Positions 1 to 55,309 of a stretch of DNA of 55,309 nt are shown in pieces. Below the pieces are notes generated by a model that was given only the letters and a program-made list of their open reading frames with translations, searched no databases and had not been told where the DNA came from. The DNA is taken from positions 1 to 55,309 of the forward strand of contig JACPIQ010000081.1 in the NCBI GenBank assembly GCA_016188005.1, written 5' to 3'. Every line of letters begins with the position of its first letter. Positions within the stretch are counted from its first letter, which is position 1. The stretch comes from Candidatus Rokuibacteriota bacterium. Lineage in GTDB: Bacteria > Methylomirabilota > Methylomirabilia > Rokubacteriales > CSP1-6. The position numbers and the translations under genes were made by a program.

Positions 1-11
1 CGTGAGGTTGC

Positions 12-59
12 GGCGGGGGCGGGGGGGCGACAGCCCGGGTGCCCGCCCCTGGTGAAGGA
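12..59 (+). repeat. Hairpin repeat in the leader of the hdrCB-like gene (copy 1 of 4)
   Basis: An outer stem pairs 16-23 (GGGGCGGG) with 42-49 (CCCGCCCC). It encloses an inner hairpin, GGGC at 25-28 and GCCC at 33-36, with loop GACA. The element ends in a Shine-Dalgarno-like GGTGAAGGA at 51-59, eight bases before the GTG at 68. Three related copies lie upstream of icd (41303-41484), and one has a differently paired but intact stem. It could be a dispersed repeat or a structured leader; the sequence alone cannot decide. Confidence 0.55.
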
Positions 60-67
60 CACATAGC

Positions 68-1360
68 GTGGCCTACGGGCGGCAGGGGCCGGGGATCAGG
101 GAGAAGGAGCACGCCGTCGTCGAGGGCGTCGACCTGCCGGGGCAGTGGAACCGGATGTTCGAGCCCCGCGTGATCACCGACTACGACCCGGGCGCCCTCG
201 ACGAGATCACGGCGCTCCCAGGCGGCGAGTCGCTGGGCTGGTGCTACCAGTGCGCCAAGTGCGTGGGTGTCTGCCCGGTCGACATCGTGGGCGACTACGG
301 GCCCCGGAAGATCCACCGGGACACGCTCCGCGGGGCCTCGCTGCTCGACTCCCCGAACCTCTGGCTCTGCACCACCTGCGCCAACTGCCTCCGCGTCTGC
401 CCGAAGGAAGTCGACATGATCCGGATCATGCCCGCGGCGCGCGAGGCGGCGATCAACGCGGGCAGGGAGATCCCCCCGGAGCTGCAGAAGGTGTTCGAGG
501 CCGCCGATCGCTACGGCAACCCCATGGGGGAGAACCCCCGGAAGCGGGCGGACTGGATCAAGCAGGCGGGGGTGCCCGTGCCCGTCATGGCCCAGCTGAA
601 GCGGCCGGTGGATGTGCTGTGGTACGTGGGCTCCTACCCGTCGTACCACCCGCGGGGCATGGACGCCGCGCGGGCGCTGGCGCGGATCCTCCACGCCCTC
701 GGCGTGGACTTCGCCGTCCTCGGCGTGGAGGAAAAGGAGGACGGCGACTCGATCCGCCTCGCCGGCGAGCGGGGGCTCTTCGAGAAGCTCGCCGAGGCGA
801 ACATCAAGACCTTCGCCCGCTACCAGTTCCAGCGTCTGGTGGTCTCTGGCCCGCACGAGCTCAACGCCTTCAAGAACGAGTACCCGAAGCTGGGCGGCGA
901 GTACCGCGTGCAGCACTACACCCAGTTTCTCGCCGAGCACCTGGAGCGGCTGCGGACGCTGATGGCGCACGCGGTCGACCGCGTGGTCACCTACCACGAC
1001 CCCTGCTATCTCTCGCGCCACAACGGCGAGTACGAGGCACCGCGCACCCTCCTGCGCGCCATCCCGGGGCTGACGCTCGTGGAGATGCCGCGCAGCCGCG
1101 AGAACGGCTACTGCTGCGGCGGCGGCGGGGGCGGCATGTGGCTCGACAGCTTCTCTCGGGATCACACGACGATGCGCCTCTCCGACAAGCGCGTCATGGA
1201 GGCGGCGGAGACCGGGGCGGGGACGCTGTCGATCTGCTGTCCCTACGAGGTGTCGCGGTTCGAGGACGCCGTGAAGTCCACGGGCAACGACGGCCGGCTG
1301 GACGTCCAGGACATCGCCGAGCTGATCGACAGGTCTATCGGGATGCCTGACCGTGGATGA
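68..1360 (+). CDS. Soluble HdrC-HdrB fusion protein (HdrD-like Fe-S oxidoreductase)
   Basis: This 430-residue cytoplasmic protein probably passes electrons between thiol/disulfide or flavin partners through iron-sulfur clusters. An N-terminal HdrC-like ferredoxin part has two classical 4Fe-4S motifs, C59-C62-C65-C69 and C101-C104-C107-C111. The C-terminal HdrB-like part has one intact CCG domain (DPCYLSR near residue 315, YCCGGGG near 352, ICCPYE near 390). The first CCG half, around residues 180-280, has no cysteines, so only one non-cubane cluster is expected. It closely resembles the C-terminal half of the membrane protein at 4520-6613 (shared VTYHDPCYLSR and LVEMPRSR), so the two are paralogues. 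The GTG start is preceded by GGTGAAGGA. Its place beside EtfBA and LbpA genes suggests a part in the sHdr-type sulfur oxidation module; the exact subunit name is uncertain. Confidence 0.8.
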   Translation: MAYGRQGPGIREKEHAVVEGVDLPGQWNRMFEPRVITDYDPGALDEITALPGGESLGWCYQCAKCVGVCPVDIVGDYGPRKIHRDTLRGASLLDSPNLWLCTTCANCLRVCPKEVDMIRIMPAAREAAINAGREIPPELQKVFEAADRYGNPMGENPRKRADWIKQAGVPVPVMAQLKRPVDVLWYVGSYPSYHPRGMDAARALARILHALGVDFAVLGVEEKEDGDSIRLAGERGLFEKLAEANIKTFARYQFQRLVVSGPHELNAFKNEYPKLGGEYRVQHYTQFLAEHLERLRTLMAHAVDRVVTYHDPCYLSRHNGEYEAPRTLLRAIPGLTLVEMPRSRENGYCCGGGGGGMWLDSFSRDHTTMRLSDKRVMEAAETGAGTLSICCPYEVSRFEDAVKSTGNDGRLDVQDIAELIDRSIGMPDRG

Positions 1361-1531
1361 CTTCGGGTCGCGGTTCGGCCTCTTCGCCCTGCGGGCTCTG
1401 TCCATCGGGCCTGACCGTGGATGACTTCGGGTTGCGGTTCGGCCTCTTCGCCCTGCGGGCTCTGTCCATCGGGCCTGACCGTGGATGACTTCGGGTTGCG
1501 GTTCGGCCTCTTCGCCCTGCGGGCTCATCGG
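1345..1531 (+). repeat. 64-bp direct tandem repeat, about 2.9 copies
   Basis: Units begin at 1345, 1409 and 1473, an exact 64-base period. They are nearly identical: units 1 and 2 differ at one base (GGGTCGCGG against GGGTTGCGG). The third unit is cut short near 1526. Unit 1 overlaps the last codons and the stop (1358-1360) of the hdrCB-like gene, so the array fills the junction up to the transporter gene at 1570. Each unit contains a small GCCC/GGGC hairpin. No function is evident. Confidence 0.9.
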
Positions 1532-1569
1532 GGCGCCGAGGTCAAGCCGCGTGCCGGGGTGACGGGCTG

Positions 1570-2739
1570 ATGGGGAGCGTGCTGCGGGAGCAGTACCAGC
1601 TGCTCTTCGGGCGCGCGTGGTCGGTGTGGGCCGCCGCCCTCCTGATCGCGACGCTCAATGTCTTCCTCTTCGCCTATGACCGGCCCTGGACGGCTTCCGA
1701 CGGCGCGCGCAACTGGGGGGACTGGGTCCTCGTCGGGCTCGGCGTGCTCGAGCGCCCGGACCTGATCCCGCCGTGGCTGTACTCCGGCTCCGTCCTCAAC
1801 CTGGGGGTGCTGGCGGGCGCCCTGGCCGCGGCCCTGCTCTCGCGCGAGTTCGCGATCCGCGTGCCGCCGCCCGGGGAGCTGCTCAAGGGGGGGGCGGGCG
1901 GGCTCCTCATGGGGATGGGCGCCGTCCTGGCCTTCGGCTGCAACGTGGGCGGCTTCTTCAGCGCCATCAGCGCGCTCTCGCTCTCGGGACTCGCCATGAT
2001 GCTCGGGCTGATCCTGGGCACCTACGCCGGGCTTCGCTACCTCCTCTGGGAGGTGGAGCGGCTGCCGGCGTTCACCCGCGGGAAGACCTACACCTTTGGC
2101 GGCTCCAGGGCCCACGGGCTCGGCACCCAGCCCTACCTCGGGGCCCTGCTTCTCCTCCTGCTCGTCCTCGCGCTTCCCTACGCGTACAGCCGCGCGGGCT
2201 ATGTCCCGCAGGCCGGCTTCCTGCTCTTCGGGGTCAGCTTCGGCGTCGTCTTCCAGCGCTCCCGCTTCTGCCTCGTGCGCGCCTTCCGCGAGCCGTTCCT
2301 CACCGGGGAGGGGGATCACACGCGCGCCACCGCGCTGGCGCTCGGCGTGAGCACCATCGGCTTCACGGTCCTCAAGTTCACCGACCTCAAGGACGCGGGC
2401 GAGTGGGTCTTTCCCGGTTTCTGGCTCGGCGCGCTCCTGGGCGGCCTGGTCTTCGGCGTGGGCATGACGCTGGCCGGGGGGTGCGGGGCCGGCGCCATCT
2501 GGCGCGCGGGCGAGGGACACGTGAAGCTCTGGTGCGCCGTGGCCTGCTTCGCGGGGGGCGCCTCCGTCATGCGGCTGATCCTGGCCCAGCACGGGCTCCT
2601 GCAGAAGCTCGGCAGCGCCGTCTTCCTCCCGGCGCTGATCGGCTGGGACGGCGCGCTGGCCCTCGTCGCCGCCGTCATGGCCGGGTGGTATCTCTTCGCC
2701 ACCTGGAACGAGCACACGCAGAAGTTCAGCCTGATGTAG
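1570..2739 (+). CDS. YeeE/YedE family sulfur-compound transporter
   Basis: This 389-residue integral membrane protein has about ten hydrophobic segments. It has the conserved cysteine-containing motifs of the YeeE/YedE (TsuA) family: AFGCNVGGF near residue 117, RSRFCLVRAF near 231 and AGGCGAGAIWR near 302. In TsuA the pore cysteines handle thiosulfate, and related SoxT-like proteins occur in Sox and sHdr gene clusters. Here it lies between the hdrCB-like gene and etfB, twelve bases before the latter. Import of thiosulfate or delivery of sulfur to the cytoplasmic oxidation module is therefore likely. The substrate is inferred from family and context only. Confidence 0.85.
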   Translation: MGSVLREQYQLLFGRAWSVWAAALLIATLNVFLFAYDRPWTASDGARNWGDWVLVGLGVLERPDLIPPWLYSGSVLNLGVLAGALAAALLSREFAIRVPPPGELLKGGAGGLLMGMGAVLAFGCNVGGFFSAISALSLSGLAMMLGLILGTYAGLRYLLWEVERLPAFTRGKTYTFGGSRAHGLGTQPYLGALLLLLLVLALPYAYSRAGYVPQAGFLLFGVSFGVVFQRSRFCLVRAFREPFLTGEGDHTRATALALGVSTIGFTVLKFTDLKDAGEWVFPGFWLGALLGGLVFGVGMTLAGGCGAGAIWRAGEGHVKLWCAVACFAGGASVMRLILAQHGLLQKLGSAVFLPALIGWDGALALVAAVMAGWYLFATWNEHTQKFSLM

Positions 2740-2751
2740 CCGGAGACCCGC

Positions 2752-3525
2752 ATGGACATCGTCGTGACGGTCAAGATGGTCCCCGACCTGGTGGAGGAGC
2801 TCGAGGTCAATGCCGAGGGCACCGACCTCGACCGCTCGGCGGTCCGGCTGCGCCTCAACGAGTTCGACGAGCACGCGCTGGAGCAGGCGCTCGTGCTGAA
2901 GGACAGGTACGGCGCCCGGGTGACGGTCGTCGCGCTCGACTCCGGCGACGTGGACGAGCCCCTGTTCACCTGTCTCGCCAAGGGCGCCGACCGGGCCGTG
3001 AAGGTGACGGGCGACTTCCAGGACGGGCTCTCGACCCACGGCGCCGCGGCGGTGCTGGCCCAGGTGCTGGGCGGCATCCCGCACGACCTCGTCCTGGCGG
3101 GGGTCCAGGCGCCCGACGACCGGGACGGGCAGCTCGGCGTGCTCCTGGCCGCGGCCCTCCGGCTGCCCCATGTCAGCGTCGTCACCGCGGTGGAGCCCGC
3201 GGGGGACAGGGCCGTGACGGTGCGGCAGGAGTACGCGGGCGGGGTCGTGGGCGAGCTGGAGGTGGATCTCCCGGCCGTTCTCGGCGTCCAGGCGGCGCCC
3301 CAGGCGCCGCGCTACGCGCCGGTGTCCAAGGTGCGGCAGCTGATGAAGACGGCCACGCTCGAGACCGTCGCGGCCCCGGCCGTGGAGGCCGGCGCCGGCT
3401 CCACCGTGACGCGCCTGGCCCGGCCCGAAGCGACGGGGCGCGCCGAGATCCTCGAGGGTGCGCCCGACGAAGTGGCCGACCGCCTCTACACGATCCTCGC
3501 CGACCGCGGTCTCCTCAAGCAGTGA
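2752..3525 (+). CDS. etfB: Electron transfer flavoprotein beta subunit
   Basis: This 257-residue protein has the EtfB fold signature: MDIVVTVKMVPDL at the N terminus, the LNEFDEHALEQAL segment near residues 38-51 and DDRDGQLGV near 122. EtfB and EtfA form a soluble FAD/AMP heterodimer that carries electrons from dehydrogenases to a membrane quinone reductase. The gene is directly followed by etfA and then an Emo-type oxidoreductase, so donor, carrier and quinone exit are encoded together. No fatty-acid acyl-CoA dehydrogenase is nearby. The HdrCB-like and lipoate-binding neighbours suggest that the electron source is sulfur oxidation. The length is normal for the family. Confidence 0.9.
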   Translation: MDIVVTVKMVPDLVEELEVNAEGTDLDRSAVRLRLNEFDEHALEQALVLKDRYGARVTVVALDSGDVDEPLFTCLAKGADRAVKVTGDFQDGLSTHGAAAVLAQVLGGIPHDLVLAGVQAPDDRDGQLGVLLAAALRLPHVSVVTAVEPAGDRAVTVRQEYAGGVVGELEVDLPAVLGVQAAPQAPRYAPVSKVRQLMKTATLETVAAPAVEAGAGSTVTRLARPEATGRAEILEGAPDEVADRLYTILADRGLLKQ

Positions 3526-3551
3526 TGGGACTCAACGACAGGAGACGATCC

Positions 3552-4523
3552 GTGAGCAGCGATGTCGCGGTGATCATCGAGCACCTGGAAGGTGTCCTCG
3601 CCGAGGTGTCGTTCGAGATGCTCGCCAAGGGCCGGGAGCTGGCGGCGGCCGGCGGCGGCCAGCTCTGGGGCGTCCTCATCGGCCACGGCGTCACGCGGCT
3701 GGCCGGCGAGCTGGGGGCCGCCGACGGCGTGGCCGTGGTGGAGGACGAGAGGCTGGCCCATTACACCCCCGAGGCCTACGAGCGGGCCGCGGCCGCGGCG
3801 CTTCAGGCGCTCGGCCCCCGTGTGGCGCTGGTGGCCTCCTCCTCCATGGGGCTCGACCTGGCCGCGGGGCTGTCGGGGACGCTCGGCTGGCCGCTGTGCG
3901 GCTACTGCAAGGACGTCGCGCTCACGGGCGGCACGCTCAGTGCCGTGAGCCAGATCTACGGCGGCAAGCTCATGGCGACGGCGGAGGTGCCCGGGGAGCA
4001 TGCCGTCTGCGCCATGCTCCCCGGGGCCGCGGCGGCCGCGGCCGGGCGCAGGCGCGGGACAGCGACGCTGCGGGAGATCCCGGCGCCGGCGCTCGACAGT
4101 CTGCGCATGCGCTTCAAGCGGCTCATCCAGCCGGAGGCCGGGGACGTGGACATCACCCGCGAGAGCATCCTCGTCAGCGTCGGCCGCGGCATCGGCTCCC
4201 AGGACAACCTCGCCGTGGTGGAGGAGCTGGCCCAGGCCCTCGGCGGCGCCGTTTCCTCGTCGCGTCCAATCGTGGATCAGGGGTGGCTGCCCAAGAGCCG
4301 TCAGGTCGGCAAGTCCGGGCTCTCGGTGAAGCCCAAGCTCTACCTGGCCGTGGGGATCAGCGGGGCGCCGGAGCACATCGAGGGCATGCGAGGCGCGGAG
4401 CTGATCGTCGCCATCAACACGGATCCGAGCGCGCCGATCTTCGACGTGGCGCATTACGGGATCGTCTCCGACCTGTTCGACGTCCTCCCGGCGCTTACTG
4501 AGAAGGTCAAGACCTCGGCGTGA
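3552..4523 (+). CDS. etfA: Electron transfer flavoprotein alpha subunit
   Basis: EtfA is the FAD-binding partner of EtfB. The C-terminal domain has the FAD-site motifs VSVGRGIGSQDN, SSSRPIVDQGWLP, KSRQVGKSGLSVKPKLYLAVG (described in parts) and INTDPSAPIFDVAHYGIV, all in normal order and spacing. The N-terminal alpha/beta domain is standard. I chose the GTG at 3552 because AGGAGA at 3540-3545 sits six bases upstream. An ATG at 3525 overlapping the etfB stop would add nine residues and is the alternative. The stop overlaps the GTG of the next gene (GTGA at 4520-4523), so translation of etfA and the emo-like gene is probably coupled. Confidence 0.92.
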   Translation: MSSDVAVIIEHLEGVLAEVSFEMLAKGRELAAAGGGQLWGVLIGHGVTRLAGELGAADGVAVVEDERLAHYTPEAYERAAAAALQALGPRVALVASSSMGLDLAAGLSGTLGWPLCGYCKDVALTGGTLSAVSQIYGGKLMATAEVPGEHAVCAMLPGAAAAAAGRRRGTATLREIPAPALDSLRMRFKRLIQPEAGDVDITRESILVSVGRGIGSQDNLAVVEELAQALGGAVSSSRPIVDQGWLPKSRQVGKSGLSVKPKLYLAVGISGAPEHIEGMRGAELIVAINTDPSAPIFDVAHYGIVSDLFDVLPALTEKVKTSA

Positions 4524-6613
4524 GCGACCCGGCCCTTCCGGCACGGGAGGTCTTCCGGAACTTCTCGGGCGTCCTGATCGCCCTCTTCTATCTCGCCGCC
4601 GTCCTGAGCATGGCGGTTGCCGGCTGGGGGGTGTGGCTGCGCCTCCGGCGGTACCTCCGCGGCCGCCCCGTCTCGCGGTGGGACGCCCTCGGCCAGCGGT
4701 TCCTGGGCGCGGCTCTGGCGGTGGGCGCCCATACCACGCTCGCCAGGCGCCACGCCGCAGTGGGGCTCGCCCACGCGGGGATCTTCTGGGGCTTCGCCGC
4801 GCTCTTCGTGGGCACCCTCATCATCATGGTCGACTACGACATGGTGCGGCTCGTGAACCCCGCGTGGCGCTTCTGGAAGGGGTCCTTCTACCTCTGGTAC
4901 TCGCTGCTGCTGGACATCCTCGGCGCGGCCTTCGTCGTGGGGCTCGCCGTCATGATGGCGCGCCGCTGGCTGGCCCGGCCTGCAGCGCTGGACTACGTCC
5001 GCCCCGACCGCGCGCCCGCCGCCTACAACCGGGCCGGGTACCTCGCCGACGACCGGCTCTTCCTCTGGCTGCTGTTCGGGATCGGCGTGACGGGGTACGC
5101 GGTGGAGGCGCTGCGCATCGCCGCCGACCGGCCGCCCTTCGAGCGCTGGTCCGTGGTGGGCTGGCAGCTCGCCAACGTCGTCGATGCCGCGGGCCTCGGG
5201 CCGGGCGCCAGCGCGCTCCATCCGTGGGGCTGGTGGTGCCACGGCGTCCTGGCGCTGGGCTTCATCGCTTATCTGCCGTACTCCAAGGCCGTGCACATGC
5301 TGGTAGACGGCGTGAACCTGCTCTTCCGCGACCCCCTGGCTGCCAAGCGGCTGCCCCCTGCGCCCGAGGCGAGCCCCGGCTACCAGAGCCTCACGGACTT
5401 CACCTGGAAGGAGTTGCTCGACCTCGACGCGTGCACCAGGTGCGGCCGCTGCCACGAGGCCTGCCCCGCCCGCGCGGCGGGAGCCCCGCTGAGCCCGCGC
5501 GACCTCATCCTCGAGCTGCGAGAGCACGCCGAGTCGACGCTTGGCGGCCGCTCCTGGTTCCGCGAGGTGCAGGCGCGCCCGGCCGACGGTGCCCTGGTGG
5601 GGGTGGTGATCCGCCCGGAGACCCTCTGGGCCTGCACCACCTGCCGGGCCTGCGTCGAGGCCTGTCCGGTCGGCATCGAGCATCTGCCGCTCATCGTCCA
5701 GCTGCGCCGCTCGCTGGTCGCCGAGGGCACCCTCGACGCCAATCTCCAGTCAGTGCTGGAGAAGATCCAGCGCTACGGCAACTCCTTCGGCCAGTCCGAG
5801 CGCAGCCGCCCGAGGTGGACGCAGGGGCTCGACTTCAAGCTCAAGGACGCGCGCAAGGAGCCGGTGGAGTGGCTCTGGTTCGTGGGCGACTACGCCTCGT
5901 ACGATCCGGGGCTCCAGGGGCTCACGCGCGGGGTGGCGCGGGTCTTCCACCGGGCGGGGCTGGATGTGGGCATTCTCTACGAAGGAGAGCGCAACGCGGG
6001 CAACGACGTCCGCCGCGTGGGCGAGGAGGGGCTCTTCCAGCTCCTCGCCGAGAAGAACGCCGCCGTGCTCGCCAAGGCGCGGTTCCAGGCCATCGTCACG
6101 ACCGACCCCCACTCCTACAACACGCTCAGGTTCGAGTACCCGGAGCTGGGGGCGGCGTACCCCGTCCGGCACTACACGGAAGTGCTGAGCGATCTCCTCC
6201 GCGCGGGGCTCCTGCCCCTGGCGCGCCAGCTCGAAGGGGTGGTCACCTACCACGATCCGTGCTATCTCTCCCGCTACGCGGAGGTGACCGACGCGCCGCG
6301 CCAGATCCTGGCGACGCTCGGGCTCACGCTGGTGGAGATGCCACGGAGCCGGGCCGCGAGCTTCTGCTGCGGGGCGGGGGGAGGACGCATCTGGATGAGC
6401 GACACGCGCAGGCCCGGGGTGCCGACGCCGGCCGAGCAGCGGATCGCCGAAGCCCTGGAGATCCCCGGGGTGCGGTACTTTGTCGTCGCCTGCCCCAAGG
6501 ACGTGACCATGTTCCGGGACGCGGTCAAGACCGGGGGCTTCGAGGGGCGCATCGAGGTGAAGGAGATCGTGGAGCTGCTCGAGGAGGCCCACCCCGCACC
6601 TGCGGAGGCGTAG
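4520..6613 (+). CDS. Membrane HdrD-like ETF:(mena)quinone oxidoreductase (Emo type)
   Basis: This 697-residue fusion has about five NarI-like transmembrane helices in its first 260 residues, expected to carry heme b and reduce quinone. A cytoplasmic HdrC-like ferredoxin part follows (CTRCGRCHEACP near residue 305, CTTCRACVEACP near 372). Last comes an HdrB-like CCG part (HDPCYLSR near 580, SFCCGAGGG near 615, ACPKD near 657). As in its paralogue at 68-1360, the first CCG half lacks cysteines. This layout matches the Emo proteins that accept electrons from EtfAB and pass them to menaquinone, and the gene overlaps etfA by four bases. It is probably the membrane exit for electrons from the Etf-linked sulfur oxidation module. 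Confidence 0.83.
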   Translation: MSDPALPAREVFRNFSGVLIALFYLAAVLSMAVAGWGVWLRLRRYLRGRPVSRWDALGQRFLGAALAVGAHTTLARRHAAVGLAHAGIFWGFAALFVGTLIIMVDYDMVRLVNPAWRFWKGSFYLWYSLLLDILGAAFVVGLAVMMARRWLARPAALDYVRPDRAPAAYNRAGYLADDRLFLWLLFGIGVTGYAVEALRIAADRPPFERWSVVGWQLANVVDAAGLGPGASALHPWGWWCHGVLALGFIAYLPYSKAVHMLVDGVNLLFRDPLAAKRLPPAPEASPGYQSLTDFTWKELLDLDACTRCGRCHEACPARAAGAPLSPRDLILELREHAESTLGGRSWFREVQARPADGALVGVVIRPETLWACTTCRACVEACPVGIEHLPLIVQLRRSLVAEGTLDANLQSVLEKIQRYGNSFGQSERSRPRWTQGLDFKLKDARKEPVEWLWFVGDYASYDPGLQGLTRGVARVFHRAGLDVGILYEGERNAGNDVRRVGEEGLFQLLAEKNAAVLAKARFQAIVTTDPHSYNTLRFEYPELGAAYPVRHYTEVLSDLLRAGLLPLARQLEGVVTYHDPCYLSRYAEVTDAPRQILATLGLTLVEMPRSRAASFCCGAGGGRIWMSDTRRPGVPTPAEQRIAEALEIPGVRYFVVACPKDVTMFRDAVKTGGFEGRIEVKEIVELLEEAHPAPAEA

Positions 6614-6621
6614 AGGCGAGC

Positions 6622-7071
6622 ATGGCGACCCTGTTCAACTGCAACCTGCCGGAAGAGCTCTTCTACCTCATCGACAAGCACGTGTGGCTGCGGGTTTCCG
6701 TGGACGGGCCCGTCACGGTGGGCATCGACGACGTGGCCCAGAACCTGGCCGGGACCATCGTCGCCTGCACGCCGAAGAAGGCGGGGCGCGCGGTGCCCAG
6801 AGGGCAGAGCCTGGCGACCATCGAGTCCTCCAAGTGGGTGGGACCGGTGCCGAACCCCGTGACGGGGGAGATCGTGGAGGTCAACGAGGCCGTGCGGAAG
6901 AGTCCGGGGATCCTCAATCAGGATCCGTACGGGCAGGGGTGGCTGGTGCGGGTCAGGCCGACGAACTGGGAGGCGGAGAGAGCGGAGCTCGCGACCGGTG
7001 CCGAGGGGCTGGAGGCGTACCGCAGCTTCCTCGAGGCCCAGGGGATCCAGTGCCGGCCGGCCGGCGGCTGA
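6622..7071 (+). CDS. lbpA: Lipoate-binding protein, GcvH-like (LbpA), copy 1
   Basis: This 149-residue protein has the GcvH fold with the lipoyl-lysine motif TIESSKW, the attachment site being K71, followed by PVTGEIVEVNEAV and DPYGQGWLVRV. In LbpA proteins of sHdr-containing sulfur oxidisers, lipoate carries sulfur intermediates rather than taking part in glycine cleavage. The tryptophan after the lysine and the CNLPEELFY N terminus fit LbpA better than housekeeping GcvH. No gcvT or gcvP is nearby, while Hdr-like, Etf, LipS and lipoate ligase genes are. It starts eight bases after the emo-like gene. Confidence 0.87.
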   Translation: MATLFNCNLPEELFYLIDKHVWLRVSVDGPVTVGIDDVAQNLAGTIVACTPKKAGRAVPRGQSLATIESSKWVGPVPNPVTGEIVEVNEAVRKSPGILNQDPYGQGWLVRVRPTNWEAERAELATGAEGLEAYRSFLEAQGIQCRPAGG

Positions 7072-7135
7072 GGGCAGGCGGCCGGAAGCGCGGTGGCGGC
7101 CACGTGAACACGCGACCACGAGGGAGGAACGAGCG

Positions 7136-8416
7136 ATGACTCAGTTCACCCGCAGGGGGTTTCTCAGGACCGGCGCGGCCGGCGCCGGAGTCGGTGTGCT
7201 GGGCGTGACCCTGGGCGGCGGGCTCGCCGGATGCGCCGCGCCCGTCACGGGCGACATCGCCCCCGGTACGCGCCGCCGCGTGGTCGTGATCGGCGGCGGC
7301 TGGGGCGGCGCGACGGCGGCGAAGTACGTCCGCATGGGCGATCCCAGCATCGAGGTCGTCCTCCTCGAGCCCAACCGCGAGTTCGTCTCCTGCCCGTTCA
7401 GCAACCTGGTCCTGAGCGGCCTCCGCAAGATCGACAGCATCACCTTCGGCTACGAGGGCCTCAGGCGCCACGGCGTCAGGATCCTGCACGAGGCGGCCAC
7501 GGCCATCGAGCCCGACCGCCGGCGCGTCCGTCTCGCCGACGGGTACCTCCAGTACGACCGCCTCATCGTCTCGCCGGGCGTCGAGTTCCAGTGGGAGCAG
7601 GTCGAGGGGCTCGCGGCCAACCAGGACAAGGTGCTGCACGCCTGGAAGGCGGGGCCGCAGACCGTCGCGCTCGCCCGGCAGCTCGAGTCCATGCGGGACG
7701 GCGGGGTCTTCGTGCTGACGGTGCCGCCCATCGCCTACCGCTGCCCCCCGGGCCCCTACGAGCGGGCCTGCATGGTGGCCTGGTACCTCAAGACCCACAA
7801 GCCCAAGAGCAAGCTCATCGTGCTCGACGCCAACCAGAACATCGTGTCCAAGACGGGCCTGTTCCGGGCGGCGTGGAAGGCCTACCCGAACCTCGAGTAT
7901 CACGCCTCGAGCAAGGTGATCGCCGTGGACCCGGGCGCGCGCGAGGTCCGCACCGAGTTCGACCGGATCAAGTACGACGTGGTGAACCTCATCCCACCAC
8001 AGCGCGCCGGGACCATCGCCGTCCAGGCCGATCTCGTGGGCGCCGACAAGCGGTGGTGCGAGGTGAGCCACACCACGTACGAGTCGGTGAAGCACAAGAA
8101 CGTCCACGTCCTCGGAGATTCCACCATCGGGCTGCCGGTGCCGAAGTCGGGCAACGTCGCCAACGCCATGGGGAAGGTCTGTGCCATCGCGGTCGTGGCG
8201 CTCCTGAACGACAAGCCCGTGCCGTCCCTGGCGCCGGGCAACACCTGCTACAGCTGGGTGAGCGACCGGGAGGCCATCGCCGTGGTCAACGCCTACAAGA
8301 TCGAGAACGGCAAGGTCGTCCAGATCGAGCAGAAGCTCACGCCGGCCCAGAGCCCCTTCGTCGCGCAGCGGGCCGAGGGGTGGGCGAAGGGCATCTGGCA
8401 CGACGTGCTCGCGTGA
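7136..8416 (+). CDS. fccB: Flavocytochrome c sulfide dehydrogenase, flavoprotein subunit
   Basis: This 426-residue periplasmic FAD protein oxidises sulfide to sulfane sulfur and passes electrons to the adjacent cytochrome. The N terminus is a Tat signal (TRRGFLRTG followed by a hydrophobic stretch), ending near a GCAAP segment that could also be a lipobox. A Rossmann FAD motif follows (VVVIGGGWGGATAAKYV). Redox cysteines are seen in FVSCPFSNLVLSG and in the PPQRAGTI region, and the C-terminal FCSD domain includes NTCYSWVSDREAI. I chose the ATG at 7136, which has GAGGGAGG upstream. It is followed by the c-type cytochrome gene at 8471, the usual Fcc arrangement. Confidence 0.87.
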   Translation: MTQFTRRGFLRTGAAGAGVGVLGVTLGGGLAGCAAPVTGDIAPGTRRRVVVIGGGWGGATAAKYVRMGDPSIEVVLLEPNREFVSCPFSNLVLSGLRKIDSITFGYEGLRRHGVRILHEAATAIEPDRRRVRLADGYLQYDRLIVSPGVEFQWEQVEGLAANQDKVLHAWKAGPQTVALARQLESMRDGGVFVLTVPPIAYRCPPGPYERACMVAWYLKTHKPKSKLIVLDANQNIVSKTGLFRAAWKAYPNLEYHASSKVIAVDPGAREVRTEFDRIKYDVVNLIPPQRAGTIAVQADLVGADKRWCEVSHTTYESVKHKNVHVLGDSTIGLPVPKSGNVANAMGKVCAIAVVALLNDKPVPSLAPGNTCYSWVSDREAIAVVNAYKIENGKVVQIEQKLTPAQSPFVAQRAEGWAKGIWHDVLA

Positions 8417-8470
8417 GGGGGGGCGATGACCATGGCCACCACGACCAGCGTCGAGTTCGGAGGATCCTCC

Positions 8471-9076
8471 ATGCACACGATGGCACGCGGGCTCCTGGCC
8501 GGAGCGGCTCTCCTCGCCGTCCTGGCCGTCTCCGACGGGTGGGCGGCCGGGCCCTTCGAGACGCCCGGCTTCACCAAGGTCTTCACCTGCGCGGTCTGTC
8601 ACGGGCCCGCGGGCAACAGCGAGTCCGACAGCATGCCGATCATCGCGGGGATGGCACCGGCGTACTTCAAGAAGCAGATGCAGGCGTATGCGGGAGGCCA
8701 GCGGCCGTCGGCCGAGATGGAGCCCTACGCAAAGATGGTGATGCATCTGGGCGTCGATGACGTCGCGGCTTACTTCGCGGCGCAGAAGATGCGGCCCGCC
8801 AGGGTACCGGTCGATCCCGCCGCCGTCGAGCGCGGCCGCAGGGCGTCGGAGGCGTGCGTCGTCTGCCACGGACGGGAGGGCAAGGCCGATGTCGACAAGG
8901 GCATCCCGGCCCTGGCGGGGCAGCCTGCCGGGTACCTGCGAGAGCAGCTGACGCTGTTCAAGGCCGAAAAGAGGAACCCCAAGGATGCCCTGATCAAGTC
9001 CACGAAGGCGATGCTGGGGACCATCCCGGAGGCGACCCTGGCCGACCTGGCCGCGTACTACTCGAGCCGGAGGTAG
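8471..9076 (+). CDS. fccA: Di-heme cytochrome c (c4 type), sulfide dehydrogenase cytochrome subunit
   Basis: This 201-residue secreted protein has a signal peptide ending at GWAAG near residue 26. It carries two CxxCH heme sites, CAVCHG and CVVCHG, in two similar c4-like halves. It probably takes electrons from the FccB flavoprotein encoded just before it and hands them to a terminal oxidase. I chose the ATG at 8471 because GGAGG lies just upstream and the signal peptide then begins properly; an in-frame ATG at 8426 would add 15 residues. The di-heme state agrees with classical FccA of purple sulfur bacteria, but assignment as FccA rests on gene order. Confidence 0.82.
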   Translation: MHTMARGLLAGAALLAVLAVSDGWAAGPFETPGFTKVFTCAVCHGPAGNSESDSMPIIAGMAPAYFKKQMQAYAGGQRPSAEMEPYAKMVMHLGVDDVAAYFAAQKMRPARVPVDPAAVERGRRASEACVVCHGREGKADVDKGIPALAGQPAGYLREQLTLFKAEKRNPKDALIKSTKAMLGTIPEATLADLAAYYSSRR

Positions 9077-9105
9077 CCGGGCCCGGCCTTCCGGGCGGTC
9101 ACGCC

Positions 9106-9558
9106 ATGGCGCTGTATCGTGGCTGCGACCTCCCCGAGGATCTGTGGTACGACGTCGACCGCGACGTCTGGGCGCGATTCGAGGCGGACGACACGGTCAC
9201 GCTCGGCATGACGGACCCGGCGCAGACGCGCTGCGGCCGAGTGGTGAGCGTGCGCTTCAAGGCGGTGGGGCGCCACGTGCCGCGCGGGCAGAGCCTCGGG
9301 ACCATCGAGAGCGCGAAGTGGGTCGGGCCGTTTCCCGCCGTGCTGTCGGGGGTGATCGTCGCGAACAACGAGGCGGCGTTCCGGCAGGACATCCTCGCCG
9401 CCAACAAGGATCCCTACGGCGAAGGCTGGCTGGTGCGGCTCAGGCCCGAGCGGCTCCCGGAAGAGCGCGGGGCGCTGGTCACCGGGGCCGACGCGCTCGC
9501 CCGCTACCGCGCGCGCATCGACGCCCACGCCATCAACTGCATGCGCTGTGCAGGGTGA
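9106..9558 (+). CDS. lbpA: Lipoate-binding protein, GcvH-like (LbpA), copy 2
   Basis: This 150-residue paralogue of the 6622 gene has the same CDLPEDLWY start and the lipoyl motif TIESAKW with K71 as attachment residue, then DPYGEGWLVRL. It ends in a cysteine pair, INCMRCAG; copy 1 has only the single cysteine of GIQCRPAGG there. The usual PxxGxIxxVN loop after the lysine is altered (VLSGVIVANNEA), so it is more diverged than copy 1. It follows the sulfide dehydrogenase pair, suggesting a lipoate carrier linked to sulfane sulfur from sulfide oxidation. That link is inference from position. Confidence 0.82.
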   Translation: MALYRGCDLPEDLWYDVDRDVWARFEADDTVTLGMTDPAQTRCGRVVSVRFKAVGRHVPRGQSLGTIESAKWVGPFPAVLSGVIVANNEAAFRQDILAANKDPYGEGWLVRLRPERLPEERGALVTGADALARYRARIDAHAINCMRCAG

Positions 9559-9677
9559 GGCGCAGCCGAAGGCGAGCCGAACGAAACATGGAGGTGGGTC
9601 CGAGCGGAGCGAGGCGGGTGAGGCGCAGGGTTGGCGAGCCGCAGCCGAAGGCGAGGCGAGCGCATCCGGAAGAAGAC
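9559..9677 (+). repeat. Stop-anchored intergenic repeat (GCCGAAGGCGAGCCGAA family)
   Basis: Directly after the stop codon of the preceding gene (9556-9558) lie two imperfect copies of a GCAGCCGAAGGCGAG repeat. One runs from about 9559 and one from about 9638. Between them sits GAGCGGAGCGAGGCGGGTGAG. The block ends at the ATG of the third lbpA-like gene. Related blocks occur at 11064-11255 and 48617-48683. Confidence 0.7.
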
Positions 9678-10169
9678 ATGGAGATGGATGCAGAGCGGAG
9701 CGAGGCGGATGAGCAGGTGAGGCGCATCGAGGGACACGACTTCCCCGAGGGGCTCTGGTACCAGGCGGCGGAGCACCTCTGGCTGCGGCCCGGAGAGCCG
9801 GACGGGAGCGGGCGGCGGCTGGTGACGGTGGGCCTCGACGCCCTCGGCGTGCTGGCGCTCGGCGAGGTGGTCTATGCGGAGCTCGGCGAGCGCGGCCTCG
9901 ACGTCCGGGCGGGACAGGCGCTGGGCTCGCTCGAGGCCGAGAAGATGGTGCGTCCCGTGCTGGCGCCGGTGTCGGGCACCGTGGTGGAGGTCAACGACGA
10001 GCTCCAGGCGGCCCCGCGACGGCTGAACACCGATCCCTACGGCGGCGGCTGGCTGGTCCGGATCGCGGCCGGCGCCTGGGATCTGGAGGCGACGGAGTTC
10101 CTCCGGGCGCCGGGCGACGTGGAGGCGTGGGTGCGGCAGGAGCTCTCCGAGCACGAGGACAGGCGGTGA
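9678..10169 (+). CDS. Lipoate-binding protein, GcvH-like, copy 3
   Basis: This 163-residue third lipoyl-domain protein has the lysine motif SLEAEKM (K89) and PVSGTVVEVNDEL, closer to conventional GcvH than copies 1 and 2, with DPYGGGWLVRI downstream. The first about 18 residues are charged and derive partly from the repeat block upstream, so the true start could be slightly later, before GHDFPEGLWY. The stop overlaps the GTG of the radical SAM gene (GTGA at 10166-10169). It may be another LbpA or a true GcvH; the lack of other glycine cleavage genes favours LbpA. Confidence 0.78.
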   Translation: MEMDAERSEADEQVRRIEGHDFPEGLWYQAAEHLWLRPGEPDGSGRRLVTVGLDALGVLALGEVVYAELGERGLDVRAGQALGSLEAEKMVRPVLAPVSGTVVEVNDELQAAPRRLNTDPYGGGWLVRIAAGAWDLEATEFLRAPGDVEAWVRQELSEHEDRR

Positions 10170-11065
10170 CCGTCGCGCTCCGCGAGATCCACTTCTATGC
10201 CCCGGGGCTCAGGCGCTACCGGACCTCGGAGTGGACCGGGCAGGAGCCGGGGCGCTTCGTGTCCGTGTCCGTGACGGGTGCCGCGTGTGCGCTGCAATGC
10301 GATCACTGCCAGTCGAAGGTGCTCGAGGGGATGTGGTCGCTCGGGGGCGCGACGCTCTACGATGTCGCGCTGGAGGCCCGGGAGCGGGGGGCGCGCGGGA
10401 TCCTGGTCTCCGGCGGCTCCGACCGGCGCGGGCGCGTCCCGTTGCTCCGGCACGTGCCGGACCTCAAGCGGATCCGGCAAGAGCTGGGCCTGCTGGTCCG
10501 CCTGCATCCCGGCTTGCCTGACGAGGAGACGGCGGCGGCGCTCGGCGAGGTGGGTGTGGATGGTGCCATGCTCGACATCATCGGCGCCCAGGAGACCATC
10601 CGGGAGATCTACCACCTCGACGTCCCCGTCGGGGAGTACGCGGCCGTGCTCGAGCGGCTGGACGCCCACGGGGTCCCGCTGGTGCCCCACATCATCCTGG
10701 GGCTCCACCGCGGCCGCATGCTGGGGGAGTGGACGGCGCTCTCCATGGTGGCGCGCCATCGCCCCCGGCTGCTGGTCCTCGTGGTGCTGATGCCGATGAC
10801 AGGCACGGCCATGCGGGACGTGACGCCGCCGTCAGTGGCCGAGGTCGGCGCCTTCTTCCAGACGGCGCGCGCCGCCATGCGGGAGACGCCCATCGCCCTC
10901 GGCTGCGCTCGCCCCCTGGGCCCGGTCAAGGCCGAGATCGACCGGTGCGCCGTGGAGGCGGGGCTCGACGGTATCGCCTATCCGGCCGAGGGCATCGTGG
11001 CCTATGCGCGGTCCCGCGGCCTGACGCCCCGCTTTCACGACGCCTGCTGCGGTATTGATTGGTGA
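10166..11065 (+). CDS. lipS2: Radical SAM protein, LipS2-like lipoyl synthase component
   Basis: This 299-residue radical SAM enzyme has the SAM-cluster motif CALQCDHCQ near residue 46, then the GILVSGGSDRRGRVPL segment typical of the biotin-synthase-like family COG1856. In archaea and many sulfur oxidisers, two such proteins, LipS1 and LipS2, together insert both sulfurs into octanoyl-lysine in place of LipA. The other component is the next gene and a lipoate ligase follows, so a local lipoyl assembly line for the LbpA proteins is encoded here. Assignment to LipS2 rather than LipS1 is from my memory of the family and is less certain than the pair itself. Confidence 0.75.
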   Translation: MTVALREIHFYAPGLRRYRTSEWTGQEPGRFVSVSVTGAACALQCDHCQSKVLEGMWSLGGATLYDVALEARERGARGILVSGGSDRRGRVPLLRHVPDLKRIRQELGLLVRLHPGLPDEETAAALGEVGVDGAMLDIIGAQETIREIYHLDVPVGEYAAVLERLDAHGVPLVPHIILGLHRGRMLGEWTALSMVARHRPRLLVLVVLMPMTGTAMRDVTPPSVAEVGAFFQTARAAMRETPIALGCARPLGPVKAEIDRCAVEAGLDGIAYPAEGIVAYARSRGLTPRFHDACCGIDW

Positions 11066-11255
11066 GCCGAAGCCGAAGGCGAGGCGAACGGATATGGAGG
11101 AGCAGTGGCGAGCGTCAGCGAGCCGGGGGAGCCGAAGCCGAAGGCGAGGCGAATGAAATATGGAGAATCCCCGAGCGTCAGCGAGCCGGGGGAGCCGAGG
11201 CCGAAGGCGAGGCGAACGGATATGGAAGAGCGGTGGCGAGCGTCAGCGAGCCGGG
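11064..11255 (+). repeat. Three tandem copies of the stop-anchored GCCGAAGGCGAGGCGAA repeat
   Basis: Units of about 63-65 bases start at 11064, 11129 and 11192. Each reads GAGCCGAAGCCGAAGGCGAG, then GCGAAC or GCGAAT, a short ATATGGA stretch and GCGTCAGCGAGCCGGG. The first begins inside the stop codon of the radical SAM gene (11063-11065), and the last ends seven bases before the next ATG. One frame stays open through the block, so automatic start calling could wrongly extend the next gene to 11059. Confidence 0.85.
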
Positions 11256-11262
11256 TGACGAC

Positions 11263-12366
11263 ATGACCACGGAAACCGTCGGCGGAAAGAAGACGAAGCT
11301 CGCGCTGCTGGAGCACGCGGAGCGGACGCTGCCGAGCCCCGACCACGTGCGGATCAGCGTGGCGGCCGCCATGTCCATCGGGCTCCGGCCGGGCCTCTTC
11401 TTCCGCAACGCCAGCTGCGACTGCGTGAACCTGCTGCTCAACTACCCCGAGGGCTGTTACGCCAACTGCACCTACTGCGGGCTGGCCCGGGAGCGCCCGG
11501 GACTCGCCCAGGATAACACCTTCATCCGCGTGGGCTGGCCTGTCTACCCCACCGAGCGCGTGGTGCAGGCCATCGCCGAGAGCGAGGCGCGGGTGGGGCG
11601 GGTCTGCATCGCCCAGGTGCAGGACCGGCGTGCCTACCCGGATCTCCTCGACATCGCGGGCCGCCTCAGGCGCCGGTCGTCGGTGCCCATCTCGGCCCTC
11701 GTCTCGGCCACGCTGCTCGACGAGGAGAAGCTCCTCGCGATCCGGGAGGCGGGGGTGGACATCGTCGGCGTGGGACTGGATGCCGCCAGCGAGGAGGTCT
11801 TCCATCGCACGCGGGGCCGGGGCGCGCGCGGGCCCCACTCGTGGGCGCAGCACTGGGAGATCATCCGGCTGGCTCGCAAGCACTTCGGCCCGATGAAGGT
11901 GAACTGTCACGTCATCGTGGGGCTCGGCGAGACGGACGCGGAGCTGATCGACCTCTTCTATCGGGTGCGAGCCGAGGAGATCGCCGCGTATCTGTTCTCC
12001 TTCAACCCCGAGCCTGGAACCGACATGGCCGGGGCGCCGCGCGCCCCCATCGCGCGGCTCCGGCGCATCCAGCTCACCAAGCACCTGATCGAGGAGCGCG
12101 GGTTGCCGCGCGAGGCCATCGAGTGTGACGAGGCGGGCGCGCTCCTCCGCGTGCATGCGCCGCGAGCGCTCATCGAGGAATGCATCGCCGCCGGGACGCC
12201 GTTCATGACCGATGGCTGCCCCGACCGCACCGGCAGGATGGCCTGCAACCGGCCCTTCGGCAGCTACCGCCCGGGCGAGGAGTTCCGCGACTACCCGTTC
12301 CGGCCTACCGAGGACGACATCGCCGTGATCCGCGCCGAGGCCGCCTTCGACGAGGTCACCGGGTGA
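11263..12366 (+). CDS. lipS1: Radical SAM protein, LipS1-like lipoyl synthase component
   Basis: This 367-residue biotin-synthase-like radical SAM protein has the cluster motif CYANCTYCGLA near residue 65 and the preceding NLLLNYPEG segment. A barrel follows, including VGLDAASEEVFHRTRG and NCHVIVGLGETD. C-terminal cysteines in TDGCPDRTGRMACNRPFG may bind an auxiliary cluster, the sulfur donor in lipoyl synthases. It belongs with the LipS2-like gene upstream. The start at 11263 skips the repeat block; longer in-frame starts would translate repeat sequence. The stop overlaps the GTG of the ligase gene at 12363. Confidence 0.77.
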   Translation: MTTETVGGKKTKLALLEHAERTLPSPDHVRISVAAAMSIGLRPGLFFRNASCDCVNLLLNYPEGCYANCTYCGLARERPGLAQDNTFIRVGWPVYPTERVVQAIAESEARVGRVCIAQVQDRRAYPDLLDIAGRLRRRSSVPISALVSATLLDEEKLLAIREAGVDIVGVGLDAASEEVFHRTRGRGARGPHSWAQHWEIIRLARKHFGPMKVNCHVIVGLGETDAELIDLFYRVRAEEIAAYLFSFNPEPGTDMAGAPRAPIARLRRIQLTKHLIEERGLPREAIECDEAGALLRVHAPRALIEECIAAGTPFMTDGCPDRTGRMACNRPFGSYRPGEEFRDYPFRPTEDDIAVIRAEAAFDEVTG

Positions 12367-13316
12367 CCGACCATCCCGTTCGCCTCCTCGACCTCGGCGA
12401 GGTCTCCCCGCTCCGCTCGCAGGCCCTCTACCACGGCCTGGGCGAGAGCATGAATGAGCAGTCGCCGGACACCATCGTGCTCTGCCATCCCGCCGCGCCG
12501 TACTTCTCGGTGGGCCATCACCACGCTCCGGCCGACGAGCTCGACCTCGAGTGGTGTCGCGCCAGCGGCTACCCCGTCCTCCGGCGGCGCATCGGCGGCG
12601 GCACGGTCTTCCTCGATCGGAGCCAGCTCTTCTACCAGTGCATCTTCCACCGCAGGGGCGCGCCGCTGATGGTGGAGGGGATTTACCGCCGCTTCCTGAT
12701 GCCGGCGGTCGAGGCGCTGCGTGGGCTCGGGCTCCCCGCGAGCCTCGAGGGCATCAACGAGATCGAGGTGGCGGGTCGGAGGATGGCGGGCACGGGCGGC
12801 GGGCAGATCGGCGAGGCGGTGGTCGTGGTCGGCAACGTGCTCTTCGACTTTCCCGCCTCCGTGATGGGGCGCGCGTGGCGTGCCCCCTCCCCCCAGTTCC
12901 GGCGGCTCGCCGAGGAGGGGCTGCGGCTCCACGTCGGGACGTTGGGCGCGGCGCTGCCGTCTCCGCCGGCCCAGGCCGGGATGCGGGAGCGGCTCGTCGC
13001 CTCCTACGAGACGGGCCTCGGCCGCCCCCTCGTCCGGGGCCGGCTGACGCCGGCGGAGACGGCCGCGGTGAGGGCCGAGGAGGAACGCCTCGCCCGGCCT
13101 CCCGAGCGCTCCCGCGCGCCGGGGCGGCCGCTCACCCGGGTCAAGGTCACGCGCCGCGTCTCGGTCCACGAGTGGACGTGGCGCGCGGGCGAAGGAGAGA
13201 CCCGGGTCACCGCCCGCGTGGCCGATCGCCACATCGAGGAGCTCGTGGTCGCCGGGGCGCCGCTGGCGCCCGACGACGCCCGCCGGCGCGTGCTCGAGGC
13301 GCTGAGTGCGGGATGA
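12363..13316 (+). CDS. Lipoate/octanoate protein ligase family protein
   Basis: This 317-residue protein has the biotin/lipoate ligase catalytic domain: SVGHHH near residue 47, RRRIGGGTVFLD near 75 and the lysine-less NEIEVAGRRMAGTGGGQI near 135, where LplA normally has a catalytic lysine (here RRM). A C-terminal extension, about residues 240-317, resembles an accessory domain. The altered RRM position could mean an octanoyltransferase-like or specialised role. It is coupled to lipS1 by a four-base overlap, so it probably loads octanoate or lipoate on the LbpA proteins. A second ligase is encoded at 26348-27454. Confidence 0.72.
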   Translation: MTDHPVRLLDLGEVSPLRSQALYHGLGESMNEQSPDTIVLCHPAAPYFSVGHHHAPADELDLEWCRASGYPVLRRRIGGGTVFLDRSQLFYQCIFHRRGAPLMVEGIYRRFLMPAVEALRGLGLPASLEGINEIEVAGRRMAGTGGGQIGEAVVVVGNVLFDFPASVMGRAWRAPSPQFRRLAEEGLRLHVGTLGAALPSPPAQAGMRERLVASYETGLGRPLVRGRLTPAETAAVRAEEERLARPPERSRAPGRPLTRVKVTRRVSVHEWTWRAGEGETRVTARVADRHIEELVVAGAPLAPDDARRRVLEALSAG

Positions 13317-13350
13317 GGGACCACCTGGAGGCAAGCCATGTTGCGGACCG

Positions 13351-14130
13351 ATGGACCTGCTGATCGCGGTGCCGCTCGGCTTCGTCCTGGGTTTCCTGAT
13401 CGGTCTGACCGGCGTCGGCGGAGGCGCCCTGGTCGCGCCCGCCCTGTACGTGGTGCTGGGGCTCCCTTACGGAGAGGCCGTGGCCCTGTCGCTGATCTAC
13501 TCCCTCTTCACGAAGGTCGTGAGCGGTGTCCAGCACATGCGCCAGGGAACGGTTCTGTGGAAGGTGACCCTGCTGTACGGGCTCCTGGGAATCCCGGGAG
13601 CCATCCTGGGATCGCGGCTGGTCTACCTGGCCGACGCGGGGCTGCAGCGCCTCTTCCCCCTGATCATGGGGGGCGTCCTGCTCGTGGTCTCCGCGCTCAT
13701 GCTGATGGAGACGGGCATGCGCTCCCTGGCGGCCCGCCCGAAGCCCTTCTCCCCCCACGAGGTCGGCTGGCAGGGCGTCGCGGGCATCGCCGCGCTCCAG
13801 CTCTTCGTGGGCGTCCTCCTGGGGATCACCTCCGTCGGCGCGGGCAGCATCATCATCCTCTCCATGGTCTTCCTCTTCCGGATGACCGCCCGCGAGATCG
13901 TCGGCTCCAACATCATCATTGCGCTCATCATGGTCGTCCCCGCGGGATTCGCCCACTACCTTGCCGGCGGGGTGGACTGGCGGCTCCTGGGCCTGCTGCT
14001 GCTGGGCTCCTTCGGGGGGGCGGTGCTGGGATCCAAGTCCACGATGTTGCTGCCGGACCGGTTACTGAAGCTCGCCATGGTCACCCTCATCGTCGGAGGA
14101 GCCCTCTCGACCATCGCCAAGGCGTGGTGA
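13351..14130 (+). CDS. TauE/SafE family membrane permease
   Basis: This 259-residue protein has about eight transmembrane helices in two inverted halves. Family glycine motifs are LIGLTGVGGGALVAPAL near residue 15 and GITSVGAGSIIIL near 160. The TauE/SafE family exports or imports sulfur oxyanions and organosulfur acids, and members often sit in sulfur oxidation clusters. Here it lies between the lipoate genes and a LysR regulator. Sulfite or sulfonate export is plausible but not shown by sequence. A weak GGAGG lies upstream near 13326; the ATG at 13351 gives the proper start of the first helix. Confidence 0.82.
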   Translation: MDLLIAVPLGFVLGFLIGLTGVGGGALVAPALYVVLGLPYGEAVALSLIYSLFTKVVSGVQHMRQGTVLWKVTLLYGLLGIPGAILGSRLVYLADAGLQRLFPLIMGGVLLVVSALMLMETGMRSLAARPKPFSPHEVGWQGVAGIAALQLFVGVLLGITSVGAGSIIILSMVFLFRMTAREIVGSNIIIALIMVVPAGFAHYLAGGVDWRLLGLLLLGSFGGAVLGSKSTMLLPDRLLKLAMVTLIVGGALSTIAKAW

Positions 14131-14270
14131 GGTGAGGCATCTGGAGGGCAGCGTCTACCCTACTTGACCTGGTGCGCGGTGCGTCATGGGCAGATACTTA
14201 TGGACTTTGGCCAGATTATTTATTTGCCCTGGCCCCCGGCTACTGACATCCTTCTGCAGGTCACCGACCA
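14131..14270 (+). promoter_or_regulatory. AT-rich regulatory stretch before the LysR gene
   Basis: This 140-base gap contains the least GC-rich bases of the area (about 14191-14226, with ATACTTATGG and GATTATTTATTTG), against a background above 65% GC. LysR regulators commonly bind such stretches next to their own gene. A TTGACC lies at 14164-14169, but no well-spaced -10 box is visible, so I do not call a promoter. Confidence 0.35.
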
Positions 14271-15272
14271 ATGAACCTGCACCACCTCCGGATCTTCTAC
14301 ACCGTCGCGCAGCGCAGGAGCATCACGGCGGCGGCCGAGGACCTTCTCCTCAGCCAGCCTGCGGTGAGTCTGCAGCTCAAGGCCCTCGAGAAGGAGCTGG
14401 GCATGCCGCTCTTCCAGCGCGGCGGCTCGAAGCTGGCGCTCACCCAGGCCGGCGAGGTGCTCTATCGCTCCGCCGTGTCCATCCTCCACGCCAAGGAGGA
14501 GGTCGAGCGCTCCATCGGCGAGCTGCGCGACGGGACCAAGGGCCGGCTGATCCTCGGCGCGGGGACGACGGGGGGGATGTACGTGCTCCCGAGAATCGTC
14601 CAGGCCTACAAGGGGCTCTGGCCGGAGACCGAGATCGTCTTCCACATCGGGAACACCGACCACATTCTCGAGAAGCTCCTGGAGAACGTCGTGGACATGG
14701 GGCTCGTCGGCGGGCCCATCGACGACCGGCGCTTCGTCGTCGAGCCTGTCTGCCCCGACGAGCTGGTTCTCATTGCGGCGCCGACGCACCCCATCGTGTC
14801 GCTTGGCAAGGTGACCCTCAAGGACCTGGCAGGGCTGCCGTTCATCGTGCCCGAAGCGGGGTCCCGGACCCGCCAGCTCGTCGAGCGCAACTTCCGGGAC
14901 GCGGGGGTGCCCTTCAAGATCGCCATGCAGCTGTCGGGCACCGAAGGCGTCAAGCGGGGGGTCGAGGCGCGTCTCGGTGTGGGCATGGTCTCGCGCTACG
15001 CGGTCGAGTCCGAGTGCCAGCACGGTGTGCTCCAGCGCGTGCCCATCGAGGGGTGGGGGATCACGCGCACCATGAACCTCGTCTACCGGAACCAGAAGTA
15101 CTTCTCCCCGGTGGGGGAGCGCTTCCGCGACTTCGCGAAGTCCTACGGGGAGCGTCATCTCGGTCAGCCCGTGGCCTCGACACCGCGCGGCGAGGTCGGG
15201 GGCCCGCGCGGTCCGGGAGGCGCGCGCCGCGCCGGCGGACGGGCCAGAGGGGTCCGCAGCGATCGGGAGTGA
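14271..15272 (+). CDS. LysR family transcriptional regulator (CysB/CbbR-like)
   Basis: This 333-residue protein has an N-terminal winged helix-turn-helix (HHLRIFYTVAQRRSITAAAE, then LSQPAVSLQLKALEKELG, residues 1-60). A two-lobe periplasmic-binding-protein-like effector domain follows to about residue 295. The last about 40 residues are Arg/Gly/Pro rich and probably disordered. It sits between a TauE/SafE permease and a YeiH-type permease in the same direction, so control of sulfur anion transport or of the downstream sat-apr-qmo genes is a reasonable guess. The inducer is unknown. Confidence 0.85.
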   Translation: MNLHHLRIFYTVAQRRSITAAAEDLLLSQPAVSLQLKALEKELGMPLFQRGGSKLALTQAGEVLYRSAVSILHAKEEVERSIGELRDGTKGRLILGAGTTGGMYVLPRIVQAYKGLWPETEIVFHIGNTDHILEKLLENVVDMGLVGGPIDDRRFVVEPVCPDELVLIAAPTHPIVSLGKVTLKDLAGLPFIVPEAGSRTRQLVERNFRDAGVPFKIAMQLSGTEGVKRGVEARLGVGMVSRYAVESECQHGVLQRVPIEGWGITRTMNLVYRNQKYFSPVGERFRDFAKSYGERHLGQPVASTPRGEVGGPRGPGGARRAGGRARGVRSDRE

Positions 15273-15431
15273 TGCCCGGGAGCCGGCGAACCCGGTGCGG
15301 ATGGAGGTGATGCCCGACCGGAGCTCCACGCAGGGATCGCAGTGGAGGCAGTGATTGCCCCGGGGGCAGGGGCGCCGGGAGCGGAGGAGCGGCAGAACGC
15401 TGCCCGGATCCGTTCCTGGGAGGAGCGAGCC

Positions 15432-16964
15432 ATGGCAGAGGCGAGAGGCGGGTCGGCGCTGCTGAGAACCGAGGACTGGCTGGCGGTATGGCTGGGGTTC
15501 CTGATCATCGTGCTCGTGCTGGTCGGGGTGAGGCCGGACATGCCCAAGTTCCGGTGGGCCACCGCCGCCGGCTTCACGGCCACCGCGGCCGAGGCGCGAC
15601 CGGCCGTCGAGAAGCTGGCCGGGGATGCCGCCGCCAAGGGGGAGCAGGAACTGGCGACGGCCGCAACCACCCTGGCGACGGCCATCGGGGCCGGCGACCG
15701 TTCGGCGATCGGAGGCGCGGCCAAGGGGTTGGGCGAGGCGGCGGGCAAGAGCAAGGACGCCGCGCTCAAGAAGAAGGGCAGTGACCTTGCCAGGAAGATC
15801 GGCGGCGATGCCGGCGCCGTCGTGGGCAAGGTCTTCTCCGGCGAGAACATCTGGAAGGCCGTGGTCGTGGGCATCGGCTACCTCGTCCTCGCCGCCATCG
15901 GTATCGCCCTCATGGGCGGCAGCGTGGGCAAGTTCGTCGTGGGCTTCCCCGTCGTCTACGCGCTGGCCTGGCTGTCCCAGGTGATCGCGGGCAACTCCAC
16001 GATCAACTACTGGGGGTTCGAGTACGTCATCTTCGCGCTCGTGATCGGGCTCCTGATCAGCAACACGGTGGGCATCCCGGACTGGCTCAAGGAGGGCGTC
16101 CGGACCGAGTACTACATCAAGACAGGGCTCGTCATCCTGGGCGCGGGCATCCTCTTCCTGGAGATCGTCCAGGCCGGGGCGCTGGGCATCGTCCAGGCGG
16201 TGCTCGTGGTCGGCGTCATCTGGTACATCTGCTTCTGGCTATGCCGGAAGATGCGCGTGGACGACGACTTCGCGGCCATGCTCTCGACGGCGGTGTCCAT
16301 CTGCGGCGTCTCGGCCGCCATCGCCGCCTGCGGGGCCATCCAGGGGGACAAGAAGAAGCTCTCGTACGTCACCTCGCTGGTGCTGATCGTGGCCGTCCCC
16401 ATGATGGTCCTCATGCCCTGGGCCGTGAAGTTCTTCGGCATCCCGGAGATCGTCGGCGGGGCCTGGCTCGGCGGGACGCTCGACACGAGCGGCTCCGTGG
16501 TGGCGGCGGGTGCTCTCATCAGCGAGCCCGCCATGAAGGCCGGCGTCATCGTCAAGTTCTCCCAGAACGTGCTCATCGGCGTGGCCGCCTTCCTGCTGTC
16601 GGTGTGGTGGACGTTCAAGGAGGGCGCGAAGACCGGCGAGCGGCCGAGCGCCGGCGTGATCTGGGAGCGCTTCCCGAAGTTCGTCCTGGGGTTCGTGGTC
16701 GCGTCGATCGTGTTCTCCTTCATCCTCGACGCGGCCACCGTGGGCGCCACCAAGGGGTCACTGGGCGGGATGCGGACCGTGTGGTTCGCCCTGGCCTTCA
16801 TCTGCATCGGCCTCGAGACGCGCTTCACCGACCTGGTTTCGATGGAGGGCGGCCGGCCGGCCGGGGCCTTCCTCGTCGCCCAGGCGATCAATGTCATCTG
16901 GACGCTGATCCTGGCGTTCCTGCTGTTCGGAGGTGTGCTCTTCGCGGCGCCGGTGATCAAGTAG
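15432..16964 (+). CDS. YeiH/YadS-type putative sulfate exporter with an inserted N-terminal domain
   Basis: This 510-residue membrane protein belongs to the Cons_hypoth698 (YeiH) family, with about ten helices after residue 140. Conserved parts are LLISNTVGIPDWLKEG, STAVSICGVSAAIAA and GGTLDTSGSVVAA. Before that core come one helix (residues about 16-36) and an Ala/Gly/Lys-rich stretch (about 45-130) predicted to be helical and outside the family core; ordinary members are near 340 residues. Family members are proposed sulfate exporters, and the gene precedes sat-aprBA-qmo, whose product is sulfate. The link is contextual. The ATG at 15432 has GGAGGAG upstream. Confidence 0.78.
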   Translation: MAEARGGSALLRTEDWLAVWLGFLIIVLVLVGVRPDMPKFRWATAAGFTATAAEARPAVEKLAGDAAAKGEQELATAATTLATAIGAGDRSAIGGAAKGLGEAAGKSKDAALKKKGSDLARKIGGDAGAVVGKVFSGENIWKAVVVGIGYLVLAAIGIALMGGSVGKFVVGFPVVYALAWLSQVIAGNSTINYWGFEYVIFALVIGLLISNTVGIPDWLKEGVRTEYYIKTGLVILGAGILFLEIVQAGALGIVQAVLVVGVIWYICFWLCRKMRVDDDFAAMLSTAVSICGVSAAIAACGAIQGDKKKLSYVTSLVLIVAVPMMVLMPWAVKFFGIPEIVGGAWLGGTLDTSGSVVAAGALISEPAMKAGVIVKFSQNVLIGVAAFLLSVWWTFKEGAKTGERPSAGVIWERFPKFVLGFVVASIVFSFILDAATVGATKGSLGGMRTVWFALAFICIGLETRFTDLVSMEGGRPAGAFLVAQAINVIWTLILAFLLFGGVLFAAPVIK

Positions 16965-17132
16965 GAGGGCGCCACAGCAGCTTTCGAGAGCCGTCGCCCC
17001 GCGCGCGACCCGCCCGGCACCGGAAGAGTGCGAGCGATGACCGATCGCCTGGCGCTCTCGGCGCCGGTGCAGGTGCGCGCGGCGGCGGCGGAGGTGTTCG
17101 CGCTGGTGAGCGATCTGAACGAGGGAGCGAGC

Positions 17133-18350
17133 ATGAGCCTGGTGAACCCACACGGCAGGGACAAGCGCCTGAAGCCGCTGCTGCTCGGCGGCCAGGAGTG
17201 CGAGGAGGCGACGCGCAGGGCCCGGGGCCTCCCGCGCCTGGCGATCAGCTCGCGCGAGACCTCCGACCTCATCATGCTGGGCATCGGCGCCTTCACGCCG
17301 CTCGAGGGCTTCATGGGGCGGGCGGACTGGCAGGGGGTCTGCGACGAGTACCGCCTGGCCGACGGGACCTTCTGGCCTGTCCCCATCACCCTCTCCACGA
17401 CGCGCGAGGAGGCCGGGCGGGTGCGGGACGGCCAGGACGTCGCCCTCGTGGACGGGGAGAGCGGCGAGCTGATGGGCACGCTGACCGTCCGCGAGCGGTA
17501 CGCCATCGACCGGGCCCACGAGTGCAAGCAGATCTTCCGGACCGACGATCCCGCCCACCCGGGTGTCGCCAACGTCATGGGACAGGGCGAGGTGAACCTG
17601 GCGGGCGAGGTCCGCGTGCTGAGCGAGGGGCGGTACCCCGCGCAGTACGCGGGGCTCTACATGCGACCCGAGGAGACGCGGAAGCGGTTCGCCGAGAAGG
17701 GGTGGAGCACGGTGGCGGCGCTCCAGCTCCGGAACCCCATGCACCGCTCCCACGAGTACCTGGCGAAGATCGCCGTGGAGATCTGCGACGGGGTGCTCAT
17801 CCAGCAGATCCTGGGCAAGCTGAAGCCCGGCGACATCCCGGCCGAGGTGCGCGTCCGCGCCGTGGACACGCTCGTCCGGCACTACTTCGTGAAGGACACC
17901 TGCATCCAGGCCGGCGTGCCGCTGGAGATGCGCTACGGCGGGCCCCGCGAGGCGCTGCTCCACGCCGTCTTCCGCCAGAACTTCGGCTGCAGCCATCTCC
18001 TCGTCGGCCGGGACCACGCGGGCGTCGGCGAGTACTACGGGCCCTTCGACGCGCAGAAGATCTTCGACGAGATCCCGAAGGGCTCGCTCGAGCTCAAGCC
18101 GCTCAAGATCGACATGACCTTCTACTGCAGGAGGTGCGACGGCATGGCGACGGGGCGGACGTGCCCGCACGGCAAGGAGGACCGGCTGGCGGTGAGCGGC
18201 ACGATGCTGCGGAAGACGCTGTCCGAGGGCGGCGAGGTGCCGGAGCACTTCAGCCGGCCCGAGGTGCTGGCCATCCTCAAGGACTACTACGCCACGCTCG
18301 AGGACAAGGTGGAGGTCAAGCTCCACAAGTACGCCAAGGGCGAGAAGTAG
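17133..18350 (+). CDS. sat: Sulfate adenylyltransferase (ATP sulfurylase)
   Basis: This 405-residue dissimilatory-type Sat interconverts APS plus pyrophosphate and ATP plus sulfate. In an oxidiser it runs towards ATP. Motifs: [13 protein letters not shown] near residue 200 (the nucleotide-binding QxRNPxHxxHE), [12 protein letters not shown] near 296 and a C-terminal cysteine group ([17 protein letters not shown] near 330), as in bacterial Sat proteins that bind zinc. I chose the ATG at 17133 because GAGGGAG lies nine bases upstream and MSLVNPHG is the usual N terminus. An in-frame ATG at 17037 would add 32 unrelated residues. It leads the sat-aprB-aprA-qmoABC order. Confidence 0.94.
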
Positions 18351-18377
18351 CGCCCCAACCAACCAGGAGGAGGAGTG

Positions 18378-18851
18378 ATGCCGACATTCGTGAACCCGGA
18401 CAAGTGCGACGGATGCCGCGGGCTGGCGCGCACGGCCTGCATGTACATCTGTCCCAACGACCTCATGAAGTACGACCCGGAGCTGGGGAAGGCCTACAGC
18501 AAGGAGCACGGGATGGCCTTCAACCAGGAGCCCGACGCCTGCTGGGAGTGCTTCTCGTGCGTGAAGGCCTGCCCGCAGGGCGCCATCACCATGCGCGGCT
18601 ACGCCGACGTGGTGCCGCTGGGCGGCTCGCTGGTCCCCCTGCGCGGGACGGACGCCATCATGTGGACGGCCAAGTACCGCGACGGCCAGATCAAGCGGTT
18701 CAAGTTCACGATCCGGACCACGGCGTGGGGCTCCATCGACCCGTTCAAGGACGCGCCCGCGCCGCCGGCCGACAAGATCAAGACACAGGAGCTGTACGCC
18801 GAGGGCAAGTGGCTCATGGTGGACAAGCTCCCCACCCCTACCAAGAACTGA
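18378..18851 (+). CDS. aprB: Adenylylsulfate reductase beta subunit
   Basis: This 157-residue ferredoxin-like subunit has two 4Fe-4S clusters, shown by CDGCRGLARTACMYICP near residue 9 and CWECFSCVKACPQGAI near 55. It transfers electrons between the AprA flavin and the Qmo membrane complex. The length is normal. A strong AGGAGGAGG precedes the ATG. It sits between sat and aprA, the common arrangement. Unlike its partner it is intact. Confidence 0.93.
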   Translation: MPTFVNPDKCDGCRGLARTACMYICPNDLMKYDPELGKAYSKEHGMAFNQEPDACWECFSCVKACPQGAITMRGYADVVPLGGSLVPLRGTDAIMWTAKYRDGQIKRFKFTIRTTAWGSIDPFKDAPAPPADKIKTQELYAEGKWLMVDKLPTPTKN

Positions 18852-18870
18852 CCAGCGAGGGCTCAGAGAG

Positions 18871-20666
18871 ATGGCTCAGCCAGAAACGGAAGTCGTCGAG
18901 ACCGATGTCTTGATCCTGGGCGGGGGCATGGCCGGCTGCGGGGCCGCCTTCGAGGCGGCCTACTGGGCCCGAGCCCAGGGCCTCCGGGTGGTGCTGGTGG
19001 AGAAGGCGGCGGTGGAGCGCAGCGGCGCGGTGGCCATGGGGCTCTCCGCCATCAACCTCTATCTCGGCATGCGCTGGAACCAGAACCAGCCCGAGGACTT
19101 CGTCCACTATGTGCGCCAGGACCTCATGGGGATGTCGCGGGAGGACCTGGTGTACGACATCGCCCGCCACGTGGACTCCTCGGTGCACATGTTCGAGGAA
19201 TGGGGCCTGCCCATCTTCAAGAACGCCGACGGCACCTACAAGCGCGAGGGCCGCTGGCAGATCATGATCCACGGGGAGTCCTACAAGCCCATCGTGGCCG
19301 AGGCGGCCAAGACGGCCGTGGGCGAGCAGAACGTCTACGAGCGCATCTTCGCCGCCCGGCTCCTGCTGGACCCCAAGGACCCCGGCCGCATCGCGGGGGC
19401 CATCGGCTTCAGCGTGCGCGACAACAAGATCTACGTCTTCAAGGCGCGCGCCGTCATCGTGACGGCCGGCGGGGCCACGGGGGTCTTCCGCCCGCACGCC
19501 CACGCCGAGGGGCTCGGCCGGATCTGGTACGCCCCGTGGAACACCGGGTCGGCCTACAGCCTGATGATCCAGGCTGGCGCCACGATGACGCAGATGGAGC
19601 ACCGGCTGGTCGTGGCGCGCTTCAAGGACGGCTACGGCCCGGTGGGGATGTGGTTCCTCCTCTTCAAGGCCGTCCTGGAGAATGCCAAGGGAGAGAACAT
19701 CGAGCAGAAGTGGGCTCACCTCCTCGAGGAGTGGAAGCCCTACGGCACCGGCAAGCCGATCCCGACGCCGCTCCGGAACCACCAGATGGTCGCCGACTTC
19801 CGGGCGGGGGGGGCGCCCTTCTACCTCCGCACGGACACGGCGCTGCAGCGCATGTACGCGGAGGTCGGCAAGGATCCCAAGAAGATGCGCGAGATCGAGG
19901 CCGATGCCTGGGAGGACTTCCTCGACATGACCATGTCCCAGGCGCTGATCTGGGCCTCGGACAACATCGACCCGGCCAAGACGCCGTCGGAGATCGTGCT
20001 CACCGAGCCGTACCTCATGGGCTCGCATGCCTCGGGGACGGGGGCCTGGGTGAGCGGGCCCGAGGACGTGGCCCCGAAGGAGTACTTCTGGGGCTACAAC
20101 CGCATGACGACGGTGAAGGGGCTCTTCGCCGCGTGGCCTACGTCATGGACAGCGGCGCCGCAGCGAGCGTGGACCAGGACCAGGTCGAGGCCGTCAAGGC
20201 CGAGCTCTGGGCGCCCTTCGAGGTCTACGAGAAGGGGCGCAAGGCCTCCACGACGGAGGAGATCAACCCCAACTACCTCTTCCCGAAGATGGCGTTGCAC
20301 CGGCTGCAGAAGATCATGGACGAGTACGCGGCGGGCCAGGGCTCGCAGTACATCACCACGGCGGGGATGCTCACCAAGGGGCTCGAGCGGATGCAGTACC
20401 TCCGCGAGGATCTCTCCAAGCTCGCGGCCCGGGACCTCCACGAGCTCATGCGCTGCTGGGAGATCTGGGACCGGGTGTGGTGCGCCGAGGCGCACATGCA
20501 GCACATGCTCTTCCGGCAGGAGACGCGGTGGCCGGGGTATTACTACCGTCCGGACTTCCCGTCGCTGGACGACCAGAACTGGCGCGTGTTCGTCAACTCC
20601 CGCTACGACGCGGCCGCCCGCGCCTGGAAGCTGGAGAAGACGCCGTTCCTCACCAACATCTCGTAG
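18871..20666 (+). pseudogene. aprA: Adenylylsulfate reductase alpha subunit, reading frame disrupted
   Basis: AprA is the FAD subunit that forms APS from sulfite and AMP in oxidisers. The reading frame from ATG 18871 is typical AprA: VLILGGGMAGCGAAFEAAYW at the FAD site, then RIWYAPWNTGSAYSL and FWGYNRMTTVKGLFAA, to about 20133. The protein then continues in another frame from about 20130 (RVAYVMDSG) to the stop at 20664-20666, with a normal C terminus. Between GLFAA and VAYVMD, intact AprA has about 24 residues with the GD...HKFSSGSxxEGR FAD-binding segment. These are absent, and the loss is not a multiple of three. Either the gene is inactivated or the assembly has lost a short segment. No second copy is in the window. 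Confidence 0.85.
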
Positions 20667-20693
20667 CCGCCTGAGGCGAGTTCGGGGTCGAGC

Positions 20694-20726
20694 GCGGCGG
20701 GGAACCCGAGCAGGGCTCCCCGCCGC
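20694..20726 (+). terminator. GC-rich hairpin between aprA and qmoA
   Basis: A perfect nine-pair stem, GCGGCGGGG (20694-20702) with CCCCGCCGC (20718-20726), encloses a smaller CCC/GGG hairpin (20705-20707 and 20713-20715). There is no U-tract, so it is more likely an RNA-processing or stabilising element, or a weak attenuator, than a strong terminator. The qmoA ATG follows 25 bases later. Confidence 0.5.
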
Positions 20727-20750
20727 CCGACGCAGAAAGGGTCTGTGCCC

Positions 20751-22064
20751 ATGACGCAGTCGACCGTGGAAGGGGCGGCGCGGGCGGCGGAGACGGTGCC
20801 GTCGGTGCACCGCAGCATCCTCGTGATCGGCGGGGGTATCGCCGGGATCACGGCGGCGGTGGAAGCGGCGGAGGCCGGCTACCAGGTCTACATCGTCGAG
20901 AAGAACCCGTATCTCGGCGGGCGGGTGGCGCAGCTCAACAAGTACTTCCCCAAGCTCTGCCCCCCGTACTGCGGGCTCGAGATCAACTTCCAGCGGATCC
21001 GCAAGGAGCCCCGGGTGCGCTTCTTCACCCTCGCCGAGGTCGAGCGCCTCACGGGCCGCACGGGGCAGTTCGAGGCGACGCTCGTGCTCCACCCACGCTA
21101 CGTCAACGACCGGTGCACGGCCTGCGGCGACTGCGTCCGCGTCTGTCCCGTGGACCGGCCCAACGCCTTCAATTACGGGATGGACACCACGAAGGCCATC
21201 TACCTGCCCCACGAGCTGGCTGTCCCCATGAAGTACGTCATCGACGGCACGGCCTGCAAGATGGCCGAGTGCGCCAGGTGCGTGGAGGCCTGCGGCTACG
21301 GCGCCATCGACCTCGCCATGCAGCCGCGCACCCTCACGCTCCAGGTGGGGGCGGTGGTGGTGGCGACCGGCTGGAAGCCCTACGACGCCGGCCGCATCGA
21401 CAACCTGGGTTTCGGCCGCTACCCCGACGTCATCACCAACGTCATGATGGAGCGCCTGGCCGCCCCCAACGGCCCCACGAAGGGACAGATCCTGCGCCCG
21501 TCCGACGGCAAGCCCGTCGAGAGCGCCGCCTTCGTCCAATGCGCGGGGTCGCGCGACGTGAACCACCTGGGCTACTGCTCCGGCATCTGCTGTCTGGCCT
21601 CGCTGAAGGAGGCGACCTACCTGCGGGAGCAGAACCCCACCGCCAAGGCCCACGTCTTCTACATCGATCTCCGGACGCCGGGCACCTACGACTTCTTCGC
21701 CAGGAAGGTCCTGGCCGATCCGAATGTTTCGATCACGAACGGCAAGGTGGCCCGGATCGTCGAGGATCCCGCCACCCGCCGCCTGACCGTGGAGGCCGAG
21801 GACATCCTGTCCGCCGCGAAGACGACGGTGACGGTGGACCTCGTCGTCCTGGCCAGCGGCATGGTCTCGAGCCTCGAGGGGACAGCGCCGTCGGCCGGGG
21901 TGGGGCTCGATGCGGACGCGTTCGTCGTGCCCGACGCCTCCGGCGAGGGAATCGTGGCGGCGGGCTCCGCGCGCAGCCCCGGGGACGTGGCCACGGCCAC
22001 CCAGGAAGGGACCGCCGCCGCGCTCCGGGCCATCCAGGCGATCCAGGCGGCGGCACGGAGATGA
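20751..22064 (+). CDS. qmoA: Quinone-interacting membrane-bound oxidoreductase subunit A, HdrA-like flavoprotein
   Basis: This 437-residue HdrA-like FAD protein has a Rossmann motif (ILVIGGGIAGITAAVEAAE near residue 24), the cysteine pair of KLCPPYCGLE near 70, one ferredoxin cluster CTACGDCVRVCPVD near 122, a further CARCVEACGYGA near 175, and CSGICC near 275. QmoA with QmoB and QmoC links AprAB to the quinone pool. Its position right after aprBA and its overlap with qmoB make Qmo more likely than an sHdr HdrA, although the folds are the same. The ATG at 20751 follows AGAAAGGG. Confidence 0.9.
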   Translation: MTQSTVEGAARAAETVPSVHRSILVIGGGIAGITAAVEAAEAGYQVYIVEKNPYLGGRVAQLNKYFPKLCPPYCGLEINFQRIRKEPRVRFFTLAEVERLTGRTGQFEATLVLHPRYVNDRCTACGDCVRVCPVDRPNAFNYGMDTTKAIYLPHELAVPMKYVIDGTACKMAECARCVEACGYGAIDLAMQPRTLTLQVGAVVVATGWKPYDAGRIDNLGFGRYPDVITNVMMERLAAPNGPTKGQILRPSDGKPVESAAFVQCAGSRDVNHLGYCSGICCLASLKEATYLREQNPTAKAHVFYIDLRTPGTYDFFARKVLADPNVSITNGKVARIVEDPATRRLTVEAEDILSAAKTTVTVDLVVLASGMVSSLEGTAPSAGVGLDADAFVVPDASGEGIVAAGSARSPGDVATATQEGTAAALRAIQAIQAAARR

Positions 22065-24208
22065 CCCCCGTGGAGAAGAAGCTCGGGATCTACGTCTGCA
22101 GCGGATGCGGGATCGGCCAGTGCGTGGACGCGGACAAGGTCGCGCAGATCGCGCGCGACACGGCCCAGGGCGCGGCCGTGAGGACGTCCCCGGCCTTCTG
22201 CCTCGAGGATGTCCGGCTGATCCGGGAGGACGTCGAGCGCGAGGGCGTGAACACCGTCGTCATCGCCGCCTGCTCCCCCCGCGTGAACACGGATGTCTTC
22301 GCCTTCCCCGGGGCGACCGTCGACCGGGTGAACCTCCGCGAGCAGGTGGCCTGGAGCCATCCTCCGGGGCACGAGGAGACCCAGGCGCTGGCGGAGGACG
22401 CACTCCGGATGGGCCTCGCCCGCGCCCAGAAGCTCAAGCTCCCGACGCCCTTCACCGAGGCGCAGGAGCGGAGCGTGCTCGTGGTGGGCGGGGGCGTGGC
22501 GGGGCTCAACGCGGCGCTGGGCGCCGCGGAGGCCGGCGCCCGCGTGCTCCTCGTGGAGAAGGCGCCGCGGCTCGGCGGCTTCGCCCTCAGGCTCGGGAAG
22601 CAATACCCGAAGCGGCCGCCGTACCACGACCTGGAGGAGGTGGCCGCGGAGGCCCTCGTCGGCCGGGCCGAGACCCATCCCGCCATCGAGGTCCTCACCG
22701 GCGCCGAGGTGCAGGGCATTGCCGGTCAGCCCGGCAAGTTCGAGGTGACCCTCACGCGGAACGGGGAGCCGCGCGCCGCCACCGCAGGCGCTGTCGTCTG
22801 GGCCACCGGGTGGAAGCCCTTCGCCCCCGCTGCCCTCGAGCGCTACGGCCACGGCCGCTGCCAGAACGTCATCACGAGCGTGGCCCTCGAGGACATGGCC
22901 CGCGCGGGCGCCATCGCCCGCCCCTCGGATGGCCGGACGCCCCGCTCGGTGGCCATCCTGCTGTGCGATGGCGCGGAGGACGCGGACAACGTCAAGCACA
23001 GCGGTTCCGTGACCTACCTGGTTGCCCTCAAGCAAGCCGCCTACATTCGCGCCCAGCACCCGGACACGTGCGTCTACGTCGTCTACCGGGACATGCAGAC
23101 GCCGGGGCAGCACGAGTACTTCTACAAGGCGGTGCAGGAGGATGCCGGCGTGATGCTGACCCGCGGGCGTGTGGCCGGCGTCTCCGCCGCCGCCGACGGC
23201 GGCGTGGTCGTGGATCTCGAGGACTCGCCGCTGGGCGGCCCCGTGCGGCTCGAGGCGGACCTGCTGGTCCTCTCGGTGGGCATGGCCCCCGTGTCCTCGG
23301 AGGACGAGGGGCTCAACCTCACGTATCTGCAGGGCAAGGGCCTCCCCCTCTCGCGGTACGGGTTCGCCGACTCGAACTTCATCTGCTTCCCGTACGAGAC
23401 GCGGCGGACGGGCATCTACTCGGCCGGCTGCGTCCGCAAGCCCATGGATCTCCAGGCGGCGGCCACCGATGGCGCGGCCGCCGCGCTCAAGGCGATCCAG
23501 GTGACGGAGAAGGCCGCACTGGGGGCGGCCGTGCACCCGCGGGTCGGGGATCTTTCCTTCCCGAGCTTCTTCCTGCAGAAGTGCACGATGTGCGGCCGCT
23601 GCAGCCAGGAGTGCCCGTTCGGCGCCATCGAGCTCGTGCCGGAGAAGAACACCCCCTTCGTCGTCACCAACCGCTGCCGCCGCTGCGGGACCTGCATGGG
23701 GGCCTGCCCGGTGCAGATCATCTCCTTCGACGACTACTCGGTGGACATGGTGGCCTCCATGATCAAGGCCGTGGAGGTGCCCGAGGGAGACGACGACAAG
23801 CCGCGGATCCTGGTCCTGGCCTGCGAGAACGACGCCTACCCGGCGCTGGACATGGCAGGGATCGACCGCCTGTCACTGCCGGCCTCGCTCCGGATCATCC
23901 CGGTGCGCTGCCTCGGCTCGGTCAACGCCATCATGGCCGCCGATGCCTTCTCCAAGGGCTTCGACGGCGTCGTCCTCCTCGGCTGCAAACCCGGCGAGGA
24001 CTACCAGTGCCACTCCATCAAGGGCAGCGAGCTCTTGACCACGCGGATGGACAATGTCCGCGAGACGCTCGGCCGCCTCATGCTCGAGCCCGAGCGCGCG
24101 CAGGTGATGGAGACGGCCATCTCCGACTTCGCCGCGCTCCCCGGCAAGCTCGCCCGGTTCGTGGAGTCCATGAAGGCCATCGGCCCGAACCCCATGAAGG
24201 GCTTCTAG
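22061..24208 (+). CDS. qmoB: Quinone-interacting membrane-bound oxidoreductase subunit B, HdrA-MvhD-like
   Basis: This 715-residue protein has a short N-terminal cysteine segment (YVCSGCGIGQCVD), a FAD domain (VLVVGGGVAGLNAALGAAE near residue 142), two 4Fe-4S motifs (CTMCGRCSQECPFG near 508, CRRCGTCMGACPVQ near 540) and a C-terminal MvhD-like domain with ACEND, PVRCLGSVN and LLGCKPGEDYQCH. This is the domain order of QmoB. The ATG overlaps the qmoA stop (ATGA), so the two are coupled. It acts on the cytoplasmic side, between AprAB and QmoC. Confidence 0.92.
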   Translation: MTPVEKKLGIYVCSGCGIGQCVDADKVAQIARDTAQGAAVRTSPAFCLEDVRLIREDVEREGVNTVVIAACSPRVNTDVFAFPGATVDRVNLREQVAWSHPPGHEETQALAEDALRMGLARAQKLKLPTPFTEAQERSVLVVGGGVAGLNAALGAAEAGARVLLVEKAPRLGGFALRLGKQYPKRPPYHDLEEVAAEALVGRAETHPAIEVLTGAEVQGIAGQPGKFEVTLTRNGEPRAATAGAVVWATGWKPFAPAALERYGHGRCQNVITSVALEDMARAGAIARPSDGRTPRSVAILLCDGAEDADNVKHSGSVTYLVALKQAAYIRAQHPDTCVYVVYRDMQTPGQHEYFYKAVQEDAGVMLTRGRVAGVSAAADGGVVVDLEDSPLGGPVRLEADLLVLSVGMAPVSSEDEGLNLTYLQGKGLPLSRYGFADSNFICFPYETRRTGIYSAGCVRKPMDLQAAATDGAAAALKAIQVTEKAALGAAVHPRVGDLSFPSFFLQKCTMCGRCSQECPFGAIELVPEKNTPFVVTNRCRRCGTCMGACPVQIISFDDYSVDMVASMIKAVEVPEGDDDKPRILVLACENDAYPALDMAGIDRLSLPASLRIIPVRCLGSVNAIMAADAFSKGFDGVVLLGCKPGEDYQCHSIKGSELLTTRMDNVRETLGRLMLEPERAQVMETAISDFAALPGKLARFVESMKAIGPNPMKGF

Positions 24209-24211
24209 TGG

Positions 24212-24604
24212 CCTGTCCCAGCAGTTTGGCGACGAACTCCCGGGCGAGACTGGGGGCGCCCGCTCCCGAACACGCTCCCTCGCGGGCGCGCAGCGTCCAG
24301 TCGCAACGAGCCACGGGACGCAGGTTGCGGGCTTCGGCGACCCGCAGAAGCCACGGTTCGGGAGCGTGCGCCCCCAGCCCCGCCCTCACCCGTCTCAGCG
24401 ACTTCTGGGACAGGATACTGGCATCCTGCCTCAGGAGTTCATCGACAGGCGGCGCCCGGTGGGGCAGGGGGCCCTCCCCGCGGAACCGTGGCTTCTGCGC
24501 GCTGCCGGAGCCGAAGACCTCGATCTCGTGGCCCGGTACGGGACGGGGCTGCGGGTTGGGACTCAGCGTGTTCTGCGGGGAGGGCCCCCTGCCCCGGCCG
24601 GCGC
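24212..24604 (+). repeat. Nested palindromic element between qmoB and qmoC
   Basis: This gap holds two inverted-repeat units. Unit A has outer arms 24212-24221 and 24405-24414 (CCTGTCCCAG and its complement). Its 22-base inner arms, 24250-24271 and 24356-24377, have one mismatch. Unit B has perfect 21-base arms at 24461-24481 and 24575-24595. The units also cross-pair: 24343-24359 is the exact complement of 24483-24499 (17 bases). A small hairpin CAGGAT/ATCCTG lies between them at 24411-24428. It looks like a pair of MITE- or REP-like elements. No transposase is nearby. Confidence 0.8.
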
Positions 24605-24635
24605 TTTGCCGTCGGATCTCCGCGACAGGGCGCTA

Positions 24636-25778
24636 GTGCCCGCGCCAGTCAGCGTGGACCTGGGCTTCAAGCGGGAGATCATCGGCCGCGGCGCCGCCGA
24701 CCTCACCGCCTGCTACCAGTGCGGGACCTGCTCGGTGGTCTGCCCCCTCTCGACGGCGGACAACCCCTTTCCCCGGAAGGAGATGGTCTGGGTCCAGTGG
24801 GGGCTCAAGGAGCGGGCGCTGGGCAATTCCTCCATCTGGCTCTGCCACCAGTGCGCCTCCTGCACCGCCTACTGCCCCCGGGACGCCGGGCCGGCCAGCC
24901 TCATGGCCGCGCTGCGGGAGCAGAGCATCCGCCACTTCGCGGCGCCGGCCTTCATGGGGCGGGCAGCGAGCGATCCCCGCTTCCTGCCGCTGCTCTTCGC
25001 CGTGCCGGCGCTTCTCTTCCTCGCGCTCCTGGCCTCGCTCGGCCACCTCGGGCGGCTCCCCGAGGGCCCCGTGGTGTTCTCGAAGCTCATCCCGATCATG
25101 CACATCGAGATCGTCTTCATCGCCGCGATGACGCTGTCCGGCCTCGGCGCCCTGGCCGGCGGCATCCGGTACTGGAAGGCCATGCGGGCGCACATGGCCG
25201 GTGACGGCCGGGCCCCCGCGCAGGCGCTCGTGCCCACCGTCCTCGCCATCCTTCGGCACCGGAAGTTCGGCGAGTGCCGCTCCCGCTCGGCCGGGAGCCG
25301 TCGGACCTTCGAGGAGCATCTCCACCCGACCCACCTGGCGGTGTTCTGGGGGTTCCTCGGCCTGGTGGCGACCACCACGTCGGTAGGCATCGGCATCTAC
25401 GTCTTCGGCTACCTCACCCCGTGGCCGCTCGGGCATCCCGTGAAGATCCTCGGCAACGCCAGCGGCGTCCTCGTGGTGGGGGCACTCCTGGTCTTCGGCT
25501 ACCGCCGGATCGCCGATGCGGAGCGGGCAGGGCGGAGTAGCTATCCGGACTGGCTGTTCATCGTGGTGCTGGGGGGCACGACGCTCACCGGGTTCCTCTG
25601 CGAGCTGCTGCGCCTCGCCGACGCCCCGGGCGCAGCCTACCCGATGTACGTCGTCCACCTGAGCTTCGTCTTCGTCCTCCTGGTCTACATCCCGTACTCG
25701 AAGTTCTCGCACCTGGTCTACCGGACCACCGCCATGCTCTATGCAGCGAGCGCGCCGCCAGCGAAAGGAGCCCCCTGA
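24636..25778 (+). CDS. qmoC: Quinone-interacting membrane-bound oxidoreductase subunit C
   Basis: This 380-residue fusion has an HdrC-like ferredoxin domain (CYQCGTCSVVCPLS near residue 25, CHQCASCTAYCPRD near 70) and a NarI/HdrE-like membrane domain. The latter has about six helices and histidines suitable for heme b (HPTHLAVFWGF, VVHLSFVFVLL). It passes electrons between QmoAB and the quinone pool. The start is the GTG at 24636, since MPAPVSVDLGFKREI begins like other QmoC proteins; the open frame upstream to 24366 is translated palindrome and is not conserved. It is separated from qmoB by about 430 bases of repeat, so coupling of the three genes has been weakened. Confidence 0.9.
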   Translation: MPAPVSVDLGFKREIIGRGAADLTACYQCGTCSVVCPLSTADNPFPRKEMVWVQWGLKERALGNSSIWLCHQCASCTAYCPRDAGPASLMAALREQSIRHFAAPAFMGRAASDPRFLPLLFAVPALLFLALLASLGHLGRLPEGPVVFSKLIPIMHIEIVFIAAMTLSGLGALAGGIRYWKAMRAHMAGDGRAPAQALVPTVLAILRHRKFGECRSRSAGSRRTFEEHLHPTHLAVFWGFLGLVATTTSVGIGIYVFGYLTPWPLGHPVKILGNASGVLVVGALLVFGYRRIADAERAGRSSYPDWLFIVVLGGTTLTGFLCELLRLADAPGAAYPMYVVHLSFVFVLLVYIPYSKFSHLVYRTTAMLYAASAPPAKGAP

Positions 25779-25819
25779 TCCCCATCTTCGATCTCAGGCC
25801 GGAGGAGGTGGCGGCCTGC

Positions 25820-25939
25820 ATGGCGCCGGTGGCGCACGACAAGCAGGCGCTGGCCGACTACCCCCGCGGCGCCGCCGAGCCGGGCGGGACGGCCTGGCCA
25901 CCCCTCGTGGCGGCCCGGCCCACGGGGCATGCGGAGTAG
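25820..25939 (+). CDS. Possible small protein, 39 residues
   Basis: This short frame, MAPVAHDKQALADYPRGAAE and on to HAE, ends just before the DUF202 gene. GGAGGAGG lies 11 bases before the ATG. The frame is open back to a CTG at 25775 that overlaps the qmoC stop as CTGA, giving a 54-residue version starting LIPIFDLRPEEV. I do not recognise it and it could be non-coding. Confidence 0.25.
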   Translation: MAPVAHDKQALADYPRGAAEPGGTAWPPLVAARPTGHAE

Positions 25940-25943
25940 ACGG

Positions 25944-26324
25944 ATGACGTGGGACCGCAGCAGCGATCAGCATGAGCTCGCCCGCGAGCGTACCGCCGAG
26001 GCCAGGCGGCGTACCCATCTCGCGAATGAGCGCACCTACGCGGCCTGGGTTCGAACCGCGCTGGCCCTCATCGCGCTGGGAGTCGGCATCGCCGGCTACT
26101 TCCACCTGGCCGGGAACGGCCGGGTCCAGCTCTTCGTCCGGCTCGGCGCGAGCTTCGTCATCGGCGGCGCCCTGATGGCGGCCCTGGCCACCTACGCCTA
26201 CCGCAAGACATACGAGAGCGTCGAGAAGGGCGAGTACGGCAGCACCATGACCCTCACGCTGCTGCTGGGGGCGATTCCCATCCTGCTGGGGCTGCTGGCC
26301 CTTGTCATGATCATTCTCCAGTAG
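25944..26324 (+). CDS. DUF202 family small membrane protein (YidH-like)
   Basis: This 126-residue protein has three predicted helices (about residues 39-58, 67-90 and 104-125) and the DUF202 signature LANERTYAAWVRTALALIALG. An N-terminal cytoplasmic stretch is rich in Arg and Glu. Function is not known for the family. It lies between qmoC and a lipoate ligase gene, which gives no clear clue. The ATG at 25944 is preceded by GCGGAG. Confidence 0.8.
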   Translation: MTWDRSSDQHELARERTAEARRRTHLANERTYAAWVRTALALIALGVGIAGYFHLAGNGRVQLFVRLGASFVIGGALMAALATYAYRKTYESVEKGEYGSTMTLTLLLGAIPILLGLLALVMIILQ

Positions 26325-26347
26325 GGCCGGAGCCGAGAGCGAGCCGC

Positions 26348-27454
26348 GTGGGCTGGCGCTACATCGCCGACGATGGGGTCGGGGCGGCCGCGGGGCTGGC
26401 CGCCGACGAGGCGGTCACCCGGCGACAGGGCAGCGGCGAGAGCCCGCCCACGCTCAGGCTGTACACCTACCGCTCCCACTGCGCCCTGGTCGGGCGCTTC
26501 CAGCGGCTCGGCTCGGAGCTCCGGCTCGACGAGTGCCGGCGAGTGGGCGTGGAGGTCAACCGGCGGCCCACGGGAGGCGGGGCGATCATCATGGGCGCCG
26601 ATCAGCTCGGGATCGCCATCATGACGCGCGCGACGGCCGGGGAACGCTCCTACGACCGCACGCGCGAGCTGTTCGCACGCTTCTCCTCGGGGCTCACCGG
26701 GGCCCTCGGCGAAGTCGGCATCGCGGCCGAGTACCGGAGGAAGAACGACGTGGAGGTGGGCGGGAAGAAGATCGCCGGGCTCGGCATCTACTTCGACCCG
26801 GCCGGTGGGATGCTCTTCCACGCGAGCCTGCTGGTGGACCTCGACGTCGCCTTCATGCTCTCCGTGCTCCGGACGCCCTTCGAGAAGATCTCGGACAAAG
26901 AGATCGCCACCGTGTCCGAGCGGATGACGACGGTCCGGCGCGAGCTGGGGCGGCAGGTCAGCACCGCCGAGGTCCGCGAGCTCGTCCGGGCGGCCTACGC
27001 GCGCGCCCTGGGGCTCGAGCTCGAGCCCGGGCCCTTCTCACCAGAGGAGCGCCTGGAGATCGCCGCGCTGGCCCGCGACCGCTACCAGACCGAGGAGTGG
27101 CTGGCCCGCGAGCCCGCCACGCCGGACGCCATGGGCTCGGCGACGGTGAAGACGCCGGGGGGGCTCCTGACGGCGCACCTCACGCTGGCCGGCGAGGTGA
27201 TCAAGGCCATCTACTTCACCGGGGACTTCTTCACCGACGACACCGTCCTGGCGGGGATGGAGCGGGCGCTCCGCTGGCACCCCGTGGGGGTCGAGGCCGT
27301 GACGGAGACGCTCGAGGCGCTCCGGCGCCGGGAGGCGCTGGCGCTGCCAGGGGTGCCCTCCGAGGCGGTGGCGCGTGCCGTCGAGCTGGCCAGCGGCGCG
27401 GCCCGGCGCCACGAGCAAGCGGGAACCGCGAAGGGCTGCTTCGTGAACCCTTGA
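26348..27454 (+). CDS. Lipoate-protein ligase with accessory LplB-like domain, sLpl(AB) type
   Basis: This 368-residue ligase has the LplA catalytic core: LVGRFQRLGSELRLDECR near residue 40, NRRPTGGGAIIMG near 73 and NDVEVGGKKIAGLGIYF near 135, where the GGKKIAG lysine is the catalytic one. The C-terminal part after about residue 240 has the LplB/accessory fold motif TVKTPGGLLTAHL, then IKAIYFTGDFF. Fused LplA-LplB ligases load lipoate on LbpA in sulfur oxidisers with sHdr. Unlike the ligase at 12363 it keeps the catalytic lysine. It starts at GTG 26348 and lies just before the sox genes. Confidence 0.82.
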   Translation: MGWRYIADDGVGAAAGLAADEAVTRRQGSGESPPTLRLYTYRSHCALVGRFQRLGSELRLDECRRVGVEVNRRPTGGGAIIMGADQLGIAIMTRATAGERSYDRTRELFARFSSGLTGALGEVGIAAEYRRKNDVEVGGKKIAGLGIYFDPAGGMLFHASLLVDLDVAFMLSVLRTPFEKISDKEIATVSERMTTVRRELGRQVSTAEVRELVRAAYARALGLELEPGPFSPEERLEIAALARDRYQTEEWLAREPATPDAMGSATVKTPGGLLTAHLTLAGEVIKAIYFTGDFFTDDTVLAGMERALRWHPVGVEAVTETLEALRRREALALPGVPSEAVARAVELASGAARRHEQAGTAKGCFVNP

Positions 27455-27476
27455 CGTACACTGAGGTTGACAGGAG

Positions 27477-27632
27477 TCAGAGGTGAGCGGGCATGTCGCC
27501 CTCGCTGCCGGGGTAGTCCAGGGACTGCTCGAGGACACGCCCGGCGAGCGCGTGGCTCACGGTGAGCGCCGCCGCGCCGACGAGGGCGCACAGGGCGAGG
27601 AGCAGCAGGCCGGTCCGATGTCGAGGGCGCAT
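27477..27632 (-). CDS. Possible small exported or membrane protein
   Basis: This minus-strand frame of 51 residues begins MRPRHRTGLLLLALCALVGAA (described in parts) and ends EGDMPAHL. It has one hydrophobic segment after a basic start, like a signal anchor. No good ribosome site is seen, and an alternative ATG at 27658 overlaps the soxY leader. It is the only coding candidate in the 220-base gap between the lipoate ligase and soxY. I do not recognise it. Confidence 0.35.
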   Translation of the reverse strand: MRPRHRTGLLLLALCALVGAAALTVSHALAGRVLEQSLDYPGSEGDMPAHL

Positions 27633-27677
27633 CAGCGGGGAGGCAATGATGCCCCACATCTTACAGGAGGGATCGGA

Positions 27678-28187
27678 ATGAGCGGAATGCCGACTGCAGT
27701 TCGCGTGACACGCCGGAGGCTGCTGCGCGGCCTGGGGCTCCTGGGGCTCGCGGGCGCCGCAGGGTCGCTCCTGGCGGGGCCACGCCCCGCCGCGGCCCAG
27801 GGCAACCTCGCCAACCTGCTGCCCGAGGAGCCCGTCGACGCCACGCTCAAGCGGCTCTTCGGGGGCCGCCCCATCAAGGACGGCTCCTCGACGATGAAGC
27901 TCGAGCTGCCGCTCATCGCCGAGAACGGCGCCGTGGTGCCGGTGACCGTCGACGTGACGCCTCCCCCGGGAGGGCATGTCAAGAGCATCTACATCATCTC
28001 GGACAAGAACCGGCGCCCCATGAATGCCAGATTCAGCTTCAGCCCCGGCGTGAGCCAGCCCTTCGTGGGCACCAACCTGCGGCTCAACACGACCGGGGAC
28101 GTGCGAGCCATCGCGGAGCTCTCCGACGGCACCTTGCTCATGGCCAAGCGCCAGGTCAAGGTCACCGTCGGCGGCTGCGGCGGATGA
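27678..28187 (+). CDS. soxY: Thiosulfate-oxidation carrier protein SoxY
   Basis: This 169-residue periplasmic protein carries sulfur intermediates on a C-terminal cysteine. It has a Tat signal (TRRRLLRGLGLLG, cleaved near AAA-QG at residue 41). The SoxY fold follows, and the swinging arm VGGCGG forms the last residues, with C167 as sulfur attachment site. SoxZ follows after 15 bases. AGGAGGG lies upstream of the ATG. Length and arm are normal, so the protein should be functional. Confidence 0.95.
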   Translation: MSGMPTAVRVTRRRLLRGLGLLGLAGAAGSLLAGPRPAAAQGNLANLLPEEPVDATLKRLFGGRPIKDGSSTMKLELPLIAENGAVVPVTVDVTPPPGGHVKSIYIISDKNRRPMNARFSFSPGVSQPFVGTNLRLNTTGDVRAIAELSDGTLLMAKRQVKVTVGGCGG

Positions 28188-28202
28188 CGGGGAGACAGCG
28201 CC

Positions 28203-28532
28203 ATGGCGGAGATCGGACGCGTCAGGATGCGCATCCCGTCGAGCATCAAGGCGGGAGACATCGTCAAGGTCCGCGTGCTGGTGATCCACCCCATGGAGAT
28301 CGTGGAGCGGAAGGACGGCAAGCCCGTGGACAAGAACTACCGCTTCATCAACCGCGTGATCGTCACCTACCTGGGCAAGGAGATCGCCCAGTTCGAGACG
28401 ACGCAGTCACTCAGCGAGAACCCGTTCTTCTCGTTCGCCTTCAAGGCGACCGATCCCGGGCCGCTCAAGGTGACCTTCCTCGACACCCACGGCGGCAAGT
28501 ACGAGGGGACGGCCGACATCAAGTTCGGGTGA
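28203..28532 (+). CDS. soxZ: Thiosulfate-oxidation partner protein SoxZ
   Basis: This 109-residue protein begins MAEIGRVRMRIPSSIKAGD and has the SoxZ segments VLVIHPMEI and the FINRVIVTYLGKEI strand pair, ending GTADIKFG. It has no signal peptide and is exported as a complex with Tat-borne SoxY. It forms the SoxYZ carrier with the preceding gene. The length is usual for the family. Confidence 0.95.
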   Translation: MAEIGRVRMRIPSSIKAGDIVKVRVLVIHPMEIVERKDGKPVDKNYRFINRVIVTYLGKEIAQFETTQSLSENPFFSFAFKATDPGPLKVTFLDTHGGKYEGTADIKFG

Positions 28533-28567
28533 CGCATCCCGCCCGCTGACAAGGAGGCCTCGAACCG

Positions 28568-29881
28568 ATGATCCGCCCCGCTCGCGTGGCAGGCGCATGG
28601 GTGCTCGTGGCGGCGCTCGCCGCCGGTTGTTCCGAGACGCAGCCCCCGGATCCGCGGGCCGGCTTGCCCCCGACCCCATGGGTCACGCGCGCGACCGCCG
28701 AGGCCCGCGGCGAAGTCAAGACCCTGCCCGATGGCAAGCGGCAGGCGCTCCGCTACAAGGGCTGGAGCAGCGCAGACTTCGGCCAGTTCAGGACGTACGC
28801 CTACGATGACACCAGGCCGGAGCCGCGACCGGGGAAGGCGCCCATGCCTGCCGCCGCGGGAGATCCCAAGAAGGGCCGGAGCCTCTTCCTGGCCAGAGCC
28901 AAGGGGCCGTGCACGGGCTGCCACCTCATCCAGGGGCAGGACGTGTGGCCGGCGGGCAACATGGGGCCGGATCTCTCCACCTTCGGCGACCGGGGCCTGA
29001 CTGACGAGTACGTCTTCAACCTCATCTACGACCCACGGCACATCTTCCCCAACACGACGATGCCCCCGTGGGGCACGAGCGGCATGCTCGCCCCCGGCGA
29101 GGTCATGGACCTCGTGGCCTTCCTCAAGACGCAGAAGGGGCCCCCGCCCCCGGAAAGGGACAGGGAGCGGAATCCCAACACCCGCCCCAAGCCCCCCGGC
29201 TTCGGCGACAACCTGGATTCCACCAACAACCCGGCCGTGGTCCGCGCCGAGGCGGCCGAGGCCTCCTGGGCCAGGAAGGGGCCGGCCGGCAAGTCCTGCG
29301 CCGACTGCCATCCGGGCGGGCCCGGCAAGGCCATGAAGGGTGTGGCCACGCACTACCCGAAATACGTGCAGCCCTACCGGCGCGTGATGAGCATCGAGGA
29401 CTTCCTCACCGTCCACGCGCCCGAGACCACGGGCACCCAAGTGCTGGCCCAGAGCGCCGAGAACCTGGACATGACCATCCTCGTCAAGATGGCCTCCAAC
29501 GGGATGCCGGTGGCGCTGGATCTGTCGACGCCCGAGCACCGCGCGGCCTTCGAGCGGGGCCGGGCGAGCTTCCACAAGCGCGTCGGCCAGCGCAACCACG
29601 CCTGCGCCGACTGCCACACGACGGGCAGCGGGCGCGGCGCCGAGCGGTTCCTGGGCGGGCGGCTTCTCGGCAACGTGGAGAACGGGCTCACCCGCCACTT
29701 CCCCACCTGGCGGACGAGCCAGGCCCAGGTGTGGGACATGCGCAAGCGCATGCAGTGGTGCCTGACGCCGCTGGGGATGAACATGCTGCCGGCCGACGCC
29801 GTCGAGTACGCCGAGCTGGAGCTGTACCTCACCTCGTTCGACCAGGGCGAGCCCCTGAGCGTGCCGGGCATCAGGCACTGA
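28568..29881 (+). CDS. soxXA: SoxX-SoxA fusion cytochrome c, lipoprotein
   Basis: This 437-residue protein joins two normally separate subunits of the enzyme that links thiosulfate to SoxYZ. A lipobox (VAALAAGC, C21) indicates a lipid-anchored periplasmic protein. Residues about 95-190 form a SoxX-like domain with heme motif CTGCH at 115-119 and a later MPPWG methionine. After a proline-rich linker (about 190-225) comes a di-heme SoxA-like domain with CADCH at 244-248 and 346-350. C398, in KRMQWCLTP, is the probable active-site cysteine ligand. Its place between soxZ and soxB supports the call. Confidence 0.88.
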   Translation: MIRPARVAGAWVLVAALAAGCSETQPPDPRAGLPPTPWVTRATAEARGEVKTLPDGKRQALRYKGWSSADFGQFRTYAYDDTRPEPRPGKAPMPAAAGDPKKGRSLFLARAKGPCTGCHLIQGQDVWPAGNMGPDLSTFGDRGLTDEYVFNLIYDPRHIFPNTTMPPWGTSGMLAPGEVMDLVAFLKTQKGPPPPERDRERNPNTRPKPPGFGDNLDSTNNPAVVRAEAAEASWARKGPAGKSCADCHPGGPGKAMKGVATHYPKYVQPYRRVMSIEDFLTVHAPETTGTQVLAQSAENLDMTILVKMASNGMPVALDLSTPEHRAAFERGRASFHKRVGQRNHACADCHTTGSGRGAERFLGGRLLGNVENGLTRHFPTWRTSQAQVWDMRKRMQWCLTPLGMNMLPADAVEYAELELYLTSFDQGEPLSVPGIRH

Positions 29882-29885
29882 GGGC

Positions 29886-31574
29886 GTGGACGTCACGCGT
29901 CGGGACTTCCTGACGCTCCTCGGCGTGGCCGGCGCCCTGGGGACCGGAAGTGGCGGGGCGCTGGCCGCCGCGCTCGAGCCCGAGCGCCTGCTCGACTTCC
30001 AGCCGCTGGGGCCCGTGACCTTGCTCCACATGACGGATCCGCACGCGACCCTGCTGCCGGTCTACTACCGGGAGCCGGACAGCCTGATCGGCGTCGGCGC
30101 CGAGGCAGGCACGCGGCCATTCCTCACCGGCGAGGCTTTCCTCAAGGCCTACGGGCTGGCGCGCGGCTCGGCCGCCGCCTATGCCCTCACGCACCTGGAC
30201 TTCGTCGCCCTGGCCGCGCGCTACGGCCGGATGGGTGGCTACGCGCACATCGCGACGCTGGTCCGGCGTGTCCGCGCCGCGCGCCCGGGCCAGACGCTGC
30301 TGCTGGACGGCGGCGACACGCTGCAGGGCTCGGCCACGGCCCTCTGGACGCGTGGCGAGGACATGGTGCGGGCCATGAACCAGCTCGGCGTGGATGTGTT
30401 CACGCCCCACTGGGAGTTCACCCACGGGATCGACCGGGTGAAGGAGCTGTTCGGAGACCGGGAGAGCCGGGGGCTCTTCAAGGGTGACTTCGTCTGCCAC
30501 AACTGCAAGGAGCTCAACTGGGACGAGCCCGTCTTTCACCCGTATACCCTCCGTGAGGTGGGCGGCGTCAAGGTCGGCGTCATCGGTCAGGCCTTCCCGT
30601 ACGTGCCCATCTCCCACCCCCAGCGTCTCGTGCCGAACCTCACCTTCGGGATCCAGGAGCAGCAGGCCCAGCGGCTGGTCAACGAGCTGCGGGACGACAG
30701 GAAGGCGGACGTCGTGGTGCTCCTGAGCCACAACGGGCTCAGCACCGACGTGAAGATGGCCGGTCGAGTGCGCGGCATCGACGTCGTCCTCGGCGGCCAC
30801 ACCCACGACGGCCTGCCCGAGCCCATCACCGTGGGCCGGACGCTCGTGATCAACTCGGGGGCCCACGGGAAGTTCTTGAGCCGCCTGGACCTGGACGTCA
30901 GGCGCGGCCGCGTCCAGGCGCACCGCTACAAGCTCCTGCCCGTGCTCTCGCGGCAGGTCCCCGAGGACCCCGACATGGCCCGCCTGATCCGCGAGATCCG
31001 TGCCCCCCACGAGGCGCGTCTCGCCGAGCCCCTGGCCGTCTCCGAGAGCCTCCTCTACCGCCGCGGGCACTTCAACGGCAGCTTCGACGAGGTCCTTCTC
31101 GATGCTCTCCTCAAGCGCCTCGACGCTCAGGTGGCCTTCTCCCCGGGCTTCCGCTGGGGCCTGACGATCGTGCCGGGCCAGACGATCACGCTGGAGGACG
31201 TGTACGCGCATACGGGGCTCACCTACCCGAACACGCTCGTGCGCGAGCTCACGGGCGCCGAGATCCGCCAGATCATGGAGGATGTGGCCGACAACCTCTT
31301 CCACCCCGATCCCTACTATCGCCAGGGGGGGGACATGGTCCGCGTGGGCGGGCTCACCTACGCCATCGATCCCCGGAAGCCCATGGGGCAGCGGATCAGC
31401 GACATGCGGGCGGGCGGCGTGCTGCTGTCCGCCACCAGCCGGTACAAGACCGCGAGCTGGGCCTCCGTCGGCCCGGAGGCCCCGGGGCCGCCCGCCTACG
31501 ATGTGGTGGCCCAGCACCTGCGCGACCTCAAGCGGGTCAGGCTCGACCCCCGGCCTCGCGTGAAGGTGCTGTGA
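29886..31574 (+). CDS. soxB: Thiosulfohydrolase SoxB
   Basis: This 562-residue di-manganese hydrolase releases sulfate from SoxY-bound sulfonate. It has a Tat-like start (VTRRDFLTLLGVAGALG) and metallophosphatase motifs: LHMTDPHATL near residue 45, LLDGGDTLQGSA near 140, FTPHWEFTHG near 175, LLSHNGLSTD near 280 and VLGGHTHDGLPEP near 302. A 5'-nucleotidase-like C-terminal domain follows. The start is GTG at 29886, five bases after the soxXA stop. No soxCD is found, so the sulfane sulfur left on SoxY must be handled elsewhere, presumably by the cytoplasmic LbpA/Hdr route. Confidence 0.95.
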   Translation: MDVTRRDFLTLLGVAGALGTGSGGALAAALEPERLLDFQPLGPVTLLHMTDPHATLLPVYYREPDSLIGVGAEAGTRPFLTGEAFLKAYGLARGSAAAYALTHLDFVALAARYGRMGGYAHIATLVRRVRAARPGQTLLLDGGDTLQGSATALWTRGEDMVRAMNQLGVDVFTPHWEFTHGIDRVKELFGDRESRGLFKGDFVCHNCKELNWDEPVFHPYTLREVGGVKVGVIGQAFPYVPISHPQRLVPNLTFGIQEQQAQRLVNELRDDRKADVVVLLSHNGLSTDVKMAGRVRGIDVVLGGHTHDGLPEPITVGRTLVINSGAHGKFLSRLDLDVRRGRVQAHRYKLLPVLSRQVPEDPDMARLIREIRAPHEARLAEPLAVSESLLYRRGHFNGSFDEVLLDALLKRLDAQVAFSPGFRWGLTIVPGQTITLEDVYAHTGLTYPNTLVRELTGAEIRQIMEDVADNLFHPDPYYRQGGDMVRVGGLTYAIDPRKPMGQRISDMRAGGVLLSATSRYKTASWASVGPEAPGPPAYDVVAQHLRDLKRVRLDPRPRVKVL

Positions 31575-31578
31575 GGCC

Positions 31579-31618
31579 CCCGACCGGGACGGGGTCGGGC
31601 CGCCCGGGCCATCCGGGC
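31579..31618 (+). terminator. Two adjacent GC hairpins after soxB
   Basis: Stem 1 pairs CCCGACC (31579-31585) with GGTCGGG (31593-31599). Stem 2 pairs GCCCGG (31602-31607) with CCGGGC (31613-31618). No U-run follows, so this could be a partial terminator or attenuator reducing read-through from soxB into the thioredoxin-like gene. Confidence 0.45.
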
Positions 31619-31677
31619 CGGGCGCCGCGGGAATAGAGCGCGGCGCGCGGGGGTTGTGGGGAGAGGGAGACCGCAGG

Positions 31678-32268
31678 ATGAGGCAGGCTCGGAAGATGTC
31701 GGCGGTCGCGCTCTCCCTGCTCGCGCTCCTGGTCGCCGGCACCGTCTCGGCGGCCGGATCGGAGGTGGTCGAGGACCTGCTCCTCGACCTCCAGCTCGTC
31801 CCGCTCGATGGTCAGACGCCGCCCCCGTTCACCCTCGAGGCCCTCGACGGCAAGCGGGTGTCACTGTCCGACATGAGGGGGCAGGTGGTCCTCCTCTACT
31901 TCTGGGCCTCGTGGTGACCGTTCTGCGCGAGGGAGTTACCCTCGACCATCGAGCAGGTGCACCGGGAGCTGGGGCGGAAGGGGCTGACCGTCCTGGCCAT
32001 CAACATCCAGGAGGGTCGGCAGAAGGTGGCCGCCTGGGTGAGAGACAGGGGCCTGACCTCGCGGGTCCTGCTCGATCCGGCGGGGGAGGCCGTGGCCGCC
32101 TACCGCGTGACAGCCACGCCCACCGTCTTCCTCATCGGGCGCGACGGCAAGATGGTCGCGCGGGGCGCCGGCACGCGCAGCTGGCTCGGCGCCGAGGGGC
32201 GGGCCCTCCTGGGCGCGCTGCTCGCCGCTCCCGGCGCGGATCCCGGGCGTCCGGCGCCCGCCCGGTGA
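31678..32268 (+). CDS. TlpA/SoxW-like thioredoxin with in-frame UGA: candidate selenoprotein
   Basis: Read through the TGA at 31915-31917, this is a 196-residue exported thioredoxin-fold protein. It has a signal peptide (to about residue 24, VSAAG), the TlpA entry segment PPFTLEALDGKRVSLSDMRG, then YFWASW-U-PFC, where U80 and C83 would form the redox pair. The post-TGA frame continues with good family similarity (LTVLAINIQEG, then TPTVFLIGRDGK with the cis-proline region). TGA falls exactly on the first active-site cysteine codon, and a six-pair hairpin begins ten bases later. The start is ATG 31678, with GAGAGGGAGA upstream. It probably maintains thiol redox state of Sox proteins, as SoxW does. 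A TGC-to-TGA null mutation is the alternative. Confidence 0.75.
31915..31944 (+). promoter_or_regulatory. UGA codon with SECIS-like hairpin
   Basis: After TGA (31915-31917), CGAGGG at 31928-31933 pairs perfectly with CCCTCG at 31939-31944 around the loop AGTTA. The apical loop begins 17 bases after the UGA and has G as its second base, as I recall bacterial SECIS elements requiring (16-37 bases, a G among the first two loop bases). Bases between the UGA and the stem are unpaired in this simple fold. The function is inferred. Confidence 0.6.
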
Positions 32269-32287
32269 CCCGGGCGCCCGGCGCCGA

Positions 32288-32316
32288 TTGCGCCCGCCTC
32301 TGCCAGACGCTATAGT
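32288..32316 (+). promoter_or_regulatory. Sigma-70-like promoter for the fumarate reductase-like/ABC operon
   Basis: TTGCGC at 32288-32293 and TATAGT at 32311-32316 are separated by 17 bases. Transcription would begin near 32323, about 57 bases before the GTG at 32380. The TATAGT box stands out in this GC-rich sequence. It follows the stop of the thioredoxin-like gene closely and marks the start of a new transcription unit. Confidence 0.55.
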
Positions 32317-32379
32317 CGTGCCGCGCCGGCCGGGTCTCGACCATCCCGGCGCTTGCATCTCCCGACCGCGGCGGGTTTC

Positions 32380-34107
32380 GTGATCGACACCATCGTCAGC
32401 GACATCCTCGTGCTCGGCGCAGGGGGGGCGGGTCTCTGCGCGGCGCTGCACGCCTCGGACCGCTCGCCCCGGCTGTCCGTCACCGTCGTCGTCAAGGGGC
32501 TCCTTGGCCGCGCCGGCTGCACGCGCATGGTTCAGGGCGGCTACAACGCCGTCCTCGGCGAGCCCGACTCGCTGGACGCCCATTGCCTCGACACTCTCAA
32601 GGGCGGCGGCTGGATCAACGACCAGGAGCTGGTCTGGAGGCTCGTCTCCGAAGCTCCCCGCCGCGTGCTCGAGCTCGAGGCTCGCTACGGCTGCTTCTTC
32701 GACCGGGACGCCGGCGGCCGCGTCCACCAGAAGCCCTTTGCCGGCCAGACCCACGACCGCACCATCCACAAGGGCGATCTCACCGGCATCGAGATCATGA
32801 ACCGGCTCAGCGAGCAGGTCTGGGTCCGGCCCGCCATCCGCCCGCTCGAGGAGCACCGGGCGGTGGCTCTCCTCCGCGACGAGGGGGGGCGGGTCGGCGG
32901 CGCCCTGCTTCTCGACATCCGGAGCGGAGCCTTTCTCGTCGCGAGGAGCCGCGCGACGCTGCTCGCCACGGGCGGCGGGCCCACCATGTACCGTGTCTTC
33001 GCCTGCTCGGCGGACAAGGCCGCCGACGGTCTCGCGCTGGCCGTCCGGGCGGGAGCGCCCCTCAAGGACATGGAGATGATCCAGTTCCACCCAACCGGCC
33101 TCATCGTCCCCGACTCGCTCATCACGGGGACGCTCCTGGAGGAGGGGCTGCGCGGGGCCGGCGGGCGGCTGCTCAACGACCGCGGCGAGCGGTTCATGGC
33201 GCGCCATGACCCCGAGCGGATGGAGCGCTCCACGAGGGACCGCGTGGCCCGGGCCGCCTTCATCGAGGCGTGGGAGGGGCGGGGGACGCCCAACGGCGGG
33301 GTATGGCTGGACGTCTCGCACCTCGGCGCCGAGTTCGTCGAGCGGAACTTCCGCGGCATGGTCAAGCGCTGCCGCGACTTCGGCCGCGACCTGGCACGCG
33401 AGCCCGTGGAGGTGGGGCCGACGGCGCACTTCACCATGGGCGGTGTCGTGATCGACACGGACTGCAGGACGCCGGTGGAGGGGCTCTTCGCCGCCGGAGA
33501 GGACGCCGGCGGCGTCCACGGCGCCAATCGCCTGGGCGGCAACGGGGTGGCGGACTCCACGGTGTTCGGCGGGATCGCGGGCGACACCATGGCCGAGTGG
33601 GTGGCCGGCCGGCCCCTCCCGCGCCTGTCCGGGGCCGCCGCCGCGGCCGAGGCCGCCGCCATGACGGCGGCCCTCGAGCGGAGGGGGGAGGAGGACCTCT
33701 ACGGGCTCCAGGCCCGGCTCCGCGACGTCATGTGGGAGCGGGTGGGACTGATCCGTACCGGCGCGGGGCTCCAGGCGGCGGTGGGGGAGATCGAGGAGAT
33801 CGCCGCCCGCGCCGAGCGCGTCGGGCTGGCCGGCGGTCCGGCCTTCAACCTCGCCTGGCAGGACTGGGCGAACCTCCGCCACCAGGCGCAGGTGAGCGGC
33901 CTCATCGCCCGGAGCGCGCTGGAGCGGGCGGAGAGCCGTGGGTCTCACTTCCGTGCCGATCACCCCGAGCCGTCGGCGGTGCTGGTCAACGTCCACGTCC
34001 AGATCGAGGAGGGGGCCACGCCCCGCCTCTGGACCGAGCCCGTGCGTCTCACCCGCTACCGCCCGGAGGCAGCGAGCCCCGCCCTCGGCGTCGAGGTCGG
34101 CGACTGA
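32380..34107 (+). CDS. Succinate dehydrogenase/fumarate reductase-like flavoprotein
   Basis: This 575-residue FAD protein of the SdhA/FrdA family has ILVLGAGGAGLCAALHA near residue 7 (ADP-binding fold), GCTRMVQGGYNAVLG near 47 (covalent-FAD-type region), MIQFHPTGL near 235, HFTMGGVVID near 350 and GVHGANRLGGNGVADSTVFGG near 380. Residues typical of dicarboxylate reduction or oxidation are present. It is distinct from the housekeeping sdhA at 46065. Its likely membrane anchor and iron-sulfur partners are at 37762-38768, beyond an ABC transporter. I chose GTG 32380; a TTG at 32353 is possible. The substrate may not be succinate. Confidence 0.8.
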   Translation: MIDTIVSDILVLGAGGAGLCAALHASDRSPRLSVTVVVKGLLGRAGCTRMVQGGYNAVLGEPDSLDAHCLDTLKGGGWINDQELVWRLVSEAPRRVLELEARYGCFFDRDAGGRVHQKPFAGQTHDRTIHKGDLTGIEIMNRLSEQVWVRPAIRPLEEHRAVALLRDEGGRVGGALLLDIRSGAFLVARSRATLLATGGGPTMYRVFACSADKAADGLALAVRAGAPLKDMEMIQFHPTGLIVPDSLITGTLLEEGLRGAGGRLLNDRGERFMARHDPERMERSTRDRVARAAFIEAWEGRGTPNGGVWLDVSHLGAEFVERNFRGMVKRCRDFGRDLAREPVEVGPTAHFTMGGVVIDTDCRTPVEGLFAAGEDAGGVHGANRLGGNGVADSTVFGGIAGDTMAEWVAGRPLPRLSGAAAAAEAAAMTAALERRGEEDLYGLQARLRDVMWERVGLIRTGAGLQAAVGEIEEIAARAERVGLAGGPAFNLAWQDWANLRHQAQVSGLIARSALERAESRGSHFRADHPEPSAVLVNVHVQIEEGATPRLWTEPVRLTRYRPEAASPALGVEVGD

Positions 34108-34121
34108 CCAAGGAGACCCCC

Positions 34122-35111
34122 ATGCCCCACTCCGTGACGCGTATCGCTTCGTCGCTCGGCGCGGCCCTCCTCGCGCTGACCCTGCTCGGCGCCCCGCCGG
34201 TCGCCTCCCAGGAGGCCCGGCAGCTCCGCATCGTCAAGCAGCCGGGGCTCGGCTATCTGCACATCATCCTCATGCGCGAGATGAAGCTGCTCGAGAAGCG
34301 GCTCCCCGGGGTGGAGCTCGAGTGGCGGCAGCTCACCTCGGGCCCCGTCATCCGCGACGCCATGGTGGCCGGGCAGCTCGACATCGGCTCCGGCGGGCTC
34401 GGCCCCTTCATCCAGGCCATCGACCGCGGGCTCGACTGGAAGACGCTGGGTGCCCTCAACGAGATGCCGCTCTACCTCAACTGCGCCCGTCCGGACATCA
34501 GGAGCCTCAAGGACCTCAAGCCCACCGACCGCATTGCCATGCCCGCCATCGGGTCGATCCAGCACGTGGCGCTGCAGATGGAGGCCGAGAAGGTGCTGGG
34601 CAACCCCAAGGCGCTCAACACGCAGATCGTCGCGATGGCCCATCCCGACGCCACGGCCGCGATCCTGTCCAAGCGCGAGATCACCTGCCACCTCAGCTCG
34701 CCGCCCTTCCAGTACGAGCAGCTGCGAGACCCCGGCATCCACACGGTGATGGACAGTTACCAGGCCGCCGGCGGCCCGCACACCTTCAATCTGGTCTGGG
34801 CCAGCGAGAAGTGGGTGAAGGCCAACCCGCGGCTCGTCCGGGCCTTCGTCGAGGCGCTCCGGGAGGCCACCGACTTCATCACCGACAAGCCAGCCGAGGC
34901 GGCGCGGCTCTATGTCGCCAGCGAGAAGGCCAAGTCCACGCCCGAGCAGATCCTGCAGATCATGAAGCAGCCGGGGCTGCGCTACTCCATGACGCCCACG
35001 GGGCTCATGAAGTTCTCGGCCTTCATGCAGAAGATCGGCATGACCAAGGCCGTGCCGGCCTCGTGGCGCGACTACGCCTTCGAGCACCTCCACTCGGCCC
35101 CCGGGAACTAG
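34122..35111 (+). CDS. ABC transporter substrate-binding protein, SsuA/TauA-like
   Basis: This 329-residue secreted solute receptor has a signal peptide to about residue 28 (PPVASQE). A two-lobe NMT1/THI5/SsuA-like fold follows (LRIVKQPGLGYLHIILMRE, then QLDIGSGGLGPFIQAIDRG near 85). Family members bind nitrate, sulfonates, taurine or thiamine precursors; the ligand here cannot be read from sequence. AAGGAG lies seven bases before the ATG. It is followed directly by ATPase and permease genes. Its placement between fumarate-reductase-like genes suggests uptake of that enzyme's substrate. Confidence 0.85.
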   Translation: MPHSVTRIASSLGAALLALTLLGAPPVASQEARQLRIVKQPGLGYLHIILMREMKLLEKRLPGVELEWRQLTSGPVIRDAMVAGQLDIGSGGLGPFIQAIDRGLDWKTLGALNEMPLYLNCARPDIRSLKDLKPTDRIAMPAIGSIQHVALQMEAEKVLGNPKALNTQIVAMAHPDATAAILSKREITCHLSSPPFQYEQLRDPGIHTVMDSYQAAGGPHTFNLVWASEKWVKANPRLVRAFVEALREATDFITDKPAEAARLYVASEKAKSTPEQILQIMKQPGLRYSMTPTGLMKFSAFMQKIGMTKAVPASWRDYAFEHLHSAPGN

Positions 35112-35121
35112 CTCGCGCCTG

Positions 35122-35868
35122 ATGCAGGAGCTGCTCCAGGTCCGGGACGTCACGATCTCCTACCCCACCGAGACCGGGCTCTTCACCGCGGTGGAGGGGG
35201 TGTCCTTCTCGGTGGGCGTGGGGGAGAAGTTCGTCCTGCTGGGTCCCTCGGGGTGCGGGAAGTCCACGCTCCTCAAGTCCATCGCGGGCTTCCTGCTCCC
35301 GGCATGCGGGGCGGTGGAGCTCGACGGGCGCCGCGTCTCGCGCCCCGGGCCCGACCGCGTGGTCGTCTTCCAGGAGTTCGACCAGCTCCTGCCCTGGAGG
35401 ACCGTCCTCGGCAATGTCCTGTACCCGCTGCGCGTCGCCAGGCGCATGCCCGACCGGGCGGCACGCGAGCAGGCCCGTCGCTTCATCGCCATGGTGGGGC
35501 TCGAGCCCTTCGCGGACTCCTACCCCCATCAGCTCTCGGGCGGCATGAAGCAGCGCGTCGCCATCGCTCGCTCGCTGGCGCTGGACCCGGCCATGCTGCT
35601 CATGGACGAGCCGTTCGCGAGCCTGGACGCCCTCACCCGCCGGAAGATGCAGGAGGAGCTGCTCGGCATCTGGGAGGCGACGCGCAAGACCATCCTCTTC
35701 GTCACCCACTCGATCCAGGAGGCGGCGCTGCTCGGTGATCGCATCCTGATCCTGTCTCCGGGGCCGGGGCGGGTGCGCCGTGTCCTGGACAACGCCGCGG
35801 TGGGCCAGCGGGAGACGGAGGCGGCGCTCCGGGTGCAGCGCGAGGTCCAGGAGATGCTTGGCGAATGA
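35122..35868 (+). CDS. ABC transporter ATP-binding protein, SsuB/TauB-like
   Basis: This 248-residue ATPase has Walker A GPSGCGKST near residue 41, Q-loop VFQEFDQLLPW near 85, signature LSGGMKQR near 138, Walker B MLLMDEPFASLD near 157 and H-loop VTHSIQEA near 195. The QEFDQLLPW form is typical of the nitrate/sulfonate/taurine class. The stop overlaps the next ATG (ATGA at 35865-35868), so it is coupled to the permease. Confidence 0.93.
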   Translation: MQELLQVRDVTISYPTETGLFTAVEGVSFSVGVGEKFVLLGPSGCGKSTLLKSIAGFLLPACGAVELDGRRVSRPGPDRVVVFQEFDQLLPWRTVLGNVLYPLRVARRMPDRAAREQARRFIAMVGLEPFADSYPHQLSGGMKQRVAIARSLALDPAMLLMDEPFASLDALTRRKMQEELLGIWEATRKTILFVTHSIQEAALLGDRILILSPGPGRVRRVLDNAAVGQRETEAALRVQREVQEMLGE

Positions 35869-36671
35869 CCGCGGGGTCCGGCGCGCCGCTGTCGCTCTGG
35901 CGCCACGCCCCGGTGCGCAAGGCCGCGATCGTCGTCGTCCTGCTGCTGGCCTGGGAGGGGCTCACGCGCTGGGCGGCGAGCCCGCTCCTCTTCCCGCAGG
36001 CCTCCACGGTGCTGGGCTCCTTCCTGCGCTCGGTCCGGTCGGGCGAGCTGCCGGGCTACGCCGGCCAGTCGCTCAAGGTGCTCCTCACCGGCATGGCCAT
36101 CGGCGCCGCCATCGCGCTCGTGCTCACGACGCTCGCCGTGACCACGCGGCTCGGCGCCGAGTTCCTCGAGACCATCACGTCCATGTTCAACCCGCTCCCG
36201 GCCATCGCGCTCATGCCGCTGGCGCTGCTCTGGTTCGGGCTGGGCGTCAACTCGCTCATCTTCGTCATCATCCACTCGGTGCTCTGGCCCATGTCGCTCA
36301 ACACCTACACGGGCTTCATCACCGTGCCGCCCACGCTCCGGCGCGTGGGGCAGAACTTCGGCCTCACGGGCTGGCGCCTGGTGGCGGGCATCCTGTTGCC
36401 GGCGGCCTTCCCGTACATCCTCTCGGGGGTCAAGATCGGCTGGGCCTTCGCCTGGCGCACCATCATCGCCGCCGAGATGGTGTTCGGCGTCGCGGGCAGC
36501 CAGGGGGGACTCGGCTGGTTCATCTACCAGAACCGCTTCGAGATGAACACGGACCTGGTCTTCGCGGGCCTCGTGACCGTCATCCTCATCGGCCTCCTGG
36601 TGGAGAACCTCTGCTTCAAGTGGATCGAGCGCAAGACGGTGCTGCGATGGGGGATGTCGGCCGGCCACTGA
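35865..36671 (+). CDS. ABC transporter permease, SsuC/TauC-like
   Basis: This 268-residue inner-membrane protein has about six helices and the EAA loop (LPAAFPYILSGVKIGWAFAW, near residues 182-201) that contacts the ATPase. It completes the transporter with the two preceding genes. After its stop, the strand changes at a convergent junction with the nucleotidyltransferase gene, 45 bases away. Confidence 0.92.
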   Translation: MTAGSGAPLSLWRHAPVRKAAIVVVLLLAWEGLTRWAASPLLFPQASTVLGSFLRSVRSGELPGYAGQSLKVLLTGMAIGAAIALVLTTLAVTTRLGAEFLETITSMFNPLPAIALMPLALLWFGLGVNSLIFVIIHSVLWPMSLNTYTGFITVPPTLRRVGQNFGLTGWRLVAGILLPAAFPYILSGVKIGWAFAWRTIIAAEMVFGVAGSQGGLGWFIYQNRFEMNTDLVFAGLVTVILIGLLVENLCFKWIERKTVLRWGMSAGH

Positions 36672-36716
36672 CCCGGTGACGCTCCGTCGCAGGCGCGGAG
36701 GCCAGCCGCCCGTCGG

Positions 36717-37331
36717 TCAGAGGCGGGACCTCTGGGCCCTCGCGGTCAGCGGTTCCGGCTCGCCCGGGGCCGCGTGGCGGTGCCGCCGGACGGGCCGAGG
36801 GGGACGCCGCAGCTCGGCCAGGAAGGCCTCGAACCCGCCGGGGGATCCCTCGGCGAGGCTCCAGCGCCGGATGGCCCGGAGGTCCACGCGCCGCTTCCGG
36901 GCGATGGCGACGGCGACGGCCAGGCTGCTCCGGTCGTTCCAATGGTAGAAGGCGGCCAGCCGGTCCCGGCACGAGTCCGTGGCCGACAGGATGAGGGCCC
37001 GGGCTCCGCGCCGCCTGCGCTCGACGGGCCTGATGGCGTGGTCGCTTCCGATGGCCAGCGGCCCGCGCGGGAACTCGACGTAGAACGCCGTGCGCGGGTG
37101 CACGTAGGAATCGCCCCGGCGGAGGAACCTCACGCTGGCCATCGCCGCGTCCAGCCGGGCCTGGGTGGTCGGGCCGACCAGCACGAAGTCCACGTCGCGC
37201 GACTGGTAGTCGCCCGCCGTGTGCAGGCTCGCGCACGCGCCGCCGGTGAGCACGGCCCGGATGCCGTGCCGCCTGAGCGCGTCCCCGAGCGCGATGGCCA
37301 CGTCCGCCAGCGAGGACTGCCGGGTGATCAC
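36717..37331 (-). CDS. Nucleotidyltransferase, AbiEii/DUF6036-like
   Basis: This 204-residue protein has the polymerase-beta-like nucleotidyltransferase pattern GGACASLHTAGDYQSRDVDF near residues 28-47, with SRDVDFV providing the metal-binding acidic pair. The helical part includes DRLAAFYHWNDRSSL near 135. The C terminus is Arg/Pro rich. The GTG start at 37331 overlaps the stop of the HTH gene by four bases, like type IV AbiE toxin-antitoxin pairs. The toxin role is inferred; similar proteins may act as tRNA or protein modifiers. Confidence 0.72.
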   Translation of the reverse strand: MITRQSSLADVAIALGDALRRHGIRAVLTGGACASLHTAGDYQSRDVDFVLVGPTTQARLDAAMASVRFLRRGDSYVHPRTAFYVEFPRGPLAIGSDHAIRPVERRRRGARALILSATDSCRDRLAAFYHWNDRSSLAVAVAIARKRRVDLRAIRRWSLAEGSPGGFEAFLAELRRPPRPVRRHRHAAPGEPEPLTARAQRSRL

Positions 37332-37666
37332 AGCGACTTGGCGGTCCGCCGGGGCCGGCGGCGGAGCGCAGCCACCCGGCCACGGAGGTCCTCCTCCGGC
37401 TCGGCGAGGCGGTCGAGGTACTTCCCCAGCGCCTCGTGGGCGAAGTAGCGGGGCTCCAGCCGGAAGGCGCGCGTCCGGCCCACCGGACGCGCGGCCACCA
37501 GCCCGTCGCGCTCCAGGCTCGCCAGCGCCTTCTGGACGCTGGAGAGGGGGGCGCCGAGGAGCCGGGCCAGCTCGCGCGGATAGCTCTCGCCCAGCAGGCG
37601 GAGGGCGAGCAGCGCGCGGGTCCGGGTCCGGCTGCCGAAGGGGCTCGAGGTGATCGTGACCTCCAT
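37328..37666 (-). CDS. Winged-helix (ArsR/MarR-like) regulator, antitoxin-like
   Basis: This 112-residue protein has a winged helix-turn-helix at residues about 16-68 (ALLALRLLGESYPRELARLL, then SSVQKALASLERDGLVAAR). A short helical tail is rich in Arg at the C terminus. It is the first gene of a two-gene minus-strand unit, with the nucleotidyltransferase overlapping by four bases. A near-perfect 18-base palindrome lies two bases before its start codon, so autoregulation is likely. Confidence 0.75.
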   Translation of the reverse strand: MEVTITSSPFGSRTRTRALLALRLLGESYPRELARLLGAPLSSVQKALASLERDGLVAARPVGRTRAFRLEPRYFAHEALGKYLDRLAEPEEDLRGRVAALRRRPRRTAKSL

Positions 37667-37667
37667 A

Positions 37668-37685
37668 AGAGGTCATATGACCACT
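37668..37685 (-). promoter_or_regulatory. Palindromic operator of the HTH/nucleotidyltransferase pair
   Basis: The 18 bases AGAGGTCATATGACCACT form an inverted repeat with one mismatch; the centre GGTCATATGACC (37671-37682) is perfect. It lies immediately upstream of the regulator's ATG on the minus strand, at the position of a promoter-proximal repressor site. The divergent promoter at 37745 is only 60 bases away and might be affected too. Confidence 0.65.
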
Positions 37686-37735
37686 CTCTGCGGTCTCAGT
37701 CAACCTGGCCGAGTCCGACCTGCAGAGGGCGGACG

Positions 37736-37750
37736 CAGCGGTGCTATACT
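37736..37750 (+). promoter_or_regulatory. Extended -10 promoter for the anchor/iron-sulfur genes
   Basis: TGCTATACT carries a TATACT -10 box at 37745-37750 with the extended TGn element. No clear -35 hexamer is seen, which extended -10 promoters can tolerate. Initiation would fall near 37757, only about five bases before the ATG at 37762, so the mRNA may be nearly leaderless. This implies the two downstream genes have their own promoter. Confidence 0.5.
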
Positions 37751-37761
37751 CGCGGCCGATC

Positions 37762-38085
37762 ATGAGTGAGCCCCGGGTGCTCCGGCGCGGATGGACGACG
37801 CGCGAGGGGTGGCGCGACACCAAGGCCGGCCTGTGGGCCTGGCTCCTCCAGCGGGCCGCGGCCGTGGCGCTGGTCGTCGTGATCGCCCTCCACCTGCAGA
37901 ACCCGTTCATCCCCGCCGTGCAGGCGGTGCTTCTCGGGCTCGTGCTGCTCCACGGGCTCCTGGGCTTGCGCGCCATCCTGCTCGACTTCGGTCTGCCGGT
38001 GGGCTGGCACCGCGCGCTCTTCGCCGGCGCCCTCGGGCTCGCGATCCTGCTCTTCGTCGTCTTCTGGATGTGGCGGTGGTCCTGA
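37762..38085 (+). CDS. Succinate dehydrogenase-like membrane anchor (SdhC/D type)
   Basis: This 107-residue protein has three predicted helices (about residues 27-49, 52-75 and 83-105). The histidine in VVVIALHLQNPF near residue 43 could ligate heme b. With the overlapping iron-sulfur protein gene and the flavoprotein at 32380, it would form a three-subunit quinone-linked complex. It is small and generic, so identification depends on its neighbour. Confidence 0.65.
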   Translation: MSEPRVLRRGWTTREGWRDTKAGLWAWLLQRAAAVALVVVIALHLQNPFIPAVQAVLLGLVLLHGLLGLRAILLDFGLPVGWHRALFAGALGLAILLFVVFWMWRWS

Positions 38086-38768
38086 GGGTCTTCCGGTGGG
38101 ACCCGGGCACGGGTGAGCGCGTGCAGGAGTACCGCGTGACGGCGCGCGAGGGGATGACAGTGCTCGACGCGCTCGTGGAGATCCAGCGCGGGAGCGATCC
38201 GACGCTCGCCTTCCGGTACGCCTGCCGCGTGGGCATGTGCGGCTCCTGCGCCATGGTCATCGACGGGCGCGAGCGCTGGGCCTGCCGGACCCTCCTCGCG
38301 CGGCTGCCGCGGCGGACCGTCAGCGTGCGCCCGCTCTACCACTTTCCGCTGATCCGGGACCTCGTCGTGGACCTGGAGCCCTTTCGCCGGAGAATGCTGG
38401 CGACAGCGGCGACCTTCGAGCCGGCCGAGGGGCCCGCCGCCTTCGCTGCCGTGGGCCGGGACACCGCCGAGCGCCGCCAGGTGGCCGCCGCCATCGAGTG
38501 CATCGGCTGTGGCATGTGTCTGTCGGCCTGCACCATGGTGGCCCACGACGAGCGCTTCCCGGGACCCGCCGCGCTCAACCGCGCCTTCACCCTCCAGCTG
38601 GACAGCCGTGACGGGGCCCACGCCGACCGCGCCACGCGCCTCCGGTCCGAGGACGCGCTGGTCCGCTGCCACGCGCAGGCCAGCTGCACGGCGGTCTGTC
38701 CCATGGAGATCTCGCCCACTGACTCGATCCTGAGCCTCCGCCGCCGCGCCATCCTCGCGCTGTTCTGA
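38076..38768 (+). CDS. Succinate dehydrogenase/fumarate reductase-like iron-sulfur protein
   Basis: This 230-residue protein has the 2Fe-2S motif CRVGMCGSCAMVIDGRERWAC near residues 50-70 (21 positions, named in parts: CxxxxCGSC and the later C). It then has CIGCGMCLSAC near 145 and ASCTAVCPM near 205 for the 4Fe-4S and 3Fe-4S clusters. The GTG at 38076 overlaps the anchor gene by ten bases. It belongs with the flavoprotein at 32380 rather than with the housekeeping sdhCAB at 45255-48619. Confidence 0.82.
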   Translation: MVLRVFRWDPGTGERVQEYRVTAREGMTVLDALVEIQRGSDPTLAFRYACRVGMCGSCAMVIDGRERWACRTLLARLPRRTVSVRPLYHFPLIRDLVVDLEPFRRRMLATAATFEPAEGPAAFAAVGRDTAERRQVAAAIECIGCGMCLSACTMVAHDERFPGPAALNRAFTLQLDSRDGAHADRATRLRSEDALVRCHAQASCTAVCPMEISPTDSILSLRRRAILALF

Positions 38769-38813
38769 GCCGATCGGCCCATTTCCCGCGGGCCGTCGGC
38801 GCCGCTGAGCGCC

Positions 38814-38843
38814 TTGACCCGTTGCCGCGCGTCATGCTAGCGT
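38814..38843 (+). promoter_or_regulatory. Promoter for the TCA-cycle operon
   Basis: TTGACC at 38814-38819 and an extended -10 (TGC then TAGCGT at 38838-38843) are 18 bases apart. The -10 is weak (three of six consensus bases), but the TGn extension compensates. It lies after the stop at 38768 and leaves a leader of about 110 bases before acnA. Confidence 0.45.
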
Positions 38844-38855
38844 AGCCGGTGAATT

Positions 38856-38918
38856 GGACAGGTCGCCTCCTGTCCCGAGACGGGCTGGAGGCGATTCGTC
38901 CGTGTAGCCCCGAATCGC
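38856..38918 (+). promoter_or_regulatory. Two hairpins in the acnA leader
   Basis: Hairpin 1 pairs GGACAGG (38856-38862) with CCTGTCC (38869-38875), loop TCGCCT. Hairpin 2 pairs GCGATTCG (38891-38898) with CGAATCGC (38911-38918) around 12 bases. Both are perfect. They may form a regulatory leader or stabilise the TCA-operon mRNA. I do not recognise a known riboswitch. Confidence 0.45.
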
Positions 38919-38960
38919 GACCTGGTGACCACGCGGTCCGGTTGATCGAGGAGGCCCTCC

Positions 38961-41207
38961 ATGGCGGTAGACCTCATCCAGCGGCTCTATGAATCCGTGC
39001 CCGCCCGCCTCGAGGCCGCGCGCCGGCGCTTCGGCCGCGGGCTCACACTGGCCGAGAAGATCCTGGTGAGCCACGCCGACGACTTCGACGCGCAGGAATG
39101 GAACCGCGGCCGGGCGCAGCTCCGGCTCCGGGTGGACCGCGTAGCCCTGCAGGACGCCACGGGGCAGATGGCGCTGCTCCAGTTCATGCAGGCGGGCAAG
39201 AAGCGCGTCGCGGTGCCCAGCACGGTCCACTGCGACCACCTCATCCGGGCCCAGAGCGGGGCCCCCGAGGACATGAAGCGCGCGTCCACGGAGAACCGCG
39301 AGGTGTACGACTTCCTCCGATCGGCCGCGCGCAAGTACGGCCTCGGCTTCTGGAAGCCCGGCTCCGGCATCATCCACCAGGTGATCCTGGAAAATTACGC
39401 CTTCCCCGGTGGGCTGATGATCGGCGCCGACTCCCACACGCCCAATGCCGGCGGCCTCGGCATGGCGGCCATCGGCGTGGGCGGCGCCGACTGCGGCGAG
39501 GCCATGGCGGGACTGGCCTGGGAGGTGCTCCACCCCCGGCTGATCGGCGTGCGGCTCACCGGAAAACTCTCGGGGTGGACGGCGCCCAAGGACATCATCA
39601 CCTACCTCTGCGGGCTCCTCACGGTCAAGGGGGGGACGAACAAGATCATCGAGTACTTCGGGCCCGGCGCCGAGTCCGTCAGCGCCACCGGCAAGGGCAC
39701 CATCTGCAACATGGGAGCGGAGCTGGGCGCCACCACCTCGCTCTTCCACTTCGACGACCGCATGGGAGAGTATCTCCGCGCCACCGACCGGGCGGATGTG
39801 GCGGCACTGGCCGAGCGGCACCGCGCGCACCTGGTGGCGGACCCCGAGGTGCTGGCCGATCCCAAGAAGCACTTCGACGAGGTGGTGGAGATCGACCTCT
39901 CGGAGCTCGAGCCCCACATCGTGGGTCCACACTCGCCGGATCGGGCGCGACCCGTCTCCCGCCTCGCCGCCGAGGTCGCGAAGGAGGGGTGGCCCGCCCC
40001 CATCAAGGCCGCGCTCATCGGCTCCTGTACCAACTCCTCCTACGAGGACATGAAGCGCGCCGCCCACATCGCCACGCAGGCGCTCCGGGCCGGGCTCAGG
40101 GCCAAGACCCCCTTTCTCGTCACGCCGGGGTCCGAGCGCATCTACCAGACGATCAAGCGCGACGGCCTCATGGACACCTTCGAGAAGATCGGGGGCACGG
40201 TGCTGGCCAACGCCTGCGGGCCGTGCATCGGTCAGTGGAAGCGCTCGGATGTGGCCGCCAGCGAGGCCAACACCATCGTCTCGTCGTTCAACCGGAACTT
40301 CCCGGGGCGCAACGACGGCAGCGCCGCCACCCTCTCGTTCCTCACGAGCCCCGAGATCGTCACGGCGCTGGCCGTCGCGGGCACGCTCGAGTTCGACCCG
40401 GTGCACGGCACCCTGCCGGGCCCCGATGGCCGGCCCTTCCGCTTCACCGCGCCCGAGGGGGAGCAGCTGCCGCCCCGGGGCTTCGCCCGCAGCGAGGAGG
40501 GGTACGAGGCGCCAGCGGACGATCCGGACAGCGTCACGGTGGCGGTGCCGCCGGACAGCGAGCGGTTGCAGCTCCTCCAGCCCTTCCCGAAGTGGGACGG
40601 CCGGGACATCGTCGACTCGCCGATCCTGGTGAAGACCCGGGGCAAGACGACCACCGACCACATCTCGCCGGCCGGCGCCTGGCTCAAGTACCGCGGCCAC
40701 CTCGACAGGATCAGCGACAACATGTTCCTGGGCGCCGTCAACGCCTTCACCGGGGAGGCGGGCAAGGGCGTGAATCCCGTCACGGGAGAGGTGGGGTGCG
40801 CGTTCTCGAAGATCGCGCGCGACCTCAAGGGCCGGGGGATCGGCTGGGTGGTGATCGGCGACGAGAACTACGGCGAGGGCTCGAGCCGCGAGCACGCCGC
40901 CATGTCGCCCCGCTACCTCGGCGGGCGCGCCGTGATCGTCCGGAGCTTCGCCCGGATCCACGAGACCAACCTCAAGAAGCAGGGGATCCTGCCGCTGACC
41001 TTCGCCGACCCGAAGGACTACGACCGCTTCGAGCAGGGCGACCGGGTGAGCCTCCGGGGGCTCGGGAGCCTCGCCCCGGGCGCCCCGGTCGAGGTGGTCA
41101 TCCGCAAGCCGGGCGGCGGGACGGCGACGATCCGCTGCAACCACAGCCTCACGGAGGAGCAGATCGGCTGGTTCAAGGCGGGCTCCGCCCTGAACGCCCT
41201 GAAATAG
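38961..41207 (+). CDS. acnA: Aconitate hydratase
   Basis: This 748-residue 4Fe-4S enzyme converts citrate to isocitrate. Cluster cysteines are seen in [12 protein letters not shown] near residue 353 and [10 protein letters not shown] near 420. Other conserved segments are HCDHLI near 92, [21 protein letters not shown] (near 156, in parts) and [15 protein letters not shown] near 645. The size and domain order match the mitochondrial-type AcnA. It is the first gene of the acn-icd-mdh-fum-sdh-suc run. GAGGAGG lies upstream of the ATG. Confidence 0.95.
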
Positions 41208-41302
41208 GCGCGCGATCACGGCTCACGGAGAGCCAGAAACAACCGGCGGGGACGACGGCGGCTGACGTCACGTGGGTGAAGGCACCCAACGCGAGGTTCC
41301 GT

Positions 41303-41484
41303 CGGGGATGGGCGGGCAACAGCCCGGGGCCCATCCCTGGTGAGAGACGCGGGCGTGGCGACAGCCCGGATGCCCGCCCTCCGGATGACGGCGACTCGCG
41401 ACGCGCGACAGATGGATGCGAACGTGCAATTCCGGCGGGGGCGGGCGTGGCGACAGCCCGGGTGCCCGCCTCAGGTGAAGGAGA
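41303..41484 (+). repeat. Three copies of the covarying hairpin repeat before icd
   Basis: Stems: 41305-41313 with 41329-41337 (GGGATGGGC/GCCCATCCC), 41349-41354 with 41372-41377 (GCGGGC/GCCCGC) and 41440-41446 with 41464-41470 (GGCGGGC/GCCCGCC). Each encloses a small inner stem with loop AACA or GACA. The last copy ends in AGGTGAAGGAGA, the ribosome site of icd. Apart from these copies, the 284-base gap between acnA and icd shows nothing further. Confidence 0.75.
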
Positions 41485-41491
41485 TGCGTGC

Positions 41492-43686
<2,195 letters not shown>

Positions 43687-43705
43687 GCCGCAGGCGGACA
43701 CGGCC

Positions 43706-44548
43706 ATGAGAGACATCCACACGTCCTCCGTTACCGATGCGGTCAAGAAGCTCTGCATGGAGGCGAACTACGAGCTCGAGCCGGACATGCTGCGGGCCTT
43801 CGACCGGGCGCTCAAGACGGAGCGCTCGGCCGCCGGCCGGCAGGTGCTCCAGATCCTGAAGGACAACGCCGAGCTGGCCCGGACGAAGAAGATCCCGTAC
43901 TGCCAGGACACGGGGTTCGTCGTCTGCTTCGTCGAGCTGGGGCAGGATGTGCACGTGACGGGCGGGCTCCTGGCGGACGCCGTCAACGCGGGCGTGCGCC
44001 AGGGCTACACGGAGGGTTACCTCCGCGCCTCCATCGTCCGCTCGCCCTTCGACCGGGTGAACACGGGGGACAACACCCCGGCCGTCGTGCACGTGGAGGT
44101 CGTGTCCGGCGCCACGCTCAAGATCCAGATCATGCCCAAGGGCGGCGGCTGTGAGAACCGCTCCAAGTACAAGATGCTCACCCCCGCCGAGGGGGTGGAG
44201 GGCGTCAAGGCATGGGTGCTCGAGTGCATCAAGACGGCGGGTCCGGATGCCTGCCCGCCGCTGGTCGCTGGCGTCGGCATCGGCGGCACCTTCGAGAAGG
44301 CGGCGATCCTGTCCAAGAAGGCGCTGTTCCGGGAGCTGGGCACGCCCAACCCCGACCCCGCCGTGGACGCCCTCGAGAAGGAGCTGCTGGATCGCGCCAA
44401 CCGCCTCGGCATCGGCCCCCAGGGCTATGGCGGCGACACCACGGCGCTGGGCATCCACCTCCTCACTTACCCGTGCCACATCACCAGCTTGCCGGTGGCC
44501 GTGACCATCGAGTGCCACGCCCATCGACACAAAGAGGTGACGCTGTGA
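43706..44548 (+). CDS. fumA: Fumarase class I, alpha subunit
   Basis: This 280-residue protein is the N-terminal part of the two-subunit iron-sulfur fumarase, with ILKDNAELA, PYCQDTGFVVCFVELG near residue 70 and GGGCENRSKYKMLTPAEG near 150, then GVGIGGTFEKAA near 190. Its last residues (CHAHRHKEVTL) are encoded by a 36-base sequence that recurs just before fumB. It hydrates fumarate to malate with the beta subunit at 44664. Confidence 0.92.
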   Translation: MRDIHTSSVTDAVKKLCMEANYELEPDMLRAFDRALKTERSAAGRQVLQILKDNAELARTKKIPYCQDTGFVVCFVELGQDVHVTGGLLADAVNAGVRQGYTEGYLRASIVRSPFDRVNTGDNTPAVVHVEVVSGATLKIQIMPKGGGCENRSKYKMLTPAEGVEGVKAWVLECIKTAGPDACPPLVAGVGIGGTFEKAAILSKKALFRELGTPNPDPAVDALEKELLDRANRLGIGPQGYGGDTTALGIHLLTYPCHITSLPVAVTIECHAHRHKEVTL

Positions 44549-44667
44549 ACGGGCGGCTTCGAGCGCCGGCTTTGTCGGCGCAATCGACCGGGGGGAGGTT
44601 CGGAAGGGGGGCGCAGCCCGCCTCCGAGATCTGCCACGCCCATCGCCACAAGGAGGTGACGCTGTGA
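44513..44667 (+). repeat. 36-base direct repeat flanking an insert between fumA and fumB
   Basis: 44513-44548 and 44632-44667 are the same 36 bases except for two changes. Copy 1 encodes the end and stop of fumA. Copy 2 repeats that ending, with AGGAGGTG in place of AGAGGTG, and its final GTGA holds the fumB start. The 83 bases between are repeat-like (GCGCCGGCTTTGTCGGCGC inverted, then GGGGGAGGTTCGGAAGGG). An ancestral fumA-fumB overlap has probably been split by this duplication. Confidence 0.85.
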
Positions 44668-45236
44668 TCACGACGGCGGCCGACGGGATCAAGGACATCA
44701 CCCCCCCGCTCACGGATGCCGACGTCGAGTCGCTCAAGGCGGGCGACCGCGTCCGGATCACGGGGGTGCTCTACACCGCCCGGGATGCCGCGCACGGCCG
44801 GCTGCTGCCGCTGATCGAGGCGGGCAAGCCCCTGCCCATCGACATCCGCGGGCAGATCATCTACTACACGGGCCCCTCCCCGGCCCGCCCCGGCGAGGTC
44901 GCCGGCTCCATCGGTCCCACCACCGCCAGCCGCATGGACAAGTACACGCCGACGCTCTATGGCCTGGGGCTCAAGGGGACGATCGGCAAGGGGGCACGCT
45001 CCCAGCCGGTGAAGGATGCGCTCCGGCAACAGAAGGCCGCGTACTTCGGCGCCATCGGCGGGGCGGGCGCGGTGCTCTCCCGCTTCGTCAAGAAGCTCCA
45101 GGTCGTCGCCTACGAGGACCTCGGCACGGAGGCAATCAGGCGGCTCGAGGTGGAGGGCTTCCCCGCCATCGTGATCTACGACTGCCACGGCGGTGACCTC
45201 TACCAGGACGGGATGAGGCAGTTCGCGCGCGACTGA
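44664..45236 (+). CDS. fumB: Fumarase class I, beta subunit
   Basis: This 190-residue C-terminal fumarase part has LKAGDRVRITGVLYTARDAAH near residue 21 (in parts), YYTGPSPARPGEVAGSIGPTT near 70 (in parts), MDKYTPTLYGLGLKGTIGKG near 92 and AIGGAGAVLSRFV near 130. The start is GTG 44664 with the strong AGGAGGTG at 44649-44656, both inside the second copy of the direct repeat. It pairs with the alpha subunit upstream. Confidence 0.92.
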   Translation: MITTAADGIKDITPPLTDADVESLKAGDRVRITGVLYTARDAAHGRLLPLIEAGKPLPIDIRGQIIYYTGPSPARPGEVAGSIGPTTASRMDKYTPTLYGLGLKGTIGKGARSQPVKDALRQQKAAYFGAIGGAGAVLSRFVKKLQVVAYEDLGTEAIRRLEVEGFPAIVIYDCHGGDLYQDGMRQFARD

Positions 45237-45254
45237 GAGAATGGGAGAACACCG

Positions 45255-46034
45255 ATGAGCAAACACACCTTCGGCAACCAGCGGGGCGAGGTCATCCCGG
45301 GGGCGACCCTGCGCACCGACGCGTGGTGGATCGAGCCCGCGCTGGTGATCCTGCTCCTGGGGAGCTTCGCGGTGTACGCCACGTGGGTCGCGCTCCAGAA
45401 CGCGCACTACTACGTGGCGCCGTACCTCTCCCCCTTCTACTCCCCCTGCCTGACCACCAGCTGCCAGCACGTGACGTTGCCGCTGATCGGCTCGTGGTGG
45501 ACCCTCTCGCCGGCCTTCCTGATCCTCTGGGTCCCCGGTGGCTTCCGGGCCACGTGCTACTACTACCGCAAGGCCTACTACCGCTCCTTCTTCGGCTCCC
45601 CACCGGGCTGCGCGGTGCGGGACGTGGCGAAGGGCTACACGGGCGAGACGCGCTTCCCCTTCATCCTGCAGAACATCCACCGCTACTTCTTCTGGCTCTC
45701 GCTCGTGATCGTGGTCTTCCTCTGGTGGGACGCGGTTCTCGCCTTCCGCTTCCCCGACGGCTTCGGCATCGGGGTGGGGACGCTCGTGCTGCTGCTCAAC
45801 GCGGCGCTCCTCACGCTCTACTCCATCTCCTGCCACTCCTGCCGCCATCTCTGCGGCGGGCACCTCGACGCGTTCCACACCCGGCCGGCCAGGTACTCGC
45901 TCTGGCGCACCATCAGCTGTCTGAACGAACGTCACATGCTCCTCGCCTGGGTCAGCCTCATCTGGGTGGGGTTGAGCGACGTGTACGTGCGGCTGCTCTC
46001 CATGGGTGTCATCCGGGATCTCCGGTTCTTCTAG
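45255..46034 (+). CDS. sdhC: Succinate dehydrogenase cytochrome b-like membrane subunit
   Basis: This 259-residue membrane protein has about five helices and many histidines. HRYFFWLSLVIVVFL near residue 140 and ISCHSCRHLCGGHLDAFH near 196 could supply heme b ligands. It also has CYYYRKAYYRSFFG, seen in the large single-subunit anchors of actinobacterial-type Sdh. Its place just before sdhA supports the call; sequence alone would leave it as a membrane cytochrome. Confidence 0.75.
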   Translation: MSKHTFGNQRGEVIPGATLRTDAWWIEPALVILLLGSFAVYATWVALQNAHYYVAPYLSPFYSPCLTTSCQHVTLPLIGSWWTLSPAFLILWVPGGFRATCYYYRKAYYRSFFGSPPGCAVRDVAKGYTGETRFPFILQNIHRYFFWLSLVIVVFLWWDAVLAFRFPDGFGIGVGTLVLLLNAALLTLYSISCHSCRHLCGGHLDAFHTRPARYSLWRTISCLNERHMLLAWVSLIWVGLSDVYVRLLSMGVIRDLRFF

Positions 46035-46064
46035 CGCGATGCCTTTCTCCCTGGAGGTACGCCA

Positions 46065-47867
46065 ATGGCTGCTGACGTGAAGTACGAGACCCACGAGTAC
46101 GACGTCATCGTCCTCGGGGCCGGCGGCGCCGGGCTCCGCGCGGCGATCGAGGCCTCGGCGCAGGGCGCCCGGACCGCGCTCGTCTGCAAGTCGCTCCTGG
46201 GCAAGGCCCACACGGTCATGGCCGAGGGGGGCATGGCCGCGGCGATGCGCAACGTGTGGAAAGAGGACAGCTGGCAGGTCCACTTCCGCGACACCATGCG
46301 CGGCGGCAAGATGCTCAACAACTGGCGCATGGCCCAGATCCACGCGCAGGAGTCGCCCGACCGGGTGCTCGAGCTCGAGGAGTGGGGCGCGCTCTTCGAC
46401 CGGACCAAGGACGGCCTCATCTCGCAGCGCGACTTCGGCGGGCACCGGTACGCGCGCCTGGCCCATATCGGTGACCGCACCGGGCTCGAGCTGATCCGGA
46501 CACTGCAGCAGCGCGCCGTGCACAGGGGCCTCGAGGTGCACATGGAGTGCAACATCCAGCAGCTCGTCCTGGACGGCGGGCGCATCGCGGGCGCCGTGGG
46601 CTACTTCCGCGCCACCGGCCAGATCGTGGTCTTCAAGACGAAGGCCGTGGTGCTCGCCACGGGCGGGATCGGGAAGTCGTGGAAGTTCACGACCAACTCC
46701 TGGGAAGGCACCGGGGATGGCGTCCGGCTGGCGCTGGATGCGGGCGCCGAGCTCATCGACATGGAGTGCCACCAGTTCCACCCCACGGGGATGGTGTGGC
46801 CGGCCAGCGTGCGCGGCATCCTGGTGACGGAGGGAGTGCGCGGCGACGGTGGCGTGCTCAAGAACTCTGACGGCAAGCGCTTCATGTTCGATTACATCCC
46901 CGAGTTCTTCAAGGCGGAGACGGCGGACAACGAGAAGGAGGCCGACGCCTGGTACGAGGACAAGAAGAACCGGCGCACCCCGGACCTCCTCCCGAGGGAC
47001 GAGGTGGCCCGGGCGATCAACTCCGAGGTGAAGGCCGGCCGCGGCAGCCCGCACGGCGGCGTCTTCCTCGACATCGCCTCCCGGCGCTCGGCCGACTACA
47101 TCCGCAGGCGGCTGCCCTCCATGTACCACCAGTTCAAGGAGCTGGCGGACGTGGACATCACGAAAGAGCCCATGGAGGTCGGGCCCACCTGCCACTACAT
47201 GAACGGCGGGATCCGGGTGGACGCCGACACCACCGCGACCCGCGTGCCCGGGCTCTTCGCCGCGGGCGAGGTAGCCGGGGGGCTGCACGGAGCGAACCGA
47301 CTCGGCGGCAACTCGCTCTCCGACCTCGTGGTCTTCGGGCGCCGGGCCGGGCTCCACGCGGCGCAGTACGTCAAGTCGCTGAGCGGCCGGCTCGCCGTGG
47401 ACGCGGGCCAGGTGGAAGCGGGCGTGCAGGGGATCCTGGCGCCCTTGCAGGGAAAGGGCAACGAGAGCCCGTACGCGATCCACGCCGATCTCCAGGAGTG
47501 CATGCAGGCCCTGGTGGGCATCATCCGCACCGAGGGCGAGCTCAAGAAGGCCCTGGAGGAGATCGCGGTCTTCAAGCAGCGGCTCGGGCGCGTCAAGGTC
47601 GAAGGCGGCCGGGCCTTCAATCCCGCCTGGCACCTGACGCTGGACCTGCACTCCATGCTGGCCGTCTCCGAGGCCGTCACACGGGCAGCGCTGGAGCGCA
47701 AGGAGAGCCGCGGCGGTCACACCCGGGACGACTACCCGAAGGCCGATCCCACGTGGGGCAAGGTCAACGTGGTCGGGCGCCGCAAGAACGGCGAGATCAG
47801 CGTCTCCCCGGAGCCCATCCCCGAGATGCCCAGTGAACTGAAGAAGCTCTTCGAGGAGAACAAATAA
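46065..47867 (+). CDS. sdhA: Succinate dehydrogenase flavoprotein subunit
   Basis: This 600-residue FAD protein has DVIVLGAGGAGLRAAIEAS near residue 9, AEGGMAAAM near 52, ECHQFHPTGMVWP near 237, CHYMNGGIRVD near 377 and GGLHGANRLGGNSLSDLVVFG near 405 (in parts). A charged insert around 285-305 (NEKEADAWYEDKKNRR) is present. It shares its stop with the sdhB start (TAATG). It oxidises succinate and feeds quinone through SdhB and SdhC. Confidence 0.92.
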   Translation: MAADVKYETHEYDVIVLGAGGAGLRAAIEASAQGARTALVCKSLLGKAHTVMAEGGMAAAMRNVWKEDSWQVHFRDTMRGGKMLNNWRMAQIHAQESPDRVLELEEWGALFDRTKDGLISQRDFGGHRYARLAHIGDRTGLELIRTLQQRAVHRGLEVHMECNIQQLVLDGGRIAGAVGYFRATGQIVVFKTKAVVLATGGIGKSWKFTTNSWEGTGDGVRLALDAGAELIDMECHQFHPTGMVWPASVRGILVTEGVRGDGGVLKNSDGKRFMFDYIPEFFKAETADNEKEADAWYEDKKNRRTPDLLPRDEVARAINSEVKAGRGSPHGGVFLDIASRRSADYIRRRLPSMYHQFKELADVDITKEPMEVGPTCHYMNGGIRVDADTTATRVPGLFAAGEVAGGLHGANRLGGNSLSDLVVFGRRAGLHAAQYVKSLSGRLAVDAGQVEAGVQGILAPLQGKGNESPYAIHADLQECMQALVGIIRTEGELKKALEEIAVFKQRLGRVKVEGGRAFNPAWHLTLDLHSMLAVSEAVTRAALERKESRGGHTRDDYPKADPTWGKVNVVGRRKNGEISVSPEPIPEMPSELKKLFEENK

Positions 47868-48619
47868 TGGCCGCCTCCGAAGTCACGATGCGGGTGTGGC
47901 GCGGCGACGCCAAGGGCGGCGCCTTCAAGGAATACCGGGTGCAGGCGCAGGAGGGGATGGTGGTACTGGACGTGATTCACGCCATCCAGGCTGCTCAGGC
48001 CGGGGACCTGGCCGTGCGCTGGAACTGCAAGGCCGGCAAGTGCGGCTCCTGCAGCGCCGAGGTCAACGGCAAGCCGCGGCTGATGTGCATGACGCGCATG
48101 AACGTGTTCAAGCCCGGCGAGCCCATCACGGTGGCGCCGATGAAGACCTTCCCGCTCATCCGGGACCTGGCGACCGACGTCTCGTTCAACTACGAGAAGG
48201 CGAAGACGATTCCCGCCTTCACGCCCGGGCCCAAGGAGTCCGACGGGACGCGGCGCATGTTCCAGGAGGACATCGAGCGCGGGCACGAGTTCCGCAAGTG
48301 CATCGAGTGCTTCCTGTGCCAGGACGTCTGCCACGTGATCCGCGACCACGCGGAGAACAAAGCGGCCTTCGCGGGTCCGCGCTTCCTCATGCGGCTGGCG
48401 GAGCTGGACATGCACCCGCTCGACACCCAGGACCGCCGCGAGCTGATCCGGCTGAAGGCCGGCCTCGGCTTCTGCAACATCACGAAGTGCTGCACCGAGG
48501 TCTGCCCCGAGTATATCCACATCACGGACAACGCCATCATCCCGCTCAAGGAGCGCATCGTGACCGAGTACTACGACCCGGTGGTGTGGGTCCTGCGCAA
48601 GCTCGGGGTGCGGAAGTGA
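47867..48619 (+). CDS. sdhB: Succinate dehydrogenase iron-sulfur subunit
   Basis: This 250-residue protein has the 2Fe-2S motif CKAGKCGSCSAEVNGKPRLMC (named in parts, near residue 50), CIECFLCQDVCH near 145 and CNITKCCTEVCPEYI near 200 for the 4Fe-4S and 3Fe-4S clusters. It moves electrons from SdhA to the membrane subunit. It is coupled to sdhA by a one-base overlap. Confidence 0.93.
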   Translation: MAASEVTMRVWRGDAKGGAFKEYRVQAQEGMVVLDVIHAIQAAQAGDLAVRWNCKAGKCGSCSAEVNGKPRLMCMTRMNVFKPGEPITVAPMKTFPLIRDLATDVSFNYEKAKTIPAFTPGPKESDGTRRMFQEDIERGHEFRKCIECFLCQDVCHVIRDHAENKAAFAGPRFLMRLAELDMHPLDTQDRRELIRLKAGLGFCNITKCCTEVCPEYIHITDNAIIPLKERIVTEYYDPVVWVLRKLGVRK

Positions 48620-48683
48620 CGGGCGAGGCGCAGCCGAAGGCGAGCCGAGCGAATACGGAAGAGCCGGCGGCCGAGCGCGAGCC
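48617..48683 (+). repeat. Stop-anchored GCAGCCGAAGGCGAGCCGA repeat between sdhB and sucC
   Basis: From the sdhB stop (48617-48619), the gap holds one copy of GCGAGGCGCAGCCGAAGGCG, then AGCCGAGCG, AATACGGAAGAG and GCGCGAGCC, up to the sucC ATG. It matches the blocks at 9559 and 11064. No strong ribosome site other than GGAAGAG is seen. Confidence 0.65.
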
Positions 48684-49850
48684 ATGAAGGTCCACGAGTA
48701 CCAGGCCAAGGCGATCCTGCGGGAGTTCGGCGTCCCGGTGCCCGCGGGAGAGGTGGCCGAGACGCCGGCCCAGGCGCGGGCCATCGCCGGGCGCCTGGGC
48801 GGCAAGGTGGTGGTCAAGGCGCAGGTGCACGCGGGCGGGCGGGGCAAGGCGGGCGGCGTGAAGCTGGCCGACGATGCCGCGGCGGCCGAGGCCGCCGCGC
48901 GCCAGATCCTGGGCATGATGCTCCGGACCCCACAGACGCCGCCCGAGGGCATCAAGGTCCTCAAGGTGCTGGTGGAGGAGGCCTCGTCCATCGCGACGGA
49001 GCTCTACCTCTCCGTGACGCTGGACCGGGCGCGCGCCCGGCACGTGGTCATGGCCTCCCAGGCGGGCGGCATGGAGATCGAGGAGGTCGCTGCCAGCCAC
49101 CCGGAGAAGATCATCCGCGAGTGGGCCGACCCGGCGCTCGGGCTCCAGCCCTTCCAGGCGCGCGCACTGGCCTTCGGCCTGGGGCTGTCGGGGGACCAGT
49201 TCAAGGCGGGCGTGGGGCTGATCCTGAGCCTCTTCCGGGCCTACGTCGAGAAGGACTGCTCGCTGGCCGAGATCAACCCGCTGGTGGTGACGCGCGACGG
49301 GCGGGTGCTGGCGCTGGACGCCAAGCTGAACTTCGACGACAGTGCGCTCTTCCGCCACAAGGAGGTCGTGGCGCTGCGCGACCTCAACGAGGAGGATCCG
49401 CTCGACGTCGAGGCCTCGAAGCACGGCCTCAACTACATCAAGCTCGATGGCAACGTCGGGTGCATGGTGAACGGGGCCGGGCTCGCCATGGCGACCATGG
49501 ACATCATCAAGCTGGCGGGCGGCCAGCCGGCCAACTTCCTCGACGTGGGCGGCGGTGCCTCGCCGGAGCAGATCGAGAACGCCTTCCGGATTCTCTCCTC
49601 CGACCCCAGCGTCAGGGCCGTGTTCATCAACGTGTTCGGCGGCATCCTCCGCTGCGACCGGCTCGCGGAGGGCGTCATCACCGCCGTCACGAAGCTGGGG
49701 CTCAAGATCCCCGTGGTGGTCCGCATGGAGGGCACCAACGTGGAGCTGGGCAAGAAGATGCTCGCCGAGTCCGGGCTCAACTTCACGAGCGCCGACGACA
49801 TGGGCTCGGGCGCCGCCACGGTCGTCGCCCTGGCGCGCAGCGTCGCATGA
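48684..49850 (+). CDS. sucC: Succinyl-CoA synthetase beta subunit
   Basis: This 388-residue ATP-grasp subunit has [20 protein letters not shown] at the start, [20 protein letters not shown] near residue 45, [11 protein letters not shown] near 193 and [16 protein letters not shown] near 315. It forms ATP or GTP from succinyl-CoA. The stop overlaps the sucD ATG (ATGA). The length is standard. Confidence 0.95.
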
Positions 49851-50725
49851 GCATCCTGGCCAACGGTGCGACCAGAGTCGTCGTCCAGGGCATCACCGGC
49901 AAGGAAGGCACCTTCCACGCCCTCCGCTGCAAGGAGTACGGAACCCAGGTGGTGGGGGGCGTCACCCCCGGCAAGGGCGGCACGACCCACGAGGGCTTCC
50001 CGGTCTGGAACACGGTGGAAGACGCGGTGCGTGAGGCGGGCGCGGACTGCGCGCTGATCTTCGTGCCGCCGCCGGCGGCGGCCGACGCCATCATGGAGGC
50101 CGCCGACGCGGGCCTGCCGCTCATCGTCTGCATCACCGAGGGCCTGCCCGTCGCCGACATGGTTCGGGTCAAGGCGTACCTCGCCGGGACGCAGAGCCGG
50201 CTCATCGGCCCCAACTGCCCCGGGCTGATCTCGCCGGGAAAGGCGAAGATCGGGATCATGCCGGGGCACATCCACAAGGAGGGTCCCGTGGGAGTGGTGT
50301 CGCGGAGCGGGACGCTCACCTACGAGGTGGTCCACCAGCTCACGCGACGCGGCCTGGGCCAGTCCTCGTGCGTCGGCATCGGTGGCGACCCGGTGAACGG
50401 CACCAGCTTCATCGACGTCCTCCGCCTCTTCCAGGACGATCCGGAGACCTCCGCCATCATGCTGATCGGCGAGATCGGCGGGACGGCGGAGGAGGAGGCT
50501 GCGGCCTTCGTCAAGGCGCATGTCACCAAGCCGGTCGTGGGCTTCATCTGCGGCCAGACGGCGCCCCCCGGCCGCCGCATGGGCCATGCCGGTGCCATCA
50601 TCGCGGGCGGCAAGGGCACCGCCGCCGAGAAGATGAAGGCGCTCGAGGCCGCCGGCATCACCACCGTGAAGAGCCCGGCCGACATGGGCGCCACCGTCGC
50701 TCGCCTTCTCGGCAAGTCAGGGTAG
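49847..50725 (+). CDS. sucD: Succinyl-CoA synthetase alpha subunit
   Basis: This 292-residue subunit has [14 protein letters not shown] near residue 11, the CoA-binding [11 protein letters not shown] near 40, [20 protein letters not shown] near 122 and the phospho-histidine site [17 protein letters not shown] near 244. It works with SucC. ndk follows after ten bases, giving phosphoryl exchange between nucleotides formed by this step. Confidence 0.95.
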
Positions 50726-50735
50726 GCGGGGTCCC

Positions 50736-51161
50736 ATGGCGGCAGAGCGCACCCTCACCATCATCAAGCCCGACGCCGTGGCCAGAGGCGTGATCGGGCA
50801 GATCGTGGCCCGGTTCGAGCAGGCGGGCCTGAAGGTCCTGGCGGCCAAGCTCGTGCATCTGAGCCCGGCGCAGGCCGGGGGCTTCTACATCGTCCACAAG
50901 GAGCGGCCGTTCTACGCGAGCCTCTGCGCCTTCATGACCTCGGGCCCCTGCATGCCCATGGTGCTCGAGGGGGAGAACGCCATCGCCCGGCTCCGCGACC
51001 TGATGGGCGCCACCGATCCCGCCAAGGCGGCGCCAGGGACCATCCGCCGAGACCTGGCCGCGTCCATCGAGGCCAACGCCGTGCACGGGTCGGACTCGCC
51101 GGAGTCGGCCGCCTTCGAGATCCCTTACTTCTTCGGCGCCCTCGAGATCCACCCGCGCTGA
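50736..51161 (+). CDS. ndk: Nucleoside diphosphate kinase
   Basis: This 141-residue kinase starts [13 protein letters not shown] and has the catalytic histidine in [12 protein letters not shown] near residue 117, with R88 and the [12 protein letters not shown] loop. It balances nucleoside triphosphates. It is the last TCA-operon gene. Its stop codon lies within CTGA, from which the next frame could begin. Confidence 0.95.
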
Positions 51162-51238
51162 CTGCGCCCACCTTCTACCCGGCCGTCCTCGGACTGCGGC
51201 AGCGGATCATCGCCGGGACGATCGGCCTCGGCCTCGGT

Positions 51239-51676
51239 GTGGGCGTGCCCCTCGCGCTCTCCGTCGTCCTGCTCGCCACGACGGGCGAGCTGGCCTTCGT
51301 CATCTTCCCGCTGCCGTTCCTGGGACTCGTCTGGGCCCTCCAGGGGCTCGCCCCCTCGGGGTTCACGCTGGAGGAGCGGGGGGTGCGGATCGAGCGGCGC
51401 TGGCTCCCCCGGCGCCTCCCGTACTCGGCCATCCACGCCGTGGACCGGCGCCCGCGGCCCATCGGGGGACTGCTGGCGCTCGGGCTCAACGGGCTCTTCG
51501 GCTCCTATGGCCTCCGCTGGAACCCGCGCACGGGTCTGCACTACCTCGCCATCACCAACACCCGCGATCTCGTCTATCTTCACACCAGCCGCGGACTCGT
51601 CGTGATCTCGCCCAGCCGGCCCGACGAGTTCGTGGCCGAGCTGTCGGCGCGGCTGGCCCCGGCGCGGGAGGCGTGA
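51239..51676 (+). CDS. PH-like membrane protein of unknown function
   Basis: This protein of 145 residues, if started at GTG 51239, has two hydrophobic segments. A soluble bPH-like beta domain follows (FTLEERGVRIERRWLPRRLPYSAI, in parts, near residue 41). The frame is open to CTG 51158, which overlaps the ndk stop; using it adds 27 residues and completes the first helix (RIIAGTIGLGLGVGVPLALS). The upstream start is thus attractive but non-standard. I do not recognise a specific function. Confidence 0.6.
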   Translation: MGVPLALSVVLLATTGELAFVIFPLPFLGLVWALQGLAPSGFTLEERGVRIERRWLPRRLPYSAIHAVDRRPRPIGGLLALGLNGLFGSYGLRWNPRTGLHYLAITNTRDLVYLHTSRGLVVISPSRPDEFVAELSARLAPAREA

Positions 51677-51753
51677 CGGGGCATGGGCCACGGAGATCAG
51701 CCCCGGGCGCTCGTGCGCCCCAGATGACGTCCGCCCACATCGGAGGAGATGCG

Positions 51754-53406
51754 ATGGCTGCCCCCGGCAACGTCAACCCGTACGAGCTCGACCTGGACAA
51801 GAATCCGGCCAACCACGCGCCGCTGACGCCGCTGTCGTTCATCGAGCGCACCGCGCACGTCTACCCCGGGACGCTGGCGGTGGTGCATGGCGCGCGGCGC
51901 TTCACCTGGGCCGAGACCTACGCGCGGAGCCGCCGGCTCGCCTCGGCGCTGGCGCGGCGCGGGATCGGCGCGGGTGACACCGTGGCCACCATGCTCGCCA
52001 ACACCCCGGAGATGTACGAGTGCCACTTCGGCGTCCCCATGACGGGCGGGGTGCTGAACACGCTCAACACGCGCCTCGACGCCGACGCCATCGCCTTCAT
52101 GCTGGGGCACGGCGGGGCGAAGGTGCTCATCACCGACCGCGAGTTCTCCGACACGGTCGCGCGGGCGCTGGAGAAGCTGACGATGAAGCCGGTGGTCGTG
52201 GACGTGGACGACCCGGAGCACGCGGGATCCGGCGCCCGGCTCGGCCAGACGGACTACGAGGCCTTCCTCGCCGGCGGCGACGCCGAGTTCCCGTGGCAGC
52301 CGCCCGCCGACGAGTGGAACGCGATCTCGCTCAACTACACCTCGGGGACCACGGGCAACCCCAAGGGCGTGGTTTACCACCACCGCGGCGCCTACCTCAA
52401 CGCCATCGGCAACATCCTCACCTGGGGCATGCCGCAGCAGTCCGTGTACCTCTGGACCCTGCCCATGTTCCACTGCAACGGCTGGTGCTTCCCGTGGACG
52501 ATGGCCGCCAATGCCGGCACCAACGTCTGCCTCAGGAAGATCGACGCCGCGCTGATCTTCCGCTTGATCCGGGAGCATCGGGTCACGCACTACTGCGGCG
52601 CGCCCATCGTGCACAGCACGCTGATCACCGCCGAGCCCGCCCTGCGCGAGGGCCTCACCCACAAGGTGTCGGCCATGGTCGCGGCCGCGGCCCCGCCGGC
52701 GGCGATGATCGAGGGCATGGACAGGATCGGCTTCGATCTGACCCACGTCTACGGGCTCACCGAGACCTACGGTCCGGCGGCGGTGTGCGCGAAGCACGAC
52801 GAGTGGAAGGGCCTCGACGTCGGCCGGCGGGCCGAGCGCAACGGCCGGCAGGGCGTGCGCTACCTGGTGGAGGAGGGGCTCACGGTGATGGACCCGGAGA
52901 GCATGACCCCGACGCCCAGGGACGGCGAGACCATGGGGGAGATCATGTTCCGCGGCAACATCACCATGAAGGGCTACCTCAAGAACCCGACGGCCACGCG
53001 GGAGGCCTTTGCCGGCGGCTGGTTCCACTCGGGCGATCTCGCGGTGATGCAGCCCGACGGCTACGTGAAGATCAGGGACCGGGCCAAGGACATCATCATC
53101 TCGGGCGGCGAGAACATCTCCTCCCTCGAGGTCGAGGACGTGCTGTACCGCCACCCCGCCGTGCTGGCGGCGGCGGTGGTCGCCCGCCCCGATCCCAAGT
53201 GGGGCGAGATCCCCTGCGCCTTCGTCGAGCTCAAGCCAGGCGCCCAGGCGACCGAGGCCGAGCTCATCGCGCATTGCCGCGCCCACCTCGCCCACTTCAA
53301 GGCGCCCCGGGCCGTGATGTTCGGCGTGGTCCCGAAGACCTCCACGGGCAAGCTCCAGAAGTTCATCCTGCGCGAGCAGGTGAAGTCGACAGCGGCCATC
53401 GAGTAG
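51754..53406 (+). CDS. Acyl-CoA synthetase, AMP-forming (medium-chain/DmdB-like)
   Basis: This 550-residue ANL-family ligase activates a carboxylic acid with ATP and CoA. Motifs: LNYTSGTTGNPKGVVYHHRG near residue 192 (P-loop), VYGLTETYGP near 332, GWFHSGDLAVMQPDGY near 425, then KIRDRAKDIIISGGENIS near 442 and the catalytic lysine in PKTSTGKLQKF near 530. Close relatives include 3-methylmercaptopropionyl-CoA ligase DmdB and generic medium-chain ligases; sequence alone does not fix the substrate. The ATG at 51754 has GGAGGAG upstream. It is not obviously linked to the TCA genes before it. Confidence 0.88.
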   Translation: MAAPGNVNPYELDLDKNPANHAPLTPLSFIERTAHVYPGTLAVVHGARRFTWAETYARSRRLASALARRGIGAGDTVATMLANTPEMYECHFGVPMTGGVLNTLNTRLDADAIAFMLGHGGAKVLITDREFSDTVARALEKLTMKPVVVDVDDPEHAGSGARLGQTDYEAFLAGGDAEFPWQPPADEWNAISLNYTSGTTGNPKGVVYHHRGAYLNAIGNILTWGMPQQSVYLWTLPMFHCNGWCFPWTMAANAGTNVCLRKIDAALIFRLIREHRVTHYCGAPIVHSTLITAEPALREGLTHKVSAMVAAAAPPAAMIEGMDRIGFDLTHVYGLTETYGPAAVCAKHDEWKGLDVGRRAERNGRQGVRYLVEEGLTVMDPESMTPTPRDGETMGEIMFRGNITMKGYLKNPTATREAFAGGWFHSGDLAVMQPDGYVKIRDRAKDIIISGGENISSLEVEDVLYRHPAVLAAAVVARPDPKWGEIPCAFVELKPGAQATEAELIAHCRAHLAHFKAPRAVMFGVVPKTSTGKLQKFILREQVKSTAAIE

Positions 53407-53472
53407 TGGCTCGCCGCTGAGACGCCCGGCCGATCGCAGGGCACGCCGAATTTCGTGGCGCGCGATCACCAG

Positions 53473-53495
53473 GATTGTCGACGGCACGCGCAATC
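53473..53495 (+). promoter_or_regulatory. Possible enhancer-binding site upstream of the sigma-54 promoter
   Basis: GATTG (53473-53477) and CAATC (53491-53495) form an inverted repeat around a GC core, about 70-90 bases upstream of the -24 element. This is the distance range where activators of sigma-54 bind. It is only five bases per arm, so it is weak evidence. Confidence 0.3.
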
Positions 53496-53563
53496 GTCGC
53501 CGCGCAAGGGCTTCGCAGCCGCCAGGTGCCCGCCGGAACAGGGTCTTCGCCGCGATCGCGGGC

Positions 53564-53579
53564 TGGCATGCCCCGTGCA
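53564..53579 (+). promoter_or_regulatory. Sigma-54 (RpoN) promoter
   Basis: TGGCATG-CCCC-GTGCA keeps the invariant GG and GC ten bases apart and matches TGGCACG-N4-TTGCA at all but two positions. Initiation would fall near 53590, about 38 bases before the ATG of the PEP-CTERM-like gene. Sigma-54 control of PEP-CTERM proteins through PrsK/PrsR is known in other bacteria. The remainder of the gap from 53407 shows nothing further. Confidence 0.65.
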
Positions 53580-53627
53580 CGTTCCTCTCCGCGGAAGGCA
53601 CGGCCACTTCAGGAGGGAGCGGATACC

Positions 53628-54284
53628 ATGCAGACCCTGCTCGGACATGCACTGATTGCACTTGCAGCGCTGACGACGATCCTGCCTGGGCGAGCGGAGG
53701 CCGTCCCCCTCACACACACGCCCCTGGACGCGCTGTGCCTCAGCGCCGAGGCTCCCGCAGCCTGCCACCGCAGCAGCGGGGCGTCGCGACCGGGCCACTC
53801 CTTCGACTACGATCTCTCGAGCGTGCTGGGCGGTGGCGACACGATCACCGGCGCCCAACTCCTGCTGGACCTCTGGGACGACAAGGGCAGGAGCGACGGG
53901 AGCGAGAAGATCAACATCGCGCTGGACGGAGTGCTCCTCTTCCACAACGCCGACGTCCAGCACGATGTGCGGATCGAGCTGTCCGATCTGTCCGACCTGT
54001 CACTGCTGGATGATGGCCGCCTCGGCGTCACGCTGACCGCCCGGAGAGGCGATTTCTTCTTCGGGGGCTCGACGCTCACGCTGTCTGTCGAGTCGGGCGG
54101 TCCGCTCGCAAGCTCCGTCGGCGCCCTCGCGAACGGCGCGACGGCGCCTGCCCCGGCTCCGGCCCCGCTCGTTCTCCTGGGCCTCGGCCTCACCGTTCTC
54201 GCGTGGCGGAGGCGCGCGGGCCATCGCCCCCGTTGCACGCTCGCCCGAAGGCTCGCCGGGCTCGAGGGTGCCGCGAAACGGTAA
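53628..54284 (+). CDS. Secreted protein with PEP-CTERM-like C-terminal anchor
   Basis: This 218-residue protein has a signal peptide to about residue 24 (GRAEA-VP) and a beta-rich middle (GGGDTITGAQLLLDLWDDKG near residue 66, LGVTLTARRGDFFFGGSTLT near 138). Near the C terminus APAPLVLLGLGLTVLAWRRR (about 180-199) resembles a PEP-CTERM exosortase signal, with APAP in place of PEP. About 19 residues follow, more than usual. AGGAGGG precedes the ATG, and a sigma-54 promoter lies upstream. Function is unknown; a surface or matrix role is possible. Confidence 0.6.
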   Translation: MQTLLGHALIALAALTTILPGRAEAVPLTHTPLDALCLSAEAPAACHRSSGASRPGHSFDYDLSSVLGGGDTITGAQLLLDLWDDKGRSDGSEKINIALDGVLLFHNADVQHDVRIELSDLSDLSLLDDGRLGVTLTARRGDFFFGGSTLTLSVESGGPLASSVGALANGATAPAPAPAPLVLLGLGLTVLAWRRRAGHRPRCTLARRLAGLEGAAKR

Positions 54285-54328
54285 GGGATCGCGTCCGAAC
54301 TCCAGAGCGCTCGAAGGCCCAGACCGAG

Positions 54329-54514
54329 ATGCGCTTCCTGGACGCCCGGTCGGGCCAACCGGTTCTCGTGACGGCCGACCGCCGTGCCGCGGCCTACGGG
54401 GTCTTCGGGGGCGACAGCCGCGACCACCTGCGTGAGTCATTCGACGATGCCGCGCGGGACCTCGGGAGGTTCCTGGTCCGGCTGAGCCGGGGCGAGGCGC
54501 CGAGGAAGGAGTAG
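54329..54514 (+). CDS. Possible small hypothetical protein
   Basis: This 61-residue frame, MRFLDARSGQPVLVTADRRA then FDDAARDLGRFLVRLSRG, has a balanced composition and an amphipathic second half. A longer in-frame start at 54203 would overlap the preceding gene. No clear ribosome site is seen (CCGAG only). I do not recognise it. Confidence 0.4.
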   Translation: MRFLDARSGQPVLVTADRRAAAYGVFGGDSRDHLRESFDDAARDLGRFLVRLSRGEAPRKE

Positions 54515-54615
54515 CGAGGGCCGCGATCCGCCGTACCGAGACTCCGCGGGACGGGGCGACCGCGCTCTGTGGGACACTCTGGGTAGGGACCTTCATCGCA
54601 GCCGGGAGGAGGGGC

Positions 54616-54804
54616 ATGCCGCTTCAGCGCTCGCGCAAGTACCGGATGATCGCCGGAGTCTGCGGCGGGATCGCCGAGTGGCTGGGGTGGGATCCCACCG
54701 TCGTCCGCATCCTCTACATCGTCGTCTCCCTCGTGTCCGTGGCCTTCCCGGGCATCCTCGCCTACCTGGTGCTTTGGATCGTGATGCCGCGCGCCCGCGA
54801 GTAG
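54616..54804 (+). CDS. PspC domain protein
   Basis: This 62-residue single-domain PspC protein has MPLQRSRKYRMIAGVCGGIA, then EWLGWDPTVVRILYIVVSL and AYLVLWIVMPRA. It has one re-entrant or two short membrane segments. The PspC family is linked to envelope-stress sensing, though stand-alone copies have mostly unknown roles. GGGAGGAGGGG lies upstream of the ATG. Confidence 0.9.
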   Translation: MPLQRSRKYRMIAGVCGGIAEWLGWDPTVVRILYIVVSLVSVAFPGILAYLVLWIVMPRARE

Positions 54805-54834
54805 CGACGCGCCCGGGCAGCCGGGACGGGGCGC

Positions 54835-55011
54835 TCACCAAGGACGGGGCGGCCGCCGCCCGCAATTCCTCGCCCCGGAGCACCTCCCGCGAGCGGTCAA
54901 CCGGGCGAGCGACTCCTCGGCGCGGTGCGGGCGACCGACCCCGAGGACGTTCTCCGTGGCGCATACGTGGCACATGAGGGAGAGTCGGACGGGGTCGAAG
55001 CTGTAAGTCAC
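54835..55011 (-). CDS. Doubtful small frame with a CxxC pair
   Basis: This 58-residue minus-strand frame starts at GTG 55011 and contains MCHVCATENVLG, then Arg-rich sequence to the stop at 54835. The CHVC pair and one more cysteine pair suggest a possible zinc site, but the second half looks like translated GC-rich spacer. It lies between the PspC gene and the amidohydrolase. Confidence 0.2.
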   Translation of the reverse strand: MTYSFDPVRLSLMCHVCATENVLGVGRPHRAEESLARLTARGRCSGARNCGRRPPRPW

Positions 55012-55029
55012 TGAGTGTCGGGGGACGAG

Positions 55030-55309
55030 CTAAGGCGCGGGCGCCCCGCGCCGGTCGGCGCACACCGCCCCGCCCTTGAGCACCAGGGCGATCCTCGCGG
55101 GATCGAGCAGGATCTTCACGTCGTCCAGGGGGTTGCCGTTCACCACGACCAGGTCGGCGAGGCGGCCTTTCTCGATCGTGCCGAGCTCGCGCTCGAGCCC
55201 GAGGCAGCGGGCCGCCCACTGCGTGGCCGCCTGCAGGGCCTGCATGGGCGTGAGCCCCGCCTCGACCAGGCACTGGAGCTCCAGCGCGTTCTTCGGGTGG
55301 CCGTGGCCG
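55030..55309 (-). CDS. Amidohydrolase (imidazolonepropionase-like), C-terminal part
   Basis: The frame enters from beyond the right end of the window and stops at 55030, so only about 92 C-terminal residues are seen. ALQAATQWAARCLGLERELG, then TIEKGRLADLVVVNGNPLDD and KGGAVCADR, are the closing segments of metal-dependent amidohydrolases. The catalytic histidines lie outside the window, so the substrate cannot be suggested. Confidence 0.85.
   Translation of the reverse strand, partial: GHGHPKNALELQCLVEAGLTPMQALQAATQWAARCLGLERELGTIEKGRLADLVVVNGNPLDDVKILLDPARIALVLKGGAVCADRRGAPAP

Follow-up and report, generated by a model that had tools for sequence, protein, structure and literature searches.

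The 55,309-nucleotide stretch of Candidatus Rokuibacteriota DNA analysed here (the window), which opens contig C81 of a genome bin of 5.37 Mb and begins at a contig break, carries a type II sHdr-LbpA sulfur oxidation island, and we propose that the lipoyl proteins of this island form a two-tier set. LbpA-a and LbpA-b would be the working lipoyl proteins of sHdr, whereas a cysteine-free third protein, LbpA-c, would be an assembly carrier rather than a third catalytic LbpA, from which an altered lipoate ligase may pass finished lipoyl groups to the other two. We are nearly certain that the island is a type II sHdr system when the relay is left aside; for the whole statement, relay included, we put the probability at roughly 0.4. 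The biochemical steps, and the relay above all, we infer from the gene content, lineages, residues and co-occurrence patterns described below.

All genes of the block, from base 68 to tauE, lie on the + strand, and the first is shdrB3 (68–1360), a fused HdrC2-HdrB2 gene with HdrC and CCG matches and 80–94% identity to the gene 3′ of shdrH in relatives. The sHdr hdrC1B1A core, sought upstream of base 1 with the sHdrB1 of a relative as query, was found on an abutting contig of the same genome (C66), the end of which carries ArsR, DsrE, shdrC1, B1, A and H in the expected order and orientation; the absence of sHdr genes from the genome, a possibility raised with the original prediction, is thus excluded. 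The ends of C66 and of the window contig have the repeat CGTGAGGTT in common, and the break falls between shdrH (end of C66) and shdrB3 (start of the window), genes that belong to a contiguous C1-B1-A-H-B3-yeeE-etfBA series in Rokubacteria loci L070, L071 and L074. Taken together, the genes on C66 and in the window make up a type II sHdr system as defined in the literature (PMC11582611).

Downstream of shdrB3 lies a gene for a YeeE/YedE-family transporter (1570–2739), a candidate sulfur importer that matches NF033796 at 130.8 bits and TsuA models more weakly, all below their cut-offs; its position inside the type II shdr cluster is conserved across Rokubacteria (L050-L055, L070-L074 and L235). 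SoxT transporters have been found absent from type II genomes (PMC11582611). The genes for EtfB (2752–3525; NCBIfam Etf beta matches below cut-off), which conservedly adjoins shdrB3, and EtfA (3525–4523; an open frame) stand in the conserved order B3-EtfB-EtfA-EtfD, completed by a membrane-bound Fe-S protein with one CCG domain (4520–6613; PF02754 and Fer4 matches) that is an EtfD-like electron acceptor. The synteny of the block is kept in related genomes, and its composition is therefore not due to chance. The block ends with tauE (13306–14130), encoding a TauE/SafE-family sulfite exporter (PF01925, 132 bits), 3′ of which lie genes for a LysR regulator and a YeiH-like protein, sat, aprB, an aprA-like gene, qmo genes and a DUF202 gene, followed by an intact lipoate ligase gene (starting at 26348), soxYZ, soxXA and soxB. 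The Sat, AprB, AprA-like and Qmo genes (17028–25778, 3′ of the sHdr block) are likely the sulfite-to-sulfate branch of the same island. SoxXA is encoded as a fusion, by a single open frame (28568–29881) with above-cut-off matches to SoxX and SoxA alike.

The window also contains tandem arrays at 1345–1526 (64 bp, 2.8 copies) and 11064–11255 (63 bp, 3 copies), the first of which has relatives at about 50 other places in the genome. Similar repeat DNA at 9559–9720 adds to the 5′ side of the lbpA-c frame, which is open from 9678; the upstream in-frame ATG at that position falls in the repeat.

Between the first two lipoyl-protein genes lies fccBA. FccB (7136–8416), the flavoprotein of flavocytochrome c sulfide dehydrogenase, scores above the cut-offs for FCSD_central and FCSD-flav_bind (PF21706, 132 bits; PF09242, 44 bits) and begins with the twin-arginine signal MTQFTRRGFLRTG, and the FccA-like diheme cytochrome c (8471–9076; PF00034) starts with an export signal and contains two CxxCH motifs, which completes the features by which this enzyme was identified. 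The original prediction saw in this arrangement a direct link between sulfide oxidation and LbpA, and here it was not borne out. Given their export signals, FccA and FccB should be periplasmic, while LbpA is cytoplasmic; moreover, the relative G086 has lbpA-a followed directly by lbpA-c and no fccBA, and fccBA is also absent between a and b in other type II clusters. Although fccB or fccBA adjoins lbpA-a in six of the seven Rokubacteria compared, these observations make a mechanistic coupling of FccBA to LbpA, such as a direct hand-over of sulfur, scarcely credible. The link is a genomic and pathway one, in which periplasmic sulfide oxidation feeds the cytoplasmic sHdr system.

The products of lbpA-a (6622–7071), lbpA-b (9106–9558) and lbpA-c (9717–10169) match PF01597 (GCV_H) at 122.9, 95.2 and 83.3 bits, respectively (cut-off 22.2), all three retain the conserved lipoyl lysine, and their lipoyl motifs differ as originally read (ESSKW, ESAKW and EAEKM). 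LbpA-a falls just above the broad model NF002270 (119.4, cut-off 117), and none of the three passes TIGR00527. We placed them in a tree of 145 GcvH-like proteins from 80 named type II loci, related genomes and their own genome; the locus scan returned type II loci only, and the tree accordingly gives no assignment to LbpA1 or LbpA2. In this tree the three proteins represent three separate lineages, as had been suspected, and none falls within housekeeping GcvH, which forms its own clade (99/94). Housekeeping GcvH identity is ruled out by the tree together with gene context, the genome having a separate gcvT-gcvH-gcvP set (on C27, where gcvH is accompanied by gcvT and gcvPA). LbpA-a and LbpA-b belong to clades a and b of type II clusters, the two groups of the standard tandem pair that follows etfD in Chloroflexota, Actinomycetota, Bacillota and others, and both keep the N-terminal (Cys7) and C-terminal cysteines, the latter being a single residue in a and a CxxC in b. 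A further group, d, found between dsrE and shdrC1 in some phyla, is absent from this locus.

LbpA-c has neither the N-terminal nor the C-terminal cysteine. Its clade of 15 members (support 100/95) is split from a, b and d with support of 100/96, has the motif EAxK and an invariant lipoyl lysine (15/15), and has no conserved cysteine, for which reason we do not file LbpA-c as LbpA proper. The AlphaFold model has the H-protein fold (pLDDT 96) with K76 at the hairpin tip, and its best PDB match is the GcvH of M. tuberculosis. Genes of this clade adjoin lipS1 or lie a few genes from it in Rokubacteria, Actinomycetota, Armatimonadota, Calditrichota, Bacteroidota, Myxococcota and one member of the Chloroflexota (L080), another Chloroflexota copy (L095) being at a contig end; one Armatimonadota locus (L098) holds all four kinds, a, b, c and d. 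Between same-genus genomes dN/dS of LbpA-c is 0.51, a value based on few changes and weak either way. Among the Actinomycetota sampled, cysteine-free LbpA-c occurs in the four lipS1-bearing genomes with a close sHdrB1 (67–74% identity), and none was found in the other Actinomycetota checked.

In five Actinomycetota without sHdrB1 (L211, L213, L218, L220 and L221), lipS1 is adjoined by a related, cysteine-bearing lipoyl protein with the motif ESGKF, and the ligase is group A-like. We therefore rejected LbpA-c as a general partner of LipS1; within this sample, the strictly cysteine-free type seems to be restricted to genomes with sHdr. Sulfobacillus-type genomes have LipS1 and lack LbpA-c.

Three LbpA/GcvH-like genes, lipS1, lipS2 and a ligase do surround fccBA as the original prediction held, except that it had exchanged the two synthase genes. 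LipS1 (10166–11065) is a radical SAM protein that scores 230.8 bits against NF053742 (cut-off 230) and ends in HDACCGIDW, which includes the CC pair that T. kodakarensis LipS1 has at its C-terminus. The radical SAM protein encoded at 11263–12366 has NF053743 as by far its best model, yet at 196 bits it is below the cut-off of 270, and it is filed accordingly as LipS2-like. A lipT gene was not recognised among the genes examined. In 23 of 30 type II genomes sampled (among them L073, L075, L083, L108, L123 and L134) there was no LipS1 match, so that maturation of their LbpA proteins must take a different route.

Two ligase genes accompany this set. The second, two-domain ligase that had been noted at 26348–27454 was confirmed: it has the catalytic domain and, with Lip_prot_lig_C and LplB matches that stay below cut-offs, a weak C-terminal one. 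It belongs to group A, its clade adjoins lipS1 and lipS2 in other phyla, and in the relative G086 its gene follows those for LipS2 and the altered ligase, in that order. A same-genus genome keeps this intact ligase, 84% identical (G001:C22:5187-6287), and neither lipS1 nor LbpA was found in that genome. The first ligase (12363–13316) has the LplA-B_cat domain, and its loss of the usual catalytic lysine, reported previously, was upheld: it reads GRRMAG in place of GRKxxG. It groups with ligases that neighbour LbpA-c elsewhere, with moderate support (91/97), and carries D122E and K133R. We assume here the numbering of E. coli LplA for the motif N121-D122…K133 and take D122 to be important for ligase function. 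The importance given to the motif lysine follows the precedent of Mhp-LplJ, where K131 is a key residue (PMC7873978). Aligned to this motif, N-D-K is present in 14/14 group A ligases, the ligase at 26348 among them, and D and K are present in 28/28 of the other class B ligases (B1). In contrast, all 15 of the class B2 and Rokubacteria ligases beside LbpA-c have the D-to-E change, and the K-to-R change is found in the five Rokubacteria ligases among the LbpA-c neighbours (7/7 with two more genomes). With N-D-K and a C-terminal domain, albeit weak, the ligase at 26348 is an sLpl(AB) by sequence; the altered ligase is not, owing to D-to-E, K-to-R and a low C-terminal score.

A further pattern concerns that C-terminal domain, for which we built a profile on the class B ligases of LbpA-c-free genomes, scoring these leave-one-out and checking LbpA-c presence or absence over whole genomes. 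The domain scored 82–133 bits in 21/21 class B ligases from genomes without LbpA-c, including the most divergent of them (L139, branch 1.5; 82 bits), compared with ≤31 bits or no match in 20/22 from genomes with LbpA-c (17.8 bits in the altered ligase of the window). Fisher's test on this association gives 3e-10, a value that overstates the case because the genomes are related and not independent, and the correlation was found after the fact. The losses occupy three separate places in the ligase tree (Rokubacteria plus B2, Myxococcota and Saprospiraceae). The two exceptions, L102 and one of two ligases in L098 (the other copy being altered), combine LbpA-c with an intact C-terminal domain and count against a relay. 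The modelled fold of the altered ligase matches lipoate ligases and retains a small C-terminal beta domain. Its dN/dS of 0.36 between two species indicates purifying selection, and a pseudogene or decayed ligase is ruled out by this value and by the fact that all seven genomes keep E and R. Compared with the same-genus locus L054, dS is about 0.8 across the altered ligase and the LysR gene (12363–15272) and about 0.2 in their neighbours, a difference suggesting that one of the two genomes has had this block replaced.

From these observations we can outline how the island might operate. FccBA would oxidise sulfide outside the cytoplasm and sulfane sulfur would be imported, with YeeE as the candidate importer; sHdr (C1B1AH on C66, B3 in the window) would oxidise it to sulfite, served by LbpA-a and LbpA-b and with EtfBA/EtfD as the presumed electron outlet. 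For cofactor assembly, the intact ligase may load octanoate onto LbpA-c, where LipS2 and then LipS1 would add the sulfur atoms at C8 and C6. The altered ligase, presumably unable to activate free lipoate, would hand the completed lipoyl group over from LbpA-c to the two working proteins, LbpA-a and LbpA-b. The relay is suggested by the coincidence of a cysteine-less carrier adjoining the lipoyl synthases with one intact and one altered ligase, as in known relays, in which the H protein is the assembly carrier and an enzyme with a ligase scaffold and no ligase activity passes on the lipoyl group (PMC7253636). LIPT1 is thought to have become a relay enzyme by losing its C-terminal lipoate-activating function (PMC7253636). 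The main weakness is that LipL and LIPT1 use an acyl-enzyme, and we found no cysteine that sets the altered ligases apart: nearly all ligase groups conserve Cys65, and Rokubacteria lack the K-x-C-G cysteine seen in group B2. In H. denitrificans, one ligase and one LbpA suffice (PMC10332631), which we also count against a relay, and the intact ligase may load LbpA-a directly. The general form of the proposal, that type II sHdr oxidisers combine a cysteine-free LbpA-c bench with a half ligase, evolved repeatedly through loss of its activation part, in a GcvH-independent lipoyl relay, is somewhat more tentative than the two-tier reading of this island.

The original prediction took the pattern as a division of labour in sulfur transfer rather than redundancy. 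The three separate lineages agree with a division of labour, although the division they suggest is between catalysis (a and b) and assembly (c), not among sulfur-transfer partners. Were LbpA-c instead a third working LbpA, for sHdr or another sulfur step, with each ligase directly loading different clients, this could account for its co-occurrence with sHdr in the Actinomycetota sampled, for the three relatives that lack b and keep a and c (L050, L052 and G086), where c could replace b, and for the separate ligases beside b and beside c in L098. We nevertheless consider this somewhat less likely than an assembly role, since lbpA-c accompanies lipS1 and not hdr genes, its product lacks both conserved LbpA cysteines, and the D-to-E and C-terminal changes suggest a lost ATP-dependent activation rather than a new client.

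The altered ligase could also be an ordinary ligase still, and LbpA-c one more substrate of LipS1 and LipS2, with no relay: R133 and E122 are conservative substitutions, the fold is that of lipoate ligases and dN/dS shows that the gene is maintained. The presence of an intact second ligase in the same genomes, and the parallel loss in three LbpA-c lineages of a C-terminal signature needed for activation in other ligases, make this improbable. The absence of b from some relatives would suit a set of redundant paralogs, or an LbpA-c that is a relic kept by linkage, but the clade of each protein crosses phyla and the lipoyl lysine is invariant throughout the LbpA-c clade, so we give such redundancy very little credence.

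The presence of two or three LbpA proteins in some sulfur oxidisers has been stated to be unexplained (PMC6067878). What ties LbpA-c to cofactor assembly rather than catalysis is its clade, the position of its gene, the cysteines it lacks and the altered ligase that varies with it, and the question of multiple LbpA proteins thereby becomes a simple transfer assay. If the two-tier reading is true, a lipoyl relay with its own carrier evolved once more, by the route proposed for human LIPT1. A caution for annotation also follows, in that not every LplA-like gene is a ligase, and not every GcvH-like gene in a sulfur cluster is an LbpA.

Set against known systems, the cluster is of a known kind, a type II sHdr system with LipS1/S2 assembly. 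With type II sHdr-LbpA (shdrC1B1AHB3 and etfAB; PMC11582611) it shares all core genes, their order and the LbpA pair near etfD, and it differs in the extra fccBA, the YeeE/YedE-family gene inside the cluster and the cysteine-free lipoyl protein. LbpA-a and LbpA-b share the conserved lysine and two cysteines of LbpA1 and LbpA2 (PMC6067878), whereas LbpA-c lacks both cysteines. As in sLpl(AB)-LipS1/S2 assembly (PMC10332631), LipS1, LipS2 and a two-domain ligase lie in one sulfur oxidation island; here a second, altered ligase and a dedicated lipoyl protein adjoining lipS1 are added. LipM/GcvH/LipA/LipL of B. subtilis and LIPT2/GCSH/LIAS/LIPT1 of humans likewise combine an H-protein-fold carrier, a lipoyl synthase and a ligase scaffold without the normal activation part (PMC7253636); in the relay proposed here the carrier is not GcvH, the synthase is LipS1/S2 and the clients would be LbpA rather than E2. 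Our search of the literature available without subscription yielded no report of the LbpA-c lineage or of a relay to LbpA. What is new here is the cysteine-free third lineage and the altered ligase that co-varies with it.

Follow-up and report, generated by a model that had tools for sequence, protein, structure and literature searches.

A predicted sigma-54-dependent gene for a PEP-CTERM-like protein, and its promoter-defined relatives, in a Rokuibacteriota genome

The window, i.e., the whole stretch of 55,309 nucleotides that was analysed, carries a gene for a secreted protein with a PEP-CTERM-like tail (53628-54284), which is probably sigma-54-dependent and encodes an exosortase substrate. 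A regulon of the same design, a sigma-54 promoter followed by a secreted protein with a P-x-P tail, is seen in the genome beyond this gene. RNA polymerase containing sigma-54 would sit at 53564-53579 until an enhancer-binding activator opens the promoter. The signal peptide would then export the product and the C-terminal helix would hold it in the inner membrane; an exosortase would recognise the P-x-P segment and cut off the tail, and the processed protein would be handed on towards the outer surface or the exopolysaccharide layer. Transcription, cleavage, surface location and the acting exosortase are all deduced from sequence. Several findings speak against this explanation: the tail scores below both curated cut-offs and is followed by 22 trailing residues, the promoter has no significant upstream motif, and a confident orthologue is found in the same-genus genome G002 alone; moreover, PrsK was not detected among the G002 candidates scored, prsR of this assembly contains a duplication, and most exact sigma-54 sites (16 of 26 here, 11 of 12 in G002) are not followed by a tail protein. 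The exosortase system and the promoter design are already known, and the window protein is an unremarkable member whose sorting tag is slightly altered. The novelty is modest: used as a handle, the promoter finds tails in which the glutamate of PEP is in the minority (4 of 14).

The window gene and its promoter

The window is contig C81 of an assembly (G000) of 5.37 Mb in 140 contigs, which is 98% complete and 4.7% contaminated. The following features are referred to below.

51673..53406, forward strand: upstream gene, an open frame and syntenic landmark outside the system, which also precedes the orthologue (L057)
53476..53492, forward strand: TGTCGACGGCACGCGCA, the closest fit to the consensus of the 17-nt upstream motif, with a spacer of 71 nt to the sigma-54 site; not significant (agrees at 7 consensus positions, a number that two other places also reach)
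53564..53579, forward strand: predicted sigma-54 (-24/-12) promoter TGGCATGCCCCGTGCA, from sequence match, genome count and conservation in G002
53611..53616, forward strand: AGGAGG, probable ribosome-binding site 11 nt 5' of the ATG, read directly from the sequence
53628..54284, forward strand: secreted protein of 218 aa that has a PEP-CTERM-like tail, encoded from an ATG to a TAA stop, from the open frame and the G002 orthologue
53628..53702, forward strand: hydrophobic segment at the N-terminus (residues 1-25, MQTLLGHALIALAALTTILPGRAEA), a probable signal peptide with the cleavage site judged by eye
54147..54215, forward strand: PEP-CTERM-like tail, residues 174-196, with PAP repeat, hydrophobic helix and WRRR; below the PF07589 cut-off
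54216..54281, forward strand: C-terminal extension beyond WRRR, 22 residues (9 in the orthologue)

A sequence-only reading of this DNA had placed a sigma-54 site about 49 bases before the ATG, and this was borne out: TGGCATGCCCCGTGCA occupies 53564-53579, and 48 nt separate its end from the ATG at 53628. The interval proposed for the gene at that time nearly coincides with the longest open frame, whose first codon is TTG at 53475; the likeliest start, however, is the ATG at 53628. The site differs from the consensus TGGCAYGNNNNTTGCW at one position and is the only site in the window with a single mismatch; seven others have two. Within the window, sites that deviate at no more than two positions are about as frequent as chance predicts (8 seen vs 9.4 expected), and therefore the sigma-54 motif is no proof by itself. 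In G000 as a whole, 26 exact TGGCAYGNNNNNTGCW sites were counted, the window site being one of them, vs 16 for the backwards control, and the chance of an exact site within 150 nt upstream of any given gene is about 4e-4. The GG-N10-GC core is present at the window site, and rpoN is found in the same genome. Between the stop codon of the preceding gene, presumably an acyl-CoA synthetase gene, and the site lie 157 nt. Just downstream (54616-54804), a small PspC-domain protein is encoded (PF04024, 83.2 bits), which is apparently unrelated.

Conservation in a second genome of the genus

A search of 98 other genomes revealed one clear orthologue, which is encoded in G002 and is 64% identical to the window protein over the alignment and 67% identical over residues 1-208. 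No match was found in G001, so that one of the two same-genus genomes has the orthologue, and no confident orthologue was found in the others of the 98. The search of genome contigs for loci related to the window protein found none, and a search with the neighbouring gene gave loci of which the best 80 listed are mostly proteobacterial. The gene order is conserved, i.e., the orthologue lies behind the same gene. Its sigma-54 site is TGGCACGCCTCGTGCA, and the site starts 64 nt before the ATG in both genomes. When the two intergenic regions are aligned locally as DNA, the best alignment begins 4 nt before the site and reaches near the ATG; in G002, only 21 nt separate the preceding stop codon from the site. 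The dN/dS of the gene pair is 0.49, which is consistent with mild purifying selection.

Sigma-54 sites in front of tail proteins

The regions downstream of the 26 exact G000 sites were searched with a rule that requires an N-terminal hydrophobic segment, P-x-P, a helix and a basic tail. Ten of the 26 sites, the window site included, precede a protein with a P-x-P tail, compared with 10 of 4000 positions drawn at random from other stretches of G000 (p = 3e-18); with the window site left out, the count is 9 of 25 (p = 2e-16). In further controls, the rule was satisfied at 7 of 3000 positions in mostly unrelated loci and at 116 of 3000 positions picked at random in the same loci, where those genes themselves lie. 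Behind the remaining 16 exact sites no tail protein was seen; many of these sites are chance matches or serve other genes. Approached from the protein side, the tail profile TIGR02595 has 12 matches in G000, five of which have an upstream site with at least 14 of the 16 consensus positions. The earlier proposal of a sigma-54 promoter on a PEP-CTERM-type gene is thus well supported by the presence of rpoN, by the conserved site and by the concentration of sites before tail genes.

In G002, one of 12 exact sites has a tail protein, namely the orthologue; two of the 12 loci are shortened by contig ends. In Zoogloea sp. LCSB751, two of 36 exact sites are followed by a tail protein, both with E between the prolines, which is too few to tell whether the loss of E is special to the G000 lineage. 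By site counts alone, exact sites and controls elsewhere amounted to 15 vs 18 (G020), 21 vs 26 (G056) and 28 vs 18 (G103).

Other exact sites lie outside this design. Two similar small secreted-looking proteins (L040 and L043; C56:1608 and C73:26560) are encoded behind the identical exact site TGGCATGCGCAATGCT; they have neither a membrane tail nor the upstream motif described below and are possibly another sigma-54 group. An exact site also starts 28 nt before the ATG of prsT (L269:869-4111, C119). This is too close for the usual leader, and the site was therefore not counted as a promoter.

Exosortase and Prs genes in the genome

The machinery search suggested by the sequence-only reading detected rpoN (431.9 bits, cut-off 277.35), exosortases, PrsK and PrsR above their cut-offs, and PrsT as well; an exosortase and rpoN, on which the proposal hinged, are both present. 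Three stretches score above the cut-off of the exosortase model TIGR02602, two of them fragments at contig ends, and a fourth scores below it. On contig C68, PrsK (421.5 bits, cut-off 300), an exosortase (159.8 bits, cut-off 105.55), a PEP-CTERM/XrtA-type glycosyltransferase (below cut-off) and PrsR (644 bits, cut-off 502.6) are encoded within 9 kb, and this cluster is preceded by two XrtA-type amidotransferases (below cut-off). PrsT is encoded on C119 (518 bits, cut-off 312.2). The cut-off of the XrtA subtype was not reached (161.7 of 208 bits), nor was that of XrtD, the VPLPA-specific exosortase model (146.5 of 400 bits, and 129.7 and 116.1 bits for two gene fragments). The tetranucleotide usage of the C68 stretch and of the window correlates at 0.95, and contamination is therefore unlikely as its source.

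The other exosortase sequence comes from a gene that spans the ends of contigs C8 and C63, which overlap inside it (L027:1-470, start of C63; L028:1-575, start of C8), and from a further match at C8:12443. Tails near these exosortases are mostly VPEPTT or ...TTLLLWGT, which suggests that the C8/C63 gene encodes a second exosortase with its own substrate set. In G002 (87% complete), PrsK was not found among the candidates scored (51 of 66, then 10 of 65).

The prsR gene on C68 contains an exact in-frame tandem duplication of 87 nt in the AAA+ region (L026:14368-14541), which is absent from the Zoogloea and Desertibaculum homologues. The duplicated stretch includes GSFTG, which we take to be the sigma-54-contacting loop. 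It is uncertain whether the duplication is real or an assembly artefact, and hence whether PrsR is intact.

An upstream motif and the activator of the window gene

Gibbs sampling on eight promoters (five of G000 and three of G002, the window promoter excluded) returned a 17-nt motif of the form TGTCG-N7-TTACA with a TTTACA-like 3' end. Twelve of 14 sigma-54/tail promoters of G000 carry it upstream of the site (p < 0.01); this count is partly circular, as the motif was learnt on some of the 14 promoters and two genes (C92 and C100) came from a pattern search of which it is a part, and leave-one-out scoring lessens the circularity but does not abolish it. The spacers measure 52 to 106 nt, most commonly 62 nt (six promoters). 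No significant copy is present at the window gene (p = 0.53) or at C63:4423. In a search reaching 400 nt to both sides, the top score is 4.8 for the window gene and 3.5 for the orthologue, vs 11.4 to 21.3 for the 12 promoters with the motif.

The bipartite pattern of upstream motif and sigma-54 core occurs at seven places in G000, with no control match, and 24 times vs 7 controls over 99 genomes, G000 included. As judged by eye, each of the seven G000 places is followed by a gene for a secreted protein with a tail of this kind, with two deviations: C100 has VAGPPA in place of P-x-P, and C92 has a weak basic end with one R after the helix. Outside G000, six of 17 pattern matches precede a tail protein (VPEP three times, TPEP, VPNP and VPAP). 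No tail protein was seen at L168, L169, L172, L174, L175, L181, L182 and L183, and at L173, L176 and L179 the products are secreted or membrane proteins in which no tail is visible, L173 and L179 being cut by the locus end. At L172 and L175 (G030 and G055), the pattern precedes a short protein starting MALDPVCMMEITPDSAEAQLVYEGET, which is not a tail protein. Pattern and PrsK each occur in 13 of the 99 genomes and together in seven (p = 1.4e-4); in the six other pattern-positive genomes PrsK was undetected among at most 10 candidates scored per genome. With the same matrix, one of the two Zoogloea tail promoters shows TGTCGGATTTTTTTACA 74 nt upstream of the site and the other shows no copy; the PrsR proteins of G000 and Zoogloea are 45% identical. 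From its length, 3' end, spacing and the match in Zoogloea, we infer that the G000 motif corresponds to motif 1 of Haft et al., and PrsR probably serves the regulon.

Control of the window gene itself by PrsR is not supported, because the upstream motif of 12 of the 14 promoters is missing there; the orthologue has no good copy either. It is quite possible that sigma-54 control is real but that the activator is another enhancer-binding protein, which responds to a signal different from that of the PrsR genes. The window promoter lacks what 12 of the 14 sigma-54/tail promoters have, the low scores at both orthologous genes agree with this, and the genome offers 74 matches to the PrsR profile, of which many span nearly its full length. 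However, the window gene shares its tail class and promoter core with the PrsR-type genes, a PrsR site may exist in degenerate form or further away, and no alternative binding site was identified. The competing, tentative option is that PrsR acts on the window gene via a degenerate or single half-site. TGTCG at 53476 stands at the usual distance (spacer 71) and matches the conserved 5' half of the motif; still, no 17-mer in the usual interval beats chance, and a good copy at the G002 orthologue is missing. These two readings are mutual alternatives, and both are compatible with the window gene being sigma-54-dependent and encoding an exosortase substrate.

An unusually short product was also seen behind an upstream-motif/sigma-54 promoter: the 59-residue protein of L039:2242-2418 consists almost only of a signal peptide and a VPFPG tail.

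The window protein and its tail

The sequence-only reading had described a secreted protein with an APAP-type C-terminal tail resembling PEP-CTERM, a description that is confirmed by the N-terminal hydrophobic segment and by the tail APAPAPAPLVLLGLGLTVLAWRRR, which is followed by 22 more residues. The hydrophobic helix and the basic cluster near the C-terminus were found with a hydropathy rule, and the probable signal peptide by eye. In place of the Pro-Glu-Pro triad, the window protein has PAPAPAP and the orthologue VPAPAP. The Pfam PEP-CTERM model PF07589 matches residues 174-196 below its cut-off (16.5 bits vs 20.7), as does TIGR02595 (12.9 bits vs 16), and TIGR03370 (VPLPA-CTERM) has no match in the protein. 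No family in Pfam or NCBIfam matched above cut-off; the weak matches concern the tail region or PEP-CTERM families, e.g., NF038129 (13.9 of 65 bits). No match in the PDB was obtained up to E = 1, and AlphaFold2 with a two-sequence alignment of window protein and orthologue gave a mean pLDDT of 36.

The missed cut-offs and the 22 extra residues past WRRR would fit a plain C-terminal membrane anchor with no exosortase signal. This is unlikely, however: the orthologue, whose tail is VPAPAPLVLLGLGLAVLAWRRR (VPAPAPLVLLGLG...RRR) and whose end comes nine residues after the basic cluster, passes the Pfam cut-off (22.0 bits vs 20.7), and Pro-Ala-Pro tails are also found elsewhere behind promoters of this type.

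The residue between the prolines

The 14 G000 genes differ in the residue between the two prolines: E was found in four, A in three (with the window gene), G in two, F in two, S and Q in one each, and C100 has no P-x-P. Where a tail has several P-x-P, the most C-terminal one was counted, save for the PAPAP repeat of the window protein, in which all read A. Among the ten tail genes behind exact sites, E occurs in three, A and F in two each, and G, S and Q in one each. The 12 TIGR02595 matches have E in 11 cases and A in one, as expected because a profile built on PEP would select for E; indeed, of ten non-E regulon proteins scanned, window protein included, only that of C105 passes this profile. 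The promoter-selected set is free of the profile bias, yet the tail rule itself demands P-x-P. In other genomes, the bipartite pattern precedes six tail proteins, four of which have E; both Zoogloea tails have E as well, and the low share of E may therefore be peculiar to G000.

The tail of the window protein is not isolated, since VPAPA recurs at C105 and C45:11438 and VPGPA, VPSPA and VPFPS are found as well. The idea that the variant motif marks a distinct exosortase subtype did not hold, given that E, A, G, F, S and Q occur under one promoter type. APAP is better viewed as one form within a single system, given that tails with and without E have promoter type and genome in common. That a separate, dedicated exosortase recognises the non-E tails is accordingly improbable: the genome has more than one exosortase (C68, the C8/C63 gene and C8:12443), so that a division of labour is conceivable, but in addition to the shared promoter type, most tails near the other exosortases are VPEPTT or ...TTLLLWGT and so have E wherever the residue is printed, and at C63:4423, some 4 kb from one of these exosortases, a VPEPTS protein has a sigma-54 site that lacks the upstream motif. 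Finally, it is very improbable that the -24/-12 match of the window gene is fortuitous and an ordinary promoter is used; sites with up to two mismatches are at chance frequency in the window and 16 of the 26 exact sites lack a tail protein, but the window site is one of 26 exact sites in 5.37 Mb, keeps its distance to the ATG in the orthologue and belongs to a class concentrated before genes with this tail.

It may be proposed, with reserve, that in this lineage the exosortase signal is really P-x-P and glutamate dispensable, so that the profiles miss much of the substrate set, and that the window gene and C63:4423 form a subclass of sigma-54 genes without the PrsR motif and under another activator. 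If glutamate is dispensable, the rule for exosortase substrates needs rewriting. The relaxed P-x-P set defined via promoters is the part most worth following, and in practical terms promoter sites offer a handle on candidate exosortase substrates that are missed by tail profiles.

Comparison with described systems and placement of the organism

The PEP-CTERM/EpsH (exosortase) system and its regulation by PrsK, PrsR and PrsT were described by Haft et al. in 2006 (PMC1569441). They report a 17-nt motif 1 with TTTACA at the 3' end, with which a motif 2 is paired, average distances of 71 nt (23 to 221) from the sigma-54 site to the start and of 62.8 nt (32 to 92) from motif 1 to the sigma-54 site, a near-invariant PEP, and a restriction of the motifs to Proteobacteria among the genomes they examined (PMC1569441). 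The window gene resembles this system in its signal peptide, its tail of P-x-P, helix and basic residues and its site 48 nt before the start, and its genome has exosortase, PrsK, PrsR and PrsT; elsewhere in G000, a 17-nt motif with a TTTACA-like 3' end stands 52-106 nt before the sigma-54 site. It differs in that E is found in only 4 of 14 members of the G000 regulon and that the window promoter is without the upstream motif. For the pepA gene of Aquincola tertiaricarbonis RN12, RpoN1 dependence was measured; its -24/-12 promoter is TGGCAC / CTGCTT, and an enhancer sequence is predicted upstream (PMC9850573). The window gene is likewise of PEP-CTERM type with a -24/-12 promoter, but unlike at pepA, no upstream enhancer was found. 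In Desulfovibrio, DAP-chip experiments showed enrichment of DVUA0057, a regulator of PrsR type, at the five PEP-CTERM genes predicted as its targets (PMC3333781).

In the open-licence literature, no paper joining PEP-CTERM with Rokubacteria was found, and among the matches listed none joins PEP-CTERM or exosortase with Methylomirabilota, or PEP-CTERM with NC10 or Methylomirabilis. A paper on methanotrophic archaea mentions exosortase alongside NC10 and Methylomirabilis (PMC5244752). RpoB of G000, whose rpoB is split into two frames, is 52-56% identical to all sequences compared. In an unrooted tree with an acidobacterial sequence, G000, G066 and the acidobacterium stand apart from the alpha- and from the beta- plus gammaproteobacteria; without the acidobacterium, the G000-G066 pair branches beside the alphaproteobacteria, and the separation from the sampled alpha-, beta- and gammaproteobacteria is thus indicative only. 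In this respect too G000 differs from the genomes of Haft et al., and a PEP-CTERM sigma-54 regulon would be placed in a lineage seemingly separate from these sampled classes.

The VPLPA-CTERM group (TIGR03370) is another non-PEP variant of the tail type. It differs from the case described here in that TIGR03370 has no match in the window protein and the XrtD model is not reached in G000; the VPAPAS protein of C105, however, passes TIGR03370 with 29.3 of 25.35 bits.
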